64,000 nucleotides of DNA, taken from Draconibacterium orientale. GTDB taxonomy: Bacteria; Bacteroidota; Bacteroidia; Bacteroidales; Prolixibacteraceae. Of this stretch, positions 1 through 64,000 are shown one piece after another (positions within the stretch are counted from its first letter, which is position 1; every line of letters begins with the position of its first letter). The position numbers and the translations under genes are program-made. The notes beneath the pieces are model-generated. The model made no database searches and had not been told where the DNA came from. It was given only the letters and a program-made list of their open reading frames with translations. The stretch lies in the NCBI RefSeq assembly GCF_000626635.1, contig NZ_CP007451.1:372001-436000 (forward strand), written 5' to 3'.

Positions 1-2276
1 GTATCGATGGTATGTTTTTCGTGCGGCGTAAACGGAATGGCATCAACCGGACATTTTTGCACACATTTGGTACAGCCGATACAATCATCGTTTACCGAAT
101 AAGTAATGAGCTCAGCACATTTTCCGGTTGGGCAGGTTCCGTTGATATGCGCTTCGTATTCATCGCGAAAATGTTTCAAAGTACTCAGCACCGGGTTTGG
201 CGCTGTTTTTCCGAGTCCACACAAACTTCCTTTTTTAGTCCATTCCGCCAGATGCTCCAACTCTTCAATGTCGCCTTTTTTGCCTTTTCCACTAACAATG
301 CCGTCCAGAATGTCGAGCATTCGTTTTGTTCCAACGCGACAGAAAGTACATTTGCCGCACGATTCTTCCTGTGTAAATGAAAGGAAATAGCGGGCAATAT
401 CCACCATACAATCGGTATCGTCGAGCACCACAAGGCCTCCGGATCCCATCATCGCTCCCATTTCACCCAACGATTCATAATCGATTGGCGTATTGGAATG
501 TTCGGCCGGAATACATCCACCCGACGGGCCACCAATCTGCACCGCTTTAAACTTTCGTCCATTGGCAATTCCTCCGCCAATTTCTTCAATCACCTGTTTT
601 ATGGTAATTCCCATCGGAACTTCAATCAGTCCGCCACGAGCCACTTTACCGGCCAGGGCAAACACCTTTGTTCCGGTGCTTTTTCCGGAGCCAATTTTTG
701 AAAATCCTTCAGCTCCCTCGCGCAGGATGAAGGAAATTTGCGCCAATGTTTCGGTGTTGTTTACCAGGGTTGGTTTTCCCCACAAACCGCTCTCAGCAGG
801 AAATGGCGGACGCATTCTCGGGAAACCACGATTTCCTTCGATGGATGCAATAAGTGCACTTTCCTCGCCACAAACAAAAGCACCGGCGCCTTCGTAAATC
901 TGCAGTTCGAGATCGAAACCACTGCCCAAAATATTTTCTCCCAGGTAATTTTTAGCCTTACAAATTTTAAGGGCCTCACGAATACGTTTTACCGCCAGCG
1001 GATACTCGGCACGGATATAAAAATATCCCTGATGAATGCCCACCGCATACGCCGCAATGATCATTCCTTCAATTACCCGGTACGGATACGACTCAAGTAA
1101 CATCCGGTCCATAAAAGCTCCGGGATCGCCCTCATCGCCGTTACAGATAATATATTTTTCAGGATCTTCCTGTTTTTTTACCAGCTCCCATTTTAGGCCC
1201 GTTGGAAATCCGGCACCACCACGACCTCTGATTCCGCTATCTTTTACCTCGCGGATCACTTCTTCCGGGGCCATTTTATTCAGCACTTTTTTTACGGCTG
1301 AAAAACCTCCGCGGCTCAGGTATTCATTAATATCCAGCGGATTGATGATGCCACGATATTCGGTGGCGATTGGCACCTGTTTTCCTAAAAATGAAGCCAC
1401 CGGTTTTTCGCGCATGCTTATTTCGTAGCGCTCAATTCCGTCCCAGTTTCGGTCGGTTTGAATTTCTTCAACTGCATGGAAAAGTTTATTTTTTAGACGG
1501 GTAAAATAGCCTGGTGCCTGGAAATGGCTTTCTACAATGTTTTTAACGTCTTCGGGTTTTACTTTAGCGTAAAGGGTCGGCTCGCCTTCGTTTGGAACCA
1601 CCTCCACAAGTGGCACCTGGTGGCACATGCCCACGCAGCCCACATGTTTCAGGCTGACACGTAAACCACTATCGTTTACCACATGCTGAACCTCTTCCTG
1701 AATTTCCTTACTTCCACTGGCTACGCAACACGATCCAAGCCCAATACGAATCTCACCCTGAATTTCTGAACCATCTGCTTTTCGTGCCTTGTTTGATTTT
1801 TTTGCTCCTTTAATGCTTTCAAAATCGGCAATTACCTGACCAACCTGATCGGAAGCCACATGGCCGTAGGTAGTTTCATCGATTTGCACTACAGGCGCCA
1901 GCGTACAACAGCCCAAACAGGCCACCTGTTCCAGCGTATATTTTCCCGATTCTTCGGTTTCCTGTCCTTCTGCCAACTTTAGTTCACGGCGAAAAGCATC
2001 GTAAACCTGACCGGCACCTTTAACATGGCATGCTGTTCCTACACACACTTTTATGATGTGCTCGCCAACCGGCTGCAAACGAAACTGCGAGTAAAAACTG
2101 GCCACGCCAATAATCTCCGCCAGACTGATCTCTGATTTTTCAGCCACCAACCTCAACACTTCTTCAGGCAGATAGTTATACTCTTTCTGAATGGCCTGAA
2201 GAATAGGAATCAGGCTTTTTTTGGTTGCGCCTTTTTCCTGAATAAGCTGATCGATATATTTATTTTCTTCTGTCAT
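1..2276 (-). CDS. NuoE-NuoF fusion, NADH-linked diaphorase subunit of a hydrogenase or dehydrogenase (3' end cut)
   Basis: The reading frame is open from the ATG at 2276 to the window edge (758 codons), so the C-terminus is missing. Residues 1-155 are a NuoE/HydC-type thioredoxin-like [2Fe-2S] domain (C78, C83, C120, C124). A second small Cys-containing ferredoxin-like domain follows at about 175-265. The rest is a NuoF/HydB core with the NADH-binding GRGGAGFPTG loop, the FMN loop GDEGDPGAF and the [4Fe-4S] motif ESCGKCTFC. It ends in a ferredoxin domain whose first cluster CIGCTKC is visible. Such proteins move electrons between NADH, FMN and Fe-S partners, often an [FeFe] hydrogenase; that partner would lie outside the window. 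It is the last visible gene of the redox operon and starts 18 bp after the propeller gene. A GAGGAGG sequence 5 nt before the ATG supports this start. Confidence 0.9.
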   Translation of the reverse strand, partial: MTEENKYIDQLIQEKGATKKSLIPILQAIQKEYNYLPEEVLRLVAEKSEISLAEIIGVASFYSQFRLQPVGEHIIKVCVGTACHVKGAGQVYDAFRRELKLAEGQETEESGKYTLEQVACLGCCTLAPVVQIDETTYGHVASDQVGQVIADFESIKGAKKSNKARKADGSEIQGEIRIGLGSCCVASGSKEIQEEVQHVVNDSGLRVSLKHVGCVGMCHQVPLVEVVPNEGEPTLYAKVKPEDVKNIVESHFQAPGYFTRLKNKLFHAVEEIQTDRNWDGIERYEISMREKPVASFLGKQVPIATEYRGIINPLDINEYLSRGGFSAVKKVLNKMAPEEVIREVKDSGIRGRGGAGFPTGLKWELVKKQEDPEKYIICNGDEGDPGAFMDRMLLESYPYRVIEGMIIAAYAVGIHQGYFYIRAEYPLAVKRIREALKICKAKNYLGENILGSGFDLELQIYEGAGAFVCGEESALIASIEGNRGFPRMRPPFPAESGLWGKPTLVNNTETLAQISFILREGAEGFSKIGSGKSTGTKVFALAGKVARGGLIEVPMGITIKQVIEEIGGGIANGRKFKAVQIGGPSGGCIPAEHSNTPIDYESLGEMGAMMGSGGLVVLDDTDCMVDIARYFLSFTQEESCGKCTFCRVGTKRMLDILDGIVSGKGKKGDIEELEHLAEWTKKGSLCGLGKTAPNPVLSTLKHFRDEYEAHINGTCPTGKCAELITYSVNDDCIGCTKCVQKCPVDAIPFTPHEKHTID

Positions 2277-2290
2277 TTATTCCTCCTCAA
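2277..2290 (-). promoter_or_regulatory. Strong Shine-Dalgarno of the NuoEF gene
   Basis: On the minus strand TTGAGGAGGAATAA runs directly into the ATG at 2276. A near-perfect anti-16S match is uncommon in Bacteroidota, where most genes lack one, and it fixes the start. Confidence 0.6.
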
Positions 2291-2294
2291 AGTC

Positions 2295-4169
2295 CTACTT
2301 CCCAATGCAAAACAAGTCTTTCTCTCCACGTATATAAAGCCGTCCATCGGCAAAAGCCGGCGTAGGACCGGATAGTTCGCCCAATACATTTTCGCCAACC
2401 TTTTTTAATTCTCTCGAAAATTCGTAGATGCGCATTACGCCTTCGTTATCCATAAGATACACTTTTCCATCGGCCAAAACCGGCGATGAATATACCGGCG
2501 AACCGAAATCATCTTCCCAAAGCAATTCTCCCTCTTTCAGGTCGTAGCACACAAAAACGCCATAACTGGTTGCGACAAATACCAATCCCTCGTGTGCTAA
2601 AATACTCGCTGCTTCGGGCAGGTAAAAATCATCCTCCCAAAGAATTTCCTGTGTGCGAATATCAATGGCTACCATTCGCGCATATTCGTTGGCTGCCACC
2701 ACTATTCCGTCGGCATACCCAACCGATGCACCCACTTCGCCCATCATACATTCAACCGACCAAAGCTCTTCTCCAGTTCCCACATCGTATCCGGCCACAA
2801 TCGGGTCGGCCGTTAACACCAACTGATACTTGCCATCCACCTCGGCCAATACCGGACTTGCCCACGATATTTTTGCATCTCGTTGTGTTTCCCAAACTGT
2901 TTCGCCTGATTTATTATCCAGCGCCATCACTTTCCCTGCGCGGTTGGTATCGTATTGAATAAAAAGTTTACCGTTTAAAGTTATCAACGACGAAGAATGT
3001 CCGTAATGATTATCCGGAACTCCCAGGTTTCTTGCCCACAAACGTTTGCCATTCATATCGAAAGCGATTACGTCTCCGGTACCAAAAATGGCAAAAACTG
3101 CGTTTCCATCAGTAGTTAAAGTTGATGCGGCAAGACCAGTATCCTCCGTTACCCGCGGTGGTGTTGCCGGCGAACCTGAAATATTATCGGCCACTCCTGT
3201 CCACATTAATTTCCCATCGTTACGGTTGTAACAATACACTTCGCGGCTGGTGTTATCGGCACCCGACACAAACAGTTTATCGCCCCAAATTACCGGCGAA
3301 TTGAATCCGTGTTTTGGCACCTCAGCTTTCCAAACCACATTTGTTCCGGCAGCACCGTCCCATTCGGTTGGGATATTTTTATGCATGACCACTCCCTGCG
3401 CCAAAGGCCCGCGAAAAGAGTTATGATTTTTCTGAAGTTCGGCAAGTGTTATTCCTGATGATGCCGCTGCCGGTTTGGTTTCTACAGCCGATTTTTCGGC
3501 AACCGGCTCAGAAGACGTTTCCTCAACCTGAACTTCTGTTGAAGTTTCTTCTGTTACATTTTCGGCAGAAGCAGATTCATCGGCAGTTGCTTCTACCGAA
3601 ACTTCGTTGCTTGTGGTTTGCGCCGGAGCAACATTTATTACCTCAACAGCTTCCTCGACCGGAGTTTCATTATCAGCTACCAAAGCACTTGCATCGTATG
3701 ATTTTAGCTGGTTTACCGAAAGAAAGGAAGCCAGCAGCGCCAAAACCATAACCGCCGCCCCAACAATTATAATTCCCTTTTGAGCAATTATGCGACTGGC
3801 AATTTCGTTTTCCAATACTTTCTCCGGTTCTTCAATTTTGCTTTTGGCAGAGTAATAAAGCCGCAAGGCAAGTGCCAACACAATGGCGCCAAAAAGTAAC
3901 ATATAAGCGCCCGTTTCCACCTGCCACTGACTGTTAAAATAAGCTTTTCGGGCCAGCAAATCGAAATTGCGAATCTCCTCTTTCAGCTCTTCATTGTTGG
4001 CATCGTCTTTCAGGCGCTCAACCAAGGCCTCCAAAGCCTTACTTTCGATGGGATCGGTTTTGGTGATCTGCCAAAAATTCAATAAAAGCAGCAGCGCAAC
4101 AGCCGCGCAAAAAATACCTGCAATTAAAGCAATGTTATGCGATAGTTTTAATTTATCCTGGTTGTTCAT
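2295..4169 (-). CDS. Membrane-anchored PQQ-type beta-propeller protein
   Basis: 624 residues. Three hydrophobic segments (about 13-33, 87-108, 133-155) are followed by a Thr/Glu/Ser-rich linker (about 165-240) and then a C-terminal beta-propeller of PQQ-like repeats. The repeats are recognisable from recurring 'G+.LW.' strands such as DGKLMW, GKRLWARN and GEELWSVE. The propeller probably faces the periplasm. I see no quinoprotein dehydrogenase active-site Cys pair, so use of PQQ is not shown; BamB-like scaffolding or electron-transfer roles are equally possible. It lies between the NapH-like gene (31 bp) and the NuoE-NuoF fusion (18 bp), which argues for a part in the same redox complex. Confidence 0.8.
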   Translation of the reverse strand: MNNQDKLKLSHNIALIAGIFCAAVALLLLLNFWQITKTDPIESKALEALVERLKDDANNEELKEEIRNFDLLARKAYFNSQWQVETGAYMLLFGAIVLALALRLYYSAKSKIEEPEKVLENEIASRIIAQKGIIIVGAAVMVLALLASFLSVNQLKSYDASALVADNETPVEEAVEVINVAPAQTTSNEVSVEATADESASAENVTEETSTEVQVEETSSEPVAEKSAVETKPAAASSGITLAELQKNHNSFRGPLAQGVVMHKNIPTEWDGAAGTNVVWKAEVPKHGFNSPVIWGDKLFVSGADNTSREVYCYNRNDGKLMWTGVADNISGSPATPPRVTEDTGLAASTLTTDGNAVFAIFGTGDVIAFDMNGKRLWARNLGVPDNHYGHSSSLITLNGKLFIQYDTNRAGKVMALDNKSGETVWETQRDAKISWASPVLAEVDGKYQLVLTADPIVAGYDVGTGEELWSVECMMGEVGASVGYADGIVVAANEYARMVAIDIRTQEILWEDDFYLPEAASILAHEGLVFVATSYGVFVCYDLKEGELLWEDDFGSPVYSSPVLADGKVYLMDNEGVMRIYEFSRELKKVGENVLGELSGPTPAFADGRLYIRGEKDLFCIGK

Positions 4170-4200
4170 TTTATTTTTGGTTCTTCTTTTTTATGCAACG

Positions 4201-5553
4201 TTATTTTTCCACCGGACAATAATCCACACACCGTGCACAACTGAAACAATTCCCTTTGTGCGGCTCGTAATCCTGGCGTTTTCGGAACACCACTGTATTC
4301 AGTAAAGTCATTCCGATTACCAATCCCATAAATCCTCCGGCAATCATACTTCCAATGTAAAATTTCTCACGAATTGCGGTGGCTTCACTTACCAGCTGCT
4401 CCATCGGTTTTCCAGAGGCCAGGAAAGTCTGCACATCAATATTATCCGGATCGTTTCGCAACTCAGGGTGTGCAATCAACAATTCGGCCAGGTAAACATC
4501 CTGATTCGCTTTCGACAGGAAAGTATGCGATTTTGCGCCCACAAAAACACCCAGTGCAATCCACAACGGAATTACCAGCGCGTAGGTTATAAATCGTTTT
4601 GGCCCCAATCCTGATTTTACCACCTCTTTTTCGTTGGTTGGGAAATCAATAGCATCAAACGGGCACGAGTGTGTGCATAATTTACACTGAATACATTTTG
4701 ACGGCGTGATAGTAAGGTGCCGGCTTGAGAAACGCGACATCCAGCTGAGCAGCACGCCATAAGGACACAAAAAGCGACAATAAGGACGGGCAACAAACAT
4801 TCCCATTAACAGGAAAGCAATGCCCAAAACGATCATCAGGAATTTAGCATCCATACGGAAAATACCAACGAAGGGATCGTATCGACAAATGATAAAATCG
4901 GTTCCTGTGGCAGCAAAAAGCACAGCCAGCGACAGGTATAAATACGGAATTAATCCCAACGTTTTATTCAACCACTTTGGCAAACTTATCGGTTTTACCA
5001 CCACCAAATCCTGAATAGCACCTAACGGACAGGCACCGGCACAGAATGTTCGCCCAAAAAAGAGCGTAACAACAAGCGGTATAATAAAAAACAGCAAGGC
5101 CGTTAATGATATGGCATAGGCCGGATCGAAAAAGGTGAGCGTAACATTTTGAATCGCCCCGATGCTGCAAATACACCCATTTCGGTAAAACCCGAAATAA
5201 ACGAGCGTAAATATCGACAGCCACAAAATACCTTGTCGCGAGCGGCTTTTCAGTGCAAAATAAGTTGCTGCCGCCAAAACGAGGATCAGAATAAGCACAT
5301 CGAAATATTCCATTGCCAGCGCCCGTGGCTCGGGTGTAACCGGCGATGGTTGCTCGTAACCTGTCTCAAACTCAGGCTTTGGAAACCGTTGTTTCTGGGC
5401 CGACAAGTTAAGAGACAAAAGATTGAAGGCAAAAGTGAAAAGTATAAAGGCAAAAGTGAAAAGCACAGATTTTGATTTAAATCCGAAGAATCTACTTTGC
5501 TTGTGGCTCGTAGCTTGTAACTTGTGGCTATTTTGGTTAAGTTGATTTCTCAT
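4201..5553 (-). CDS. NapH/NosR-C-type membrane 4Fe-4S protein
   Basis: 450 residues with about six membrane segments. Motifs in order are GCICSIGA, CAGACPLGAIQDL and CRFLCPYG, where the CP pairs are typical of the NapH/MauN/RdxA type. Next comes a ferredoxin motif CIQCKLCTHSCPFDAI and a last cluster CFSCARCVDYCP at the C-terminus. Such proteins pass electrons between the quinone pool or periplasmic partners and soluble Fe-S proteins. The gene lies 8 bp after the Tat ferredoxin gene. The first 50 residues are unusual: they are encoded by intergenic-type repeats (HKLQATSHK, then two copies of LFTFAF) that happen to make a hydrophobic signal-like segment ending in LSAQ. An in-frame ATG further in (MEYFDVL) is an alternative start. 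Confidence 0.85.
   Translation of the reverse strand: MRNQLNQNSHKLQATSHKQSRFFGFKSKSVLFTFAFILFTFAFNLLSLNLSAQKQRFPKPEFETGYEQPSPVTPEPRALAMEYFDVLILILVLAAATYFALKSRSRQGILWLSIFTLVYFGFYRNGCICSIGAIQNVTLTFFDPAYAISLTALLFFIIPLVVTLFFGRTFCAGACPLGAIQDLVVVKPISLPKWLNKTLGLIPYLYLSLAVLFAATGTDFIICRYDPFVGIFRMDAKFLMIVLGIAFLLMGMFVARPYCRFLCPYGVLLSWMSRFSSRHLTITPSKCIQCKLCTHSCPFDAIDFPTNEKEVVKSGLGPKRFITYALVIPLWIALGVFVGAKSHTFLSKANQDVYLAELLIAHPELRNDPDNIDVQTFLASGKPMEQLVSEATAIREKFYIGSMIAGGFMGLVIGMTLLNTVVFRKRQDYEPHKGNCFSCARCVDYCPVEK
5428..5529. repeat. Low-complexity repeats forming the 5' end of the NapH-like gene
   Basis: GGCAAAAGTGAAAAG occurs at 5428-5442 and again at 5449-5463, a 21-bp period. A second repeat with TTGTGGC and CTTGTAAC words lies at 5500-5529. 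Both types are familiar from intergenic DNA in Bacteroidota, yet here they are read in frame. Confidence 0.6.
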
Positions 5554-5561
5554 TGTAAATA

Positions 5562-6140
5562 TCAGGCTTCAGGATTGTTTGTAAAGTCGCCTTTTACGTT
5601 GTAAGCTTCACTGGCTTTTACCCGGCTAATGGCGTCGGACGGGCAAACCCTGGCGATGGAACATTCGTTACAATTCACGCAAATATGGTGCATAATCTGC
5701 AGGTGCATCGAACCGTTTCCGAACGAAGTACATCCTGCAACACATTTTGCACAACCTATGCACAAATCTTCATTAATATGATACTCGAAATAAGGTTCTT
5801 CGATAAACCGACGTTCGATGGCTGCTGTTGGGCACAACTGGTTTTCGGCAGCTGTACTTTGCGCGTTGGCATCGGGTTTCAGGTAGCCGCCGCACAAATC
5901 GCAGTAGCCACACAAATCAAAAGCGTGGATACATTTTACGGCAGAAGGATTCAACACACATTCCGTTGCGCATCGCCCGCACTGCGTACATTTAAACGGA
6001 TCGATCTGCCACACATAATCATCGCCACTTACCTTACGAAGCGCCGAAACACTTACCGCGCCCAACGATAATAACAAGGAAGCGCGCACCCCGTTGTGGA
6101 TGAATTTCCGGCGGCTTTGTGATTTGCTGTTATTTTCCAT
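5562..6140 (-). CDS. Tat-exported polyferredoxin
   Basis: 192 residues. The N-terminus SRRKFIHNG followed by a hydrophobic run is a twin-arginine signal, so the protein is probably folded with its clusters and exported. Four Cys-rich groups follow: CTQCGRCATEC, CGYCDLCGG, CIGCAKCVAGC and CVNCNEC with a final CP pair. It is about the size of a four-cluster electron-transfer ferredoxin. It is probably the periplasmic partner of the NapH-like protein 8 bp downstream, as NapG is for NapH; the pairing is inferred from position and family. Confidence 0.85.
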   Translation of the reverse strand: MENNSKSQSRRKFIHNGVRASLLLSLGAVSVSALRKVSGDDYVWQIDPFKCTQCGRCATECVLNPSAVKCIHAFDLCGYCDLCGGYLKPDANAQSTAAENQLCPTAAIERRFIEEPYFEYHINEDLCIGCAKCVAGCTSFGNGSMHLQIMHHICVNCNECSIARVCPSDAISRVKASEAYNVKGDFTNNPEA

Positions 6141-6241
6141 ATCTCCTCTCTAATCTACATTCGTTTTTGCAGCGCTTAGCTATTTGACTATTTCAATCAG
6201 CTTTTCTAAAAGCGCCTTTATACTCGTTTCACTCGTTCCCC

Positions 6242-6257
6242 CCGGGTTAAAACCCGG
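6242..6257. repeat. Short palindrome inside the redox operon
   Basis: CCGGGTT-AA-AACCCGG, a perfect 7-bp stem in the 136-bp gap between the small KR-signal protein and the Tat ferredoxin. It could shape mRNA processing; it lacks a T-tract. Confidence 0.4.
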
Positions 6258-6276
6258 AGCTATAAAATCCGGATTC

Positions 6277-6480
6277 TTATGGAGTTATCTCCACTTCTCC
6301 CCTCTCCTGTTTAACTTCCGGATTTACACATGCCGAAATCTTCCTACAGTTTTTACAAGTGGGTGAAACCGAACAAGCGGCCGACACTTTTTTGTTCACA
6401 ACCAAATAACCTGCAGAAGCGGTAATTCCTCCGAGAAGTAAAAGCCGGCCTGTTGTTCTTATAAATTCTTTTCGTTTCAT
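6277..6480 (-). CDS. Small exported Cys-rich protein
   Basis: 67 residues. The N-terminus KRKEFIRTTGR plus a hydrophobic run resembles a Tat-type signal, with KR instead of RR. The mature part is about 35 residues and carries four Cys in the pattern C-x5-C-x2-C-x5-C, then a charged tail. The spacing could hold a small Fe-S cluster or metal. I do not recognise the family. It lies 14 bp after the NHL propeller gene and before the Tat ferredoxin, so it is probably a small electron-transfer or assembly component of the same exported complex. Being short, it could be missed by gene callers, but signal, spacing and Cys pattern support it. Confidence 0.6.
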   Translation of the reverse strand: MKRKEFIRTTGRLLLLGGITASAGYLVVNKKVSAACSVSPTCKNCRKISACVNPEVKQERGEVEITP

Positions 6481-6494
6481 CTCAATAATATTAT

Positions 6495-7469
6495 CTATTC
6501 TGAAATTTTTGGTTCGAAAACCCGCAAAACATTTCTGTCGAAATCAAGCGCATAAATATTTCCTTCCTCATCAACAGCAACATCAGGTGCCTGTCCTTCA
6601 ATTTTTTCATCGAATTTGGTTGGCGGCGCAACAACTCCTGAAAATTCGCCGGAAGCTTTATAAACTTTCACGCGAACCAAACCTTTTTCGCTGGTGACAA
6701 AACTGCCATCGGGCAAGAAGCAAAAATGAGCAGGATTGCAGCAACCACTAAAATTCTTGGTTTGATTACCTGAAGCTTTCCAGAACTCACGTAAACGCCC
6801 TTCTTTGGTGTAATTTTCCATGGTGTGCATGCCCGGATTGGCCACCCACAAATCGCCATAAGCATTTATATCCAGATCGAAATACGGGCTGGGAATTATA
6901 AAACCATGTGCCAGATCGTCGTCGGTTTTCCCTTCAAACTCATTCACAATTTCGCCCCGATGGTTAAAACGCAGAATGCGGCGGTTACCGGCATCGGCAA
7001 CCATAATATCCTCGCCATCCACCGCAACAGCAGTTAAATACGTGTCTTCACCATCAACTTCCCACTTATCAATGGTAGTTCCCGTTTCATCAACGATCCA
7101 CACAAATTTCTCGAAAATCACATAAATGGTATCGCCAACCACATCGAGCCCGTGCGGTTCGTCAAGAAAACCAACCTCGCCCAGAAGCGTCCCTGAAAAA
7201 TCAACGATCTTCAGTTCCTGGTCGCCAACAGCATATATTTTATTATTGGCAACTTCAAGCGCCTCTGCCAAAACAAAGCCCAGGTTAAAATTCCGGGTCT
7301 CTTTGTATTTCACCAGCTCTTCCGGAACGTTCCGAAACTCATCAACACTGAATTCAAATTTATTGGCCGCCATGTTATCCGGACGCTTCGAGTACCAGTC
7401 AACCACCATTATGCCAACGATTACCACCGCCAGTACAATCAGAAATAGTACGATTCCTTTATTCTTCAT
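6495..7469 (-). CDS. Membrane-anchored NHL-type 6-bladed beta-propeller
   Basis: 324 residues. One N-terminal membrane anchor (about 5-25) is followed by NHL-like repeats with recurring 'VA/G..IYV.D..N.RI..F' strands, for example EDIMVADAGNRRILRFNHRG and GNIYALDFDRNVLRVF. A Cys pair lies in SGCCNPAHF. Such propellers bind ligands or partner proteins rather than showing one catalytic signature. It is in the middle of the redox operon with gaps of 26 and 14 bp. Its exact job is unknown; a scaffold for the exported ferredoxins is an inference. Confidence 0.75.
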   Translation of the reverse strand: MKNKGIVLFLIVLAVVIVGIMVVDWYSKRPDNMAANKFEFSVDEFRNVPEELVKYKETRNFNLGFVLAEALEVANNKIYAVGDQELKIVDFSGTLLGEVGFLDEPHGLDVVGDTIYVIFEKFVWIVDETGTTIDKWEVDGEDTYLTAVAVDGEDIMVADAGNRRILRFNHRGEIVNEFEGKTDDDLAHGFIIPSPYFDLDINAYGDLWVANPGMHTMENYTKEGRLREFWKASGNQTKNFSGCCNPAHFCFLPDGSFVTSEKGLVRVKVYKASGEFSGVVAPPTKFDEKIEGQAPDVAVDEEGNIYALDFDRNVLRVFEPKISE

Positions 7470-7495
7470 GACTATATATTTGCATTAATGCTTTT

Positions 7496-8926
7496 CTATC
7501 CGTTCACATTCAAATCGATACAGATCATTGTTTTTGCATCGCGCAGCAACAAATAACCGTCGGCCAGTGCAAAAGGAGCCCAGGCATCGTGCCCGTCTTC
7601 AATTACATTCACCTGTTCCAACTGAATGTATTTTTCGGTACTTGGACGCGCAATCGTAAGTGTTCCGTCGTCGCTCAGAATAAACAGTTTATTGTCGGCA
7701 ATAAAATACGGTCCGAGGCCAAAACGGGTTTCCTTACCGCTCGTCCACACTACTTTTCGTGTATCATCAGGACTCACGCAGATCAGCTGATTTCGGTTGG
7801 CACCACCATCTTTCGGAACAATACCAAACAAATATCCATTCCAGAAAATCGGTGTTTGCTGCTCGCATGCCAGTCCTTCTTTTGGTGCATATTCGTAAAG
7901 AGGTTCCACGGTGAAAGTGCCGTTGCTTTCGGTTAATTTCAACATCATACTTCCGGCTCCGTAACCCGCGGTCATAAATAGCTTTCCGTCGGGCATACAA
8001 ACCGGCGATGGCGCAACCACCGAGTGGTTCCACTGCGATGTTTCCCATAATATTTGTCCGGCATCAGGTCCGTCGGCAGCAACGCCAAGCAGGCCTCCGA
8101 TGGCACTATAGACATACATTTTTCGTCCGCGAAAAGTAAAAGGGACAACCGATGAGTGCGACATTTTCCAACCATTAGGATTTGGTGTTTCCCATAATTT
8201 CTCACCGGTTTCGCAATCAACGGCCACCATCATTTTACTACCTCCGGTGGCAATAATTGCAACGCCATTGTCGATTATCGGACATTGCCCGGTGTACCAA
8301 AAAGGAATTTCATTCTGATACTCTTTTACCACATCGAGTCCCCAGCGGAAATCTCCGGTTTCACGATCAAGACACATCACGTGGCACTTTGGCCCGATGG
8401 TAACAATGTAGTCTTCAGTAACTGCCGGAATGGTTCGCGACATGCCGTGATTTCGTTTGATGGCCACATCGTAACCGCGTATCCATTGCTCTTCGCCGGT
8501 AACCACCGAAAAACAGCGCAAAATATCGGCGCGCTCCTCTTCGTCGTAGTCAAGCACATACGCTAAACCTTTGTAAATTGCAGCTCCTGAGTGTCCTTCA
8601 CCTAATTTTTTCGACCACAGAATTTTCGGCCCTTCCGCCCCAAAACTTTCCACCAGTTTTACCGGCGACTTTGAAATGTTATCGTAATCGGCCCCACGAA
8701 AGTTGGTCCATGTTTCTTCCAGCACCTGGTAATCCGAAGACAATTCTTCAAAGTGTTCACCTATCGTTACGTCTTGCGGAGGCACGCCTTTTCCCCTGTT
8801 ATCGGCACCTTCAAGATTAACTGTAAAATCTTTTGTAGGATCGGCATTTAACCACCAAAAAATGGAAATAAATCCAATGGTACCGATCGAGATCAGAATG
8901 ATATTTATGGTTCTTTTAGTCATCAA
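7496..8926 (-). CDS. PQQ-type beta-propeller, signal-anchored
   Basis: 476 residues. A hydrophobic N-terminal anchor (about 8-25) precedes a propeller with PQQ-like blades: GEEQWIRGYD, GDFRWGLD, GEKLWETPNPNG and the GQILWET strand. An internal CHVMC pair is present. It shares the 'W.NFRG..' opening and the LGEGHS strand with the other propellers of the window. Periplasmic location is predicted. It sits second in the operon, 56 bp after the propeller gene that starts at 10215. Enzymatic use of PQQ cannot be shown from the sequence. Confidence 0.8.
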   Translation of the reverse strand: MMTKRTINIILISIGTIGFISIFWWLNADPTKDFTVNLEGADNRGKGVPPQDVTIGEHFEELSSDYQVLEETWTNFRGADYDNISKSPVKLVESFGAEGPKILWSKKLGEGHSGAAIYKGLAYVLDYDEEERADILRCFSVVTGEEQWIRGYDVAIKRNHGMSRTIPAVTEDYIVTIGPKCHVMCLDRETGDFRWGLDVVKEYQNEIPFWYTGQCPIIDNGVAIIATGGSKMMVAVDCETGEKLWETPNPNGWKMSHSSVVPFTFRGRKMYVYSAIGGLLGVAADGPDAGQILWETSQWNHSVVAPSPVCMPDGKLFMTAGYGAGSMMLKLTESNGTFTVEPLYEYAPKEGLACEQQTPIFWNGYLFGIVPKDGGANRNQLICVSPDDTRKVVWTSGKETRFGLGPYFIADNKLFILSDDGTLTIARPSTEKYIQLEQVNVIEDGHDAWAPFALADGYLLLRDAKTMICIDLNVNG

Positions 8927-8982
8927 TTCAGGTTAAAAACAGAAAGATAATAGTTTTGCTGCAAACTTGAGTTAACGCGGGG

Positions 8983-10215
8983 TTAAGCTTTAATATTGTA
9001 CACCATCAGCACGTCGCCATGACGAATGTACAGCTTCCCATTGGCAATAAACGGATGCGCCCAATGTGGTCCGGCACCTTCCCGGATTTTAAATTGGCTA
9101 ATTACTTCAAAACCATCAGGATCGGGTTTTACCAGCCCAACATTTCCACGTTCGTTGTAGCAGTATAAAAGGCCGTCGGCCATAACGATTGAGCCTTTTG
9201 TGTCCCAATCGGCTACATACTTTATCTCGCCAGAATCCCAGTTCATGCAAATCCAGCGTCCGCGTTTGTTGTCGAACCAATTTGAGCCGTACAAATATCC
9301 ATCGTGCAGAATTACGCCGTGATGATGATTATCAAAGGTATGATCAACAAATTTTTCGCTTACAGAAGTTCCTGTTGAATCCATTTCCAGCATCACGGCC
9401 GAATAATCGTAGCCCATGGTAATAAAAATACGGTTGTCGTTAAAAACAGGCGTATTGGTCCAAATCAATCCGTCCTGATCCCATTGAGCAGAATTCCAAT
9501 ACCTGTAACTCCAGGCTATCTCGCCGGTTTCGGGAACAATTGCCATAAGATCGGTGCCGATTACCGCCAGAATATAGCGGAAGCCATTCCATTCGTAAAT
9601 AGTTGCCGACGCATAAGCTCTCGGGCCGCCAAGCGACTTGGTTTGCCAAACTTTCTCGCCAGTTATTTTATTTAGCGCCACAACGCTGGTTTCTTTTCCT
9701 CCGGGCGATACAATTACTTTATCGTCGCAAATCAGAACTGTTTCAGAATTTCCCCAAATGTGGTATTCTCCATGAAAATATTCGTCAACGTTAACTTTCC
9801 AAATGGTTTCCCCGTTTTCTTTGTTGATGCATGACACCTGTCCGGTTCCACTTTGAACATAAATCCGACTATCTTCAACAACAGGCGTACTACGTGTGTC
9901 GGGAAACGATTTATTCCATGACCGACCGTAAGCTACCTGCCATTTAAACGAACCATCAGGATTTATCGCAGTCAGATAATCCATGGTATCAATCATTCCG
10001 GTGGTGTAAATCATATCGCCTTCGGGAATTGCCGACGAATATCCTTTTCCGATTTTCTCCACCTGCATCAGCAATTCCGGGCCATCTGCAGGCCATTCTT
10101 TTAGCAAACCTGTTTCGGGGAAATGCCCGTCGCGGTTTGGCCCGCGCCACTGTGTAACCTGGGCGCTTATTGAAAAAGCAAATGCGGTAATTAAAAGTGT
10201 TAGTGCAATCTTCAT
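8983..10215 (-). CDS. Secreted PQQ-type beta-propeller
   Basis: 410 residues with a clear signal peptide ending in SISAQ, then a propeller opening with WRGPNRDGHFPETGLLKEWP. It is a close paralogue of the protein at 12117-13328, sharing the opening, the HGD.L..Y.IK ending and the WAHP strand near the C-terminus. It is probably the first gene of the operon that runs to the left edge; the LytTR regulator gene ends 18 bp upstream of it. Function is unassigned beyond the fold. Confidence 0.8.
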   Translation of the reverse strand: MKIALTLLITAFAFSISAQVTQWRGPNRDGHFPETGLLKEWPADGPELLMQVEKIGKGYSSAIPEGDMIYTTGMIDTMDYLTAINPDGSFKWQVAYGRSWNKSFPDTRSTPVVEDSRIYVQSGTGQVSCINKENGETIWKVNVDEYFHGEYHIWGNSETVLICDDKVIVSPGGKETSVVALNKITGEKVWQTKSLGGPRAYASATIYEWNGFRYILAVIGTDLMAIVPETGEIAWSYRYWNSAQWDQDGLIWTNTPVFNDNRIFITMGYDYSAVMLEMDSTGTSVSEKFVDHTFDNHHHGVILHDGYLYGSNWFDNKRGRWICMNWDSGEIKYVADWDTKGSIVMADGLLYCYNERGNVGLVKPDPDGFEVISQFKIREGAGPHWAHPFIANGKLYIRHGDVLMVYNIKA

Positions 10216-10233
10216 GTTTTTTATTTATGGTTT

Positions 10234-10959
10234 TTATTTGTTCAAGAATGAATTATAATCGAGTTTTTCAAAGGTCTTTTCACGGTACCTGGTTCCAATC
10301 GGGAATTCTTTATCGCCAATGGCCACCATTACCGGACTAAAACTGGTTATCCGGCTGACTGCAACCAAAAATGAGCGATGCACCCGGATAAAGCCCTTAT
10401 CGGGCAAAGCTTTTTCGAGTGCCGACATGGTGCAGCGGCTGTTAATTTCGCGGTCGTGTGTGTGTAGTTTCAGGTAATCGCCAAAACTTTCAACATAAAC
10501 AATCTCGGTAACCGGTATTTTATGAATCACATTTTTCTCGCGCAGGTAAATGTATTCTGAATCGCCGTTGTTTTTATGCAGCGAAACCTCTTCCATCAAT
10601 AAATTTTGCTGATTATATTTTTCTACTGTCTGCAAAAAGCGCTCAAAAGAAATGGGTTTCAACAGGTAATCCAGCACATTCAGGTCGTAACTTTCAATGG
10701 CATATTCGCGATAAGCAGTAGTAAAAACAATGGCCGGCAGATTTTTCAGGGTTTTCACCAAATCAGTTCCTTTCATTTCGGGCATATTAATATCGAGAAA
10801 AACCAGGTCGATCTTGTGCGACTTTAAAAAGTCGAAAGCCTCAATGGCATCGGCACAAGTCCCAACAATCTCCAACGAATCCAGCTTTTGAATATGCGAT
10901 TTCAGCACTTCAATGGCAAGCGGTTCGTCATCCACTATTATGCACCTTGTTTTACTCAT
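10234..10959 (-). CDS. LytTR-family response regulator
   Basis: 241 residues: a receiver domain (DD at 11-12, phospho-acceptor Asp in LVFLDINMPEM, Thr in VFTTAYR, Lys in LLKPIS) followed by a C-terminal LytTR DNA-binding domain (YLREKNVIHKI, FIRVHRSFLV). It overlaps the kinase gene by 8 bp, which marks a cognate pair. It ends only 18 bp before the first propeller gene of the redox operon, so the operon may start further upstream and include its own regulator. Confidence 0.9.
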   Translation of the reverse strand: MSKTRCIIVDDEPLAIEVLKSHIQKLDSLEIVGTCADAIEAFDFLKSHKIDLVFLDINMPEMKGTDLVKTLKNLPAIVFTTAYREYAIESYDLNVLDYLLKPISFERFLQTVEKYNQQNLLMEEVSLHKNNGDSEYIYLREKNVIHKIPVTEIVYVESFGDYLKLHTHDREINSRCTMSALEKALPDKGFIRVHRSFLVAVSRITSFSPVMVAIGDKEFPIGTRYREKTFEKLDYNSFLNK

Positions 10960-12007
10960 TGCCCCAGCATACTTTTAGGTTAATCTCAAACTTCGTATCC
11001 TGCTTATCAATCGTTAGTTTATGCGATTTCGGATAAAGCAGTTCCAAACGCCGGCGTACATTTTTCAATCCAATTCCTTCGTTCAGCTTCTCTTCCTTTT
11101 CCTTCTCAGGATGGATTGAATTCTTCACCTGCAATGCCAGGCATTTTTCATCAATTTTTATATTTATTTCTACTTTCGGGTTTTTACGATCTTTGCTTGC
11201 GCCGTGTTTAAATGCATTCTCAATAAATGGCAGCAAAATCAGCGGTGCAATCCGGTGATGGTCAACATCTCCTTCAATGTTGTATTTCAAATCGAGGCGA
11301 TTATTGTAGCGCATGCTTTCCAGTTCCACATAGCTGTCAATAATCTTAATTTCTTCTTTTAGCGGCACAAAATCGTCGTTACTTTTATAGATCATATAAT
11401 CGAGCAAACCCGATAATTTCAATACAATATCGGGTGTTTTTTCCGATTTGATCAATGTTAAAGCATACAGGTTATTCAGCGTATTAAAAAGAAAATGCGG
11501 ATGAACCTGCGACTTCAGAAAATTCAGTTCGGCAGCCAGTTTTTCTTCAGCCAGTTTTTTATTTTTTTGCTCGTCGATATACCACTTTTTAAATACAATT
11601 ATAAAAGCTGCCAACACCGGAATTCCGTAGTTCGAAATAATCTTACTCAGAATTTTAGGAACATAAAACAGCGGCAACTGCGAGTAATCGAAAAACTCAG
11701 GAAATAAATTCGGAAAATAGTACGATATGTAAATGAGAAATCCAAACAGTAGCGCATGGATTAAGGTAAGCACGCCAAATGTTATGAATTTCTTTTTCTC
11801 CAGTGCAAAGGGCAAAATCAAATAAATCATCGTATAAGTACCGATGATTCGTGCGGGCAACAATGTCAGCCCGATGATGAATTCCGCGTAATAATGATCG
11901 AGATATCCGCCGTAGGTTAGCCAGTAGCCAATAAAAACAACCACCCAAAACAAAAGGTGCCACAGAAAACGGTAGCGGAAAAATATTGGTAGTTGGTTTT
12001 GGTTCAT
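10952..12007 (-). CDS. LytS-type sensor histidine kinase
   Basis: 351 residues. Four membrane segments in the first 145 residues carry little periplasmic material, followed by a His_kinase domain with the phospho-acceptor motif QVHPHFLFNTLNNLY and an ATPase domain (LLPFIENAFKHG, GIGLKNVRRRL). This is the usual partner of LytTR regulators. The input is unknown and there is no separate sensor domain. A strong terminator separates it from the propeller gene upstream. Confidence 0.9.
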   Translation of the reverse strand: MNQNQLPIFFRYRFLWHLLFWVVVFIGYWLTYGGYLDHYYAEFIIGLTLLPARIIGTYTMIYLILPFALEKKKFITFGVLTLIHALLFGFLIYISYYFPNLFPEFFDYSQLPLFYVPKILSKIISNYGIPVLAAFIIVFKKWYIDEQKNKKLAEEKLAAELNFLKSQVHPHFLFNTLNNLYALTLIKSEKTPDIVLKLSGLLDYMIYKSNDDFVPLKEEIKIIDSYVELESMRYNNRLDLKYNIEGDVDHHRIAPLILLPFIENAFKHGASKDRKNPKVEINIKIDEKCLALQVKNSIHPEKEKEEKLNEGIGLKNVRRRLELLYPKSHKLTIDKQDTKFEINLKVCWGNE

Positions 12008-12071
12008 GATTTTTTCTCAAATATACTTTTTGAGCTTTTGGTCGTCAAAAACATGCGACAAATACAGGCTA

Positions 12072-12104
12072 AAAAAGGATGTTTACTTTGCAAACATCCT
12101 TTTT
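12072..12104 (-). terminator. Terminator of the propeller gene at 12117-13328
   Basis: A perfect 13-bp stem, AAAAAGGATGTTT at 12072-12084 and AAACATCCTTTTT at 12092-12104. On the minus strand it ends in a T-run. Confidence 0.8.
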
Positions 12105-12116
12105 CAGTTCCTCCTT

Positions 12117-13328
12117 CTATTTTATTTTATAAGCAATTAACACATCGCCGTGACGAACAAACAAGCGGCCATTGTTGATTACCGGGTGCGCCCAGTGTTG
12201 CGCAGTTCCCAATTCAACTTTTGTTTGGCTTACAATGTTAAAGTTTTCGGGTGTAGCTTCAACCAATGCCAGTTCGCCACGTTCGCTGTAGCAATACAAC
12301 ATGCCGTCGGCATAAATGGTAACACCTTTTGCAATGTCTTTCGATGCATATTTTTCTTCGCCGGTTTCCCAATTCACACAACGCCATTCGCGTCCTTTGT
12401 CGCCCGATCCGTATAGATAACCCTCAACCACAACCATTCCTCCCATGCGGCTGTCGAGTTCCGGTTTTTCCCACTGTTTTGTTACACTGCTGCCATCGTT
12501 GCTAAGGTCGAGTTTTAAACCGCCTTTACCATAGCCGCTAAAGCAAAACAGATCGCCGTTGTAAAAAAGCGGCGTATTCGGATGAACGCTCCACTGGTTT
12601 TTGTGCGGATAATCCCACAGCAATTGTCCGTTTTTGGCATCAACACCAATAATATGATCGGCGGTGTGTGTAACGATAAGTTTTCGTGCCGGAAGGTTAA
12701 CCAGCAGCGGCGTGCAATAGGCTGACAAATCGCCTTTTCCGGTTGATGTCCAGATCAGATCGCCATTAAAACGGTTTAAGGCCACCACATTATTTTTCTT
12801 TCCGCCCGGAGTTAAATACAACACGTCGCCATCAATTAGAACAGTTTCGGTAACACCCCAGCGAATATTTTCACCATCAAAATCAGTAAATGCGTTTTTT
12901 GTCCATTTTTTTGCCCCTGAATTGGCATCCATACAAACCAAATCGCCATACCCGGAATATATATACATCAGGTCGCCGGCAACAACTACAGATGAACGAC
13001 TACCTGGGTAGCTGTCCTTGAAATCTTTTCCGTAATTCACTTTTTGCTCCACCTTGCCATCCTGGTTAAAAACAATTATATATCCGTCTTCTCCCTGCAA
13101 AGTTGAAAGGTAAATTTTACCGTTGGCAAATACCGGCGATGAATGTCCTTCGCCTAATCCTTCAGCGGTCCATAAAATCTCGGGACCATTGGCCGGCCAC
13201 TCTTTTAACAAACCGGTTTCGGAGTATATCCCGTTATTTTCGCCCCGCCAAACCGTAGGTTCCTGGGCAAATAGAATAGTTACTGAAAAAAGCAGTGCCG
13301 AAGCAAGAAACAAGCATTTTCTAATCAT
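12117..13328 (-). CDS. Secreted PQQ-type beta-propeller
   Basis: The ATG at 13328 is preferred because it opens directly into a signal peptide (MIRKCLFLASALLFSVTILF, then AQ); an upstream in-frame ATG at 13367 would only add 13 residues. About 403 residues follow with the propeller opening WRGENNGIYSETGLLKEWP and strands such as GAKKWTKN and GQLLWDYP. It is a close paralogue of the protein at 8983-10215. It has its own terminator and is transcribed apart from the LytS gene. Role unknown. Confidence 0.8.
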   Translation of the reverse strand: MIRKCLFLASALLFSVTILFAQEPTVWRGENNGIYSETGLLKEWPANGPEILWTAEGLGEGHSSPVFANGKIYLSTLQGEDGYIIVFNQDGKVEQKVNYGKDFKDSYPGSRSSVVVAGDLMYIYSGYGDLVCMDANSGAKKWTKNAFTDFDGENIRWGVTETVLIDGDVLYLTPGGKKNNVVALNRFNGDLIWTSTGKGDLSAYCTPLLVNLPARKLIVTHTADHIIGVDAKNGQLLWDYPHKNQWSVHPNTPLFYNGDLFCFSGYGKGGLKLDLSNDGSSVTKQWEKPELDSRMGGMVVVEGYLYGSGDKGREWRCVNWETGEEKYASKDIAKGVTIYADGMLYCYSERGELALVEATPENFNIVSQTKVELGTAQHWAHPVINNGRLFVRHGDVLIAYKIK

Positions 13329-13864
13329 GACTTTATCGTTAAGTTTTGCTCCTAAAAATAGAACCAAAACCCCACATTAGCAATGCTCAGCAGCAATTTA
13401 TCAGCTATCTAAATAGTAAGATATGTTTAGAAGTTATTTAGAGATCGTTAACAAATCAGGGACCAGAGAAGTGGATTTAAAACATATGTGTGAATTGCTA
13501 AAACGGCAGGAATTGAATTGTCTGAATTAGCTGTTTTTGGGAATAAGTAACAATTGGATACAAATTTGGTTTCTGATAAATCCTATCCCCAAGCCCCTTA
13601 TAATCCCACAAGGGGGGATAATTTCTCCCCTTGGGGGAGGCTAGGTGGGGTCAATAGGTTCTATTCATTCAATAGACTTCCACAAAAAACATTCATGATT
13701 TATGGAATCACCAACAGGGATGAAAGGACATCCATATTGTTTCACGCAAAGAAAAGAAGAAGCGCAAAATTCGCAAAGGGATAGAATCTGTTTTGCGTGC
13801 TTTGCGAAAACTTAGTGATCTACTCTGCGTGAACTTTTTTGTTTTACCAAAGTGATTTAAAGAA
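13329..13864. repeat. Gene-free stretch with two phylum-type dispersed repeats
   Basis: No convincing gene. At about 13583-13650 lies a C- and G-rich repeat with inverted words (CCACAAGGGGGG, CTCCCCTTGGGGGAGG). At about 13740-13830 lies a repeat made of GCAAAG/CTTTGC words (TTTCACGCAAAG, TTTGCGAAAAC, CTCTGCGTGAAC). Both are of the kind scattered between genes in Bacteroidota. A 76-codon frame across them (13554-13784) is a by-product. Confidence 0.6.
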
Positions 13865-13893
13865 AAAGGCAGATTGATCATCAACCTGCCTTT
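13865..13893 (-). terminator. Terminator of typA
   Basis: AAAGGCAG (13865-13872) pairs with CTGCCTTT (13886-13893). On the minus strand the stem is followed by TTTCTTT. Confidence 0.65.
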
Positions 13894-13912
13894 CCTGTAT
13901 TTCTTTAGCTTC

Positions 13913-15724
13913 TTATTCGCTTATTACCTTTGCACGACGTTTACGCTCATGCTCATCGAGATAAATTTTACGGATACGCATAAAGTTTGGCGTTACCTCA
14001 ATATATTCATCGTTACGAATGTATTCCATTGCTTCTTCAAGCGAGAATTTAATGGCCGGTGCAATCGATGTTTTTTCGTCGGCACCAGAAGAACGCATGT
14101 TCGACATTTTTTTGGTGCGAATAATATTAATGGTCAAATCATCCTGACGCGTATATTCACCAATCACCTGTCCGGCATAAACCTCCTCGCCCGGTTCAAC
14201 AAAGAAACGACCACGATCCTGCATTTTATCGATTGAATAGGCAATAGCAGTTCCTGTTTCAAGCGAAATAAGTGCTCCGCTTCGTTTTACACCCAGCTCG
14301 CCTTTCCATGGCTCATAACCTTTTAATCGGTGTGCCATAATGGCCTCACCCTCGGTGGCTGTAAGCATTTGGTTACGCAAACCAATTAAACCGCGCGATG
14401 GAATAAAGAATTCCAGATGTGCACGATCATCTTTTACTTCAATATTCGAAATTTCACCTTTTCGGGCTGTAACCAATTCAATTACTTTTCCTGAAAATTC
14501 ATCAGGTACCTGAACAGTTAAAGCTTCAATCGGCTCACATTTTTTACCGTCGATTTCTTTCACGATTACCTGTGGCTGGCCCACCTGAATTTCGTAGCCC
14601 TCGCGACGCATGGTTTCAATCAGAATCGACAAGTGAAGAATTCCACGGCCATAAACCAGGAACGAATCGGCCGAATTGGTTTCTTCAACACGTAAGGCCA
14701 GGTTCTTTTCGGTTTCTTTAAACAGGCGGTCGCGCACTTGTCGGGAAGTTACAAACTTCCCATCCCTACCGAAAAACGGTGAGTTATTCGAAACAAATGT
14801 CATGCTCATGGTTGGTTCATCTACCTGAATAGGAGTCAATCCTTCCGGTTCTTCAGCGTCGGCAACAGTATCGCCAATATCAAAACCTTCCAGTCCAAGC
14901 ACGGCACAAATCTCGCCACACGGAACCGGATCTTTTGTCTTTTCTTTTCCAAGCCCTTCAAACAAGTAGCACTCTTTGGCTACCGATTTTATAATGCTTC
15001 CATCGCGTTTTACCAACGATACACGCGATCCCGGAACCAATTCGCCACGCGTTACTTTCCCTACCGCAATACGGCCGGTGTACGACGAATAATCAAGCGA
15101 AGTAATGCGCATTTGCACGGTACCTTCCTTGTGTTTTGTTGGCGGAATATGTTCCAGAATCTGATCGAGCAAATAAACCACATCTTCAGTTGGAGTTTGC
15201 CAGTCGGGGCCCATCCAACCCGCTTTTGCCGATCCGTAAACGGTTGGAAAATCCAGCTGCTCTTCGGTAGCATCAAGGCTAAACATCAGGTCGAAAACTT
15301 TTTCCTGAGCAATTTCGGGAGTACAGTTTTCTTTGTCGACTTTGTTAACCACCACCATTGGTTTTAATCCCAGTTCAATGGCTTTTTGCAGCACAAAACG
15401 GGTTTGCGGCATGGGGCCTTCAAAAGCATCAACAATCAGTAAAACACCGTCGGCCATGTTTAATACGCGCTCCACCTCGCCACCAAAGTCGCTGTGCCCC
15501 GGAGTATCGATGATGTTAATTTTGGTGTCTTTATAGCGTACCGAAACGTTTTTCGAAAGAATCGTAATTCCACGCTCGCGTTCCAGGTCATTGTTATCCA
15601 GAAAAAGCTCCTGAACCTCCTGGTTTTCGCGGAACAATTTTACCTGGTGAAGTATTCGGTCAACCAGCGTAGTTTTACCGTGGTCAACGTGTGCAATAAT
15701 TGCAATGTTTCTGATTTCTGTCAT
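13913..15724 (-). CDS. typA: Ribosome-associated GTPase TypA/BipA
   Basis: 603 residues from the ATG at 15724 ([19 protein letters not shown]), the start usual in the family; an upstream ATG at 15778 would add 18 unsupported residues. It has the EF-G-like GTPase motifs [16 protein letters not shown] and NKVD, domain 2, and the BipA-specific C-terminal half ([16 protein letters not shown]). TypA acts on the ribosome during stress and assembly. The length is normal for the family. It is a single gene with its own terminator. Confidence 0.97.
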
Positions 15725-16141
15725 TTTACTTTTTTCTAATCCAACTAACCAACACCGAAAGACTTTATTTGTTTTCAATCAATTATTTATGACATGAAAA
15801 ACCAGTCTCCCGAATCGGCGCGCAAATGTAAGAAAGTTTTGCAGTGGAATATGCGTATCGCGATGAATAAAGTACTTCTTACATTTAAATTTAATATCAG
15901 CCATCACAACACACTAAAAATGAGCCACCAATATTGAATAACACCAATTTTATTGCATTTTTTACCTTAGCCGTGTTATGAAACCGGCATTTAAACGTAA
16001 TCCACAAAAGCAAGAGCTCGTAAAGGATGACATGAGTTAGCAGAGTTACAGGAAAATACCAAACTGGCTTTGTATCATTTTTCGAAAGAAATGAATGCCT
16101 GCCTTGCCAATCTTGAAAACGCAAAACGAATCAAATACAAG
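15725..16141. other. Spacer with a possible broken small gene
   Basis: No intact gene. An ATG at 15978 on the plus strand opens 18 codons (MKPAFKRNPQKQELVKDDMS) and then hits TAG. In another frame the next 40 codons (ELAELQENTKLALYHFSKEM onward) are free of stops and use ordinary codons, as if one indel had broken a small protein. The 3' part overlaps the end of the archaemetzincin gene on the other strand. Confidence 0.3.
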
Positions 16142-16711
16142 TTAAATAGAAGCGAGAGAAGACTCCAGTTGCTCCCTGCATTTATTACAAAACTGTGACT
16201 TTTTCTGGTCGATGTCCTCCACATAAGTTCCGGGGCGCATAACACAAACCGGCACGTGACAATGAATGAGTCCGAAAGCGTGCCCCAACTCATGAATCAC
16301 AACTTTTCGGAAACGGTCGTATAAAATACGTTCGTTTCCTTTTATGCCATACTGTTGATTTCGCAAACGATAAAGGGAGGCAATCCCGGTGCTTCCGTTG
16401 TGTTGCGCCTGCCCAAAAATGTAAGTTAAAATGGGTATAAACAGATCGACCTGAAAAAGCCCGATGGTCTTTACGGAGTTAGCTGAGTATTCACGATAAA
16501 CCAGATCCAGTAAACGATTGGCATCGTACTGTTTCCGGGCTGCATCAAAATAAGGGAGAATGTCGTGCGTAAAAGGAACAAGCGAAACCGGCCACCCAAA
16601 GGCGATTTCTATGTCCCAAATTAATTGGTCGAGCACCCTTTTTTCGAACTTGCCCTGAACAACCAGCGTTATCCCTTTTTCTTTCAAAAGTTTAGTATTT
16701 AAATTGCGCAA
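16142..16711 (-). CDS. amzA: Archaemetzincin-type zinc peptidase
   Basis: 189 residues. The extended zinc motif HELGHAFGLIHC is followed by the archaemetzincin Cys pattern (CVMRPGTYVEDID, then FCNKC), which forms the second, four-Cys zinc site of the family. No signal peptide is seen, so it is probably cytoplasmic; the physiological substrate of the family is poorly known. The gene follows the NtrC-type regulator gene by 41 bp on the same strand, so it could be co-transcribed with the heme-sensor pair. Confidence 0.9.
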   Translation of the reverse strand: MRNLNTKLLKEKGITLVVQGKFEKRVLDQLIWDIEIAFGWPVSLVPFTHDILPYFDAARKQYDANRLLDLVYREYSANSVKTIGLFQVDLFIPILTYIFGQAQHNGSTGIASLYRLRNQQYGIKGNERILYDRFRKVVIHELGHAFGLIHCHVPVCVMRPGTYVEDIDQKKSQFCNKCREQLESSLASI

Positions 16712-16752
16712 CCAGCCGGCGGTTACGCGCGTTTATTAAAGTTGAGCTGCCA

Positions 16753-18096
16753 TTAATTCTTAGGTGAACTAAGCTGATACTTTCTAATTTTATTGTACAG
16801 CGTTACCCGGTCGATCTGAAGAACTTTGGCCGAACGACTGATATTCCAATCGTATTTTTCCAGTGTTTTCTGAATGTATTTTTTCTCCAGTTCATCCAAA
16901 CTGTCGTTGGAATCGATAACACTATCGGGTTCCAGCGGAAGATCTTTCAGGCGAACCTCCTTCCCGTTTCCAACTACAATGGCTCGTTCAATCATATTTT
17001 CCAGCTCCCGAACATTACCGGGATAATTATATTCTTCGAGTCGTTGCAAAGCTGCCTGATCGATGGTGATCAAATCGCGGCTCATTGAAGTGCAGTATTT
17101 TTTAATAAAATAAGACACCAGCACAGGAATATCTTCTTTTCGATCCCGAAGTGGTGGAATAGCAATATTCACCACATTCAGCCGGTAGTAAAGATCTTCG
17201 CGGAAGGAACCGTCGGCAACCATTTTTTTCAGGTCTTTGTTGGTTGCGCAAATAATCCGGAAATCCGATTTTATCTCTTTGTTTCCGCCTACCCGGGTAA
17301 ACGTTTTCGATTCGAGCACCCGCAAAAGTTCCACCTGCATTTTCATTGAAATGGTTGCAATTTCATCCAAAAAAATGGTACCACCGTCGGCCATTTCAAA
17401 ACGTCCTTTGCGGTTAAACATTGCCCCGGTAAATGCACCTTTTTCGTGCCCAAACAATTCACTCTCGAGCAAATCTTCCGACAAAGCTCCGCAATGTACC
17501 GTCACCATCGGGAAAAATTTACGCGGCGAATTGGAATGAATAGCGTGTGCAATCAGCTCCTTCCCTGTTCCGCTTTCTCCCGTAATAATTACCGACGAAC
17601 TTGAAGCGGCCACATTCTCCACCTCCTTTAACACCCTGATCATATTCTCGCTGTTGCCCACAATATCTTCGATATTCTCCAGCGTTACAATTTTGTTTTT
17701 TAGTGTTTCATTTTCACTTCGCAGCGAGATTTGCCGGGCCGCATTACGTATCAGGTGCGAAAGATCGTCCGGATCAAAAGGTTTGGTAATGTAATCGAAA
17801 GCGCCATCTTTCAATGCCTGCACGGCTGTTTCAACCGATGCAAAAGCTGTCATTACAATTACAATGGCAGTACTGTTAAATTCTTTAATGCGCCGGTGCA
17901 TTTCCAATCCGTCCATACCGGGCATCTTAATATCGGCCAGTATAATGTCAAAATTTCCCGATTCGATTTTTGTAAGCGCTTCTTTGGCATTGGCGGCGCT
18001 ATCAACCTCATATCCATCCTCAATAAACCAGTTATAGAGCGAATCCCTAACCGATTCTTCATCGTCAACTATTAATATGGAAATGCTTGTCTTCAT
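16753..18096 (-). CDS. NtrC-type sigma-54 response regulator
   Basis: 447 residues. The receiver domain has DD at 11-12, phospho-acceptor D55 and K105. The AAA+ domain has Walker A GESGTGKE (173-180) and the sigma-54-contacting loop GAFTGA (220-225). A Fis-type helix-turn-helix forms the last 40 residues (DWNISRSAKVLQIDRVTLYN). It activates promoters read by sigma-54 RNA polymerase after phosphorylation by the adjacent kinase, whose gene ends one base before this start. The only clear sigma-54-like promoter with repeated upstream sites seen nearby is that of the operon starting at 24478, which is the likely target. Confidence 0.95.
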   Translation of the reverse strand: MKTSISILIVDDEESVRDSLYNWFIEDGYEVDSAANAKEALTKIESGNFDIILADIKMPGMDGLEMHRRIKEFNSTAIVIVMTAFASVETAVQALKDGAFDYITKPFDPDDLSHLIRNAARQISLRSENETLKNKIVTLENIEDIVGNSENMIRVLKEVENVAASSSSVIITGESGTGKELIAHAIHSNSPRKFFPMVTVHCGALSEDLLESELFGHEKGAFTGAMFNRKGRFEMADGGTIFLDEIATISMKMQVELLRVLESKTFTRVGGNKEIKSDFRIICATNKDLKKMVADGSFREDLYYRLNVVNIAIPPLRDRKEDIPVLVSYFIKKYCTSMSRDLITIDQAALQRLEEYNYPGNVRELENMIERAIVVGNGKEVRLKDLPLEPDSVIDSNDSLDELEKKYIQKTLEKYDWNISRSAKVLQIDRVTLYNKIRKYQLSSPKN

Positions 18097-18097
18097 A

Positions 18098-19801
18098 TTA
18101 TTGATCTTCTTTGGTTATCAAATTAAATACCACCGACATGGTGGTTCCTTTTCCGGGTTCCGAAACCACCTCGATTTTACCTTTGTGGCTTTGCACAATT
18201 CCATGAACGATGGCCAGTCCGAGCCCGATTCCGCTGGCGCGTTGTTTTGCCGAATAAAACGGCTGAAATATGCGCGAAATGTCTTCTTTGGCTATTCCAA
18301 CACCGTTGTCGATGATGTCCATTTTTACGTGATCGGCATCCGGGTTCGATGTTTTTATCAGCACCTCGGCGTTCGTGGTTACCGCTTCCTGAGCATTTAC
18401 CAATAAGGCCACACACACCTGTTTAATCTGGTTGTCGTTACAAAGAATCAAATCGGATGTTGCCGCAAAATCGGTGTAAAAATGAATGCCGGCAATGTGC
18501 ATTTGGTGCGCCATTAGGGTGTACGATTCTTTAAGAATATGATTCAAGGAATGTTGCTCAAAATTCTCCTGGTCTTTCCTTGAAAAATCAAGCAGTCCCC
18601 GAACAATATTTCCACAACGTTTTGATTCGTTTTCAATCACTTTCAGGTGTTTCAGCATCGAGTCTTTTGAATCATTGGGCAAATCAAGCTTGGCCAGTTT
18701 TTTGGCTACCAACTTACTGTAAGTCAGGATTCCGGAAAGCGGATTATTAATTTCGTGAGCTACCGACGAAGACAATTTCCCCAGCGAAGTTATACGCTCG
18801 ATATGAATCAGTTCATTTTGAATTTCGGCCAACTCTTCCGATTTGCGTTGCACCTTGTATTCCAACTGATGCGACCAGTTTTCGAGCTCGCGGTTGGCCG
18901 CATCCAGGTTATCGAGCATGTTGTTAAAAGCCAGCGATACTGAACGCATATCTTCCAACAGGTAGGGTTTAATTTCCAGGCGGCGGCTCCGGTTTCCTTT
19001 CGACACTTCTTCACTGGCTACAATTATTTCGTTCAGCGGTTTCTGAATCTTATTCTTTGTAAAAAAAATAAGCAGCGACATTAAAATAATGGTAACAAGA
19101 ATGGCCAGTAAAAAGAATTCGCTCGACGATTTGGTTACAGCCGAATCCAACTCCGACAAAGGTACTTTAATAATCAGCGATCCCAATATTTCTTCATCCT
19201 GACTATGGGCGTGACAAGCACTTACATAACACGAGCGTTCGTTTAAAATTGGCGTTCGCACCAACAGTTGCCGGTGGCTTTTGTCTTTTTGATCGATGTT
19301 ACAAGGGCTCTTAAAATCGATGATGCGATACGCTTTCTGCCTTGGAGGAAACAAGTCGGAAAGATTTTGGTGACAGCTCACGCAGTTAGGTCCGTTTTTA
19401 ACGAGCGAGTCGGCAACAAGCGAAGTAGAATACACCAAACTATCGAGGTTATTGTACATGTTCACCTCGTCAATTCCCGGCAGAGAATTGATAATATCGA
19501 GCGTACTTTGCAGGGAACTTTTATCGTTTTCCAACATAGAATAATAAAGCGAGCCTTCAACAATCGACCCGATATTATCTCCCTGCTGACGAATAACGGT
19601 GCCGAGATATCCTTCGTAAACCGACCTGAAAATCAAGCTATAAGAAACAAACAAAAACAACGAAAGTATAGCAATTATGTAAATTACCCGGGCATATATC
19701 GACGAACGAAAACTCAGGTAACGTCGTATAAATTTTGGAAAGGAATCCCGCTGTTTCCGGCCAGACATAGTTGTCCTGTAATTATCGCTTTTATTCATCA
19801 C
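18098..19801 (-). CDS. Sensor histidine kinase with c-type heme motifs
   Basis: 567 residues: a membrane segment (about 39-56), a periplasmic domain of about 170 residues, a second membrane segment (229-247), HAMP, coiled coil, and a HisKA/ATPase core (H349 in SSVAHEINNP; DNGVGIAKED; GIGLGLAIVHG). The periplasmic domain has CVSCH (140-144), a canonical c-type heme site, and CYVSACH (191-197), a CX4CH site. CX4CH motifs bind heme in some multiheme cytochromes. The protein therefore probably senses redox state, or a ligand such as NO, CO or O2, through covalent heme in the periplasm. It pairs with the sigma-54 regulator next to it and lies 148 bp after the HybAB/GcvH-like operon. Confidence 0.9.
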   Translation of the reverse strand: MMNKSDNYRTTMSGRKQRDSFPKFIRRYLSFRSSIYARVIYIIAILSLFLFVSYSLIFRSVYEGYLGTVIRQQGDNIGSIVEGSLYYSMLENDKSSLQSTLDIINSLPGIDEVNMYNNLDSLVYSTSLVADSLVKNGPNCVSCHQNLSDLFPPRQKAYRIIDFKSPCNIDQKDKSHRQLLVRTPILNERSCYVSACHAHSQDEEILGSLIIKVPLSELDSAVTKSSSEFFLLAILVTIILMSLLIFFTKNKIQKPLNEIIVASEEVSKGNRSRRLEIKPYLLEDMRSVSLAFNNMLDNLDAANRELENWSHQLEYKVQRKSEELAEIQNELIHIERITSLGKLSSSVAHEINNPLSGILTYSKLVAKKLAKLDLPNDSKDSMLKHLKVIENESKRCGNIVRGLLDFSRKDQENFEQHSLNHILKESYTLMAHQMHIAGIHFYTDFAATSDLILCNDNQIKQVCVALLVNAQEAVTTNAEVLIKTSNPDADHVKMDIIDNGVGIAKEDISRIFQPFYSAKQRASGIGLGLAIVHGIVQSHKGKIEVVSEPGKGTTMSVVFNLITKEDQ

Positions 19802-19861
19802 GCGTCAGTCAATCGGTTTTTTATAATAAACCTCCAAGGTACGAAAAAGAACAAATGATGA

Positions 19862-19932
19862 AGAGACTGTCTTGAATTTTTCCTTTAATCCTATTATTCG
19901 TCTTTCTCATCAATAAAATCAAAACAGTCTCT
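19862..19932 (-). terminator. Long-loop inverted repeat after the second GcvH-like gene
   Basis: AGAGACTGTCTTG (19862-19874) pairs with CAAAACAGTCTCT (19920-19932) with one mismatch around a 45-nt loop. There is no clear T-run, so termination is plausible but not certain. Confidence 0.4.
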
Positions 19933-19949
19933 GTTAAAACCTTTTCCCA

Positions 19950-20663
19950 TCAACCCTGTTCCAAAAATTCATTTTGAAATTCATCCCAAATACCGGCATC
20001 CAGTTTTGCAAGCGGGTAAAGTTCCAGCTCACCACCTTCCTGAAATGCCATAATGGTTGAAACTCCAGCCTGCCGTGCCAGGTTGATATTCAGAAAATCC
20101 TTAAGTCGCGTTATCTCGTCGGCAAACCATTTAGCGGCTTCATCACCCAGCAAAAATCCCGAAGTTTCTTTTTGCCAACTGTCTGGCATTATGGAATACA
20201 ACCAACCTGCCTCAAGCTCGTTCGTGCCATACGGGTCGCTATCTCCTGACAAAACGTTGGCAGCCACAATTTCTCCCGATATGGGCGATTGAACACGTAA
20301 CCGCTTTCCTCCCTGCTGAATGAGCACCAGTGCTTCTCCTTTTTTTACCGTGTCACCGGCCGATTTCAATGGTTGTATGGAAATTTTTCCCAGCACATTT
20401 TGCAGAAAATCATCCAGTCCGATTTTTACCTGGCCCGATTTCTCCAACTCCAGCCAAGTGTGGTTTCGACTAAAAAACAAACCTTTCGGGATACGTAAAA
20501 ATTTGGGAGCAAGAACCCGAATGCCTTGCTGAATATGCTGTACAACTTCGCTTTTTCGGTTTACCATCACCCAGAAAGGGATCAACAACAAAAGAAATAC
20601 AATTACTACGATGTATTCAATTCCTTTTGTTTCAAACAAATCAGTATATGTAAATCCTTCCAT
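19950..20663 (-). CDS. Membrane-anchored GcvH-like barrel-sandwich protein
   Basis: 237 residues: one membrane segment (17-34) followed by basic residues, so the rest should face the cytoplasm. Residues 61-162 follow the glycine-cleavage H fold (FFSRNHTWLEL, GLDDFLQNVLGKI, SPISGEIV, DPYGTNE, GWLYSI). The lipoyl site is not canonical: where GcvH has ESVKA this protein has QQGGK, placing the Lys one position later. A C-terminal tail (208-233, FQEGGELELYPLAKLD..IWDEFQN) is shared with the fusion protein at 22793-24478. It is the last gene of the operon, 19 bp after the NrfD-like gene. It is not a glycine cleavage component; an electron or acyl relay to the membrane complex is an inference. Confidence 0.75.
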   Translation of the reverse strand: MEGFTYTDLFETKGIEYIVVIVFLLLLIPFWVMVNRKSEVVQHIQQGIRVLAPKFLRIPKGLFFSRNHTWLELEKSGQVKIGLDDFLQNVLGKISIQPLKSAGDTVKKGEALVLIQQGGKRLRVQSPISGEIVAANVLSGDSDPYGTNELEAGWLYSIMPDSWQKETSGFLLGDEAAKWFADEITRLKDFLNINLARQAGVSTIMAFQEGGELELYPLAKLDAGIWDEFQNEFLEQG

Positions 20664-20682
20664 TTTATTCGCTTTTAAATTG

Positions 20683-21906
20683 TTAATGTTTATTTTTTGC
20701 CCACGATGGCGATTCGCGTAACACAGGCATTCGGCTGATGAACCATCTGAAAATCCATATTTCTATAAATATAATGGCGAAGGATACAACAATTTCCATC
20801 CAGGAAGGTGTGTAGTGCATCGCAGAATCCCAACGAAATGCAATAATTGATACGTTCAACCGATTTAACACAATCCCCACTATGGTAATCACTGCGGCTA
20901 CCCTTGCCCGGAAAATGCTTCCTTTTCTGAAACTTTGAATAAAAAGGAGCATGGGCAATAGTACAAAACCAAATATTTCGAGCATAAACCAGTATCCCAT
21001 TTGCGAATTTATGTACGCCCATCGGTGCCCGTGAACAAAAACAAGTACCTGCAAAAACAGGTAAATAAACATGCTGAATGCACAAATACGCGAGAGGCTA
21101 AGCACGATTTCTTTCCTTGTCTTTTTATCATTTTCGGTAATCTGATCGCTAAAGACCCTTTCACTGATTGACCCCTCGAATATTACCATGGACAAACCTG
21201 CAAAGACACTGGAGACAAGAAATAACAGCGGAATAAACCCGGAATACCACAACGGATGGATTTTTTCTTTAGCCATTAAAAACAGCGCCCCAAGCCCCGA
21301 CTGGTGCAAGGTTGATAAAGTAATACCAAAAATAACGGCTCCCAGCGTTAAGCCAGTAAGAATTTTATGAATACGGCGTGCTCCCAGCCACTCGGCAATG
21401 GCAGGCGAAAACTCAATTAACTGAGCAACAATATAGAGCAAAAAATGCCAGGCTACCAGGAATAATACAGAGTTGGCACCAAAATTATTCCCGATTATCG
21501 GATTAAAAATGTTCCATGGTTTTCCCAAATCGAGCACTAAAGCTCCGGCATAAAAAACATAAGCCAGAAAACCATTCAACACCGTTACACGCACGATGGA
21601 ATGAAACTTTTGAACCCCCATAACATACACAACAAAAGTGAGCACATAGGCACCTCCGGCAAAGGCAACTCCTGTAATTACATTAAATCCTTTCCATAGC
21701 CCCCATGGAATTTCCTGACTTACGTTGGATACCGCTCCAATGCCATGAATAAAGCGGAAAACGATAATGGCCAGCCCAGCCACAATTACCGGAATTGAAA
21801 TAATATTAAAAGGTGTTAACCATTTACCTCTTGGTTTCAATTCATTTACTAAAAAGCGCCAAACTGACTTCTTTTCTTTTTTTAGCGGAAATGCAGGGCT
21901 AGTCAT
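20683..21906 (-). CDS. HybB/NrfD-family membrane subunit
   Basis: 407 residues with about ten membrane segments, the architecture of HybB and the PsrC/NrfD family. Family-like strands include EIPWGLWKGFNVITGVAFAG near the start, DLGKPWNIFNP, and TLHQSGLGALFLM. These subunits exchange electrons with quinones and can couple this to proton movement. Its start overlaps the stop of the HybA-like gene by 8 bp, so the two are made together. A hydrogenase or molybdopterin catalytic subunit, which such pairs normally serve, is missing from the operon. Confidence 0.9.
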   Translation of the reverse strand: MTSPAFPLKKEKKSVWRFLVNELKPRGKWLTPFNIISIPVIVAGLAIIVFRFIHGIGAVSNVSQEIPWGLWKGFNVITGVAFAGGAYVLTFVVYVMGVQKFHSIVRVTVLNGFLAYVFYAGALVLDLGKPWNIFNPIIGNNFGANSVLFLVAWHFLLYIVAQLIEFSPAIAEWLGARRIHKILTGLTLGAVIFGITLSTLHQSGLGALFLMAKEKIHPLWYSGFIPLLFLVSSVFAGLSMVIFEGSISERVFSDQITENDKKTRKEIVLSLSRICAFSMFIYLFLQVLVFVHGHRWAYINSQMGYWFMLEIFGFVLLPMLLFIQSFRKGSIFRARVAAVITIVGIVLNRLNVSIIAFRWDSAMHYTPSWMEIVVSFAIIFIEIWIFRWFISRMPVLRESPSWAKNKH

Positions 21907-22762
21907 GATTTTCGTTTTTATTTAAGTTTAAATTAGAGGCTTTATTGAGTCCCAAAAGTAACGACGGTACGAGAACAAAAACAGCAGGCACACTGTATAA
22001 AAACCCCTTGGTAAGTGCCGGATACGATGTGTTTTGCACATTGGTATTGAATCCGATTTCTTCGAAAGGCACGGGAGACAAATACAAAAAGGAAGTTCCT
22101 CCGGCTTCGGTTTCGCCATAAATATGATCGTAATAAACATCCGGATTTTCGCTGATCCTTCGTTGGGCTTCAGCAATTAATTCGCGACGGGTTCCAAAAA
22201 GAAGCGCTTCACCCGGACAGTTTTCCACACAGGCTGGTAATTTACCTTCTTCCTGCCGCTCGAAACACATGTTGCATTTTGTAATTTTTGGATTCGGACT
22301 GTTGTACTCGAACTTAGGCACATCAAACGGACAGGAAATCATACAATAACGGCAGCCCATACATTTGTCTTCGCGCCAAATTACCGGGCCTTCCTTGGTT
22401 TTATGCATAGCCTGTGTTAAACAGGCAGCGCCGCAAGCCGGCTGATTACAGTGCATACACTGGCGTTTTACATAGACTTCGCCAAGCGAAGTTTCGTAGG
22501 CATTTACAACGGTACGCCGGGTTTCATTGGTTTTCCGAACCACACCCATTTCCGGGAAATCTTCCGGCTCGGGCAAATTATGAGCTTCTGCACACGAAAA
22601 TTCACAAGTTTGGCAACCAATACATTTTGTAGAATCATATAAAATAGCTTTGAATTCTATCACTTCTTCGTTGACGGGTTTTGCCGGTGCTTCTTTCCCC
22701 AGAACAAACGTAGCCCCCGTAATACCCAAAGCTTTGAAGAAACTTCTTCTGTTTATACTCAT
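21899..22762 (-). CDS. HybA-like Tat-exported four-cluster ferredoxin
   Basis: 287 residues. A Tat signal (NRRSFFKALG) opens the protein. Sixteen Cys form four [4Fe-4S] clusters: C47/50/53/57, C102/105/110/114, C134/137/140/144 and C163/166/178/182. A membrane helix follows near residues 247-265, as in HybA. It would sit on the outer face of the cytoplasmic membrane and pass electrons to or from the NrfD-like subunit. It lies 30 bp after the binding-protein/GcvH-like fusion gene. The partner that feeds or drains it is unknown. Confidence 0.9.
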   Translation of the reverse strand: MSINRRSFFKALGITGATFVLGKEAPAKPVNEEVIEFKAILYDSTKCIGCQTCEFSCAEAHNLPEPEDFPEMGVVRKTNETRRTVVNAYETSLGEVYVKRQCMHCNQPACGAACLTQAMHKTKEGPVIWREDKCMGCRYCMISCPFDVPKFEYNSPNPKITKCNMCFERQEEGKLPACVENCPGEALLFGTRRELIAEAQRRISENPDVYYDHIYGETEAGGTSFLYLSPVPFEEIGFNTNVQNTSYPALTKGFLYSVPAVFVLVPSLLLGLNKASNLNLNKNENHD

Positions 22763-22792
22763 GGTTTGTTAATTTAGATGGTTAGCAGGTAT

Positions 22793-24478
22793 TTAGTGTG
22801 TATCAGCAGTATTGATAAAATAATTCTGGAAGTCTTCCCATACCCTGGGATCCAAATCTTTTAATGGATGCAGCATCAATTCGCCTCCTTCCTGAAAGGC
22901 CGGTTTTCCCTCTTCCAGGTTCATAATATTCAGTGAACAGGCCAGAAAATCTTTCAGGCGGCTGAATTCCCCGATAATCCATTCGCGATAGCTACGGCCC
23001 ATTTTTAAAAACTGGGTTTCCCTCAGCCAGTTCGAAGGCTCAATTTTATACACCCAACCTTCACCATAAGGTTCGTTATTAATCATAAACGGATCGGCAA
23101 CTAAACTTTCATTAATCTCTTTTATCGTTCCCGAAACCGGCGAATTCAGAGTAATTTGTTTACCTTTTCTAATTAAGGTTACCACCGGCTCCATTCGTTT
23201 AACCTTTTCTCCCGGGCTTTTCATAATAAGGCGGGTATAGTTGCCGGTAACATTCGAAATGAAATCATCAACTCCCATTTTTACCCGGCCACCTTCTTCC
23301 ATAAAAACCCAGGTATGCGTTTTATCGAAATACAGGCCATTGGGGAAATCGAGAGAGGCTTCGTTTAACAACTTTACGTACCTTGTTTTATTTAACAAAG
23401 GGGCTTTGGCCTTTTGTTTGCGGATGAAATAGCGAACAATAACAAACACCAACAGAAGCCCTAAAACAGCTACAAAAATACTGAAAAACGCAGCGGATCC
23501 GGTGCTTGCCGATTCGTATTCGGCCATTAAAACCGGAGGAGTAAGCTTTTCGAGATTCGATTGTTTCTCGGAATGAACCAATTCAGTATATCCATTCTGT
23601 GCAACCAATACTTGACCAGAGGAGGTAAGCCAGCTTAAAAAGTTGTTTATTTCAGCATTTTCCGGGAAAGCAGAAGAAACTGCATATATATTGTATATCA
23701 TCGAATGCGGATATTTCCCGATCCAAACCGACCGCTCAAACTGTTCCGAACTGGCGTAAATATTTTCGTAATAATCCAGCCGTCCGTTTTTGTTACGGTC
23801 GATTGGAAGCAGCGCGATATTTTCGGCAAAATCTTTTTGCTCCAGATTGGTAATTACCGACAACCTGCAAAAACCAATGGCATTTATATCACTTTGTACA
23901 GCTTTCAGAAATTTATCCTGAGACAGGGCTTCCAATGTGCTGATTTCAGTTGGATCAACTTCGAGGAACTTCGCTACCGATAGTTTTACTTCCGGCTCGT
24001 CCAGCACGTAAAAGTTAAGGTTCTCACGATTTTTACTGTCCGCTAATGTGCCCCGGTTTTTATCGTTGTTTTGAAAAACTGTTGCCAGCTCATTAGCAGA
24101 AACTCCTGTTTCAGTTAGTTCTTTTGCCAACGGGTTTGCCTTATTAAAAACCGTTACCACCACTTCGCGTCCCAGCGGCAGCTGCCACATTTCACCAATA
24201 GTTGATGAAACATCAGCTTGTTGCATAACAATACCAATCGACTGATTACCTGCAACTTTATCTTTGACCTCAGCACGACTGACGGGAGTAAGTTCAAAAT
24301 TAAAATCAGTGTTTGTTTGCAGGTATTTGGCTATCCACACCTCAGTAAGGTTGCGCATTTCGGGAGTTGTAAAAATCTTTACCTGATCGTTTATCGCCGC
24401 GTTTTCGGCGTTTTGGCTTCTCGCACCACTAACTATTAGCAGGAGCAGCACTACGGTTGTTAAAATCCTGGTTCTCAT
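22793..24478 (-). CDS. Periplasmic binding protein / GcvH-like transmembrane fusion
   Basis: 561 residues in an order I have not seen described. A signal peptide (1-20) leads into a PstS-like periplasmic binding domain (about 30-320), which carries an EF-hand-like loop DRNKNGRLDYYE (227-238). A membrane helix (328-349) with a basic inner side leads to a GcvH-like domain (379-485; KTHTWVFMEE, GVDDFISNVTGN, NSPVSGTIKEIN, EPYGEGWVYKIEP). The tail at 529-554 (FQEGGELMLHPLKDLD) matches the protein at 19950-20663. The lipoyl Lys site reads RKGKQ instead of ESVKA. It is the first gene of the operon, behind the sigma-54-like promoter. It may couple periplasmic ligand binding to a cytoplasmic carrier domain beside HybAB. 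Confidence 0.8.
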   Translation of the reverse strand: MRTRILTTVVLLLLIVSGARSQNAENAAINDQVKIFTTPEMRNLTEVWIAKYLQTNTDFNFELTPVSRAEVKDKVAGNQSIGIVMQQADVSSTIGEMWQLPLGREVVVTVFNKANPLAKELTETGVSANELATVFQNNDKNRGTLADSKNRENLNFYVLDEPEVKLSVAKFLEVDPTEISTLEALSQDKFLKAVQSDINAIGFCRLSVITNLEQKDFAENIALLPIDRNKNGRLDYYENIYASSEQFERSVWIGKYPHSMIYNIYAVSSAFPENAEINNFLSWLTSSGQVLVAQNGYTELVHSEKQSNLEKLTPPVLMAEYESASTGSAAFFSIFVAVLGLLLVFVIVRYFIRKQKAKAPLLNKTRYVKLLNEASLDFPNGLYFDKTHTWVFMEEGGRVKMGVDDFISNVTGNYTRLIMKSPGEKVKRMEPVVTLIRKGKQITLNSPVSGTIKEINESLVADPFMINNEPYGEGWVYKIEPSNWLRETQFLKMGRSYREWIIGEFSRLKDFLACSLNIMNLEEGKPAFQEGGELMLHPLKDLDPRVWEDFQNYFINTADTH

Positions 24479-24555
24479 TGTTGAATTAATTTTATCGTTT
24501 TTTTTACTGGATTAGAATCCTTTTTACAGATTCTCTTCCAGTTAAAAACGCTTAA

Positions 24556-24572
24556 TCCAATCTTAATGCCAA
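24556..24572 (-). promoter_or_regulatory. Sigma-54-like promoter of the HybAB/GcvH-like operon
   Basis: On the minus strand the site reads TTGGCATTAAGATTGGA. It has the -24 TTGGCA and a -12 TTG at the exact sigma-54 spacing, with one deviation (GG instead of GC at -12). The predicted start near 24545 leaves a leader of about 67 nt. An NtrC-type regulator is encoded in the same neighbourhood. Confidence 0.55.
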
Positions 24573-24636
24573 CAACACAAACAACTGACTAACTGAATAT
24601 TACACAATTCCACCTTGATTTTCAGGCAAAACAAAG

Positions 24637-24740
24637 TGTTGTATTTTTCAACAGTTATTTTCACCAAACAACCTTCCGTTCTGATTATGTGCAAGTTACA
24701 TAGATGTTGTATTTTTCAACAGGTGTTGCGTTTTTCAACA
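24637..24740. promoter_or_regulatory. Three copies of a 17-bp inverted repeat, probable enhancer sites
   Basis: TGTTGTATTTTTCAACA at 24637-24653 and 24705-24721, and TGTTGCGTTTTTCAACA at 24724-24740. Arms TGTTG and CAACA are perfectly conserved. They lie about 90-195 bp upstream of the predicted sigma-54 start, where NtrC-type activators usually bind. Copies two and three are 19 bp apart and copy one is 68 bp away. Confidence 0.65.
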
Positions 24741-24801
24741 GTTATAACTAGCTACGCTTGATTTCGGGCAAATACACATGCTTTTTTTATGAAAAAAGGT
24801 A

Positions 24802-26076
24802 TTAATTAATTGAAAAAAGGTGATTTTGTGATCGTAAAAGCATTTTATCGCCAACAAATACCGGTACCGCTTTAACCGTTTCGCTGATATCATTCTCAGC
24901 AACTTTCTCGAACGTATCGCCGGGTTTAATGATCGTACAAAATCCTTTTACATTAATAAAGTAAATATTTCCACCGGCATAAATGGGCGACGAATTAAAG
25001 TTGCCTCTTAGTTTTTCTTTCCAGATTACTTTGCCGGTCATGGCATCCAGGCAAGTTGCCATTCCGCGGTCGTGTACCATGTACATTTTTCCATCAACAA
25101 TAAGCGGAGTTGGAATTTGCGGCACCTCATCTTCATACATCCACACCTGATGTGTTTCTGTTACATCGCCCGCACCTGTTGGATCGATGGCAAACTGACG
25201 GGTAAAATTCGGTTTTCCATCCAGAAATATCCAACCGGAATTTACAAACACCAGGCCGTTATAATACAAGGACTGACTTACAGTTGAATCGTAACCATAT
25301 TTAAACGACCAAACGACTTCGCCGGTAGTAACATCGTGTGCAAAACACATAAAAGCAGAGTTACTGATCAGCAAATCGCGGTCGCCAACAGTAATTACAA
25401 TTGGCGTTTGGTACGACTTCCGGTAAACCGGTTCCAGGGTATCATAAATTTCTTTTGGGCGAACACTTTTCCAAATGGTCTCTCCTGTTTTTTTATCCAG
25501 CGCAATTACATAAGGATCTTCGGTTCCTTCCAAATGTACAATCAATTTGTCTTTGTAAATAATTGGCGACGAAGCCGGTCCCTGCATATGGTCACAAGGC
25601 ATATCATCACGTTTCCAGATCACTTCGAAATTTTCAATATTGACACAGGCAGTTCCAAAACTTCCGTAATGCACGTAAACGCGTCCTTCTTCAACGCACG
25701 GAGTTGGCGTGGCATACGAGTTGGTTCCGTGGATACGTTGCGGATCTTCAGCAGTAAATAAGGTTTGTTCATTCAGCAGTTTGCCGGTTTCCAAATCGTA
25801 ACAAAACAGGTAAAATTCGTGCCCGTCTTTTTCGGCCGAAGTTACCCAAACCCGGCCATCATACACTGCCGGCGACGACCAGCCCAATCCTTTTACGGGC
25901 ACTTTCCACACTATATTTTCGGAAGCACTCCAGTGCAATGGCACTGTTTCCACATTGGCGTGTCCATCCATGGCTGAACCACGGAAATGAGTCCAGTTTT
26001 GCTGCTCATTCCGGCACGAAACCAATACAAAAAGCAAGAAAATAAACGCGGTAAAGTTGTTTTTTTTGGTCATCAT
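24802..26076 (-). CDS. PQQ-type beta-propeller lipoprotein
   Basis: About 424 residues from the ATG at 26076. The N-terminus has a lipobox ending in FVLVSC, so the protein should be lipid-anchored. An in-frame ATG at 26127 would place 17 charged residues before the signal and is unlikely. Propeller strands include NWTHFRGSAMDGHANVE, GKVIWKEKLRG and GETIWKSVRP. It belongs to the same expanded family as the propellers at 2295-13328 but is a separate unit. It is divergent from the EEP hydrolase gene, with about 90 bp between the starts. Function unknown. Confidence 0.8.
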   Translation of the reverse strand: MMTKKNNFTAFIFLLFVLVSCRNEQQNWTHFRGSAMDGHANVETVPLHWSASENIVWKVPVKGLGWSSPAVYDGRVWVTSAEKDGHEFYLFCYDLETGKLLNEQTLFTAEDPQRIHGTNSYATPTPCVEEGRVYVHYGSFGTACVNIENFEVIWKRDDMPCDHMQGPASSPIIYKDKLIVHLEGTEDPYVIALDKKTGETIWKSVRPKEIYDTLEPVYRKSYQTPIVITVGDRDLLISNSAFMCFAHDVTTGEVVWSFKYGYDSTVSQSLYYNGLVFVNSGWIFLDGKPNFTRQFAIDPTGAGDVTETHQVWMYEDEVPQIPTPLIVDGKMYMVHDRGMATCLDAMTGKVIWKEKLRGNFNSSPIYAGGNIYFINVKGFCTIIKPGDTFEKVAENDISETVKAVPVFVGDKMLLRSQNHLFSIN

Positions 26077-26166
26077 TTTAGGTTTAGTTTGTTTGAAATC
26101 AAAGTTAATCGAAAAATGGAGTTTCAAAAATTAAATCTCTACCTTCACCCTTTTAATTTAAGATTG

Positions 26167-26961
26167 ATGAAAATGACTAAACTGCTACTTTCAATACTTA
26201 CGCTTGTTTTTACATTCAACGCCCTTTCTGCGCAGAATAACAGCGATGAAGAATTAACGATTCGGGTTATGACTTTTAATATTTTACACGGAGCCACCAC
26301 CAATGGAGACTTTGATCTGGATAAAATTGCCGCAGTTATTCATGAAACGAATCCTGATTTGGTAGCTTTACAGGAAGTTGACTTTAAAACCAACCGCGCC
26401 CGCAACTACGATCTGGCTACCGAGCTGGGCTGGCGAACCAAAATGGCGCCCTTGTTTGGCATTGCCATGCCTTTTGATGGTGGCGGATACGGGGAAGGAA
26501 TATTGACAAAAATGCCCATTCTTTCCAGTCGCAATGTTGCACTTCCGCATTCACCCAACAATGAACCACGCGCTGCACTCCAGGTGCTGGTACAATTGGA
26601 ATCGGGCGATACAATCAGCTTTATCGGTACGCATTTGGAACACCAGGAAAGCAGCCCCGACCGAATCGACCAGGTAAACACCATCAATCAAACTTTTGCC
26701 TCGTGCCAATACCCCGCTATTTTAGCCGGCGATTTAAACGCTACACCCAACAGCGAACCAATCACAATTCTAAAAAAATACTGGACAGCCAGCGACGAGA
26801 ATGAAACCTTAACTTTTCCATCCGACGATCCAGAAATAAAGATCGACTACATCTTTTTCAGGCCTGCCGAAAAGTGGCAAGTGATAGAAACTAAAGTTAT
26901 TTGTGATGAAATTGCTTCCGACCACTGTGCCCTGCTTTCGGTTTTAAGGCTGGTGAAATAA
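26167..26961 (+). CDS. Secreted endonuclease/exonuclease/phosphatase-family hydrolase
   Basis: 264 residues. The ATG at 26167 opens directly into a signal peptide ending in NALSAQ; longer in-frame starts run back into the divergent gene and are rejected. EEP-superfamily motifs are present: MTFNILHG, LQEVD, TKMPIL, GTHLEH, AGDLNATP and SDHCALL, giving the metal-binding Asn/Glu and the catalytic Asp/His. The substrate could be a nucleic acid, phospholipid or sugar phosphate; the small size and export suggest a phosphodiesterase. A terminator follows. Confidence 0.9.
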   Translation: MKMTKLLLSILTLVFTFNALSAQNNSDEELTIRVMTFNILHGATTNGDFDLDKIAAVIHETNPDLVALQEVDFKTNRARNYDLATELGWRTKMAPLFGIAMPFDGGGYGEGILTKMPILSSRNVALPHSPNNEPRAALQVLVQLESGDTISFIGTHLEHQESSPDRIDQVNTINQTFASCQYPAILAGDLNATPNSEPITILKKYWTASDENETLTFPSDDPEIKIDYIFFRPAEKWQVIETKVICDEIASDHCALLSVLRLVK

Positions 26962-27018
26962 GGTATGCTGGTGGAAAACCTTTTCTAAAGTTTGAAACTT
27001 TGGAAAAGCCACAAAAAA

Positions 27019-27048
27019 GCCGCTGGTTGTAATCCCAGCGGCTTTTTT
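27019..27048 (+). terminator. Rho-independent terminator
   Basis: GCCGCTGG (27019-27026), loop of 8, CCAGCGGC (27035-27042), then six T; A-rich on the other side, so possibly bidirectional. Follows the EEP hydrolase gene. Confidence 0.9.
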
Positions 27049-27173
27049 CCGGGCATAATCTTTTTTAAACGTAAAGTTTTGGCTAACTCTCCAGATGACT
27101 GTTTCAGCAAATATCATCACCCGATGAATTGAAAGCAGACGAAAAGAACTATCTCAAATAAAAATCATCACTT

Positions 27174-27202
27174 TTTGTTCCTCAATTTTTTAGCTATTTT
27201 TG
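27174..27202 (+). promoter_or_regulatory. Candidate promoter of the toxin-antitoxin pair
   Basis: TTTG at 27174-27177 and TATTTTTG at 27195-27202, the Bacteroidota -33/-7 pattern with a 17-bp gap (19 is commoner). It lies just before the antitoxin ATG. Confidence 0.45.
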
Positions 27203-27216
27203 TAAAAAAGGTAATC

Positions 27217-27420
27217 ATGGGAATTTACACCATTAAAATTAACGAGAAAACTAAAGCAGGTAAAAACCTCGTTGCTTTTTTAAAATCACTTAAAGATGTT
27301 GTTTCGATAAAAAAAGTAGAACGAAGTGCTGCCATCGATGAAGCCTTAGAAGACATAAATCAAGGAAGGACATTCTCTGCTAATGATTCCAAAGATTTAT
27401 TAAATCAATGTCTTTCATAA
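27217..27420 (+). CDS. Antitoxin of a YafQ-type pair
   Basis: 67 residues from the ATG at 27217 (MGIYTIKINEKTKAGK). A short N-terminal strand would give a ribbon-helix-helix or similar dimer, and an acidic tail (AIDEALEDINQGRTF) would wrap the toxin. Its stop codon shares one base with the toxin ATG (TAATG), the usual translational coupling in such operons. An upstream ATG at 27175 is less likely because it lies inside the predicted promoter. Confidence 0.8.
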   Translation: MGIYTIKINEKTKAGKNLVAFLKSLKDVVSIKKVERSAAIDEALEDINQGRTFSANDSKDLLNQCLS

Positions 27421-27692
27421 TGTATTCCATCCAATATACCAACCGCTTTAAGAAAGACGTTAAACTTTGTCAAAAAAGAGGTTACAACCTTACTTTGTTA
27501 TCCGAAGCTATTGATATCCTGCAAGCAACAGGCAAGCTCCCTGCCAAATACAGATCTCACCTATTGAAAGGAAATTACGAAGGGTTATATGAATGTCATT
27601 TAAAACCAGACTGGCTACTAGTTTGGGAACAAAATGACCATCAATTAACCCTGCTTTTTATGACTACCGGAACACATTCCGATTTATTTTGA
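27420..27692 (+). CDS. YafQ/RelE-superfamily mRNA interferase toxin
   Basis: 90 residues from the ATG that overlaps the antitoxin stop. All residues known to matter in E. coli YafQ have counterparts: H47, H60, D64, W65, H86 and F90 (YafQ H50, H63, D67, W68, H87, F91), with family strands YRSHLLKGNYEGLYECHL and the GTHSDLF ending. It should cleave mRNA on the ribosome when released from the antitoxin. The key residues are intact, so the pair looks functional. Confidence 0.9.
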   Translation: MYSIQYTNRFKKDVKLCQKRGYNLTLLSEAIDILQATGKLPAKYRSHLLKGNYEGLYECHLKPDWLLVWEQNDHQLTLLFMTTGTHSDLF

Positions 27693-27720
27693 TCACAAAA
27701 AAAAGTTTTATTTTACACGA

Positions 27721-29067
27721 TTATTTCTCGATTAAACATGAAGTTTTTTCCATTTCATCAAATTTGATCCCAAAACGTTCCAGCTCATTTAAAATCGGCT
27801 CATAAATATAGGGCTGGGTAGGAATTAAAACGCCGCTTTGTTTTAGCCTGTCAGTCAGAAACAATTTGGCGGCCACTGCCAGCGGCAAACCTACTGTTTT
27901 CGCCATAGCTGTTCTTCTGCCCGATTCGCCAACAACCACCAGCGAACTGTTCTTTTCCACCTTTTCCTTCGTGTCGCGATTGAGGTATTCAAACTTATGC
28001 CACATCACAATCATATCTTTATCGTCGGGCATCAGCTGCCATTTTTCCGAGAGCAATTTTTCCATCACCTGAGCTGGAGTAGCGCGTTTTAACCCGATCT
28101 TCTTCTTTTCGAAAATCCCCAGCCACTCCAGTTTTGGAATGATTTCCGAATCCATCGGAATTTGCATGGAATGATACAGTTTCAGGTCGATGGTATCGGC
28201 CGGATGGTAATACAAAAAGGAGTTAATAAACTCGCGGTAGGTCATGTCTTCCACATTGTCGATATAGTGCTCGTCGCTGGTGGCCCCCAGTTGCACAAAA
28301 ACATTCCAGGCTTTGCAAAATCCCGGGCGACGCAAGGTCCCGCGAAAAACCGTGGGTACTTCCTGCAATCCGTATTTATCGATATAACTCATCGAATCGC
28401 GATTGGCATAGCCTTCAAACCAACCGTATTCATTAATTTTTATGAGTTCTGTGCGACGGAACAAACGGTTATAGGGTATGTATTTCACTTTCCCTTTCTG
28501 AATAAATTTTGCCGGGCCGCCCTGCCCTGCCAGCACCACATTTCGCGGATTCCAGCTAAACTTATAGTGCCACGGATTGTCATCCGATTCGGGCGCCACC
28601 AAACCACCGGTAAACGATTCAAAGGCCTCCAGCCGATGGCCTTCCTGTTTTATCTGGTTAATCACACGCATTGCCGACATGTGATCGAGGCCGGGATCGA
28701 GGCCGCATTCGTTCAAGAACAGCAGCCCTTTACTTCTCACCTCTTCTTCAACCTGCTGGGCTTCCTTACTTTCGTACGAAGCGGTAAACAGACTTTTCGA
28801 GAATTTCAGGCACGATTGCATCACCAGCTTATGCAGCCGCGCCGGCAACATCGAAATTACCAGGTCGGCCTGACTCACTTCCTGTTCGCGGGCAAAGTCA
28901 TCGCGCACATTTAAAATGGAAAAAGACAATCTCAAGGATTTTGCCAGGTCGCTTTCTTCGGCATCCACAACTTTTATGTGCCAGTGGTATTTTGATGCAC
29001 GTTCGGCCAGGTAGGTGAGCAAAAATACGCTCGATCTGCCGGCTCCGAATATTAATATGTTTTTCAT
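27721..29067 (-). CDS. Saccharopine dehydrogenase-family oxidoreductase (lysine cluster, copy 1)
   Basis: 448 residues from the ATG at 29067; one upstream at 29079 adds four residues. N-terminal Rossmann motif ILIFGAGRSS, the family strand LNECGLDPGLDHMSAMR, and the C-terminal YEPILNELERFGI. The length matches LYS9-type saccharopine dehydrogenase. In catabolism it could make saccharopine from lysine and 2-oxoglutarate, split saccharopine to aminoadipate semialdehyde and glutamate, or, as in L-lysine 6-dehydrogenases of the same superfamily, oxidise lysine directly. It is last in the lysine operon. It is paralogous to the gene at 37053-38372, and the two may do successive steps. Confidence 0.85.
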   Translation of the reverse strand: MKNILIFGAGRSSVFLLTYLAERASKYHWHIKVVDAEESDLAKSLRLSFSILNVRDDFAREQEVSQADLVISMLPARLHKLVMQSCLKFSKSLFTASYESKEAQQVEEEVRSKGLLFLNECGLDPGLDHMSAMRVINQIKQEGHRLEAFESFTGGLVAPESDDNPWHYKFSWNPRNVVLAGQGGPAKFIQKGKVKYIPYNRLFRRTELIKINEYGWFEGYANRDSMSYIDKYGLQEVPTVFRGTLRRPGFCKAWNVFVQLGATSDEHYIDNVEDMTYREFINSFLYYHPADTIDLKLYHSMQIPMDSEIIPKLEWLGIFEKKKIGLKRATPAQVMEKLLSEKWQLMPDDKDMIVMWHKFEYLNRDTKEKVEKNSSLVVVGESGRRTAMAKTVGLPLAVAAKLFLTDRLKQSGVLIPTQPYIYEPILNELERFGIKFDEMEKTSCLIEK

Positions 29068-29099
29068 AATTTTTAGCAATTAGTTACAAGCTTGGTATT

Positions 29100-29200
29100 T
29101 ATTCACCCGGTGACTTCGAGTCACCGGGTGAATACCGTCGAACCGTTTTAGTGATACCCTTGCTTTTGAGTGATACCCTCACTCAGAGTGAGCGTATCAC
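29100..29200. repeat. Two palindromes between the ALDH7 and saccharopine dehydrogenase genes
   Basis: TATTCACCCGGTGACT-TCG-AGTCACCGGGTGAATA is a perfect 16-bp stem (29100-29134). AGTGATAC (29168-29175) and GTATCACT (29193-29200) flank an inner CACTC-A-GAGTG stem. Neither has a T-run. They resemble REP-type elements or mRNA-stabilising hairpins. Confidence 0.6.
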
Positions 29201-29210
29201 TATGTGCTTC

Positions 29211-30752
29211 TTATACATTAAATTCAATTCCCTGAGCCAACGGAAGCTCTGTACTGTAATTTATGGTATTAGTCTGACGTCGCATGTAGGCTTTCCATGC
29301 ATCGGAACCCGACTCGCGGCCACCACCGGTTTCTTTTTCGCCACCAAAAGCACCACCAATTTCAGCACCCGAAGTACCAATATTTACATTGGCAATGCCA
29401 CAATCTGATCCTTCGTGCGACAGGAATTTCTCGGTTTCTAACATGTGCGTTGAAAAAATTGCTGACGATAATCCCTGCGGAACATCGTTATGAATACGAA
29501 TGGCCTCTTCCAAAACGGAATAACGAATCATATAAAGCAGCGGCGCAAACGTTTCGTCCTGAACAATTTCGTAGTGATTTTCCACCTCGGCGATAGCAGG
29601 AGTTACAAAACATCCTGATTCGTAACCTTCTCCCGACAGCACTTCTCCGCCAATCAGCAGATTTCCGCCTTCTGCTTTTACTTTTTCAATGGCGGCCAGG
29701 TAAGTATCCACGGCCCAACGATCAACCAGCGGGCCAACCAGTGTTTTTTCATCCAGAGCATGGCCAATTGGCAACTGCTCATAAATGGCAATCAAACGTT
29801 TTTTAAAATCATCGTAAACCGAATCGTGAACAATAATACGACGTGTTGAAGTACAACGTTGGCCGCAAGTGCCCACCGCACCAAACACCACCGCACGAAG
29901 CGCCATTTCCAGATCGGCATCAGGAGTAATAATTATGGCATTGTTGCCACCCAATTCCAGAATGGTTTTCCCAAGTCGCTGCCCAACAAGGCCGCCAACT
30001 TTTTTACCTATTTTTGTAGAGCCGGTAAACGACACCAGCGGAATATTTTTATCGCTGAAAAACTCATCGCCCAATTCGCGTGATCCTGCTGCTACAAGAT
30101 TCAAAACCCCCTCAGGAATATCGTTTTCTTTTAAAACTCTGGCAACGATATTGTGCACAGCAATGGCACATAAAAATACTTTCGATGAAGGTTTCCATAT
30201 CACCACATCGCCGGCAACCATTGCAATCATTGCGTTCCAGGCCCAAACGGCCACCGGAAAGTTAAAGGCCGAAACCACGCCCACAATTCCCAGCGGATGA
30301 TACTGGTCGTACATGCGGTGCTTTTCGCGTTCCGAATGCATGGTAAAACCATACAACTGGCGCGACTGGCCCACAGCAAAATCGCAGATATCAATCATTT
30401 CCTGCACCTCGCCCAAGCCTTCCTGATAAATTTTCCCCATTTCGTACGAAACCAGTTTTCCGAGCGGCTCCTTGTATTTGCGAAGTTCCAGACCAATCTG
30501 ACGCACAATCTCGCCACGTTTTGGTGCCGGCACCATTCGCCACACTTTAAAAGCGTCTTTTGCTTTTTCCACCACCTCGTGGTAGTCGGCCGCAGTTGCC
30601 TGATTCACGGTTGCAATCAATTCCCCGTCCGATGGCGAAAACGATTCCACAACTGCACCGGAGGTTGTTTTCCATTCGGTTCCGGTGCAAACACCATTAT
30701 TAACTTCACTAATTCCTAACTGTTTTAATTCTTTTGAGATGTCGATTTTCAT
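29211..30752 (-). CDS. ALDH7-type aminoadipate semialdehyde dehydrogenase
   Basis: 513 residues. Catalytic C300 in GTCGQRCTSTRR and E266 in LELGGN. The antiquitin-type substrate loop (GEVQEMIDICDFAVGQSR, E118) and R299 beside the Cys match the residues that hold the aminoadipate semialdehyde carboxylate and amine in human ALDH7A1. It should oxidise 2-aminoadipate 6-semialdehyde to 2-aminoadipate with NAD(P)+. It lies between the thiolase and a saccharopine-type dehydrogenase gene, which supports lysine catabolism. Confidence 0.92.
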   Translation of the reverse strand: MKIDISKELKQLGISEVNNGVCTGTEWKTTSGAVVESFSPSDGELIATVNQATAADYHEVVEKAKDAFKVWRMVPAPKRGEIVRQIGLELRKYKEPLGKLVSYEMGKIYQEGLGEVQEMIDICDFAVGQSRQLYGFTMHSEREKHRMYDQYHPLGIVGVVSAFNFPVAVWAWNAMIAMVAGDVVIWKPSSKVFLCAIAVHNIVARVLKENDIPEGVLNLVAAGSRELGDEFFSDKNIPLVSFTGSTKIGKKVGGLVGQRLGKTILELGGNNAIIITPDADLEMALRAVVFGAVGTCGQRCTSTRRIIVHDSVYDDFKKRLIAIYEQLPIGHALDEKTLVGPLVDRWAVDTYLAAIEKVKAEGGNLLIGGEVLSGEGYESGCFVTPAIAEVENHYEIVQDETFAPLLYMIRYSVLEEAIRIHNDVPQGLSSAIFSTHMLETEKFLSHEGSDCGIANVNIGTSGAEIGGAFGGEKETGGGRESGSDAWKAYMRRQTNTINYSTELPLAQGIEFNV

Positions 30753-30806
30753 TTTATTTATTTTTAGTTGTTTACAAATTCTTTTTTACCCCTTACCCTT
30801 CAGGAG

Positions 30807-30902
30807 TTCCCCTTTCAAGGGGAACAAGCGTTAAACAAACTTCCTGCGTTTCTTTGAAGCCTCCCTCTTTACATTTTACGTTTTTCCCTTATTAAGGGAA
30901 AA
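30807..30902. repeat. Two palindromes between the thiolase and ALDH7 genes
   Basis: TTCCCCTT-TC-AAGGGGAA (30807-30824) and a palindrome TTTTCCCTTATTAAGGGAAAA (30882-30902). They fill a 184-bp gap inside the operon, like the pair at 29100-29200. Confidence 0.55.
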
Positions 30903-30936
30903 TGTCGGCAGACAAAAGGGTATAGTTGTTTAATAT

Positions 30937-32139
30937 CTATACCTTCTCCAAAACCATTGAAACTCCCTGCCCCACGCCAACACACATGGTGCAAAGCGCG
31001 TATTTTGAAGTTTTATTTTGCAGCTGATAAACTGCTGTTGTCACCAGGCGCGCTCCCGACATTCCCAGCGGATGACCGAGTGCAATGGCGCCGCCAAGCG
31101 GATTCAGACGCGGATCATCGTCATCCATTCCCAACGAACGAGTGCAGGCCAGCGATTGCGCGGCAAATGCTTCATTTAATTCAATAATGTCCATTTGGTC
31201 CAGACTCATTCCCAGCCGTTTCAACAACTTATTGGTGGCCGGTACCGGTCCGATTCCCATGGTACGAGGCGGCACACCGGCTGCCTGAGTTCCCAGAACC
31301 CGGACTTTCGGCGTTAAATTGAACCTTTTAACAGCCGCTTCCGATGCAACAATTACAGCAGCAGCTCCATCGTTAATGCCCGAAGCATTGCCGGCAGTTA
31401 CTGTTGTTCCCGGGCCATAAACCGGATTTAAGGTTACCAGTTTTTCCAATGAAGTCAGCCTCGGGTGTTCGTCCTTTTCAAAAATTACCGGATCGCCTTT
31501 TCGCTGTGGAATGGAAACCGGAATAATTTCCCGCGCCAGTGCTCCGTTTTGTTGTGCTTCAGCCGTTTTCAACTGACTGTTGTGTGCAAACCGATCCTGA
31601 TCTTCTCGACTTATACTGAATTCTGCGGCCAGATTTTCAGCCGTACAAATCAACGGATCGGTTCCGTATTTTTTCTGAAATTTTTCATTCACAAAACGCC
31701 AGCCAATGGTTGAGTCGTAAATTTCTGCCTGACGCGAAAACGCACTTGTATGTTTTGGCATTACAAAAGGCGATCGCGACATACTTTCGGCGCCGCCGGC
31801 AATTATCAGTTCTGCCTCACCAGCTTTTATGGCGCGTGCTGCCATTCCAATGGCTTCCATTCCCGAGGAGCATAAACGATTAATGGTTACGCCCGGCACC
31901 GACTCCGGCATTCCGGCCAACAACAAAGCCATTCGGGCAATATTACGATTGTCTTCGCCGGCCTGGTTGGCACATCCCATCAGCACATCATCGAAAGCTA
32001 CTGCTTCAATCTGCTGGTTTCGTTCCAACAATGTTTTTATGGGAATAGCTGCCAGATCATCGGCCCTTACGGCAGACAGCCCTCCTCCATATTTTCCAAC
32101 AGGTGTGCGTATTGCATCGCAAATAAAAACATCTGTCAT
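30937..32139 (-). CDS. PcaF-like 3-oxoadipyl-CoA / acetyl-CoA C-acyltransferase
   Basis: 400 residues. Thiolase catalytic residues are all present: Cys in NRLCSSGMEAIG, His in GHPLGMSGAR and Cys in CVGVGQG. The N-terminus (VFICDAIRTPVGKYGGGLSA, then VRADDLAAIP) is characteristic of PcaF/PaaJ-type beta-ketoadipyl-CoA thiolases rather than general acetoacetyl-CoA thiolases. Expected reaction: 3-oxoadipyl-CoA plus CoA to succinyl-CoA and acetyl-CoA. No aromatic ring-cleavage genes are nearby, so its 3-oxoadipyl-CoA must come from elsewhere; the neighbouring genes suggest lysine. Confidence 0.88.
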   Translation of the reverse strand: MTDVFICDAIRTPVGKYGGGLSAVRADDLAAIPIKTLLERNQQIEAVAFDDVLMGCANQAGEDNRNIARMALLLAGMPESVPGVTINRLCSSGMEAIGMAARAIKAGEAELIIAGGAESMSRSPFVMPKHTSAFSRQAEIYDSTIGWRFVNEKFQKKYGTDPLICTAENLAAEFSISREDQDRFAHNSQLKTAEAQQNGALAREIIPVSIPQRKGDPVIFEKDEHPRLTSLEKLVTLNPVYGPGTTVTAGNASGINDGAAAVIVASEAAVKRFNLTPKVRVLGTQAAGVPPRTMGIGPVPATNKLLKRLGMSLDQMDIIELNEAFAAQSLACTRSLGMDDDDPRLNPLGGAIALGHPLGMSGARLVTTAVYQLQNKTSKYALCTMCVGVGQGVSMVLEKV

Positions 32140-32242
32140 AGTTTAGATTTTAGTATTGAGACTTTGAGTAGAGAAATGGAACAGGCAAAAAGCAAAATGA
32201 CAGTTGGCAATTCTCAAATCATTATTCATTCGTCTCCATTCG

Positions 32243-33577
32243 TTAATCATTATTTAGTTTTTCAATCTTTGGTTTTAGCGCTTTAAAAGCCCTGAACAAA
32301 CCTTCTGTTAACTGATCAATTTCCTTTTGTGTCATTACCGTTGAAAGCATACACGAAAAAGTGTTAATCATCAGTGTATTTTCTTTATAATACATGTAAT
32401 CCAGCAACTCATTCACCAGCTTTTTCCCTTCTTTATCCTGATAAGCCTCGCGGTAAGTTGTGGGCGGATCGGGCCGAAGGTGTATACGAAACATCGAGCC
32501 GGCACCGGTAACCGAAAACGGAACACCGGCGAGTTTTATGGCTTCGCGAATTTGTTTAACGGCAATATCAGCCAACGAATTAAGCTGCTGAACCGCTTCC
32601 GAATCAAAATATTTCATGGCCTGGTAACCGGCAGTCATCGTGATCGGATTAGCCGAGAAGGTTCCTGAATACGGCAACAAAAGATTCTTTTCATGCGGAT
32701 CAAAAACCTGCATCACATCAGCTCTTCCGGCCACAGCACCGACAGGGAAACCACCACCGATTATCTTTCCAAGCGATGTCAAATCCGGTTTCACTGAATA
32801 ATTTTCCTGTGCGCCACCGTAATTCACCCGAAACGTTACCACCTCATCAAAAACCAGTAAAGCCTCGTTTTTCCTTGTCCAGGCATAAAGCGCTTCTATA
32901 AAATCATGATTCCCGGGTACTAATCCTACACGATGAGGAACAGGATCGACGATAACACAGGCGATATCTTCCGCATGTTTATCCAGAATATTCAGCGTTC
33001 GTTCAATGTTGTTGTACGGATATATAACCACGTCTTTGGCTACACATGGTGGTGTTCCGTGAGCCAGCGGAACACTGCTGGGCTGATCTTCCTTTCCCCA
33101 GTTTGACGGATCTGCCATTTGGCTGACTTCAGCAAAATCGTAAGTTCCATGATAAGCCCCTTCGGCCTTTGCAATTTTTGGCCGGCCGGTAAATGCCCTC
33201 GATGCTTTTATCATGGCCATTACCGCTTCAGTACCTGAATTCATAAAACGAATACGCTCGAAACTCGGCACGCGTTCGATCAGGTGAGTAGCAAAAGCCA
33301 CTTCAATTTCGGAAGCCAGCGTGTATGCAGTTCCTTTTTTTAGCTGTTCGATAACCGCATCAACAATTGGCGGAAAGGAATGACCGTGAATAAGTGCCGC
33401 CATGTTATTGGCAAAATCGGTGCGCACTGTGCCATCGATATCGGTAATGTAACAGCCCGATGCACTGTTGGCATAATTCGGATAAGGCATCCGGAAAACG
33501 GTATTCCGGCTTACTCCACCACTTATTACCTGACGTGCCTTGTTGTAAATTTCCTCGCTATTTTCTTTTTTAGCCAT
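32243..33577 (-). CDS. Class III aminotransferase, GSA-aminomutase / beta-amino acid type
   Basis: 444 residues. PLP fold type I with PLP Lys in TSLGKIIGGGFPVGA, the Asp in VFDEVVTFR, the Gly-rich NSGTEAVMAMIKASRA region and an N-terminal ISGGVSR stretch. This is the branch holding glutamate-1-semialdehyde aminomutase and the beta-phenylalanine aminotransferases. No heme genes are near. In this cluster a transaminase acting on a 3-amino acid is expected, and 3-aminoadipate to 3-oxoadipate would fit. It lies 18 bp downstream of the CoA-transferase beta gene. Direct 2-aminoadipate transamination is the alternative. Confidence 0.82.
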   Translation of the reverse strand: MAKKENSEEIYNKARQVISGGVSRNTVFRMPYPNYANSASGCYITDIDGTVRTDFANNMAALIHGHSFPPIVDAVIEQLKKGTAYTLASEIEVAFATHLIERVPSFERIRFMNSGTEAVMAMIKASRAFTGRPKIAKAEGAYHGTYDFAEVSQMADPSNWGKEDQPSSVPLAHGTPPCVAKDVVIYPYNNIERTLNILDKHAEDIACVIVDPVPHRVGLVPGNHDFIEALYAWTRKNEALLVFDEVVTFRVNYGGAQENYSVKPDLTSLGKIIGGGFPVGAVAGRADVMQVFDPHEKNLLLPYSGTFSANPITMTAGYQAMKYFDSEAVQQLNSLADIAVKQIREAIKLAGVPFSVTGAGSMFRIHLRPDPPTTYREAYQDKEGKKLVNELLDYMYYKENTLMINTFSCMLSTVMTQKEIDQLTEGLFRAFKALKPKIEKLNND

Positions 33578-33595
33578 CTTTTTGTTCTTACTGAT

Positions 33596-34252
33596 TTAAT
33601 CCTGTTGCAATGGCGCTTCGGTGTGTTGTTGCAGAAACTCGAAACTCACTCCGGGAGCCATTTCCCGCACATAAAGCTGTTTATTCCTGACATCAATTAT
33701 TGCATAATTGGTATAAATGCGACTCACCACATTTTTTCCCGTTAGAGGATAAGTGCACTGTTTTACAATTTTGGAGCCGCCCGTTTTGGTGGTGTGTTTT
33801 GTAATTACATAAATAGTTTTTACGCCGGCCACCAAATCCATAGCTCCCCCCACGGCCGGAATATCCTTGGGATTTCCGGTTGACCAGTTGGCCAGATCAC
33901 CTTCTTCCGAAACCTGGTAAGCTCCCAGCACACAAATGTCGATGTGGCCGCCACGTATCATCGCAAAACTATCGGCATGATGAAAATAAGCCGCACCGGG
34001 AATAGCCGTGACATATTTTTTTCCGGCATTTACCAACTCCGGATCTTCATGCTCCTCTTCTGCAACATTTCCCATCCCAAGCAATCCATTTTCGGTATGA
34101 TAGATCACTTCACGTCCTTCAGGAATAAAACCGGCAACCATTTCGGGAATACCGATTCCCAGATTTACGTAGGCACCATCGTGAATATCCATAGCCACTT
34201 TTTGTGCCATTTCGGCGTTGCTCCAACCTGTTATTTTAGTAGTTAATTCCAT
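33596..34252 (-). CDS. 3-oxoacid CoA-transferase, beta subunit
   Basis: 218 residues. Active-site Glu in YHTENGLLGMG, plus the family strands YVNLGIGIPEMVAGF and IDICVLGAYQVSEEGDLANW. With the alpha subunit it moves CoA from succinyl-CoA or acetyl-CoA to a 3-oxoacid such as 3-oxoadipate (PcaJ), acetoacetate (ScoB/AtoA) or similar. It overlaps the alpha gene by 17 bp. Next to a PcaF-like thiolase, 3-oxoadipate is the favoured substrate. Confidence 0.88.
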   Translation of the reverse strand: MELTTKITGWSNAEMAQKVAMDIHDGAYVNLGIGIPEMVAGFIPEGREVIYHTENGLLGMGNVAEEEHEDPELVNAGKKYVTAIPGAAYFHHADSFAMIRGGHIDICVLGAYQVSEEGDLANWSTGNPKDIPAVGGAMDLVAGVKTIYVITKHTTKTGGSKIVKQCTYPLTGKNVVSRIYTNYAIIDVRNKQLYVREMAPGVSFEFLQQHTEAPLQQD

Positions 34253-34958
34253 GGTATTTTACATTTTCGGAAACCAGTTTCGACTCGTCGGCAGGATTGG
34301 AAATTTCCACTACACGATGAACAAAAATTCCCGGTGTTACCACATGTTCCGGATTAATATTCCCCAGTTCAACCACCTTTTTAGCTTGCACAATAGTTTG
34401 TTTGGCAGCCATACACATAACCGGCCCAAAGTTGCGGGCTGTTTTGTTGTAAATAAGGTTTCCGTATTTATCGGCAGCGGCACATTTCACCAAGGCAAAA
34501 TCAGCCTGAATGGCTTTTTCCATAACGTATTCCCTGCCGTTAAACCCGCGTATTTCTTTGCCTTCTGCCAAAGGAGTATTTACTGTTGTTGGCGTGTAAA
34601 AAGCAGGGATTCCTGCTCCGGCGGCACGAATGCGCTCGGCCAGAGTTCCCTGGGGAACCAGTTCCAGCTCAATTTCGCCGGCCCGGTACAACTCTGGGAA
34701 AACAACAGAAATGGCAGTACGAGGAAAAGAACAGAGGATCTTTTTCACCTGACGGTTTTCGATAAGTGCGGCCAGCCCAACATGTCCGCTACCGGCATTG
34801 TTACTCACTACCGTCAGATCTTTTGCTCCCTGATCAACCAGCGCGTGAATCAATTCTACCGGGCTACCGGCTTCACCAAAACCACTGATCATTACGGTTG
34901 CTCCGTCGAAAATGCCGGCAACCGCTTCTTTTGCCGAATGCACGATCTTGTTAATCAT
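34236..34958 (-). CDS. 3-oxoacid CoA-transferase, alpha subunit
   Basis: 240 residues. Family motifs are GATVMISGFGEAGSPVELI near the N-terminus, SNNAGSGHVGLAALI, and AGAGIPAFYTPT. It pairs with the beta subunit encoded immediately downstream (17-bp overlap). Its ATG overlaps the end of the aminomutase gene by 8 bp, which makes co-translation with that gene likely and ties the two steps together. Confidence 0.88.
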   Translation of the reverse strand: MINKIVHSAKEAVAGIFDGATVMISGFGEAGSPVELIHALVDQGAKDLTVVSNNAGSGHVGLAALIENRQVKKILCSFPRTAISVVFPELYRAGEIELELVPQGTLAERIRAAGAGIPAFYTPTTVNTPLAEGKEIRGFNGREYVMEKAIQADFALVKCAAADKYGNLIYNKTARNFGPVMCMAAKQTIVQAKKVVELGNINPEHVVTPGIFVHRVVEISNPADESKLVSENVKYHGINY

Positions 34959-36519
34959 GGCCTGCCATTTTTAACGATTCTTTTTTTAGCGCTTCTTCCA
35001 GTCTTCCCTCAATCTCTTCCAACTCATCTTCGTAGAAATACTTATCGGCCTTGTAAGGCTTTAATTTTTCAATTGTATTTTCCTGCTCGTTGTACTCGGC
35101 AAAATATACGCGGTCCATCCACTCCATGTTCCGGGCTTCGTTGAATTTTAGCACGAACACTTTTTCGCCATCAATTTCTGTTGTGCCCATCAGCGAGGTT
35201 TTTCCGGCAGAGGAAGTCATCGTAATGTAGCGCGACGGACGATTTATCGATGCCAGACTGCGATACACCTTGTTGAATACTTTGGTGATATCGGCCAGCG
35301 GTGCTGTGAAATGATGATGCTCGCCGGTTGGCCGTGCGCAGTACATCGAATGGAAACCAATACCAACCATGGCCAGTATATTGCCTAAATCAATCCAGTT
35401 TTGTGCCGACCGATCGACATCCACTTTGCCGTTTTCATCTTTATACAAACTAATGGTGTTCATAATCGGACTTTGGCTCTTCACTTTTATGTCGTATTTT
35501 TTCAGGCGCTGAATAGCTGCAAGTGCTCCCGGATTCAACAGCTCACGCGGTGTTGAGGTATGCGACATCCAAACCACCTGGATACCATTTTCAACGGTAG
35601 TTTTCAGCAGCTCCAGAATTTCTTTAAACCGATCGGTGAGCAGAAATTCAGGATGAAAAGTGATAGCCCGCGAGCCAATTCGTAATGTGCGGATATGCAA
35701 CAACTCATCGTCTTCCAGAATTGGAGTGAGGTATTCTTTCAATCGCTTGTATGAAATGTAGCCCGCGTCTCCTCCGGTAATTAATATGTCGGTAACTTCT
35801 TTGTGCTTTTTCAGGTAATTATGCACCTGCCCGATGTCGTGCTGAACAAACATATCTTCGTCGCCACGCACCTGTGCATGACGGAAACAATAGGTGCAAA
35901 AAGCAAAACAGTTTTGTGTTCCGGCATCCAGAATCAGTTTTATCGGCGGATACTTGTGCTGGCTTCCTTCCAGAATTTCAATCTGCCCCTCGTCGTTATA
36001 AAAAAACGGTTTGTTCAGTTTTTGTTTCCCATCGTGCGGATTGGTTTTTAACTGGTAAGCTTCAACAACTTTCCGTCGATCTTCTTCGCTTTGGGCATCC
36101 AGGTATTTTTGTACATCAGTTTTGTTAATCATATCCGGCTGCGGAAACACCAGGTAGTAATTCGGATCATTTTTATAGTTGCTCCAATCAATGGTATTCA
36201 GAATATGTTTGGTCGCCATAAAACGGTACACTTCAAGAAAAAACTCACGTTCTTTTACACGTTCGAGCTCTACTCCATTAGCTTTCAATACATTTAAAAT
36301 TTCACGAAAACCGGCTAACCCGGTGTAATGGGTTTTTCCTGTAAAAAGTGGAGTACCCGTTTTTGAAAAGCCGGAATACTGAGGATAACATTTTTGCAGG
36401 CGGTGAATTAATCCTGCTGATAAAAGCTCCTCGTTTTTAATGGTTTGTATTGTTTCGGGCGTAAAATTGTAAGCACGCATCATTTCATCAACATTTAATG
36501 ATTCTTTCGTACTGTTCAT
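34951..36519 (-). CDS. KamA-family radical SAM 2,3-aminomutase, probably not lysine-specific
   Basis: 522 residues. The radical SAM cluster is C204-x3-C208-x2-C211, R213 matches the substrate-carboxylate Arg of lysine 2,3-aminomutase, and PLP Lys K440 is in SSAGKTSLM. By my alignment the two Asp residues that hold the lysine epsilon-amine in the clostridial enzyme (D293, D330) are replaced: the first region reads CARPTGEHHHF (394-404, A/R at the position) and the second reads MTSSAGK (T/M). The C-terminal zinc Cys of that enzyme are absent. It probably shifts the amino group of another 2-amino acid, and 2-aminoadipate is the candidate that fits the cluster; glutamate is an alternative. It is the first gene of the lysine operon. 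Confidence 0.85.
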   Translation of the reverse strand: MNSTKESLNVDEMMRAYNFTPETIQTIKNEELLSAGLIHRLQKCYPQYSGFSKTGTPLFTGKTHYTGLAGFREILNVLKANGVELERVKEREFFLEVYRFMATKHILNTIDWSNYKNDPNYYLVFPQPDMINKTDVQKYLDAQSEEDRRKVVEAYQLKTNPHDGKQKLNKPFFYNDEGQIEILEGSQHKYPPIKLILDAGTQNCFAFCTYCFRHAQVRGDEDMFVQHDIGQVHNYLKKHKEVTDILITGGDAGYISYKRLKEYLTPILEDDELLHIRTLRIGSRAITFHPEFLLTDRFKEILELLKTTVENGIQVVWMSHTSTPRELLNPGALAAIQRLKKYDIKVKSQSPIMNTISLYKDENGKVDVDRSAQNWIDLGNILAMVGIGFHSMYCARPTGEHHHFTAPLADITKVFNKVYRSLASINRPSRYITMTSSAGKTSLMGTTEIDGEKVFVLKFNEARNMEWMDRVYFAEYNEQENTIEKLKPYKADKYFYEDELEEIEGRLEEALKKESLKMAGHD

Positions 36520-37052
36520 TTCAATTGAATTTAAAAGTTACTATTGAAAATTTAGAAAACACTCAAGACCCAATGCATAGCCTTATACGAGCCATACAGG
36601 AAGGCTGTTGCGCTTCATTCCGAATCCGTCTTACCGACACTGATTTGAAAGCATTTTAACAGTAAAAAGTATTGACAGGCGCCAATAAGAGTTGTGGAAT
36701 AAAACCAACTGCGGTTGCAGCTAATGTGAAACCTTATCATCATCGAGGCACTCTGGCATGCCTTGATAGAAAAAAACAGGACATGAATACGATTGTACCA
36801 TGTGCCCAATTTATGAAAATTTAAATCAGAAGTCCATGATTTTTGTGATAATTTATAAAAATGGAAGATATCATCTTTTGTTAAATAAATTTTTAGCAAC
36901 TTAAGGGGCTATTAAAAAGTATTTTTTTGCCGAAAAAGTAAGACGTTTAATTCGTTAACACGACCAAAAATTCAGCAAAAACCAGAGTAATATTTATCGA
37001 ACGAATTCTTATTAATTTCGTTTGAATAATTGGAAACAGAAAACAGAAAAAA
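36520..37052. other. Divergent control region of the lysine cluster
   Basis: AT-rich 533 bp between the start of the aminomutase operon (minus) and the second saccharopine dehydrogenase (plus). I could not fix a convincing -33/-7 pair for either direction. A 94-codon minus-strand frame (36615-36899) has no recognisable features. The region should hold both promoters and any operator. Confidence 0.4.
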
Positions 37053-38372
37053 ATGAAAGTACTATTACTTGGCGCCGGAATGGTAGCCAAACCACTTGCC
37101 GATTATATTCTTAACAACCAAATAGAATTAACCATTGCCAGCCGCACACTTGCAAAAGCCGAAAAGTTAATCGGAAACCATGCAAACGGTAAAGCGCTGC
37201 AATGGACCATCGACGATCTTAACCAACTGGATGAACTGATTGCTTCGCACGATTTAACTGTAAGCCTGTTGCCGTATGCACACCATGTAACGGTTGCCCA
37301 ACTGTGTATTAAGCACAAAAAAAACATGGTAACCACATCGTATGTATCAGAAGAAATGAAGGCACTGGATGCTGAAGCAAAAAATGCCGGAATTATTATT
37401 CTGAACGAAATTGGTGTTGATCCGGGCTTTGACCATATGACTGCCATGCGAATCATCGATAAGGTAAAAGAAAAAGGTGGCAAGATCAAGGAATTTTACT
37501 CGTTGTGCGGAGCACTGGCCGCCCCCGAAGAAATTGACAATCCGTTTAAGTATAAATTTTCGTGGTCGCCAAAAGGTGTAATTATGGCCGGAAATAACGG
37601 AGCGAAATATTTAAAAGACGGCGAAATTGTTGAACTCCCCACTGAAAAGCTTTTCAAAGATCCGTTGAAAATTGATTTTCCCGAAGTTGGAGAGATGGAA
37701 GTTTACCCCAATCGCAACTCGTTGGCTTACATCGATATTTACGGATTAAAAGATGTTACCACCATGTACCGCGGCACGTTCCGTTACCCCGACTGGTGCG
37801 AAATTATGGATGCCATGAAAACGCTTGGCTTGTTTACCTACGAGAAGCAAAATTTTGCCGGCAAAACTTACAAAAAAGTTATGGCACGCCAGCTGGAAGT
37901 TTATCCGGCCAACATTAAAGAAAAAGTAGCTGAACGGCTGCGGTTGCCGATCGACAGTCCTGCTATTCGGGCTATGGAATGGCTGGGTCTTTTCAGCGAT
38001 TATATGGTTGCAATGGACGAAGGATCGAATTTTGATTTGGTTACCTACCTGATGCTCAAAAAAATGATGCTCCCCGAAGGTGCCCGCGACATGGTTATCA
38101 TGCTTCACTCGTTTTTAATTGAAAATGCCAACGGAAGCAAAGAAGTTATAAAATCGCGGTTATTGGATTTTGCCACCAAAGAAGATACATCGATTGCAAG
38201 AACAGTTGCGCTACCTGCAGCCATTGCGGTTAAAATGATTTTGGATGGAAGAATTACGGACAAAGGCGTTCATATTCCGGTATCAAAAAGTATTTACGAG
38301 CCTATTTTAACGGAACTGGAAAAACTTGGCATTGCCATGAAAGAAGAATGGGGACTGCCCATTAACAACTAG
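37053..38372 (+). CDS. Saccharopine dehydrogenase-family oxidoreductase (lysine cluster, copy 2)
   Basis: 439 residues. Rossmann motif VLLLGAGMVAKPLADYIL, the strand LNEIGVDPGFDHMTAMRI, SWSPKGVIMAGNN and the C-terminal YEPILTELEKLGIA. It is clearly paralogous to the protein at 27721-29067 and of LYS9-like length. It is divergent from the aminomutase operon. Likely roles are lysine:2-oxoglutarate reductase, glutamate-forming saccharopine dehydrogenase or lysine 6-dehydrogenase; the sequence does not decide which copy does which step. No LYS1-type (AlaDH/PNT-like) reductase is in the window. Confidence 0.85.
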   Translation: MKVLLLGAGMVAKPLADYILNNQIELTIASRTLAKAEKLIGNHANGKALQWTIDDLNQLDELIASHDLTVSLLPYAHHVTVAQLCIKHKKNMVTTSYVSEEMKALDAEAKNAGIIILNEIGVDPGFDHMTAMRIIDKVKEKGGKIKEFYSLCGALAAPEEIDNPFKYKFSWSPKGVIMAGNNGAKYLKDGEIVELPTEKLFKDPLKIDFPEVGEMEVYPNRNSLAYIDIYGLKDVTTMYRGTFRYPDWCEIMDAMKTLGLFTYEKQNFAGKTYKKVMARQLEVYPANIKEKVAERLRLPIDSPAIRAMEWLGLFSDYMVAMDEGSNFDLVTYLMLKKMMLPEGARDMVIMLHSFLIENANGSKEVIKSRLLDFATKEDTSIARTVALPAAIAVKMILDGRITDKGVHIPVSKSIYEPILTELEKLGIAMKEEWGLPINN

Positions 38373-38529
38373 TTGCGGGTTTCGCCGGTTTTAATCGAAT
38401 ATACTTTCATTTTTGAGTGTGCATTACCAACCGACGGTTTAGTTTAAAAACCACAACGAACGTTCAAAAATTAAGCAAAACAATCAGAGAGCGTAGTTTT
38501 TTGTATTTTTCCCCAATAATTTCAGCCGC

Positions 38530-39561
38530 ATGGAAACAAGTAAAAAAATTTACATTTTTCTAATCGTAATTACAATTGTGGTGGTTTGTATTTATGCACA
38601 ATCCATCATCATTCCGTTTATTCTGGCCATTCTGTTTTGGTTTCTTATCCGGGTAATTAAAAAGTTACTGCTAAAAGTAAAATTTGTTGGCCGCATGCCT
38701 AAATGGATCATCACTCTGTTTTCAACCTTAGTGTTGATCGGCTTTTTGGTGCTCGCTGTTTCCATGATATCAAAAAACATTAAGGTTCTATCGACAACCC
38801 TGCCGGTTTACGAAGCCAATGTAAATAAAATTGCACAGCAAATTAATCAGCAATTTGATGTTGACATTATGAATATGGCGGGAAATTTTGCCCAAGATCT
38901 GAATTTCGGCAGTATTCTTTCATCGCTGTTAAGTACACTAACCGGGCTATTTGGCAACGCCTTCACGGTGTTACTTTATCTGCTGTTTTTACTGTTGGAA
39001 GAACCGATCTTTCCCAAGAAATTAAAAGCCATGTATCCGGACAAGAAACGTTATGAACATGTAAAAGAACTGGTAGATAAAATCGATCATTCCATAGGAA
39101 ACTATGTGGCACTAAAAACACTTACCAGTTTGTTAACTGGTTTTCTGAGTTATTTTGCGCTGCTGTTTATTGGCATTGATGCGCCATTGTTTTGGGCTTT
39201 TCTCATCTTTGTTCTCAACTTTATTCCAACAATCGGGTCGCTAATTGCCACAGCGTTCCCGGCAATATTTGCCATTTTACAGTTTGGCGAAATCACTCCG
39301 GGAATTCTGGTACTGTCGATTGTTGGAGCCATTCAGTTGGTTGTTGGCAACTTTATCGAGCCGCGCCTAATGGGCAATTCACTAAACATCAGCCCTCTGG
39401 TGGTATTTTTAACCCTTGCCATCTGGGGTGTCATCTGGGGCATTTCAGGCATGCTGCTCAGTGTTCCTATTACGGTAATTCTGATAATAATTATGTCTGA
39501 ATTCCCGGGTACAAGGCCCTTTGCCATTTTACTGAGTCAAAAAGGTTCGCTCAACAAATAG
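38530..39561 (+). CDS. AI-2E/PerM-family membrane permease
   Basis: 343 residues with about seven or eight membrane segments, the paired N-terminal helices and the family-typical block near the C-terminus (PTIGSLIATAFPAIFAILQF, then VGNFIEPRLMGNSLNISPLV). Members include exporters of autoinducer-2, Na+/H+ antiporters and many of unknown substrate, so transport specificity cannot be given. It starts 157 bp after the dehydrogenase gene and appears independent of it. Confidence 0.88.
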   Translation: METSKKIYIFLIVITIVVVCIYAQSIIIPFILAILFWFLIRVIKKLLLKVKFVGRMPKWIITLFSTLVLIGFLVLAVSMISKNIKVLSTTLPVYEANVNKIAQQINQQFDVDIMNMAGNFAQDLNFGSILSSLLSTLTGLFGNAFTVLLYLLFLLLEEPIFPKKLKAMYPDKKRYEHVKELVDKIDHSIGNYVALKTLTSLLTGFLSYFALLFIGIDAPLFWAFLIFVLNFIPTIGSLIATAFPAIFAILQFGEITPGILVLSIVGAIQLVVGNFIEPRLMGNSLNISPLVVFLTLAIWGVIWGISGMLLSVPITVILIIIMSEFPGTRPFAILLSQKGSLNK

Positions 39562-39724
39562 CAAACTGCAACTATTCAATGTCTGCCCATAACCAATAAG
39601 GCTCGCTGTAATAAAAAACATTGAGCATGTAAACAAAAACCGATTTCAACATAACAGGAACTGCCATCTGTCAATGAATTTTTACTTCATTTTTTGCACC
39701 TTTGGGAATTTAAAATAGTAAGCA

Positions 39725-41179
39725 ATGAAAACATTAGCAACACTGCAACCGCAACCACTTTTTAACTATTTCGAAGCCATTTGCCAGGTACCCCGGCCAT
39801 CGAAAAAAGAGGAAAAAATAAGAGCGTACCTATTGCAATTCGCAGAAGAAAATAAACTGGAAGCCCACACCGACAAAATTGGAAATGTAGTGATAAAAAA
39901 GCCTGCCAGTAAAGGAATGGAGCAGGCGCCAACCGTTATTCTGCAAACGCACATGGACATGGTTTGCGAAAAGAATTCGGACAAAGAATTTGATTTCGAT
40001 AACGATGCCATTGAGCCAATGATTGTTGACGGCTGGGTGAAAGCCAACGGAACAACATTGGGTGCCGATTGCGGAATTGGCATTGCAGCCCAATTGGCTG
40101 TACTGGCTTCAAAAGAATTAAAACACGGCCCAATCGAATGTTTGATTACTGTTGATGAAGAAACCGGATTAACAGGTGCTTTTAACCTGCAGCCGAACTT
40201 TTTATCCGGGTCGGTTTTGTTGAACCTCGACTCGGAAGATGAAGGTGAACTGTTTATTGGTTGTGCCGGCGGAATTGATACGCTTGCCACTTTTAATTAC
40301 CAACAGGAAAAAACGCCTGAAAATTCAATCGCAGTAAAAGTTTCGGTTAGCGGACTTTTAGGTGGGCATTCGGGCGACGATATCCACAAAAACCGTGGTA
40401 ATGCCAACAAAATCCTTAACCGCTTTTTGTGGAACTGGAACGAGGGTTTTGAAATCAGGCTTGCCGATTTTAACGGCGGAAATTTACGTAATGCCATTGC
40501 ACGCGAGGCTTTTGGTATTTTTACAATTCCTGCAAAAAAACGAGATGAAGTGTTCGCTTCATTCAATAAAATGGCCGCTTCGATAAAAGATGAATTTCAG
40601 TTTGCCGAGCCAAAATTGGAAATCAGTTGCACGGAAACCGAACTACCTGCTTTTGTTGTTGATACTGATACGCAAAACAAACTTTTAAATGCCATCTATG
40701 CCTGTCCACACGGTGTTTTGGAAATGAGCTCGCGCATGGAAAATATGGTGGAAACCTCAACAAACCTGGCTTCAGTAAAATTTACCAACGACAATAAAAT
40801 CGTGGTAACTACCAGCCAGCGCAGCGAAATTGAAGGACGGAAATATTATGCCGCCGAAACCGTAAAAGCGGTATTTAATCTTGCCGGAGCAGCAGTAATA
40901 CACAGCGACGGCTATCCTGGCTGGACGCCAAATCCTAATTCTGATATTTTGAAAACTACCGTTGATTCTTATAAAAAATTGTTTGGCATGGAACCGGTTG
41001 TTCGCTCGATTCACGCAGGACTGGAGTGTGGACTTTTCCTTGAAAAATACCCGCACCTCGATATGGTTTCATTTGGACCAACCATTAAAGGAGCCCATTC
41101 GCCCGATGAAAGACTGGACATTTCAACCACCGAAAAATTCTGGAAACACCTGGTTGATGTGCTTGAAAATATAAAGTAA
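39725..41179 (+). CDS. pepD: Aminoacyl-histidine dipeptidase (M20C)
   Basis: 484 residues. Metal-site motifs of the M20 family occur in order: QTHMDMVCEK, TLGADCGIGIA, DEETGLTGAF, LDSEDEGELFIGC and, near the end, HAGLECGLFL. The length and the N-terminal NYFEAICQVPRPSKKEEKI segment are those of PepD, a cytoplasmic di-zinc peptidase that hydrolyses Xaa-His and other dipeptides. No signal peptide. A monocistronic gene followed by a repeat-rich terminator region. Confidence 0.95.
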   Translation: MKTLATLQPQPLFNYFEAICQVPRPSKKEEKIRAYLLQFAEENKLEAHTDKIGNVVIKKPASKGMEQAPTVILQTHMDMVCEKNSDKEFDFDNDAIEPMIVDGWVKANGTTLGADCGIGIAAQLAVLASKELKHGPIECLITVDEETGLTGAFNLQPNFLSGSVLLNLDSEDEGELFIGCAGGIDTLATFNYQQEKTPENSIAVKVSVSGLLGGHSGDDIHKNRGNANKILNRFLWNWNEGFEIRLADFNGGNLRNAIAREAFGIFTIPAKKRDEVFASFNKMAASIKDEFQFAEPKLEISCTETELPAFVVDTDTQNKLLNAIYACPHGVLEMSSRMENMVETSTNLASVKFTNDNKIVVTTSQRSEIEGRKYYAAETVKAVFNLAGAAVIHSDGYPGWTPNPNSDILKTTVDSYKKLFGMEPVVRSIHAGLECGLFLEKYPHLDMVSFGPTIKGAHSPDERLDISTTEKFWKHLVDVLENIK

Positions 41180-41188
41180 TAGAATAGG

Positions 41189-41318
41189 AAAAAGCTGCTT
41201 CAAAAAGGTGCTATTTGAAACGTCACCCTGAACTTGTTTCAGGGTCTGTACTCGCTGGAGGTGAGATTCTGAAACAAGTTCAGAATGACGTATATGGTTA
41301 TTTTGAAACAGCTTTTTT
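41189..41318. repeat. Nested inverted repeat / terminator after pepD
   Basis: Outer arms AAAAAGCTGCTTCAAAA (41189-41205) and TTTTGAAACAGCTTTTTT (41301-41318) pair with one mismatch and end in a T-run. Inside, 41221-41290 is a second palindrome (CGTCA...TGACG) built from a GAACTTGTTTCAG-type repeat of the phylum. Confidence 0.65.
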
Positions 41319-41421
41319 ATTCTTTGTTAAAATAATACCGATTTAACAACAAAATGTCGCATTCTTTCATTTCATTCCGAATGCTCCAGTATTGTAGCAT
41401 CGGCATTAACCATTGTAATCT

Positions 41422-41919
41422 TTAAAATTCCATGCAGCTTTTTAAAGAACAATTGGTATAAAATGATCGTAACGCAATGTTGGTTCCTAAACTTTCAGGA
41501 TTATTCCTTTCCATAATCCGGATTTGCAGCGTGTGTTTTCTGTTCTTCAAATCCTTATCCAGCGTATAGCCTTTAAGCGTTGTCTCTGCATCTTTCGAAA
41601 AAGTATCCAATTCAAACCAGGGTTGTCCATCCAGGCTGTATTCAATAATTCCTGAGTGGTTATCGGAGTACACCAAAATACCAACAGCTGTTCCTTTAAA
41701 GCGGAATTTGATTATCTCTCCGGGATATTCTCCTTTCAGCACCTTTTCGTCCGAAACGCTTGTCAATTCCCAGCCTTTTATGGGCTTTGGCGGATCGGGC
41801 GAAACAAAAACAGGATTCGGAAAAGTTACCCCGTCAACCAAAGTTGATAAGTCCTGATCGGTTTGTGCCTGTGTAGTTAGGCACATAACCAGCAATAAAA
41901 AGATTCCCACTATTCGCAT
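41422..41919 (-). CDS. Secreted small beta-sandwich protein, GDSL-esterase-like N-module
   Basis: 165 residues. A signal peptide ending in TTQAQ is followed by a compact domain resembling the carbohydrate-binding jelly-roll found in front of some SGNH/GDSL esterases (WELTSVSDEKVLKGEYPGEI, FRFKGTAVGILVYSD, GQPWFELDTFSKD, LRSFYTN). No esterase catalytic domain follows. The last residues (CSLKSCMEF) look unlike the fold, which may mark a 3' frameshift or truncation. The family assignment is tentative. Confidence 0.55.
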   Translation of the reverse strand: MRIVGIFLLLVMCLTTQAQTDQDLSTLVDGVTFPNPVFVSPDPPKPIKGWELTSVSDEKVLKGEYPGEIIKFRFKGTAVGILVYSDNHSGIIEYSLDGQPWFELDTFSKDAETTLKGYTLDKDLKNRKHTLQIRIMERNNPESLGTNIALRSFYTNCSLKSCMEF

Positions 41920-41954
41920 GATTCAGATTTTTTAAAAAGCTGAAGGTAAGAATT

Positions 41955-42521
41955 TCAATCTTTCCATTCAATTTTTTCCTTCCAGTCGCGGCGCCCGGGC
42001 GAAGGAAAATCCATCATTACCTGCCCAACATAAAAGAAACCTAAACTTTTTTGGTTGTTTTCCAACTCCAGTAATTCATCAAACAGCTCGATAAAACCCG
42101 GTGTTGCCCAAAACGCAGCCAATTCCATTTCGGTAGCGGTTAGCCACATATTTTGCACGGCCATCGATACTGCTGCAATTTCTTCCCACTCGGGTAACCG
42201 ACCGGCTGAATCGGGCTGCAAAATTACTGCAATGGCTACGGGCACACGCTCAATGGTTGATGCAAACTTTTCGATTTTCTCTGATGCAACCGGGTAACCT
42301 TCCTTTTGCTTTTCCAAGAGTAAAGCTTTGGCTTCGGCAGCCAGTTTGGCTTTGGCTTCGCCACGATAAACCTTAAACCGCCAGGGTTCGGTCTTTTTAT
42401 GGTTGGGAGCCCAGTTGGCACTTCGTAACAACTCTTCTACCGAGCCGTTTGGCAGGTCCTTTTTGGCAAATAATCGTGGCGGTGTTGCTCTTCGGTTCTT
42501 TATAATTTCAGTAACTGACAT
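41955..42521 (-). CDS. Nitroreductase-family FMN oxidoreductase
   Basis: 188 residues. N-terminal NRRATPPRLF, the FMN-binding WAPNHKKTEPWRFKVY segment, and the later GQVMMDFPSPGRRDW are typical of short YdjA-type nitroreductases. Expected to be a cytoplasmic, dimeric FMN enzyme using NAD(P)H; substrates of this branch are mostly unknown. It lies 35 bp from the small secreted protein gene on the same strand, but the two have no evident link. Confidence 0.88.
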   Translation of the reverse strand: MSVTEIIKNRRATPPRLFAKKDLPNGSVEELLRSANWAPNHKKTEPWRFKVYRGEAKAKLAAEAKALLLEKQKEGYPVASEKIEKFASTIERVPVAIAVILQPDSAGRLPEWEEIAAVSMAVQNMWLTATEMELAAFWATPGFIELFDELLELENNQKSLGFFYVGQVMMDFPSPGRRDWKEKIEWKD

Positions 42522-42774
42522 ATAGTTTTTTTAAGAAAAACACAGTTCCCCTAAAAAAGTTGAATGATTTTTCAAAGCCTTTATGCCACCGGAAGGGATT
42601 GATCAGAGATTGAAAAAGATTGATGGAGAATGGTCAAAGATTGATCTTTGAAATTAAATACCCATTCCTCCTGATCATGTAAAACTATTAATCAATCAGT
42701 AACTTCACCCGGGAAAAGACTTCTCTCTTTGCCCGAAATCACAAAAAATCAAAACTGAATACTGCGACTGAAAA

Positions 42775-44190
42775 CTATTCCTCGTCTTTTGTATAACCCA
42801 GAATTTTAAACATTTCCTCTGCCGACTGCTCGTTTCTATACACATAATCGAAGAAATTTCCTTTCTCGTCGCGATCGATAATCACGTGTTTTGGTGCCGG
42901 AATCAAACAGTGCTTAATTCCACCATAACCACTAATGGCATCCTGGTAGGCACCGGTGTGGAAAAATCCAAGATAAAGCGGCTCTTTATCATCGTCGGAA
43001 TAAGCAGGCAGCAAAACCTCCTGGTTAAAGTCTTCCGAGTTATAATAATCCGAATGGTCGCAACTGATACCTCCAATATTGGCACGTTTGTATTCGTTGT
43101 TCCATTTGTTAATCGGCAGCAAAATAAATTTTTCGAAAATCGACCACGAATCGGGGATGGTGTTCATTAAACTGTTGTTTATAATGTACCAGCTTTCGGT
43201 GTCGTTTTGCTGTTTTTGCTCGAGCACCTCGAAAATGATCGCACCGCTTTCGCCCACCGTATATTTTCCAAATTCGGTGTAAATATCCGGGTCAGGCAGG
43301 TTTTCAGCCGAGCAGGCTGTTTTTATGTTCGAAACAATTTCTTTTATCATGTACTCGTAATCGTACTCAAAACCCAGGTGGTTACGAATTGGAAAACCTC
43401 CACCAAGGTTAAACGAATCGAGTGTGTCGCATTGCTTTTTCAGCTCCACATAAAGTTTCATTGCTTTTTGAAACTCGCCCCAGAAATACAGACTGTCTTT
43501 AATTCCCGAATCAACAAAAAAGTGAAGCATCTTTAATTCGATGTTTTTCTTTCCTTTAATCTGATTCTGGAAAAACTCCGGGATATTGGTGTGCCTGATT
43601 CCCAAACGCGAGGTGTAATAGGCCGACTGCGATTCTTCGTTAATCGCCATACGAATACCCACTTTTACCTTTTCGCCATTGGCCAGTTTTTCAATCCGTT
43701 GCAGCTCGTTAATACTATCTAAAACAATAATATTATTCTTAAACCCAAGCCGTTGCAGCTCAATAATTTTCGACAGGTATTCCTGCGTTTTATAGCCGTT
43801 GTGAATAATCTTCCGATTCTTATCAATTTTCTTATCCTTAAACAGATGCAGAATCAGATCAATGTCGTACGACGACGAAGTTTCGAGGTTTACATTATGT
43901 TTTAACGCCTCGTTAACCACATGCGAAAAGTGGTTACACTTGGTACAATAACAATAATAATACTTGCCGTTATAATTGTTCTTTTTAATGGCCTTATTAA
44001 ACAGGTTACGCGATTTTTTTATTTGTTCCCCAATTTTTGGCAGATATATAAACCGAAACGGGGTGCCATATTTTTTAATCAGATATTTTAAAGAGATTCC
44101 GTGAAAGGTTAATGAATCGCCTCTTAAATCAAAGCCTTCCTGCGGAAAGTAGTAGCTTTGCTCAATCAAATCAAAATAAGTATTCTTCAT
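42775..44190 (-). CDS. speA: Arginine decarboxylase-like PLP decarboxylase (fold III)
   Basis: 471 residues. PLP Lys in YYCYCTKCNHFSHVV, phosphate-binding LGGGFPIRN, and the cross-subunit Cys/Asp in GISCDHSDYY. This is the short Bacteroidota form of biosynthetic arginine decarboxylase, shorter than the roughly 630-residue E. coli SpeA. It would make agmatine as the first step towards putrescine. It is divergent from the carboxynorspermidine synthase gene, which puts a polyamine route on both sides of one 450-bp control region. Substrate (arginine versus another basic amino acid) is inferred from family. Confidence 0.82.
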   Translation of the reverse strand: MKNTYFDLIEQSYYFPQEGFDLRGDSLTFHGISLKYLIKKYGTPFRFIYLPKIGEQIKKSRNLFNKAIKKNNYNGKYYYCYCTKCNHFSHVVNEALKHNVNLETSSSYDIDLILHLFKDKKIDKNRKIIHNGYKTQEYLSKIIELQRLGFKNNIIVLDSINELQRIEKLANGEKVKVGIRMAINEESQSAYYTSRLGIRHTNIPEFFQNQIKGKKNIELKMLHFFVDSGIKDSLYFWGEFQKAMKLYVELKKQCDTLDSFNLGGGFPIRNHLGFEYDYEYMIKEIVSNIKTACSAENLPDPDIYTEFGKYTVGESGAIIFEVLEQKQQNDTESWYIINNSLMNTIPDSWSIFEKFILLPINKWNNEYKRANIGGISCDHSDYYNSEDFNQEVLLPAYSDDDKEPLYLGFFHTGAYQDAISGYGGIKHCLIPAPKHVIIDRDEKGNFFDYVYRNEQSAEEMFKILGYTKDEE

Positions 44191-44640
44191 CTACGTAGCC
44201 ATAAAAAATTATCAGTGTTTTTGCTCAAGTTTCAAACCGCAAATAAAATTAATTTTTTCCGATAATTCCTGTACTGAAAGTAAAAACGGAGCAAAAGCTT
44301 AATTTTTTTCCATTTCAGCAAAAAACTGCTCAAAATGCGGTCTTTATTTTCCTCTAATCACCCAAAGTTAATTAATAACCATTGTAGGGCAAAATCATCC
44401 TGCCAGAGAACTTCGTATATTCACAATGTAAGCTGCAATGTTCGCATTACATTCCGGATTTCCTGTTTCGCATTCGTTAAAAACGAATATTCTTTCAGAT
44501 AAAAAATCTTTAATTTTGAAATTTTCACTCATCAAAAAAAATGCTTAATTTGTCTCTTAATTGAATACACTTCATACGAAATTACAATATTCGTGTGAAT
44601 CTTTTCTATGTTATTGAATTTAAAATGATTAAACAAGAAA
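44191..44640. other. Divergent control region of the polyamine genes
   Basis: 450 bp without a gene. Contains an inverted repeat ATTCGTT-AAA-AACGAAT (44472-44488), a possible operator. I see no clear riboswitch or -33/-7 pair. Confidence 0.35.
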
Positions 44641-45834
44641 ATGAGTAAAGTTTTAATAATTGGTGCAGGTGGTGTTGGTCGTGTGGTTGCCAGCAAGTGT
44701 GCAGATAATCCGGAAGTTTTTTCAGAAATTCTGTTAGCCAGTCGTACCGTTTCCAAGTGCGATGTAATTGCAAAAGAAGTTGGTAAAGGCCGAATTAAAA
44801 CGGCTTCGTTGAATGCCGATAATGTTGCCGACACTGTTGCGCTGATCAAAGAATTTCAACCCGAGTTGGTTATTAATGTGGCACTTCCCTACCAGGATCT
44901 TCCGATTATGGATGCCTGCCTCGAAACCGGCGTAAACTATTTGGACACTGCCAATTACGAGCCAAAAGACGAAGCTAAATTCGAATACAGCTGGCAGTGG
45001 GCTTACCACGACCGGTTTAAAGAAAAAGGTATTATGGCGGTGCTGGGTTGCGGATTCGACCCCGGGGTAACCAGTATTTACACGGCGTACGCAGCCAAAC
45101 ATCATTTTGATGAAATGCACTACCTTGATATTGTAGATTGCAACGGCGGCGAGCACGGGAAAGCATTTGCCACCAATTTCAATCCGGAAATTAACATTCG
45201 TGAAATCACTCAAAACGGACGTTATTGGGAAAATGGCCAGTGGGTGGAAACCAAACCTTTTGAAATTAAACAGGCATTGAATTACCCAAATATCGGAGCC
45301 AGAGACTCATACGTTCTTTATCATGAAGAGCTGGAGTCGCTGACCAAAAACTTCCCCAGTTTAAAGCGGGCTCGTTTCTGGATGACTTTCGGCCAGGAAT
45401 ACCTGACTCACCTTCGTGTGATCCAGAACATTGGAATGAGCCGCATCGATCCGGTTAAATATAAAGGAATTGACATTATTCCATTGGAGTTCCTGAAAGA
45501 GGTGCTTCCAAACCCGGGAGACCTGGGCGACAACTACACTGGCGAAACATCAATCGGATGCCGCATAAAAGGTGTAAAAGACGGCGAAGAAAAAACCTAC
45601 TACGTTTGGAACAACTGCAGCCACCAAAAAGCATTTGAAGAAACCGGAACACAAGGTGTTTCTTACACCACCGGCGTTCCTGCAATGCTGGGCGCCATGA
45701 TGGTGCTTACCGGAAAATGGCAGGGCAAAGGCGTATTTAACGTTGAGGAATTCGATCCGGATCCGTTTATGGAAAAAATCGGCGAGCACGGTTTGCCGTG
45801 GAACGAAGAGATTAATGGCGATCTGGAAGTGTAA
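44641..45834 (+). CDS. Carboxynorspermidine (carboxyspermidine) synthase
   Basis: 397 residues, saccharopine dehydrogenase superfamily. Rossmann motif VLIIGAGGVGRVVASKCADN, then GCGFDPGVTSIYTAYA and DIVDCNGGEHGKAFATNFNP, which are typical of the carboxynorspermidine synthase branch. It condenses aspartate semialdehyde with putrescine or 1,3-diaminopropane, using NADPH, to carboxyspermidine or carboxynorspermidine. The gene 70 bp downstream encodes the matching decarboxylase, which settles the assignment against the lysine-cluster paralogues. Confidence 0.93.
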   Translation: MSKVLIIGAGGVGRVVASKCADNPEVFSEILLASRTVSKCDVIAKEVGKGRIKTASLNADNVADTVALIKEFQPELVINVALPYQDLPIMDACLETGVNYLDTANYEPKDEAKFEYSWQWAYHDRFKEKGIMAVLGCGFDPGVTSIYTAYAAKHHFDEMHYLDIVDCNGGEHGKAFATNFNPEINIREITQNGRYWENGQWVETKPFEIKQALNYPNIGARDSYVLYHEELESLTKNFPSLKRARFWMTFGQEYLTHLRVIQNIGMSRIDPVKYKGIDIIPLEFLKEVLPNPGDLGDNYTGETSIGCRIKGVKDGEEKTYYVWNNCSHQKAFEETGTQGVSYTTGVPAMLGAMMVLTGKWQGKGVFNVEEFDPDPFMEKIGEHGLPWNEEINGDLEV

Positions 45835-45845
45835 CAAGCCAGGCG

Positions 45846-45879
45846 CAGAGGGCAAATAGCACAGTGCTTTTGCCCTCTG
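45846..45879 (+). repeat. Hairpin between carboxynorspermidine synthase and nspC
   Basis: CAGAGGGCAAA (45846-45856) and TTTGCCCTCTG (45869-45879), a perfect 11-bp stem with a 12-nt loop that holds a smaller palindrome. Could attenuate or stabilise the mRNA between the two genes. Confidence 0.55.
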
Positions 45880-45904
45880 TTCTTTGCGCTAAGCCCTTTT
45901 CAAA

Positions 45905-47041
45905 ATGAATTATAAAGAAATACCATCTCCGGCTTTTGTGCTCGATGAAAAACTGCTTCGTAAAAATCTGGAGCTAATCAACAACGTTCAGCAAGAAGCC
46001 GGCATTGAAATCATCCTGGCCTTTAAAGGATTTGCCATGTGGAGCGCCTTCCCCATTGTTCGCGAGTATTTAAAAGGCGCAACAGCCAGCTCTTTGTATG
46101 AGGCGCGTTTGTGTTTCGAGGAAATGAAAACCCGCGCACATTTGTATTCGCCGGTTTACCTCGATCATGAATTTGATGAACTGATGAGCTACAGCAGCCA
46201 CATTGTTTTTAATTCGGTTAAACAGTTTGAAAAATATTCCCAACGCACGAAAACTGCCGGTCATAAAATTTCATGCGGAATACGGGTAAACCCTGAATAT
46301 TCTGACGTGGGCACCGATCTTTACAATCCAAGTGCACCGGGCTCGCGTTTGGGCGTTGGCAGCGATGAAATGCCCGATGAATTGCCTGAAGGTATTGAAG
46401 GCATCCATTTTCATGTGTTATGCGAATCGGATTCATTCAGTCTGGAAAAAGTCCTCAAGATCCTCGAAAACAAATACAGTAAATACCTGCATCGGGCAAA
46501 ATGGGTGAATATGGGCGGTGGCCACCTGATGACAAGGGAAGGCTATAACCATCAACACCTCATCAAACTACTAAAGGATTTCCGGAAAAAATACGACGTA
46601 AAAGTAATTTTGGAACCCGGCAGTGCCATTGCCTGGGAAACCGGCGTTTTGGTTTCAACTGTTCAGGATATTGTGGAGCACAAAGGCGTAAAAACAGCCA
46701 TTTTGGATGTTTCGTTTACCGCCCACATGCCCGACACACTTGAAATGCCGTATCGCCCAAAAATTATTGGAGCACAAGATCCATCAGAAGAAAGCCGATA
46801 CCTGTATCGTTTGGGAGGCGGTAGTTGTCTGGCCGGCGATTTTATGGAAGCCTACGATTTTGGACGTGAATTGCAAATTGGCGAACAAATCATTTTCCTC
46901 GATATGATCCACTACACCATGGTAAAAACCACCATGTTTAACGGTGTAAATCATCCGGCAATTGCCATCTGGACAAAAGATGAACAACTAAACATCGTCC
47001 GGAAATTCAGGTACGAAGATTTTAAAAACCGTTTGTCGTAA
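45905..47041 (+). CDS. nspC: Carboxynorspermidine decarboxylase
   Basis: 378 residues, fold III PLP decarboxylase. PLP Lys in ILAFKGFAMWSAFP, family strands CGIRVNPEYSDVGTDLYNP and PGSRLGVG, and the GGGSCLAGDFM stretch near the C-terminus. Releases CO2 from carboxy(nor)spermidine to give spermidine or norspermidine. Together with the upstream synthase and the divergent arginine decarboxylase it forms the alternative polyamine route common in Bacteroidota, replacing S-adenosylmethionine-dependent spermidine synthase. Confidence 0.95.
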   Translation: MNYKEIPSPAFVLDEKLLRKNLELINNVQQEAGIEIILAFKGFAMWSAFPIVREYLKGATASSLYEARLCFEEMKTRAHLYSPVYLDHEFDELMSYSSHIVFNSVKQFEKYSQRTKTAGHKISCGIRVNPEYSDVGTDLYNPSAPGSRLGVGSDEMPDELPEGIEGIHFHVLCESDSFSLEKVLKILENKYSKYLHRAKWVNMGGGHLMTREGYNHQHLIKLLKDFRKKYDVKVILEPGSAIAWETGVLVSTVQDIVEHKGVKTAILDVSFTAHMPDTLEMPYRPKIIGAQDPSEESRYLYRLGGGSCLAGDFMEAYDFGRELQIGEQIIFLDMIHYTMVKTTMFNGVNHPAIAIWTKDEQLNIVRKFRYEDFKNRLS

Positions 47042-47087
47042 ACGAACTTCTTTGGGTTAAAAATCCATTCGTTTAACAAGGAGAATA

Positions 47088-47158
47088 AAAACACAAAGTC
47101 GCGAAGCCACAGAGTTTTGTCTCATATTGAAACTCATCACACTTTGCGACTTTGTTTT
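47088..47158 (+). terminator. Terminator after nspC
   Basis: ACAAAGTCGCGAAG on the left pairs with CTTTGCGACTTTGT on the right with one mismatch, then TTT; the loop of about 35 nt is long. Built from the GCAAAG-type repeat words also seen at 13740-13830. Confidence 0.5.
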
Positions 47159-47286
47159 CATCGATGTATTTTTTTTGATACATAATAAAACAACTTGCTA
47201 CATTAAATAAACCAACGTATGAAACGAACATGAATTTTCTTCATTCTAAATTCAAAAACAAGAATGATTAAAATTTATGTGAGTTC

Positions 47287-47317
47287 CTGAATGTCTTCAA
47301 ATTTTTTGAACATTCAG
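47287..47317 (+). promoter_or_regulatory. Hairpin in the leader of the GH29 gene
   Basis: CTGAATG + TTCAAA - TTT - TTTGAA + CATTCAG, a 13-bp stem with a 2-nt bulge, ending 21 nt before the ATG at 47339. It may be an operator or a leader hairpin. Confidence 0.45.
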
Positions 47318-47338
47318 AAATCAAAAAATTTTAAACAG

Positions 47339-49129
47339 ATGAAAAACCTGATTGTCTTTGCCTGCCTGCTTTGCAGTATAACTTCATTTGCCCAGAAAAA
47401 TACCAACGAACGCGCCCAATGGTTCACCGATTCACGCTTCGGAATGTTTATTCACTGGGGCGTTTACAGCGCTGCCGAAGGCTACTGGAAAGGCGAAAAG
47501 CTGCGTCACGACAACGACTATGCTGAATGGATTTTATACCGAAACCGTATTGATCGCGACGAATATGTTACGCTGCTTGACCTTTTTCAGTGGGACGAGA
47601 TTGATCCGGAAGAGTGGGTAATTCTGGCGAAAAAGTCAGGAATGAAATATATAACCATAACCGCCAAACACCATGATGGATTTGGTTTGTGGGACAGCAA
47701 AGTGAGTGATTACGATCTGGGCGATTATACCAACCCAAAACGCGATATTATTGCCGAAATGGCCGAGGCCTGTAAAAAACACGGCATCAAACTCTGCCTT
47801 TACTATTCGCACTGGGTGGATTGGGAACACCCGCTGGGCTGGGATCATAGCCGCGAAATTTACAAATTATCAGCCAGCGATTACGACCGCTACTGGCAGC
47901 AGAAAGTGATACCACAAATCACCGAACTGTTAACCAATTACGGAGAGATTTCGATGCTTTGGTTCGATATGTGGATTCATCACTCGGAAAGTATCGTTAG
48001 CAAAGAACAATTACTTCAGCTAAAATCACTGATACGCGACTTGCAGCCCAACTGCCTGGTAAATTCGCGTTTGGGCTTGTCGATTGACGAAGACCCCGAC
48101 ATTGATTACAAAACATTGGGCGACAACCAGCTTGGCGACAAAAAAGAAGATTTCCCATGGCAATCGCCGGCAACGGTTGCTCATTCGTGGGGCTTTCATT
48201 CGTCCGATTCGCAATGGAAATCAACAACAACTTTATTGAAATCCTTAATCGGAAACGTTAGTCTGAACGGTAATTTTATGCTGAACATCGGGCCGCGTGC
48301 CAATGGTGATGTTCCTTATGAAATTTCGCAGCGCATGCTTGAAATGGGCAAATGGCTACAGGTGAATGGAGAATCGATTTATGGCGCAGAGGCTTTCGAC
48401 CTGAACAAAGACCTGCACGACTGGGGAAAAATTACCTGCAAGCAAGACGAAAGCAGCTTTAAATTGTTCCTGCATATTTATAACTGGCCACTGAACAAAC
48501 AGCTGAATCTTACAGGAATTTCAGCTACTCCCCAAAAAGTATACCTGTTGGCGGATAAGCAAAAATCACCTCTCTCGTTTTCGCACTCCGGCGCATTTAC
48601 TGAAGTTGCTTTACCTGCTGACCAACCCGATCCGTATGTTTCAGTAGTTATTGTGGAATACCCATCGAAACCGGAGATTACAGATGGGCTTGTAGCCAAA
48701 ACAAGCGATGATGGCTATTCGCTGCTTCCCGGAAATCAAAATCCACAGCCTCAACCAATTAAAATAACACCGCCGGCAAAATACGGAACGATTCCGGCTT
48801 TTGTAGCTGCAGATGGCGTTACCGATTTTAGCTGGAAAATATACGTTGACCAACCGGGCACAAAAAGAGTGGATGTGTCGTATAGTTTTCAGGGCAACAG
48901 AAACAACAGCCAGATTGTTTTAAAAGCTTCCGGGCAATCCTTGTATCATTCGGTGCACCCCACCGGACAAACCGTTGGCGAACCTAACCAGGACTGGCAT
49001 ATCGATAATTTTGAATCGAACGAAATAGGTACAATCGATTTTCCCCAACCCGGTTTTTACACCATTGAGCTCAGCATTCAGCCAACTGAGGCAGACCCGA
49101 TCAAGTTTCAGTGGTTGTGGATTAACTAA
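47339..49129 (+). CDS. GH29 alpha-L-fucosidase, secreted
   Basis: 596 residues from the ATG at 47339, which opens directly into a signal peptide ending in ITSFAQ; the in-frame ATG at 47291 lies inside the leader hairpin and is not favoured. GH29 motifs are present: ARWFTDSRFGMFIHWG-like opening (here AQWFTDSRFGMFIHWGVYSA), TAKHHDGFGLWDS, and the nucleophile Asp in ISMLWFDMW. A C-terminal beta-sandwich follows from about residue 350. It would cut terminal fucose in the periplasm. No other glycan gene adjoins it. Confidence 0.92.
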   Translation: MKNLIVFACLLCSITSFAQKNTNERAQWFTDSRFGMFIHWGVYSAAEGYWKGEKLRHDNDYAEWILYRNRIDRDEYVTLLDLFQWDEIDPEEWVILAKKSGMKYITITAKHHDGFGLWDSKVSDYDLGDYTNPKRDIIAEMAEACKKHGIKLCLYYSHWVDWEHPLGWDHSREIYKLSASDYDRYWQQKVIPQITELLTNYGEISMLWFDMWIHHSESIVSKEQLLQLKSLIRDLQPNCLVNSRLGLSIDEDPDIDYKTLGDNQLGDKKEDFPWQSPATVAHSWGFHSSDSQWKSTTTLLKSLIGNVSLNGNFMLNIGPRANGDVPYEISQRMLEMGKWLQVNGESIYGAEAFDLNKDLHDWGKITCKQDESSFKLFLHIYNWPLNKQLNLTGISATPQKVYLLADKQKSPLSFSHSGAFTEVALPADQPDPYVSVVIVEYPSKPEITDGLVAKTSDDGYSLLPGNQNPQPQPIKITPPAKYGTIPAFVAADGVTDFSWKIYVDQPGTKRVDVSYSFQGNRNNSQIVLKASGQSLYHSVHPTGQTVGEPNQDWHIDNFESNEIGTIDFPQPGFYTIELSIQPTEADPIKFQWLWIN

Positions 49130-49453
49130 ACCACTTTGCACTGGTTTAAGATTGAATGAAATTCAAAGAAGAATAATTGACAAAGCAGACATGAGTATTG
49201 AGTATTGAGTAATGAGTAGAGAGAAAAAGCAAAATCAGTCTCAATACTCAAATCTACTTCCTTTTATAATGGGAATTTATAGAAACTAAAGTAGCTGCAA
49301 TAAAATTGCAGAGCCTGCCCCGAAACTATTTCGGGGGTTTTAACCATTAACTAGAAAACAAAACCGATTCGCGCATAAAAGACTAAACGACCTTATTAAC
49401 AATTGTTAATAACTGCGGTTAATTCACGGTGGATATAAACGACTGAAAACCAC
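49130..49453. repeat. Repeat-rich spacer after the GH29 gene
   Basis: About 49192-49252 holds GAGTATT/AATACTC repeat words in both orientations. CTGCAAT-AAA-ATTGCAG lies at 49295-49311. CCCCGAAA-CTA-TTTCGGGG at 49318-49336 followed by GTTTT could end the GH29 transcript. Confidence 0.5.
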
Positions 49454-49483
49454 TTGCATTTTTCATTTTTCGCTGTATATTTG
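49454..49483 (+). promoter_or_regulatory. Bacteroidota-type promoter of the candidate RNA
   Basis: TTG (49454-49456), a 19-bp gap and TATATTTG (49476-49483), a full match to -33 TTG / -7 TAnnTTTG. Predicted start near 49490. Confidence 0.7.
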
Positions 49484-49489
49484 ATCTAT

Positions 49490-50012
49490 CAGGTGAGCGA
49501 TAAAAGGCTGCTTGAAAATTGTGGAAACGGGAAAAGTTTCTTAGTCGGAACCGGAACCATTTCATCCCACCTCTCGGGGCGGCACAATGAAAAAGCTGAA
49601 GTTTGAACGCGATATTCTGGAGTATCAAAGTTCAGGCAATCATCTGAAAGAAGTTCCAGAAGTTCTTTCAAGATTGGGTCATCAGGCAGGAAGTAAAAAG
49701 ATCAAGGTCTTAACTGCGAAACTGCACAACGAAAACGAGGCAACTCAAACCCGTTGATTGGAAAGGAAACATCCTTAGGGAGAAACCGAATACACTGAAA
49801 GACACTTCGTTCAGGAAGGTAAGCGCGATTACCGAAAGAACAACCGGAAGGCTGAGCCGTAGAAAGCAAAGCCGGAACGTTAAGGCAAAAGCCGATTCGA
49901 AAGAAAAAGCCAACGCCGGTCGCAATAACCGTAACCTGGCACCAATAGTAACTTCGGTTACTTGAGAGTGAATGGGAGCTATTTGTAACAAAATAGTTCC
50001 CATTTGTGTTTT
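49490..50012 (+). ncRNA. Candidate structured non-coding RNA, about 520 nt
   Basis: A free-standing unit with its own promoter and terminator but no protein I can support. Many local stems are visible: GAAAC/GUUUC (GAAACGGGAAAAGUUUC), UUGAAC/GUUCAG enclosing GAUA/UAUC, UGAAAGAA/UUCUUUCA, AAGGA-AACA-UCCUU, CUGAA/UUCAG, and AGUAAC-UUCG-GUUACU at 49947-49962. It lacks the RNase P, tmRNA, 6S and SRP hallmarks I know, so the family is unknown. Two open frames overlap it: 56 codons from ATG 49587 to TGA 49757, and a frame without ATG that is open for about 80 codons up to the TGA at 49963. These may be by-products of purine-rich RNA, or the RNA may also encode a peptide. Confidence 0.6.
49971..50012 (+). 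terminator. Terminator of the candidate RNA
   Basis: AATGGGAGCTATTT (49971-49984), loop of 6, AAATAGTTCCCATT (49991-50004) with one G-T pair, then TGTGTTTT. Confidence 0.75.
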
Positions 50013-50037
50013 ATAGCAATGGGATAAACCGATCACA

Positions 50038-50067
50038 TTGAAACACATGAAATTCTTATTACTTTTA
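50038..50067 (+). promoter_or_regulatory. Promoter of kdsA
   Basis: TTG (50038-50040), exactly 19 bp, TACTTTTA (50060-50067; one mismatch to TAnnTTTG). Start expected about 10 nt before the ATG at 50085. Confidence 0.55.
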
Positions 50068-50084
50068 GCGCAAAAAGTAATACC

Positions 50085-50906
50085 ATGATTCCACAACTAG
50101 ATAAACTTAAAAATACCGATAGCGGAAACTTCTTCTTAATGGCCGGCCCATGTGCCATTGAAGGCGAAAAAATGGCGATGGAAATTGCCGAAAAAGTAGT
50201 TGCCATAACCGAGAAATTAAAGATCCCATACATTTTTAAAGGTTCGTACCGAAAAGCCAACCGTTCGCGTCTGGATTCGTTTGCAGGAATTGGCGACGAA
50301 AAAGCGCTGAAGATTCTGCAGAAAGTACGCGAAACTTTCAACATTCCGGTGGTTACCGATATCCACACGGCCGATGAAGCCGCAATGGCTGCCCAGTATG
50401 TTGATGTGCTGCAGATACCGGCATTTTTGTGCCGCCAAACCGATATTTTGGTGGCTGCAGCACAAACCGGCAAGTTGGTAAATATTAAAAAGGGACAGTT
50501 TCTTTCGGCAGATGCCATGCAGTTTGCGGTGAACAAAGTGCGCGAAAGTGGCAACAACAATATCGCGCTAACCGAACGCGGAACAACATTTGGCTACCAG
50601 GATTTGGTGGTGGATTACCGTGGTATTCCTGTTATGAAAGCAATGAATGTACCGGTTGTTCTCGACATTACCCACTCGCTGCAACAACCCAACCAGGCCA
50701 GCGGAGTAACCGGTGGAAAACCCGAATTGATTGAAACTGTTGCCCGTGCCGGAATTGCCGTTGGTGCCGATGGAATTTTTATTGAAACACACCCAAACCC
50801 TGCCGAAGCAAAATCGGACGGTGCAAATATGTTGCGACTCGATTTGCTCGAAACCTTGCTAACCAAACTGGTTTTACTCAAACAAACCGTTAATCAACTG
50901 GGATAA
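50085..50906 (+). CDS. kdsA: 3-deoxy-D-manno-octulosonate 8-phosphate synthase
   Basis: 273 residues. Family motifs: MAGPCAIEGEKMAMEIAE, KGSYRKANRSRLDSFAGIG (phosphoenolpyruvate binding), PVVTDIHT, IPAFLCRQTDILVAAA and GADGIFIETHPNP. It condenses arabinose 5-phosphate and phosphoenolpyruvate to Kdo-8-phosphate for lipopolysaccharide. Length is normal. Its stop codon directly adjoins the ATG of the DinB-like gene, so the two are probably co-transcribed from the promoter at 50038-50067. Confidence 0.97.
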   Translation: MIPQLDKLKNTDSGNFFLMAGPCAIEGEKMAMEIAEKVVAITEKLKIPYIFKGSYRKANRSRLDSFAGIGDEKALKILQKVRETFNIPVVTDIHTADEAAMAAQYVDVLQIPAFLCRQTDILVAAAQTGKLVNIKKGQFLSADAMQFAVNKVRESGNNNIALTERGTTFGYQDLVVDYRGIPVMKAMNVPVVLDITHSLQQPNQASGVTGGKPELIETVARAGIAVGADGIFIETHPNPAEAKSDGANMLRLDLLETLLTKLVLLKQTVNQLG

Positions 50907-51380
50907 ATGGCATTTGAAACAATTGCAAAGGAATTGAACGAGCTGGTAACAAGCTGGGCAAATAAGCTGGAAAGTTTGCCTCCGGAAACCATTGCCAACC
51001 AAAGAAACAGCCAGGATCGTTCGATCCGGCAAATTGTTGGCCACATGGTTGATTCGGCCTCGAATAATACCCACCGCGTTGTTCATCTGCAGTACCGCGA
51101 ATCGCCGGTTGAATTTCCGAATTATGCCACCTATGGCAACAACGACAATTGGATAGCCATTCAGAATTACCAGGAAGAAGACTGGAAATTGCTGGTAAAT
51201 TATTGGAAATTTGCCCATCTGCATTTTAGTCACGTTATCCGAAATGTAAATGCGGAGAAACTCGATCAGCAGTGGAGCGCAGATACCAACCAGTTTGTTT
51301 CGTTAAAAGATATGGTTGAGGATTTCCCACGCCATTTTAAACTGCACATCAACGAAATTGAAGAACTATTAAACCAATAA
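50907..51380 (+). CDS. DinB-superfamily protein
   Basis: 157 residues, four-helix bundle of the DinB/YfiT type. His residues at the expected metal-site positions: GHMVDSASNN near residue 48 and the HFKLHINEIEELL pair near the C-terminus. Members bind a divalent metal and are thought to be thiol-dependent transferases; the substrate is unknown. It begins on the base after the kdsA stop codon, so translational coupling is likely, although no functional tie to Kdo synthesis is evident. Confidence 0.8.
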   Translation: MAFETIAKELNELVTSWANKLESLPPETIANQRNSQDRSIRQIVGHMVDSASNNTHRVVHLQYRESPVEFPNYATYGNNDNWIAIQNYQEEDWKLLVNYWKFAHLHFSHVIRNVNAEKLDQQWSADTNQFVSLKDMVEDFPRHFKLHINEIEELLNQ

Positions 51381-51384
51381 TAAG

Positions 51385-51795
51385 ATGCAAAAAAGACGAT
51401 CGTTTTTAAAGAAAGCCATTGCGGGAGTTACTTTATCGGCCCTGCTTCCTTTTACAAAAAGCGCCACTGCCGGCGAGGTAAAACTTAAAGATGCACTGGT
51501 ACACCATGTGTTTTTCTGGTTAAAAGAACCGGCAAACGAAGCACACAAAAAACAACTGGTTGAGGCTTTGAACAAACTCACCAAAGTAAAAACCATAAAA
51601 CTTAGCCACATTGGTTTTCCGGCATCAACTGAAGACCGCGATGTTGTTGACCATTCGTATTCGGTGTCGTATATGGCCCTATTCGATAGCCAGGCCGACC
51701 AGGATTCGTACCAGGTTGATCCAATTCATCTGAAGTTTGTGGAGGAAAACCAGCACCTTTGGAATAAGGTTGTGGTTTACGATTCGATCGATTAG
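51385..51795 (+). CDS. Exported Dabb-domain protein
   Basis: 136 residues. The N-terminus (KRRSFLKKAIAGVTLSALLP) is a Tat-type signal. The rest is a Dabb alpha/beta-barrel domain: LVHHVFFWLKEP at the start of the domain and YSVSYMALFDSQADQDSYQVDPIH. Dabb proteins are small dimeric ferredoxin-like folds with varied or unknown roles. It starts 4 bp after the DinB-like gene and is probably the third gene of the kdsA operon. Confidence 0.85.
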   Translation: MQKRRSFLKKAIAGVTLSALLPFTKSATAGEVKLKDALVHHVFFWLKEPANEAHKKQLVEALNKLTKVKTIKLSHIGFPASTEDRDVVDHSYSVSYMALFDSQADQDSYQVDPIHLKFVEENQHLWNKVVVYDSID

Positions 51796-51858
51796 TGATA
51801 ACATCCGAAAATACCTAACCCCCAATAACGGAAAGCTTGCTGTAAGCTACAAAGTAAG

Positions 51859-52170
51859 TTTCCCGGAATGCGGAAAGTCTGTATGAAGATCAAAACAAGC
51901 TTTCCACGCCTACGGAAAGTCAGCCAGAAATTCATTTTACAGTTTCCGCAAGTGCGGATAGCTAGCCTAAAAGTTATTTCCGGATTTCCCGGCGTGCGGA
52001 AAGCCTGTCAAAAGTTTGAAACAAGGTTTCCGCAAGTGCGGATCTTCTCCCGCCATAAAGAAATTGCTTATCGGGATTACCCGAAATCCCAAACGAGCCT
52101 GAAAACCACTCGTCGGATCTTCCCAAGATCCTGAAATAAAATGAAAACAAGCTTTCGGAAACTTCCGACG
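51859..52170 (+). repeat. Array of eight hairpin units with an exact 42-bp period
   Basis: Units begin at 51859, 51901, 51943, 51985, 52027, 52069, 52111 and 52153, each an 18-bp palindromic block followed by a 24-bp spacer. The stems differ but stay self-complementary: TTTCC..GGAAA (units 1, 2, 4), TCCGCA-AG-TGCGGA (3, 5), TCGGG-ATTA-CCCGA (6), GGATCTT-CCC-AAGATCC (7, shifted by four bases) and TCGGAA-AC-TTCCGA (8). It lies between convergent genes. A plus-strand frame over the array (51868-52134) encodes 14-residue FPxVRK-type repeats and is probably a by-product. Confidence 0.75.
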
Positions 52171-52191
52171 CGATTAAAAAAACCTAAACTA

Positions 52192-53424
52192 CTAATAGAA
52201 GAAGAGATACGCCAATAAAATGGATGCGACAATTCCAACAAAATCGGCTATTAAACCACACACCACGGCATAACGGGTGTTCTTAATCCCAACGGCTCCA
52301 AAATATACGGCTAAAATATAGAATGTTGTATCAGTTGCTCCCTGCACCGTACTGGCCACGCGGCCAACAAACGAGTCGGCACCATAATTTGTCATGGCAT
52401 CCACCATCATTCCGCGGGCACCACTTCCACTCAACGGCTTCATCAAAGCAGTTGGTAAAGCCGGTGTAAAATCGGCATTTACTCCCATTTGTTCAAATGC
52501 CCAGGTTACACCGGCAACCAGCCAATCCATAGCACCCGATGCACGAAATACACCAATGGCAACCAAAATAGCAACCAGGTACGGAATAATCTTCACAGCG
52601 GTTTTAAAGCCGTCTTTTGCCCCTTCAATAAAAGCCTCGTAAACATTCACCTTACGAAACAATGCCATAAGAATAAAGGCCACAATTACTGTAAACAGGA
52701 TAAAATTACTGGCCACATTCGACACCTGAGTAATGGCATCTTTATCGAGCGTTGAGAAATACCAGATAACACCAACGATAATGGCCGTTAATCCGCCCAG
52801 GTAGGCTAAAATGGTTTTATCAAGCAGGTTTATTTTCTGGTAAATAGCTACAGAAATTAGTCCGGCAATGGTAGAAAAGTAGGTAGCCAGCAAAATCGGG
52901 ATAAAAATATCGGAAGGATTTACGGCGCCCAGTTGAGCACGATAAACCATAATGCTTATGGGCAGCAGGGTAAGCCCTGAGGTATTCAGCACCAGGAACA
53001 TAATTTGTGCGTTCGATGCTGTTTTTTTATTGGGATTGGTTGCCTGCATTTCTTTCATGGCCTGCAATCCCATTGGCGTTGCAGCATTATCGAGGTTTAG
53101 CATGTTGGCAGCAATATTCATTAAAATAGAACCGTGCGCCGGATGCTCCTTTCCCAACTCGGGAAACAGTTTATTAAAAAACGGGCCAATCACTTTCGAA
53201 AACACATGAACGATTCCGCCTTTCTCCCCTATTTTCATAATCCCCATCCACAAAGTAAGCACACCGGTTAACCCCAACGATATTTCGAAACCTGTTTTAG
53301 CCATATCGAAAGTGGCCTGCACCATGTCGGTAAAAACCTGTGTATCGCCCAAAAATACGAGCTTTACCAGGGCAATCAGAAAAGCGATTATAAAAAAGAA
53401 AATAAAAAGGTAATTCAGTGCCAT
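52192..53424 (-). CDS. SpmA-SpmB-like fused nucleoside-recognition membrane protein
   Basis: 410 residues, about ten membrane segments. The N-terminal half matches SpmA (NMLNLDNAATPMGLQAMKEM, then LNTSGLTLLP) and the C-terminal half SpmB (VKIIPYLVAILVAIGVFR, KPLSGSGARGMMVDAM, VQGATDTTFYILAVYFGAVG). In spore formers these are separate proteins needed for spore dehydration; in non-sporulating Bacteroidota the fused form is common and its cargo is unknown. A single gene, convergent with the kdsA operon across the 42-bp hairpin array. Confidence 0.9.
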   Translation of the reverse strand: MALNYLFIFFFIIAFLIALVKLVFLGDTQVFTDMVQATFDMAKTGFEISLGLTGVLTLWMGIMKIGEKGGIVHVFSKVIGPFFNKLFPELGKEHPAHGSILMNIAANMLNLDNAATPMGLQAMKEMQATNPNKKTASNAQIMFLVLNTSGLTLLPISIMVYRAQLGAVNPSDIFIPILLATYFSTIAGLISVAIYQKINLLDKTILAYLGGLTAIIVGVIWYFSTLDKDAITQVSNVASNFILFTVIVAFILMALFRKVNVYEAFIEGAKDGFKTAVKIIPYLVAILVAIGVFRASGAMDWLVAGVTWAFEQMGVNADFTPALPTALMKPLSGSGARGMMVDAMTNYGADSFVGRVASTVQGATDTTFYILAVYFGAVGIKNTRYAVVCGLIADFVGIVASILLAYLFFY

Positions 53425-53531
53425 TCTGCCAATTGAATTTTGATTTTGAATAAAGAATTTCCGCTAAAAATTGTGCTTCATAAGTTTGGCATCTAAAGAT
53501 AGATGAAGTTTTCATTTCTACAAACATAAAA

Positions 53532-53558
53532 AAAGAGGGACTTTAAAAGTCCCTCTTT
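53532..53558 (-). terminator. Terminator of the susC-susD operon
   Basis: AAAGAGGGACTTT (53532-53544) and AAAGTCCCTCTTT (53546-53558). On the minus strand the stem is followed by a run of seven T. Confidence 0.85.
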
Positions 53559-53582
53559 AATTTCAAACCAAATCTCCATTTA

Positions 53583-55430
53583 TTATTTGTATTCCGGACG
53601 TTGTTCCAGAACACCAACTTGTTGATCTAACTGAGCCTGTGGAATAGGCATATATTTGTCGGCTTCAGAAAATGTATACCCCACCATACTCGCTTCTGAT
53701 GTACGTATTCTCTCATCAGCACGAGCGAATCCATTTAGCACTTCTGCCATGCTTTTTCCACCAATCTGGTTAGGAAGATTGTCCCAGCGACGAAGGTCGA
53801 AGAAACGGAAACCTTCGGTAGCCAACTCTAAACGTTGCTCCCACTGAACAGCTTCCATCGCTTCATTTGCATCAGCAAACGAAGTGTACAAACCAATCTG
53901 GTAATTGGCTGCTGGTTTAGTCCAGTCAACATCTCCTCCAGTTTTATAATCAGCATCAGTTGTATTGAAGCCCCATGGATATACGCCATCAGAACCACCA
54001 GGTAACTTATTAATTAAAACCTTACCCATAACCTGCTCGCTATCCATTGCACGCTGACGAATCATATTTACATAAGTACGCGCTTCATCGATATCACCAG
54101 ATGCTGCTGCACATTCCGCTTTCCAAAGTATAACATGAGTATAACGTAAATAACGATAGTTATTGGCATTAATACCGGTTTGCCATCCTGTAGTAGTCGA
54201 TAAGCTGAAACGCTCCGATTTTTTAAAGAATGGTTTAGCAACAGGCAAATATGGTCCACCATCAGCCTGATACCTGATCCAGTTATTTCCCCTGTTAATA
54301 CCCCAGTCTTTGTAAGGAATACCGCGACGGCTAATGGTATGGTCAACGCGTGGGTCTAGTGCATGATCAGTAGGATTAAATTCAGCTTCTGATGCAATAC
54401 CCTGGTCATTAGCCAAGTCGGTATCATTAAATGTATCGAACATTGGTAAACCGTTCTCATCAACTTTATAGGCATTGAACAGGTTTTGCGATGGTTGGTG
54501 GAAGCCACAGCACATACCAATGTCACCACCGTGAGGCCAGTTCAAACCAATACCCATCTCTGCATTCAGCGATTCGTTAATATCGTTTACGTTTGCCTGA
54601 ATTTCAAAGATTGATTCTTCGTTATTGTTGGTTGCAATATTAAAGTTATCCATAAAATCTGCAGCCAATGTAAACTCACCGCTCGCAATAATTTCGTCAA
54701 GCAGTGGTTCTGCATCAGAGTATCTCAAATCCTGTAGATAAGCTCTTGCTGCCAGCGCTTTAGCTGCCCACTTGGTAGCACGGCCAACCTGAGACTGTGA
54801 TGCAGGAAGATTGGAACCGGCAAAAGTTAAATCCGCGATAATAAAGTCAAGAACAGCACCCTCGGCATTAACATTGGTAACCTGAGTAGGATCTTCAACG
54901 TTTTCATCTAAAATTGGCAAGTAATCACCAAATACCAAACGGGCTTCAAAATAGAATAAGGCACGCAGAAAACGGGTTTCTGCCCGGTATGCATTAGCGT
55001 CGTCGGAAGTAATACCACCTTCTGATTCAACCAAATCGATAATTCTTAAAGTTTTGTTAGCACGGTCTACGCCCATACCCAAAGCCCATTGCCATTTGTC
55101 GGCAGGGTAATTGTTGGTAGATTGTACCACCCAGTGCTCGATATCATTTGCCGGCGACTGGTCGGTAAGTTCTGATCCTTTATACGCATCGTCAGATGCT
55201 ATTGAACCATAAGTCCAGTTTTGAATAGAAGCTCCCCACGAGATTTCCCATAAAGAACTACCTCCTACCATTGCATAGGTACCAATCATCAGTGCTTCAA
55301 TACCATCAGCACTGTAGAGCTGATTTTCTGATAATGAGCCCGGAGGTTCCTTGGTCAGGAATTCTTCAGAACATGAATATGACATGGTTAGTAAGAACAC
55401 TACAACCATTAATATTGATAGTTTTTTCAT
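53583..55430 (-). CDS. SusD/RagB-family glycan-binding lipoprotein
   Basis: 615 residues from the ATG at 55430 (MKKLSILMVVVFLL); an in-frame ATG at 55454 would add eight residues before the signal. The lipobox is MSYSC. SusD features: FLTKEPPGSLSENQLYS after the signal, the TPR-like R(F)LRALFYFE helix, and the C-terminal RRWDNLP and YMPIPQAQLDQ segments. A surface-exposed lid over its SusC partner, it captures a glycan, or possibly a peptide, for import. It lies 37 bp after susC and ends at a strong terminator. Confidence 0.95.
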   Translation of the reverse strand: MKKLSILMVVVFLLTMSYSCSEEFLTKEPPGSLSENQLYSADGIEALMIGTYAMVGGSSLWEISWGASIQNWTYGSIASDDAYKGSELTDQSPANDIEHWVVQSTNNYPADKWQWALGMGVDRANKTLRIIDLVESEGGITSDDANAYRAETRFLRALFYFEARLVFGDYLPILDENVEDPTQVTNVNAEGAVLDFIIADLTFAGSNLPASQSQVGRATKWAAKALAARAYLQDLRYSDAEPLLDEIIASGEFTLAADFMDNFNIATNNNEESIFEIQANVNDINESLNAEMGIGLNWPHGGDIGMCCGFHQPSQNLFNAYKVDENGLPMFDTFNDTDLANDQGIASEAEFNPTDHALDPRVDHTISRRGIPYKDWGINRGNNWIRYQADGGPYLPVAKPFFKKSERFSLSTTTGWQTGINANNYRYLRYTHVILWKAECAAASGDIDEARTYVNMIRQRAMDSEQVMGKVLINKLPGGSDGVYPWGFNTTDADYKTGGDVDWTKPAANYQIGLYTSFADANEAMEAVQWEQRLELATEGFRFFDLRRWDNLPNQIGGKSMAEVLNGFARADERIRTSEASMVGYTFSEADKYMPIPQAQLDQQVGVLEQRPEYK

Positions 55431-55467
55431 AATACTTATCTGTTTTATATTCAAATTAAATTAACTG

Positions 55468-58400
55468 TTATAAACCGAGTTGAACACCGAACATAACCTG
55501 ACGTGGTGTAGGCCATGCTCCCATATCCATCCCCATATAAGTACCAGAAGCATTTACTTCAGGATCCAGACCACTGTAACCGGTTAACGTAAATACGTTA
55601 GAAACCTGTCCGTAAAGTCTTAAGCTTTTAATACCTGCTCTGTCAAGCAACGATTTTGGAACAGTATAACCCAGGCGTAAGTTTTTCAGTCGCAAGTACG
55701 ATGCATCTTCGATAAATGCAGTCGATGGCTCCTGAGAGATATCGCTAAGGTCGAGCATTGGCAATTCAGCTTTTGAGTTATCATCCAGGTAAGGACTTCC
55801 CCATGAATTGTACAATGCATCTTTACTTAATCCACCTGTAAACTGACCATAGTCAATCCAGCGAGTTACGTAATTAACCATATCGTTTCCAATGCTACCA
55901 TAGAAGAACATGGTTAAATCGAAGTTTTTATAACCAAGATTGATATTCATACCACCTGTTAAATCAGGATGCGGACTTCCGATAAATGTTCTGTCGGCAG
56001 CAGTGATTGTTCCATCACCATTCACATCTCTGTATTTGAAGTGCCCCGGTTGATTGTATTCAGTATCGCTATAAGGTGCATGAGCATCAGCTTCTGCCTG
56101 AGTTTGAAAGATACCATCAACAATATAACCATAGAATTCAGGGAAAGCAGTACCAGCCGCAAAACGGGTATATACTTTCTGACGTTCTGTTGCTGCATCT
56201 ACGTAACGGTCAGGATCTCCTGAAAGTTTCAGTATCTCGTTTTTGTAGTGCGACAGGTTCATACTGATATTGTAGGTAAGATCTCCACCCACTGCAGTAT
56301 TATTATACGATACTTCAAAGTCGATACCTTTGTTTTCCATTTCACCAACGTTAACATAAGGAGCTGTTGCAATACCCATTACCTGAGGTATAGGCTCGCG
56401 GAACAACATATCTTCAGTATTACGTTTCCATAAATCGATAGCAACTGCCAGATGGTTATCCAACATATTTGCGTCAATACCTATGTTTAATGTTTTAGTA
56501 GTTTCCCAGGTAACATCCTCACTACCTAATGCATCAGGCTTAAATCCGGAAACAGCACCGGTATTTGATCCGTCGATAGCATACGATGAACGATAAGCAT
56601 CAGTTGCATAAGTGGAGTACGAGTTGTAGTTACCAATGCGGTCGTTACCCGACATACCCCATCCTAAACGTAGTTTTAACATATCTAACCAGCTACGAGA
56701 TCCTTGCATGAAGCTTTCTTCTGAAATTGCCCACGCAGCAGATGCGGCAGGGAACACAGCATATTTGTTTTCATCACTGAATCGAGAAGAACCATCGCGA
56801 CGTACTGTTCCTTCCAGGTAATATTTACCCATGTAGTTGTAGTTTGCACGACCAAAAACAGAGAACAATGACCATTCTGAAGCATTACCGCTGTTTTCTT
56901 TGTTACTTTCACCTGAATCTAACTGCATATAGTTAGGATCTTCAGAGAAATAAACACGACGACTGGCATTCAACGACTGATAAGTATTTTCAACAGCCTC
57001 GGTACCCACCAATACATTCAATCTATGAACGTCGTTGAAAGTTTTGTTGTAGTTCAATGTATTCGACCAGTTCCACTGCAAACTGTAGTTTGAGTCAGCA
57101 TTTACACCGTTAACGGTATTGGGCTCTGAACGTTCGTAAGTTGGAAGGACATAACCTTTGTAGTTCCACTGCCCCCAGTTAGCACCAAATAATGTTTTAG
57201 CTGTCAGACCTTCGGCCAAAGTAAGCTCAGCATATGCATTACCTAAGATACGCATATATTTACCGTTGTTATTGCGTGCATCCCAAAGGATTTGTACAGG
57301 GTTGGAAGCATTACCCATACCATTGGCTTTACTACCTGCAAACTCTTTACCGCTGATGTCATAAACAGGAATAATTGGTTGCGAACGGTAGGCAAACGAA
57401 ACTGCAGTTCCTTCACCGTTGTCACCAAATTCACCATTTTCGTCGATGTAAACAACTTGTAACGATTCGCCCACTTTTAGCCAATTGTTAAACTTGGCAT
57501 CCGAGTTCATACGCATGGTATAGCGCTTAAATTCGGTCCATTTCAAAATACCTTCCTCATCCAGGTAATTGGCCGAAAACGCGTAGGTAGAGTTTTTACC
57601 ACCACCACTTACCGAAAGGTCATACTCTTGAATGATACCGGTTTGGTAAATTTCGTCGTACCAGTCTGTTCCTTCTTTATTTGCCTTAAATATTACACCA
57701 TTCGGATAACTGTAGGTTGATTCATCAACTTGGCCAGACATACCGGCAGCAGGCAAAATATAATCAGGAATAACCGGAGAAGAACCTGAACCATACTGAG
57801 GATGATTAGGAGCAACTCCCTGGTTAGCATATTGCAACCAAACTGCATCGGCATACTCTTTCGTATTCAACAAATCGTATTGATTTGTTGCTTTGGTAAC
57901 ACCTGTACGTACCGAGAATTTAACACTTGGCTGCTGGTTTGCACGTCCGCGTTTGGTAGTAATAATTACAACACCGTTTGCACCACGTGTACCGTAAATA
58001 GCTGCCGAAGAAGCATCTTTCAATACTGAAATACTTTCAATATCGCCTGGAGGAATGTTGTTACCCGGTCCTGCAGGTACACCGTCGATGATGTACAACG
58101 GATTCGGGTCGTTAATCGTTCCAACTCCGCGGATACGGATTGTTGCGTCAGCACCCGGACGGTTTGCAGTGGTTACAGTAACCCCGGCCACCTGTCCTTG
58201 CAAACGGTTGGCAACACTGGTTTCTGATGTAGCCTCCAGTTTCTCAGCCGAAACAGAAGAAACAGCACCTGTTAATTCTTCTTTCATTTGAGTACCGTAA
58301 CCCACAACAACTACCTCGTCAACACCGATCACGTCGGCTTTCATCACTACGTTAATTGTTGATTGACCAGCAATCTCAATTTCCTGCGTTAACATACCGA

Positions 58401-58641
58401 TGTAAGAGAAAGCTAATTTCTCTGCACCTTCAGGTAACGTTAAGGTGTAATTACCATCAATGTCGGTAATTGTTCCCTGAGTGGTTCCCTGAACCACAAT
58501 CGACACACCAGGTATTCCCGTGCCATCTTCACCGGTAACAGTACCGGTAACAGCTGTTTGCGCATAAGAACCTAGAGAAAATGCCATGAATACAGACATC
58601 ATAAGCAAGGTTAAAAAACCTCTTAAAGGATTTTTTTCCAT
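55468..58641 (-). CDS. SusC/RagA-family TonB-dependent outer-membrane transporter
   Basis: 1057 residues. A signal peptide is followed by a carboxypeptidase-regulatory-like domain (TGTVTGEDGTGIPGVSIVV), a plug with the SusC signature (VVVVGYGTQMKEELTGAVSS; LYIIDGVP; SVLKDASSAAIYGTRGANGV), and a beta-barrel ending in a C-terminal aromatic-type strand (RQVMFGVQLGL). It forms the pump part of the SusCD pair. No hybrid two-component system or sigma/anti-sigma pair lies beside it, and no STN domain is seen, so regulation is unclear. The substrate is not known. Confidence 0.95.
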   Translation of the reverse strand: MEKNPLRGFLTLLMMSVFMAFSLGSYAQTAVTGTVTGEDGTGIPGVSIVVQGTTQGTITDIDGNYTLTLPEGAEKLAFSYIGMLTQEIEIAGQSTINVVMKADVIGVDEVVVVGYGTQMKEELTGAVSSVSAEKLEATSETSVANRLQGQVAGVTVTTANRPGADATIRIRGVGTINDPNPLYIIDGVPAGPGNNIPPGDIESISVLKDASSAAIYGTRGANGVVIITTKRGRANQQPSVKFSVRTGVTKATNQYDLLNTKEYADAVWLQYANQGVAPNHPQYGSGSSPVIPDYILPAAGMSGQVDESTYSYPNGVIFKANKEGTDWYDEIYQTGIIQEYDLSVSGGGKNSTYAFSANYLDEEGILKWTEFKRYTMRMNSDAKFNNWLKVGESLQVVYIDENGEFGDNGEGTAVSFAYRSQPIIPVYDISGKEFAGSKANGMGNASNPVQILWDARNNNGKYMRILGNAYAELTLAEGLTAKTLFGANWGQWNYKGYVLPTYERSEPNTVNGVNADSNYSLQWNWSNTLNYNKTFNDVHRLNVLVGTEAVENTYQSLNASRRVYFSEDPNYMQLDSGESNKENSGNASEWSLFSVFGRANYNYMGKYYLEGTVRRDGSSRFSDENKYAVFPAASAAWAISEESFMQGSRSWLDMLKLRLGWGMSGNDRIGNYNSYSTYATDAYRSSYAIDGSNTGAVSGFKPDALGSEDVTWETTKTLNIGIDANMLDNHLAVAIDLWKRNTEDMLFREPIPQVMGIATAPYVNVGEMENKGIDFEVSYNNTAVGGDLTYNISMNLSHYKNEILKLSGDPDRYVDAATERQKVYTRFAAGTAFPEFYGYIVDGIFQTQAEADAHAPYSDTEYNQPGHFKYRDVNGDGTITAADRTFIGSPHPDLTGGMNINLGYKNFDLTMFFYGSIGNDMVNYVTRWIDYGQFTGGLSKDALYNSWGSPYLDDNSKAELPMLDLSDISQEPSTAFIEDASYLRLKNLRLGYTVPKSLLDRAGIKSLRLYGQVSNVFTLTGYSGLDPEVNASGTYMGMDMGAWPTPRQVMFGVQLGL

Positions 58642-59118
58642 AGATTTTAAGTTTTGGTATTAATAAATAGAAATTTGAATAAAAAATTATTCTGAATTGA
58701 ATTGTAGTGAACCTACAATTCTACATAAGGATCAGTGTGGTTTATCCATAAGTTTAATTAATTAGTTAGTTAGTAAAATAGCCTCTTCGTTAGTTTTAGT
58801 TCTGCACCAAAAATACAGGTTAATTATTTTTTTTTCGATTGCTAAAATATGTTTTTCATTTCAACATTGAACATGTATGACATGTGTTAAATAACATACT
58901 ATTGTCAATTGAACAATAACACCGGCTGTTCAGGAAACTGTTAGTTTAGTAGAAATTAATCACATACATTATTATATGTATTACTAAACCTTAAAAATCA
59001 GGTTTAATTACTACTTAAAATTAGATATTCATGCAAAAAAAAAGATAATTGCTATGAACAATTTTTATGCTAACAGGTCTATTTTAGATTGCAAAAACCA
59101 GATTTAATACCAATATAA
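58642..59118. other. Divergent spacer upstream of susC
   Basis: AT-rich, without a gene. Contains TAGT tandem words near 58760, an ACATGT-ATG-ACATGT element near 58871-58885 and an inverted repeat ATTGT-CAATTGA-ACAAT (58901-58917). CAAAAATA at 58808-58815 gives TATTTTTG on the minus strand, a possible -7 box for susC, but no -33 match at the usual distance. Confidence 0.35.
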
Positions 59119-60015
59119 ATGAATAAATTTAAACCTATGAAAAAAACATTTTATTGGCTTCTTGCAATTGTAATCACGATTGTGGCAGTTATCTACCAAC
59201 GAAAAACCGGCCCTACCTACGATAAAAAATTATCGGTAAACGTTAATGATACCCGTTACGAGGTAAAATTGGTTCGTAGTATTGAAATAGGCAGTAACAC
59301 CGAAGTAAAGCTGGCCATTGATGATAAAACTATCGCAGCCCGTTTATTTTACAAACAGTTCATGTCTGATGATCCGTACCAATCGGTTGACTTTGAGTAC
59401 AAAGAAAAACCGGTTGATTCGTATCTGATGAATAAAGTGTTTAAAATAACCGAAGACAAAGGGTGGTTTGCTCCGGTACCCGAACAACCTGCTGCCGGGA
59501 AAATTCAGTACTATTTTGAAGTTACCGACTCAAAAGGAACCAAAATGTATATGAATAAAACGCCGGTTGTAATACGTTTTAAAGGAGCCGTTCCGTCAGT
59601 GGTTTTAGCGCCGCATATCTTTTTTATGTTCTTTGCCATGTTATTGGGTAACCTGGCCGGAATTATGGCCATTTTCAAACATCAACGGTATAAATTTTAC
59701 ACCACCATTACACTTATTACCTTACTTATTGGTGGTATGATTCTGGGGCCAATTGTTCAGTTGTATGCTTTTGGCGAAGCCTGGGCCGGTGTTCCCTTTG
59801 CGTGGGACTTAACCGATAATAAAACACTAGTGGCCTTTATTTTCTGGATACTGGCAGTTGCGATGAACCGAAAAAAAGAACGTCCTGTGTTCACCATTGT
59901 GGCATCAATAGTTATGTTGATTATTTATTCTATTCCGCACAGTATGTATGGCTCGCAACTTGATCCGGAAACCGGCGAGATCATTCAGGGATGGATTCAA
60001 CTGTTAATCATTTAA
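59119..60015 (+). CDS. Conserved membrane protein of unknown function
   Basis: 298 residues (292 if it starts at the second ATG, 59137). One N-terminal membrane helix (about 13-27), an exported beta-rich region (about 35-155) ending in a fibronectin-like strand pattern (AGKIQYYFEVTDSKGTKMYM), and then four membrane segments (about 163-295). I do not recognise the family. It is followed 67 bp downstream by the GH92 gene on the same strand and is divergent from susC, but no functional link is evident. Confidence 0.65.
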   Translation: MNKFKPMKKTFYWLLAIVITIVAVIYQRKTGPTYDKKLSVNVNDTRYEVKLVRSIEIGSNTEVKLAIDDKTIAARLFYKQFMSDDPYQSVDFEYKEKPVDSYLMNKVFKITEDKGWFAPVPEQPAAGKIQYYFEVTDSKGTKMYMNKTPVVIRFKGAVPSVVLAPHIFFMFFAMLLGNLAGIMAIFKHQRYKFYTTITLITLLIGGMILGPIVQLYAFGEAWAGVPFAWDLTDNKTLVAFIFWILAVAMNRKKERPVFTIVASIVMLIIYSIPHSMYGSQLDPETGEIIQGWIQLLII

Positions 60016-60082
60016 AGCAAAAATTATTATCCGTTTTTCCCGAAAATTTTAAATTTGGCATTCCTAACAAAATCAAACTAAT

Positions 60083-62314
60083 ATGAAGAACTGGTATCTG
60101 CTTGTACTTGTACTCCTGTTTTCCTGCACCAACAACACGGAAAAAAATTACCTCAGTTATGTCGATCCGCTTATTGGAACGGGGCCGGCATCAACAATAG
60201 CTGCGAAAGAGCATCCCGGCGACCATGTAAGTAACGGACAAACGATTCCGGCTGTTACAGCTCCCTTTGGGATGACACAATGGACACCGCAAATTTACGA
60301 TAACGAGCAAAAATGTATCGCTCCTTTTTATACCGGCCAAACCATGATTCAAGGCTTTAGGGCAAGCCACTGGCTTAGCGGTTCGTGTACCCAGGATTAT
60401 GGTTCTTTTACCATCTTCCCCACGGTGTTAGGTAGCAGCTTTAGTTTTCAACCGGTGCAGCGCCAAACCTTGTGTTTAATGAAAACCGAAGATCTGTCGC
60501 CGGCTTACGCTTCCTTTTTGTTTCCGGCAAAAAACATATTGTCGGAAATTACCGGCACCAAACGATGTGGCTTTTTTCGTTTCTCGTGGCTGGAAGAGAA
60601 AAATCCAACCATTATGTTCGACATTAACAGCGACGAAGGCAAAGGATATATAAAAATCGATTTGGAGAAACAGGAAGTATATGGTTATAATCCGGCCTAC
60701 CGCATATACAGCGGGCAGGATGAACCTGCTGGGATTTCAGGTTATTTTGTGGCTAAATTCGATCAGGAGATTGTGAAGTATGGCACCTGGGGCAATTTTG
60801 AATACGAACACGGGAGTGCTGAACGCAAGGATCAGCAAAAAATTGGCGCCTATGTAACATTTAACCTTGAAGGAAATACACCGGTAAAACTAAAAGTGGG
60901 CACCTCGTTTACCAGTATTGAAAATGCGCGCAAAAACCTGGAAACCGAAATTGCCGACTGGAATTTTGACGCCACCAAACAAAAACTGGAGAACACCTGG
61001 AATGATTATCTCGGTCGCATTGATGTTGAATCGGAAGACCAGGAGGAGCTTACCAAATTTTACACCGCTATATACCACTCACTGTTTCACCCGCGTTTAA
61101 TGAGCGATGTAAATGGCGACTACCCGGTTTTTTCAAAACAATACGAGACCAGCAACAACAGCGATTTTGACTATTATGGCGATTTCTCGAACTGGGATAT
61201 TTTTAGGGCACAAATGCCGCTGTTGAGCCTTATTGCCCCAAAAGAATATAACGATATGGTAAAATCGCTTGTGGCAAAAGCCGAAGACGGTGACTGGCTG
61301 CCCATTTTCCCGCTATGGAACAATTACACCTCGGCAATGATTGGCGACCACAGCACTGCCATTCTTTGCGATGCCGCCATGAAAGGTTTTGATTTTGATT
61401 TGGAGAAAGCCTACCAGTTTATGCGAAAAAATGCCTACGAAACACCTGAGGAAGAAGATTATAAAGACGGGAAAGGCCGCCGTGCACTAACTTCCTATAT
61501 ACAATTTGGATATGTTCCGCTTGACGATGTTGTAGCCGATGCTTTTCACTCCAACGAGCAGGTTTCGCGCACCCTGGAATACGCCTACAACGATTGGTGC
61601 GTTGCACAACTGGCTCAGAAACTGGGCAAAACCGACGATTATAATGACCTGCTTACCCGCTCGTACAACTATTCAAACGTTTTTGATGAAAGCCAGGGCT
61701 GGGTGAACGGTAAATATGCCGATGGCCGGTTTTATGAAGACTTCAATGCTAACACTGAGCAATTTTTTATAACCGAAGGTACGCCCAAACACTACACCTG
61801 GTTTGTTCCGCACGATGTTGAAGGACTGATTGGGTTGATAGGCGAAGAAGATGCTTTTAGTGAAAAACTGAATCAATTAATTGACGATAAACGTTACTGG
61901 CATGGTAACGAGCCAAGCCATCATATTCCCTTCCTGTTTAATTATACCAATGAGTGGGACCAAACACAAAAAACAGTAAAATACATTCTTCGTACCGAAT
62001 ACGGTTTAGGCCGCGGCGGACTTTCAGGAAACGACGATGCCGGGCAACTTTCGGCATGGTATGTTTTTGGTGCAATGGGTTTTTACCCGATGTGCCCGGG
62101 AAGCAACGAATATCAACTCTCATCGCCAATATTCAAAAAGGTAACACTCAAGCTGGATAAAAACTATTACCCGGGAGGCAAGTTTGTATTAAACGCTGAA
62201 GAAGCAAGGTCTTCAACCATTTTCTCATCCGTTAAATTAAACGGCAAAGAAAGTGCAACGTACATCAATCACGAAGATCTGCAAAAAGGGGGAAGTTTGA
62301 AGTTTTTAAAGTAA
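60083..62314 (+). CDS. GH92 alpha-mannosidase lipoprotein
   Basis: 743 residues. Lipobox LLFSC at the N-terminus, so membrane-anchored. GH92 motifs are present: YVDPLIGTG, FRASHWLSG, the catalytic-acid segment GNEPSHHIPFLFN and the base segment GNDDAGQLSAWYVFGAMGFYP. These Ca2+-dependent exo-alpha-mannosidases trim mannose from N-glycans or mannans. With GH29 and SusCD nearby this hints at glycoprotein glycan use, but they are not in one operon, so this is inference. Confidence 0.94.
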   Translation: MKNWYLLVLVLLFSCTNNTEKNYLSYVDPLIGTGPASTIAAKEHPGDHVSNGQTIPAVTAPFGMTQWTPQIYDNEQKCIAPFYTGQTMIQGFRASHWLSGSCTQDYGSFTIFPTVLGSSFSFQPVQRQTLCLMKTEDLSPAYASFLFPAKNILSEITGTKRCGFFRFSWLEEKNPTIMFDINSDEGKGYIKIDLEKQEVYGYNPAYRIYSGQDEPAGISGYFVAKFDQEIVKYGTWGNFEYEHGSAERKDQQKIGAYVTFNLEGNTPVKLKVGTSFTSIENARKNLETEIADWNFDATKQKLENTWNDYLGRIDVESEDQEELTKFYTAIYHSLFHPRLMSDVNGDYPVFSKQYETSNNSDFDYYGDFSNWDIFRAQMPLLSLIAPKEYNDMVKSLVAKAEDGDWLPIFPLWNNYTSAMIGDHSTAILCDAAMKGFDFDLEKAYQFMRKNAYETPEEEDYKDGKGRRALTSYIQFGYVPLDDVVADAFHSNEQVSRTLEYAYNDWCVAQLAQKLGKTDDYNDLLTRSYNYSNVFDESQGWVNGKYADGRFYEDFNANTEQFFITEGTPKHYTWFVPHDVEGLIGLIGEEDAFSEKLNQLIDDKRYWHGNEPSHHIPFLFNYTNEWDQTQKTVKYILRTEYGLGRGGLSGNDDAGQLSAWYVFGAMGFYPMCPGSNEYQLSSPIFKKVTLKLDKNYYPGGKFVLNAEEARSSTIFSSVKLNGKESATYINHEDLQKGGSLKFLK

Positions 62315-62336
62315 AATTATTCTGTAAGAATCAGAT

Positions 62337-62412
62337 TGTCATTTCGACGAAGAATGAGGAGAAATCTCTCCCATTAGAACAGATTTCTCAGTCGTTCCTC
62401 CTTCGAAATGAC
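62337..62412. repeat. Palindromic repeat between convergent GH92 and DUF4861 genes
   Basis: TGTCATTTCGACGAAG and AGGAGAAATCT on the left; AGATTTCTC and CTTCGAAATGACA on the right. This is a phylum-type intergenic palindrome about 75 bp long. It probably also serves as a bidirectional terminator, although the T-run is weak. Confidence 0.6.
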
Positions 62413-62424
62413 AAATAATCGCCA

Positions 62425-63690
62425 CTACAGTTTTTGTATTGGTGATGATAGTTTTTCAGCTTCTTCGGCAATGTATTCCCGGAATCCCTTTTCCGTTTTC
62501 CATTGCTCTTTATCCAGTCCCCAAACCGAAAAGAAATAATGCTTTGCTGGTTGGGCATTTTTACATTGCTGACCAATGTAATACGTCTCTGAAATGATGT
62601 TGCTAAAACCTTTCTCCGGCACTGTTTTAAACCCTTTTTCGAACCAGTTAACATCGCTGGTTCGTCCGATTTTACCGGTTTCGTTTTTCGGTACAATTAC
62701 TGCCATTCCCAATTCATCGTTGTTTAGCGACTGTACATCGTGTGTGCCGATACAGGAAAAATCAGCTGCCTCAAAGCGGAACGGCTCCTTTTTAAGTTGA
62801 GAGGTAACAATACCTGTTACAATCTGATCGTTTTCAGCACATCCGTAAACCGTTACATCCGACTCGAACCAGTATTTACCGGGGTAAATGGTAATGCGTT
62901 CCACGGCTTCCAGTTCTTCGCCATCAACATCCCAACCCGAATATTTCAGGTCGAAAACCGACCGAATGGGGCCTTCAACAATTTTTTGGTATTCATACAC
63001 ATCGGTCGATCCCAACCGAATCAGCGAATCATTTCTCATTAACGCAATTCCACCCGATCCCAGCGAACTGCCACAATGCAAAACGTCCATTCCCCAATCG
63101 TTCAGAACATGATAATCAGGAATGGCAGGTGTGTGAACATCGTCGGCCACCATTACCGGTTTCCGTTTGCCAAACAAATCTTTTACATTCCGGCAATCGA
63201 AATAAACCCGAAAAGCAATCTTGTCATTTTCCCATGTAACGCCTTCGCCCTGGGCAATAATTTTAAAAGGTTCGCTTACCGGCACAGCTTTGTAGTTGTC
63301 CACCTCCTTGTACGTTCCGTCTTCCTGATGAATTCCCAGGCGCAGATTCGTACGTTTTTCAACTTTTGGATAATCCGATTCAGCAAGCAGTTCGATTGTT
63401 GCCTCAATGGTTTCGCTGGCTTTTATATCTACCAACAGAACTACTTCATCCCAGTTTCCATCACCATCCAAGTCGTCAACCTGGCTGGGAATTGTTTTTT
63501 CGCCGTTTTTAAAAACCGGAAGTTTGCCTTCTTGCAAAGCTATTTTTGCGGCAATTTCTTTGCGTGAAAGTACGATCACTTCATCAGTTCGTTCTTCCGC
63601 CAAAGGATTTTTTAGCGTAATTACAGGTTGCTGCGTACACGAGGCAAACAGCATCAGAAATAAAACACCAAATGGAAAACTATTCTTCAT
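62425..63690 (-). CDS. DUF4861-family lipoprotein
   Basis: 421 residues. Lipobox MLFASC, then EVIVLSRKEIAAKI, SQVDDLDGDGNWDEVVLLVD (an Asp-rich calcium-type loop), the HCGSSLGSGGIALM segment and ERITIYPGKYWFESD. DUF4861 proteins are common in polysaccharide-utilisation loci and in some cases act on uronate or rhamnogalacturonan-type substrates; catalytic residues are not known to me. It is convergent with the GH92 gene. Confidence 0.8.
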   Translation of the reverse strand: MKNSFPFGVLFLMLFASCTQQPVITLKNPLAEERTDEVIVLSRKEIAAKIALQEGKLPVFKNGEKTIPSQVDDLDGDGNWDEVVLLVDIKASETIEATIELLAESDYPKVEKRTNLRLGIHQEDGTYKEVDNYKAVPVSEPFKIIAQGEGVTWENDKIAFRVYFDCRNVKDLFGKRKPVMVADDVHTPAIPDYHVLNDWGMDVLHCGSSLGSGGIALMRNDSLIRLGSTDVYEYQKIVEGPIRSVFDLKYSGWDVDGEELEAVERITIYPGKYWFESDVTVYGCAENDQIVTGIVTSQLKKEPFRFEAADFSCIGTHDVQSLNNDELGMAVIVPKNETGKIGRTSDVNWFEKGFKTVPEKGFSNIISETYYIGQQCKNAQPAKHYFFSVWGLDKEQWKTEKGFREYIAEEAEKLSSPIQKL

Positions 63691-63774
63691 GTTAGGTTTA
63701 GATTTACTGATTAAAAAAGTTATTAGTGTCCGGTAAAAGTTTAAGATTGCTTCGCTACGCTGCCAATGACAGAA

Positions 63775-64000
63775 TTAATTTACATTCTGACAATTTACTA
63801 CTTCCATGTTTAGTTCTTTTGCCAATTTGTTTACTGTTCTCATTTTATTTATCATTATTTGTTCTTCATATAGTTGTACTCCTTGTTCTGCATAGTCAAG
63901 CCCTTTTACCATTACGCGCCAGTAAAGGACTGCCAGTTTTCGGGCCATTGCCTTTATTGCTATTCTTGGACCTTTTCGCCCACGTAATCGTCTTCCAAAT
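63775..64000 (-). mobile_element. C-terminus of an IS110/IS116-family transposase (cut by edge)
   Basis: The frame is open from the edge to a stop at 63775-63777, about 75 codons. RRLRGRKGPRIAIKAMARKL followed by AVLYWRVMVKGLDY matches the end of the transposase_20 domain. IS110 elements have a RuvC-like DEDD domain plus a Ser recombinase-like C-terminus and use a bridge RNA; that RNA, if present, lies in the non-coding ends and is not identifiable here. A GATTGCTTCGCTACGC repeat fragment lies at about 63747-63762. Confidence 0.75.

Follow-up and report, generated by a model that had tools for sequence, protein, structure and literature searches.

A conserved gene cluster of Draconibacterium orientale predicted to degrade lysine through 3-aminoadipate and 3-oxoadipate

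Results

Layout of the locus

The window considered here is a 64,000-nucleotide stretch of the Draconibacterium orientale genome (NZ_CP007451.1, positions 372,001 to 436,000). It contains a minus-strand run of seven genes encoding a KamA-like radical SAM protein, two CoA-transferase subunits, a class III aminotransferase, a thiolase, an ALDH7-type dehydrogenase, and a saccharopine-dehydrogenase-like protein (SDH1), with a second saccharopine-dehydrogenase-like gene (SDH2) divergent from the run:

34951..36519, minus strand: KamA-like radical SAM protein heading the run, candidate 2-aminoadipate 2,3-aminomutase
34236..34958, minus strand: CoA-transferase subunit A (cotA), PcaI type (TIGR02429)
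33596..34252, minus strand: CoA-transferase subunit B (cotB), PcaJ type (TIGR02428)
32243..33577, minus strand: class III aminotransferase (PF00202; PDB matches), candidate 3-aminoadipate (beta-amino acid) transaminase
30937..32139, minus strand: thiolase, 3-oxoadipyl-CoA type (TIGR02430; PDB 6pca)
29211..30752, minus strand: ALDH7-type L-piperidine-6-carboxylate / 2-aminoadipate semialdehyde dehydrogenase (NF050084)
27721..29064, minus strand: SDH1, saccharopine-dehydrogenase-like paralogue (Sacchrp_dh_C)
37053..38372, plus strand: SDH2, candidate saccharopine dehydrogenase (glutamate-forming), divergent (Sacchrp_dh_C)
36520..37052, no strand: intergenic region between the divergent kamA-like gene and SDH2, likely to hold promoters, judging from its position

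An earlier sequence-only reading of this DNA had placed eight reading frames here, and we find all of them at those places and on those strands, along with the overlaps it described (8 bp between the kamA-like gene and cotA, 17 bp between cotA and cotB). An alternative TTG start is possible for SDH1 at 29079. The Bacteroidota promoter pattern has no match in 36520..37052, and its three matches over the whole window are at chance level.

Conservation of a five-gene core

The sequence-only reading had suggested comparing gene neighborhoods. Doing so shows that the first five genes of the run (encoding the KamA-like protein, both CoA-transferase subunits, the aminotransferase, and the thiolase) form a core that is carried together by bacteria of ten phyla, with the same order kept in 61 of the 65 loci testable for it (those with at least 5 kb of sequence downstream). 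Because the order recurs this often, the arrangement is not due to chance. In separate lineages the core is adjoined by ALDH7, or by a saccharopine dehydrogenase together with lysine-ketoglutarate reductase (LKR). Two loci (L032 and L078) have an ornithine-transaminase-like gene near the core that scores below the cut-offs of the models listed.

As a further line of support we asked whether ALDH7 and the core tend to occur in the same genomes, surveying the genomes of 50 of the 79 core loci, picked to span genera. This line failed: ALDH7 is found in 28 of the 50 core genomes versus 196 of 395 genomes of the phylum. Since ALDH7 is not enriched genome-wide, physical linkage was taken as evidence instead.

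Genes for the lysine side of the pathway

The aldehyde dehydrogenase passes the NF050084 model for L-piperidine-6-carboxylate dehydrogenase (802.8 bits, cut-off 730). SDH1 and SDH2 both match Pfam Sacchrp_dh_C and solved saccharopine reductases; SDH1 is the more distant from the solved enzymes (1e5l; 227 bits, versus 301.5 bits for SDH2), and the nearest kin of SDH2 adjoin LKR in a Cloacimonadota locus (L036). By sequence, neither SDH-like gene of the cluster looks like LKR itself. The claim that the eight genes supply every step thus overreaches, because LKR is not among them; a homologue is encoded beyond the window, about 0.69 Mb from the cluster (genome positions 1,095,666-1,096,871). The genome as a whole holds homologues of the full saccharopine-pathway set of LKR, SDH, and ALDH7.

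CoA transferase, thiolase, and aminotransferase

The two CoA-transferase subunits pass TIGR02429 and TIGR02428, NCBIfam models that are both at subfamily level only, and their best PDB matches are succinyl-CoA:3-ketoacid transferases. Subunit A is 59-61% identical to PcaI of two pca-type clusters versus 38% to AtoD, and subunit B is 56% identical to PcaJ versus 43% to AtoA; these identities place the enzyme much nearer to PcaIJ than to AtoDA. The thiolase shows the same tendency, with 60-62% identity to PcaF versus 42% to AtoB, a score of 657.6 bits against the TIGR02430 pcaF model (cut-off 597), and 534.9 bits against the beta-ketoadipyl-CoA thiolase 6pca. A tree from this comparison, with sequences from the window, from 20 loci, and from 7 references, leaves most deep forks unresolved. 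The aminotransferase (alignment of 33 sequences) is HemL-like, falls under the cut-offs of the 25 models listed, and matches 6k8h, ForI, GSAM, and beta-transaminases in the PDB. One further alignment of core loci covers 30 loci, with L064 trimmed at its end.

Given that the reference proteins most closely related to the transferase and thiolase come from aromatic pca clusters, one could picture two unrelated modules that happen to be neighbors, one converting lysine to 2-aminoadipate and the other completing a beta-ketoadipate pathway that starts from aromatic compounds. We regard this as very unlikely: in every one of the 69 testable loci the aminotransferase lies inside the core set, and the complete genome contains no PF00775 (intradiol dioxygenase) match and no PaaA/C that we could find.

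The KamA-like radical SAM enzyme

The best fold match of the KamA-like protein is lysine 2,3-aminomutase (LAM). The protein has a LAM-like fold with the PLP lysine, and its CX3CX2C Fe-S motif (Cys204, 208, and 211, counted from Met1) is invariant in all 31 aligned KamA-like sequences (from a set of 36, with L037, which has a stop, and L049, L055, L056, and L065 left out). At 522 aa it is longer than lysine and glutamate 2,3-aminomutases, and it does not reach the cut-offs of TIGR00238 (79.8 of 199.2 bits), TIGR03820 for lysine 2,3-aminomutase (58 of 525.4 bits), or TIGR04368 for glutamate 2,3-aminomutase (52.3 of 650 bits). Among the best 120 of 1,443 matches, its relatives are mostly unnamed, hypothetical, or named lysine 2,3-aminomutase.

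Because the PDB profile search covered the central part of the protein only, we aligned the C-terminal pocket in two ways, with hhalign and from its distance along the sequence to the PLP lysine; the two placements differ by one residue at D293. The LAM aspartates D293 and D330, which we take to hold the side-chain amine of lysine, are replaced here by Ala395 or Arg396, and by Thr433, respectively, and an invariant Arg sits at the side-chain pocket site. A sister KamA family (29-36% identity; at E <= 1e-44 it occurs in 42 of 395 genomes, including the one studied here) retains the Arg and the PLP lysine in 8 of 8 aligned sequences, and no neighbor is common to more than two of the 8 loci read for it. 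The KamA tree comprises 72 loci with frames longer than 450 aa, the window, and four sister-family rows.

The fold match, together with the name on some source records, might suggest that the enzyme is simply a lysine 2,3-aminomutase whose product, beta-lysine, would undergo transamination and activation and then be cleaved to acetyl-CoA and 4-aminobutyryl-CoA. Such a reading seems highly improbable in view of the TIGR03820 score, the replacement of both presumed amine-binding aspartates, and the dicarboxylate (Pca) type of the transferase and thiolase; it would also leave ALDH7 without a role.

A different substrate, glutamate, has more in its favor and is nonetheless unlikely in our estimation. 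The core would then form 3-aminoglutarate, 3-oxoglutarate, and its CoA ester, ending in acetyl-CoA and malonyl-CoA, and the lysine genes would be adjacent for another reason. Glutamate 2,3-aminomutases are known in the same superfamily (TIGR04368), and glutamate differs from 2-aminoadipate by a single methylene. Consistent with a glutamate substrate, four Shewanella genomes and one of Photobacterium carry the core but belong to the 13 of 50 core-bearing genomes surveyed that have no ALDH7, SDH, or LKR at the thresholds used, and in one locus (L034) the core is followed by a GadC-like glutamate/GABA antiporter gene, which scores 661.5 of 673.5 bits, just under the cut-off. Against it stand the very low TIGR04368 score, the thiolase's passing of the 3-oxoadipyl-CoA model, and the joining of lysine genes to the core in separate lineages.

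The proposed route

We favor 2-aminoadipate as the substrate, and predict that the cluster probably degrades lysine to acetyl-CoA and succinyl-CoA via 2-aminoadipate, 3-aminoadipate, and 3-oxoadipate. Lysine and 2-oxoglutarate would first give saccharopine through the distant LKR homologue, and SDH2, possibly with SDH1, would release 2-aminoadipate semialdehyde and glutamate, both assignments following from homology. ALDH7, which belongs to the curated family, would oxidize the semialdehyde to 2-aminoadipate. The KamA-like enzyme, as its fold, Fe-S motif, and PLP lysine suggest, would convert this to 3-aminoadipate by moving the amino group, and the aminotransferase, by family a likely beta-transaminase, would use 2-oxoglutarate to yield 3-oxoadipate and glutamate. 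The PcaIJ-type CoA transferase would then make 3-oxoadipyl-CoA and succinate from 3-oxoadipate and succinyl-CoA, and the thiolase, which passes the PcaF model, would cleave 3-oxoadipyl-CoA to succinyl-CoA and acetyl-CoA. No CO2 would be released on such a route, which could proceed without a 2-oxoadipate dehydrogenase or a glutaryl-CoA dehydrogenase. The latter enzyme, reported missing near the cluster, is not recognized anywhere in the complete genome either; the two PF00441 proteins score 152.8 and 80.9 bits with the NF045552 model (cut-off 470).

The central proposal of the sequence-only reading (an aminomutase, a beta-transaminase, a 3-oxoadipate CoA transferase, and a thiolase acting on lysine-derived 2-aminoadipate) stands as the best reading, with the amendment that the cluster itself lacks LKR. 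It gains support from the gene order, the active-site residues, the PcaIJF-type identities, and the absence of a recognized glutaryl-CoA dehydrogenase and of the two aromatic markers. Counting against the route are the frequency of ALDH7, as high in the phylum at large as in core genomes; the 13 core genomes just described; the presence of the pocket Arg in the sister KamA family, along with the one-residue disagreement between alignments on whether it pairs with D293; and the distance of LKR, together with the lack of a role for SDH1 in the scheme.

We judge it extremely unlikely that the run instead serves to produce a beta-amino acid, such as 3-aminoadipate, for use as a solute or a building block. 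Beta-amino acids formed by 2,3-aminomutases do act as solutes in some microbes; however, the thiolase and CoA transferase encoded in the run point to breakdown, and in the neighbor clusters listed the core is not repeatedly accompanied by any synthase or tailoring gene.

Discussion

Lysine is one of the amino acids with the most varied degradation routes, and we know of no case in which a saccharopine-type lysine route and the beta-ketoadipate pathway meet. In 2017 MetaCyc contained eleven annotated lysine degradation pathways, and nearly all of the pathways discussed in PMC5653290 finish at glutaryl-CoA. Our searches of open PMC papers found no description of the route proposed here; 3-aminoadipic is mentioned in a meteorite paper and beta-aminoadipic in a review. 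A lysine breakdown route through 3-oxoadipate is likely to be new.

The proposed route shares with the saccharopine pathway the LKR, SDH, and ALDH7 homologues yielding 2-aminoadipate. There, however, 2-aminoadipate is transaminated and passes through 2-oxoadipate and glutaryl-CoA, requiring a glutaryl-CoA dehydrogenase, which is not recognized in this genome, whereas here an aminomutase rearrangement is proposed. With the beta-ketoadipate pathway it would have the two final reactions in common, those of 3-oxoadipate CoA transferase (PcaIJ) and 3-oxoadipyl-CoA thiolase (PcaF), but 3-oxoadipate would come from lysine rather than from aromatics, in a genome without intradiol dioxygenase or PaaA/C. 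The KamA-like protein has the fold, CX3CX2C motif, and PLP lysine of lysine and glutamate 2,3-aminomutases, and differs from them in its scores far under the cut-offs, its length, and its changed side-chain pocket. Lysine fermentation via beta-lysine and 3,5-diaminohexanoate likewise employs a KamA-family 2,3-aminomutase, there with lysine itself as substrate. The CsiD/LhgO route, as described in PMC6265302, takes lysine through glutarate, which an oxygen-using enzyme hydroxylates, and L-2-hydroxyglutarate; it also brings lysine carbon to succinate, but without an aminomutase or 2-aminoadipate.

Taken more broadly, and with slightly less confidence than for the cluster itself, bacteria of at least ten phyla probably share an additional class of lysine catabolism, in which a 2-aminoadipate 2,3-aminomutase, the founder of a new family, would feed beta-ketoadipate enzymes without CO2 loss. 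If true, two textbook pathways would be joined through 3-oxoadipate by a radical SAM aminomutase acting on a new substrate, and all six lysine carbons would be kept. This would also give a function to a widespread KamA-like family and offer a natural path leading from lysine into the C6 dicarboxylates.

Gene run and protein families

The window occupies positions 372,001-436,000 of its genome, which (one contig, 5.13 Mb, completeness 99.98%) is close to Draconibacterium as judged by the window's KamA-like protein, which is 92% identical to that of D. sediminis. The gene run described in the sequence-only reading was borne out, with the same frames and strands and with overlaps of 8 bp and 17 bp at its first two joints.

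36,519 down to 27,721, minus strand: seven-gene run of kamA-like gene, CoA-transferase subunits A (CoTA) and B (CoTB), class III aminotransferase, thiolase, aldehyde dehydrogenase (ALDH) and saccharopine-dehydrogenase-like gene SDH1
start at 37,053, plus strand: second saccharopine-dehydrogenase-like gene, SDH2, beyond a 533-bp gap

The ALDH exceeds the cut-off of the curated L-piperidine-6-carboxylate dehydrogenase model (802.8 versus 730), the thiolase exceeds that of the curated 3-oxoadipyl-CoA thiolase model (657.6 versus 597), and the CoA-transferase subunits pass the subfamily models pcaI/scoA and pcaJ/scoB. The aminotransferase is HemL-like and under the cut-offs of the models shown, and the KamA-like protein scores far under the KamA model cut-offs. 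In a search of solved structures, a fungal saccharopine reductase was matched by SDH2 (301.5 bits) and SDH1 (227.2 bits), and the aminotransferase matched 6k8h, ForI, GSAM and beta-transaminases; the thiolase's top match (8gqh, 544.1 bits) is named only Thiolase, and beta-ketoadipyl-CoA thiolase 6pca scored 534.9 bits.

Elsewhere in the window, a Sacchrp_dh_C protein (44641-45834) sits between two decarboxylase-like frames; this set (42775-47041), by its look presumably a carboxynorspermidine/polyamine set, appears separate from the lysine run. Four consecutive minus-strand frames at 19950-24478 probably encode an Fe-S protein and a membrane protein with, on either side, a protein whose sequence resembles GcvH-type lipoyl domains.

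A five-gene core across phyla

Scanning genome contigs with the KamA-like protein yielded 79 loci carrying a relative. Counting only loci with enough downstream sequence, every one has CoTA (76 of 76, 10 with overlapping frames), CoTB (74 of 74) and the aminotransferase (69 of 69) after the kamA-like gene, and 61 of 65 have the thiolase as well; no thiolase was seen downstream in loci L048, L056 and L062, and in L068 one lies nearby on the opposite strand. The complete ordered core is present in 64 of the 79 loci, 62 of which name ten phyla in their titles: Bacteroidota (34), Pseudomonadota (14), Balneolota (4), Acidobacteriota, Planctomycetota and Sumerlaeota (2 each), and Ignavibacteriota, Chlorobiota, Thermodesulfobacteriota and Cloacimonadota (one each), although many core loci are bins whose phylum names may err. 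The core is thus widespread but rare, since a close KamA-like orthologue (62-100% identity) occurs in only 3 of 395 sampled genomes of the window's phylum, the window's included. A protein search scored 7,998 candidates, of which 1,443 matched at E <= 0.001; the best 120 of these matches are all at least 65% identical and mostly unnamed.

A small protein lies directly 5' of the core in nine of the 79 loci (L066:5693-6250; L009, L010, L027, L028, L053, L060, L061, L079); the one member scanned has HTH and cupin domains, making it a candidate ligand-sensing regulator. The window's genome also encodes a second KamA-like protein (2756137-2757345; L088:7003-8352) of a sister family present in 42 of the 395 sampled genomes, with no neighbour common to more than two of the eight loci read.

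The CoA transferase and thiolase

Reference genes were taken from plasmids, where the Sinorhizobium and Paracoccus transferases lie beside pcaF, the Sinorhizobium one also near pcaGHCD. The window's CoTA shares 59-61% identity with these references, compared with 38% for E. coli AtoD; for CoTB the values are 56% (PcaJ) and 43% (AtoA), and for the thiolase 60-62% (PcaF) and 42% (AtoB). Each of the 30 operon thiolases tested has a pcaF match at E <= 1e-150. Because identities to Pca proteins exceed those to Ato proteins and the thiolases match pcaF, the comparison points to a 3-oxo-dicarboxylate substrate, its chain length not fixed, rather than acetoacetate. The window's genome has one CoA_trans pair.

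Among plasmid relatives of CoTA, the best (65%) is on Tistrella mobilis pTM2 (L096:961-7391). Close by are an aminotransferase, an ALDH that shares 54% identity with the one in the window, and a DUF1338 protein, which we take to be a 2-oxoadipate enzyme; this stretch gave no kamA-like, core aminotransferase or thiolase match.

Lysine genes beside and beyond the core

The partners joined to the core vary between lineages. Relatives of the window have ALDH7 and SDH genes after the thiolase and a second SDH that is divergent; two MAGs, L048 (Geobacter) and L078 (deltaproteobacterial), carry ALDH7 immediately upstream of the core, and a Cloacimonadota MAG (L036) has the order SDH, lysine-ketoglutarate reductase (LKR), core. 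Of the 79 loci, 14 have an ALDH7-type gene and 12 an SDH-family gene, and the ALDH link requires at least three changes on the KamA tree.

The sequence-only reading held that eight genes supply every step, yet the first is lacking there. In a Prolixibacteraceae MAG (L073), ALDH7 is followed by an LKR with a match (E 7.6e-42) to the LKR part of human alpha-aminoadipic semialdehyde synthase. A protein 62% identical to it is encoded at 1,095,666-1,096,871 of the window's genome, and is therefore a candidate for the missing first step.

Among 50 core-bearing genomes searched whole (of the 79), ALDH7 passes its cut-off in 28, SDH (E < 1e-80) is found in 27 and LKR (E < 1e-25) in 28, one partial. 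One or more of the three are present in 37 genomes and the full trio in 18, and LKR adjoins SDH in 15 by our reading of match positions. It counts against the lysine reading that ALDH7 is about equally common in the phylum at large (196/395 versus 28/50). In the genome of L056, ALDH7 adjoins a weak saccharopine-dehydrogenase-like match (G041:C122:3042-5463), a 362-aa frame that is possibly a lysine 6-dehydrogenase, another entry to 2-aminoadipate.

Also against the lysine reading, 13 of the 50 genomes, including four Shewanella and one Photobacterium, have none of the three at the thresholds used, and for the core in those bacteria glutamate is a real rival as substrate. Whole-genome searches of these five gave no convincing ALDH7, SDH or LKR. 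In Shewanella G026, weak SDH-like (3.3e-37) and LKR-like (3.8e-7) matches lie side by side. A LysR-type gene lies near the core in Shewanella and Photobacterium loci L034, L035, L038, L040-L044, L046 and L076.

Alternative routes and the proposed pathway

The window's genome encodes two PF00441 acyl-CoA dehydrogenases, with scores of 152.8 and 80.9 against the 470 bits that the glutaryl-CoA dehydrogenase model requires; the saccharopine route thus lacks its usual ending. The genome search found no intradiol dioxygenase and no PaaA/C, so two of the ways in which 3-oxoadipate or its CoA ester usually arises are missing too.

We know of no precedent for the conversion of 2- to 3-aminoadipate by a KamA-like enzyme, and no account of the route turned up in the open PMC literature searched. 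Every step is assigned from homology and context. The pathway from lysine through 2-aminoadipate, 3-aminoadipate and 3-oxoadipate to acetyl-CoA and succinyl-CoA, in amended form with a remote LKR and no place for SDH1, has the best support of the readings considered and is quite likely the right account of what this gene set would do.
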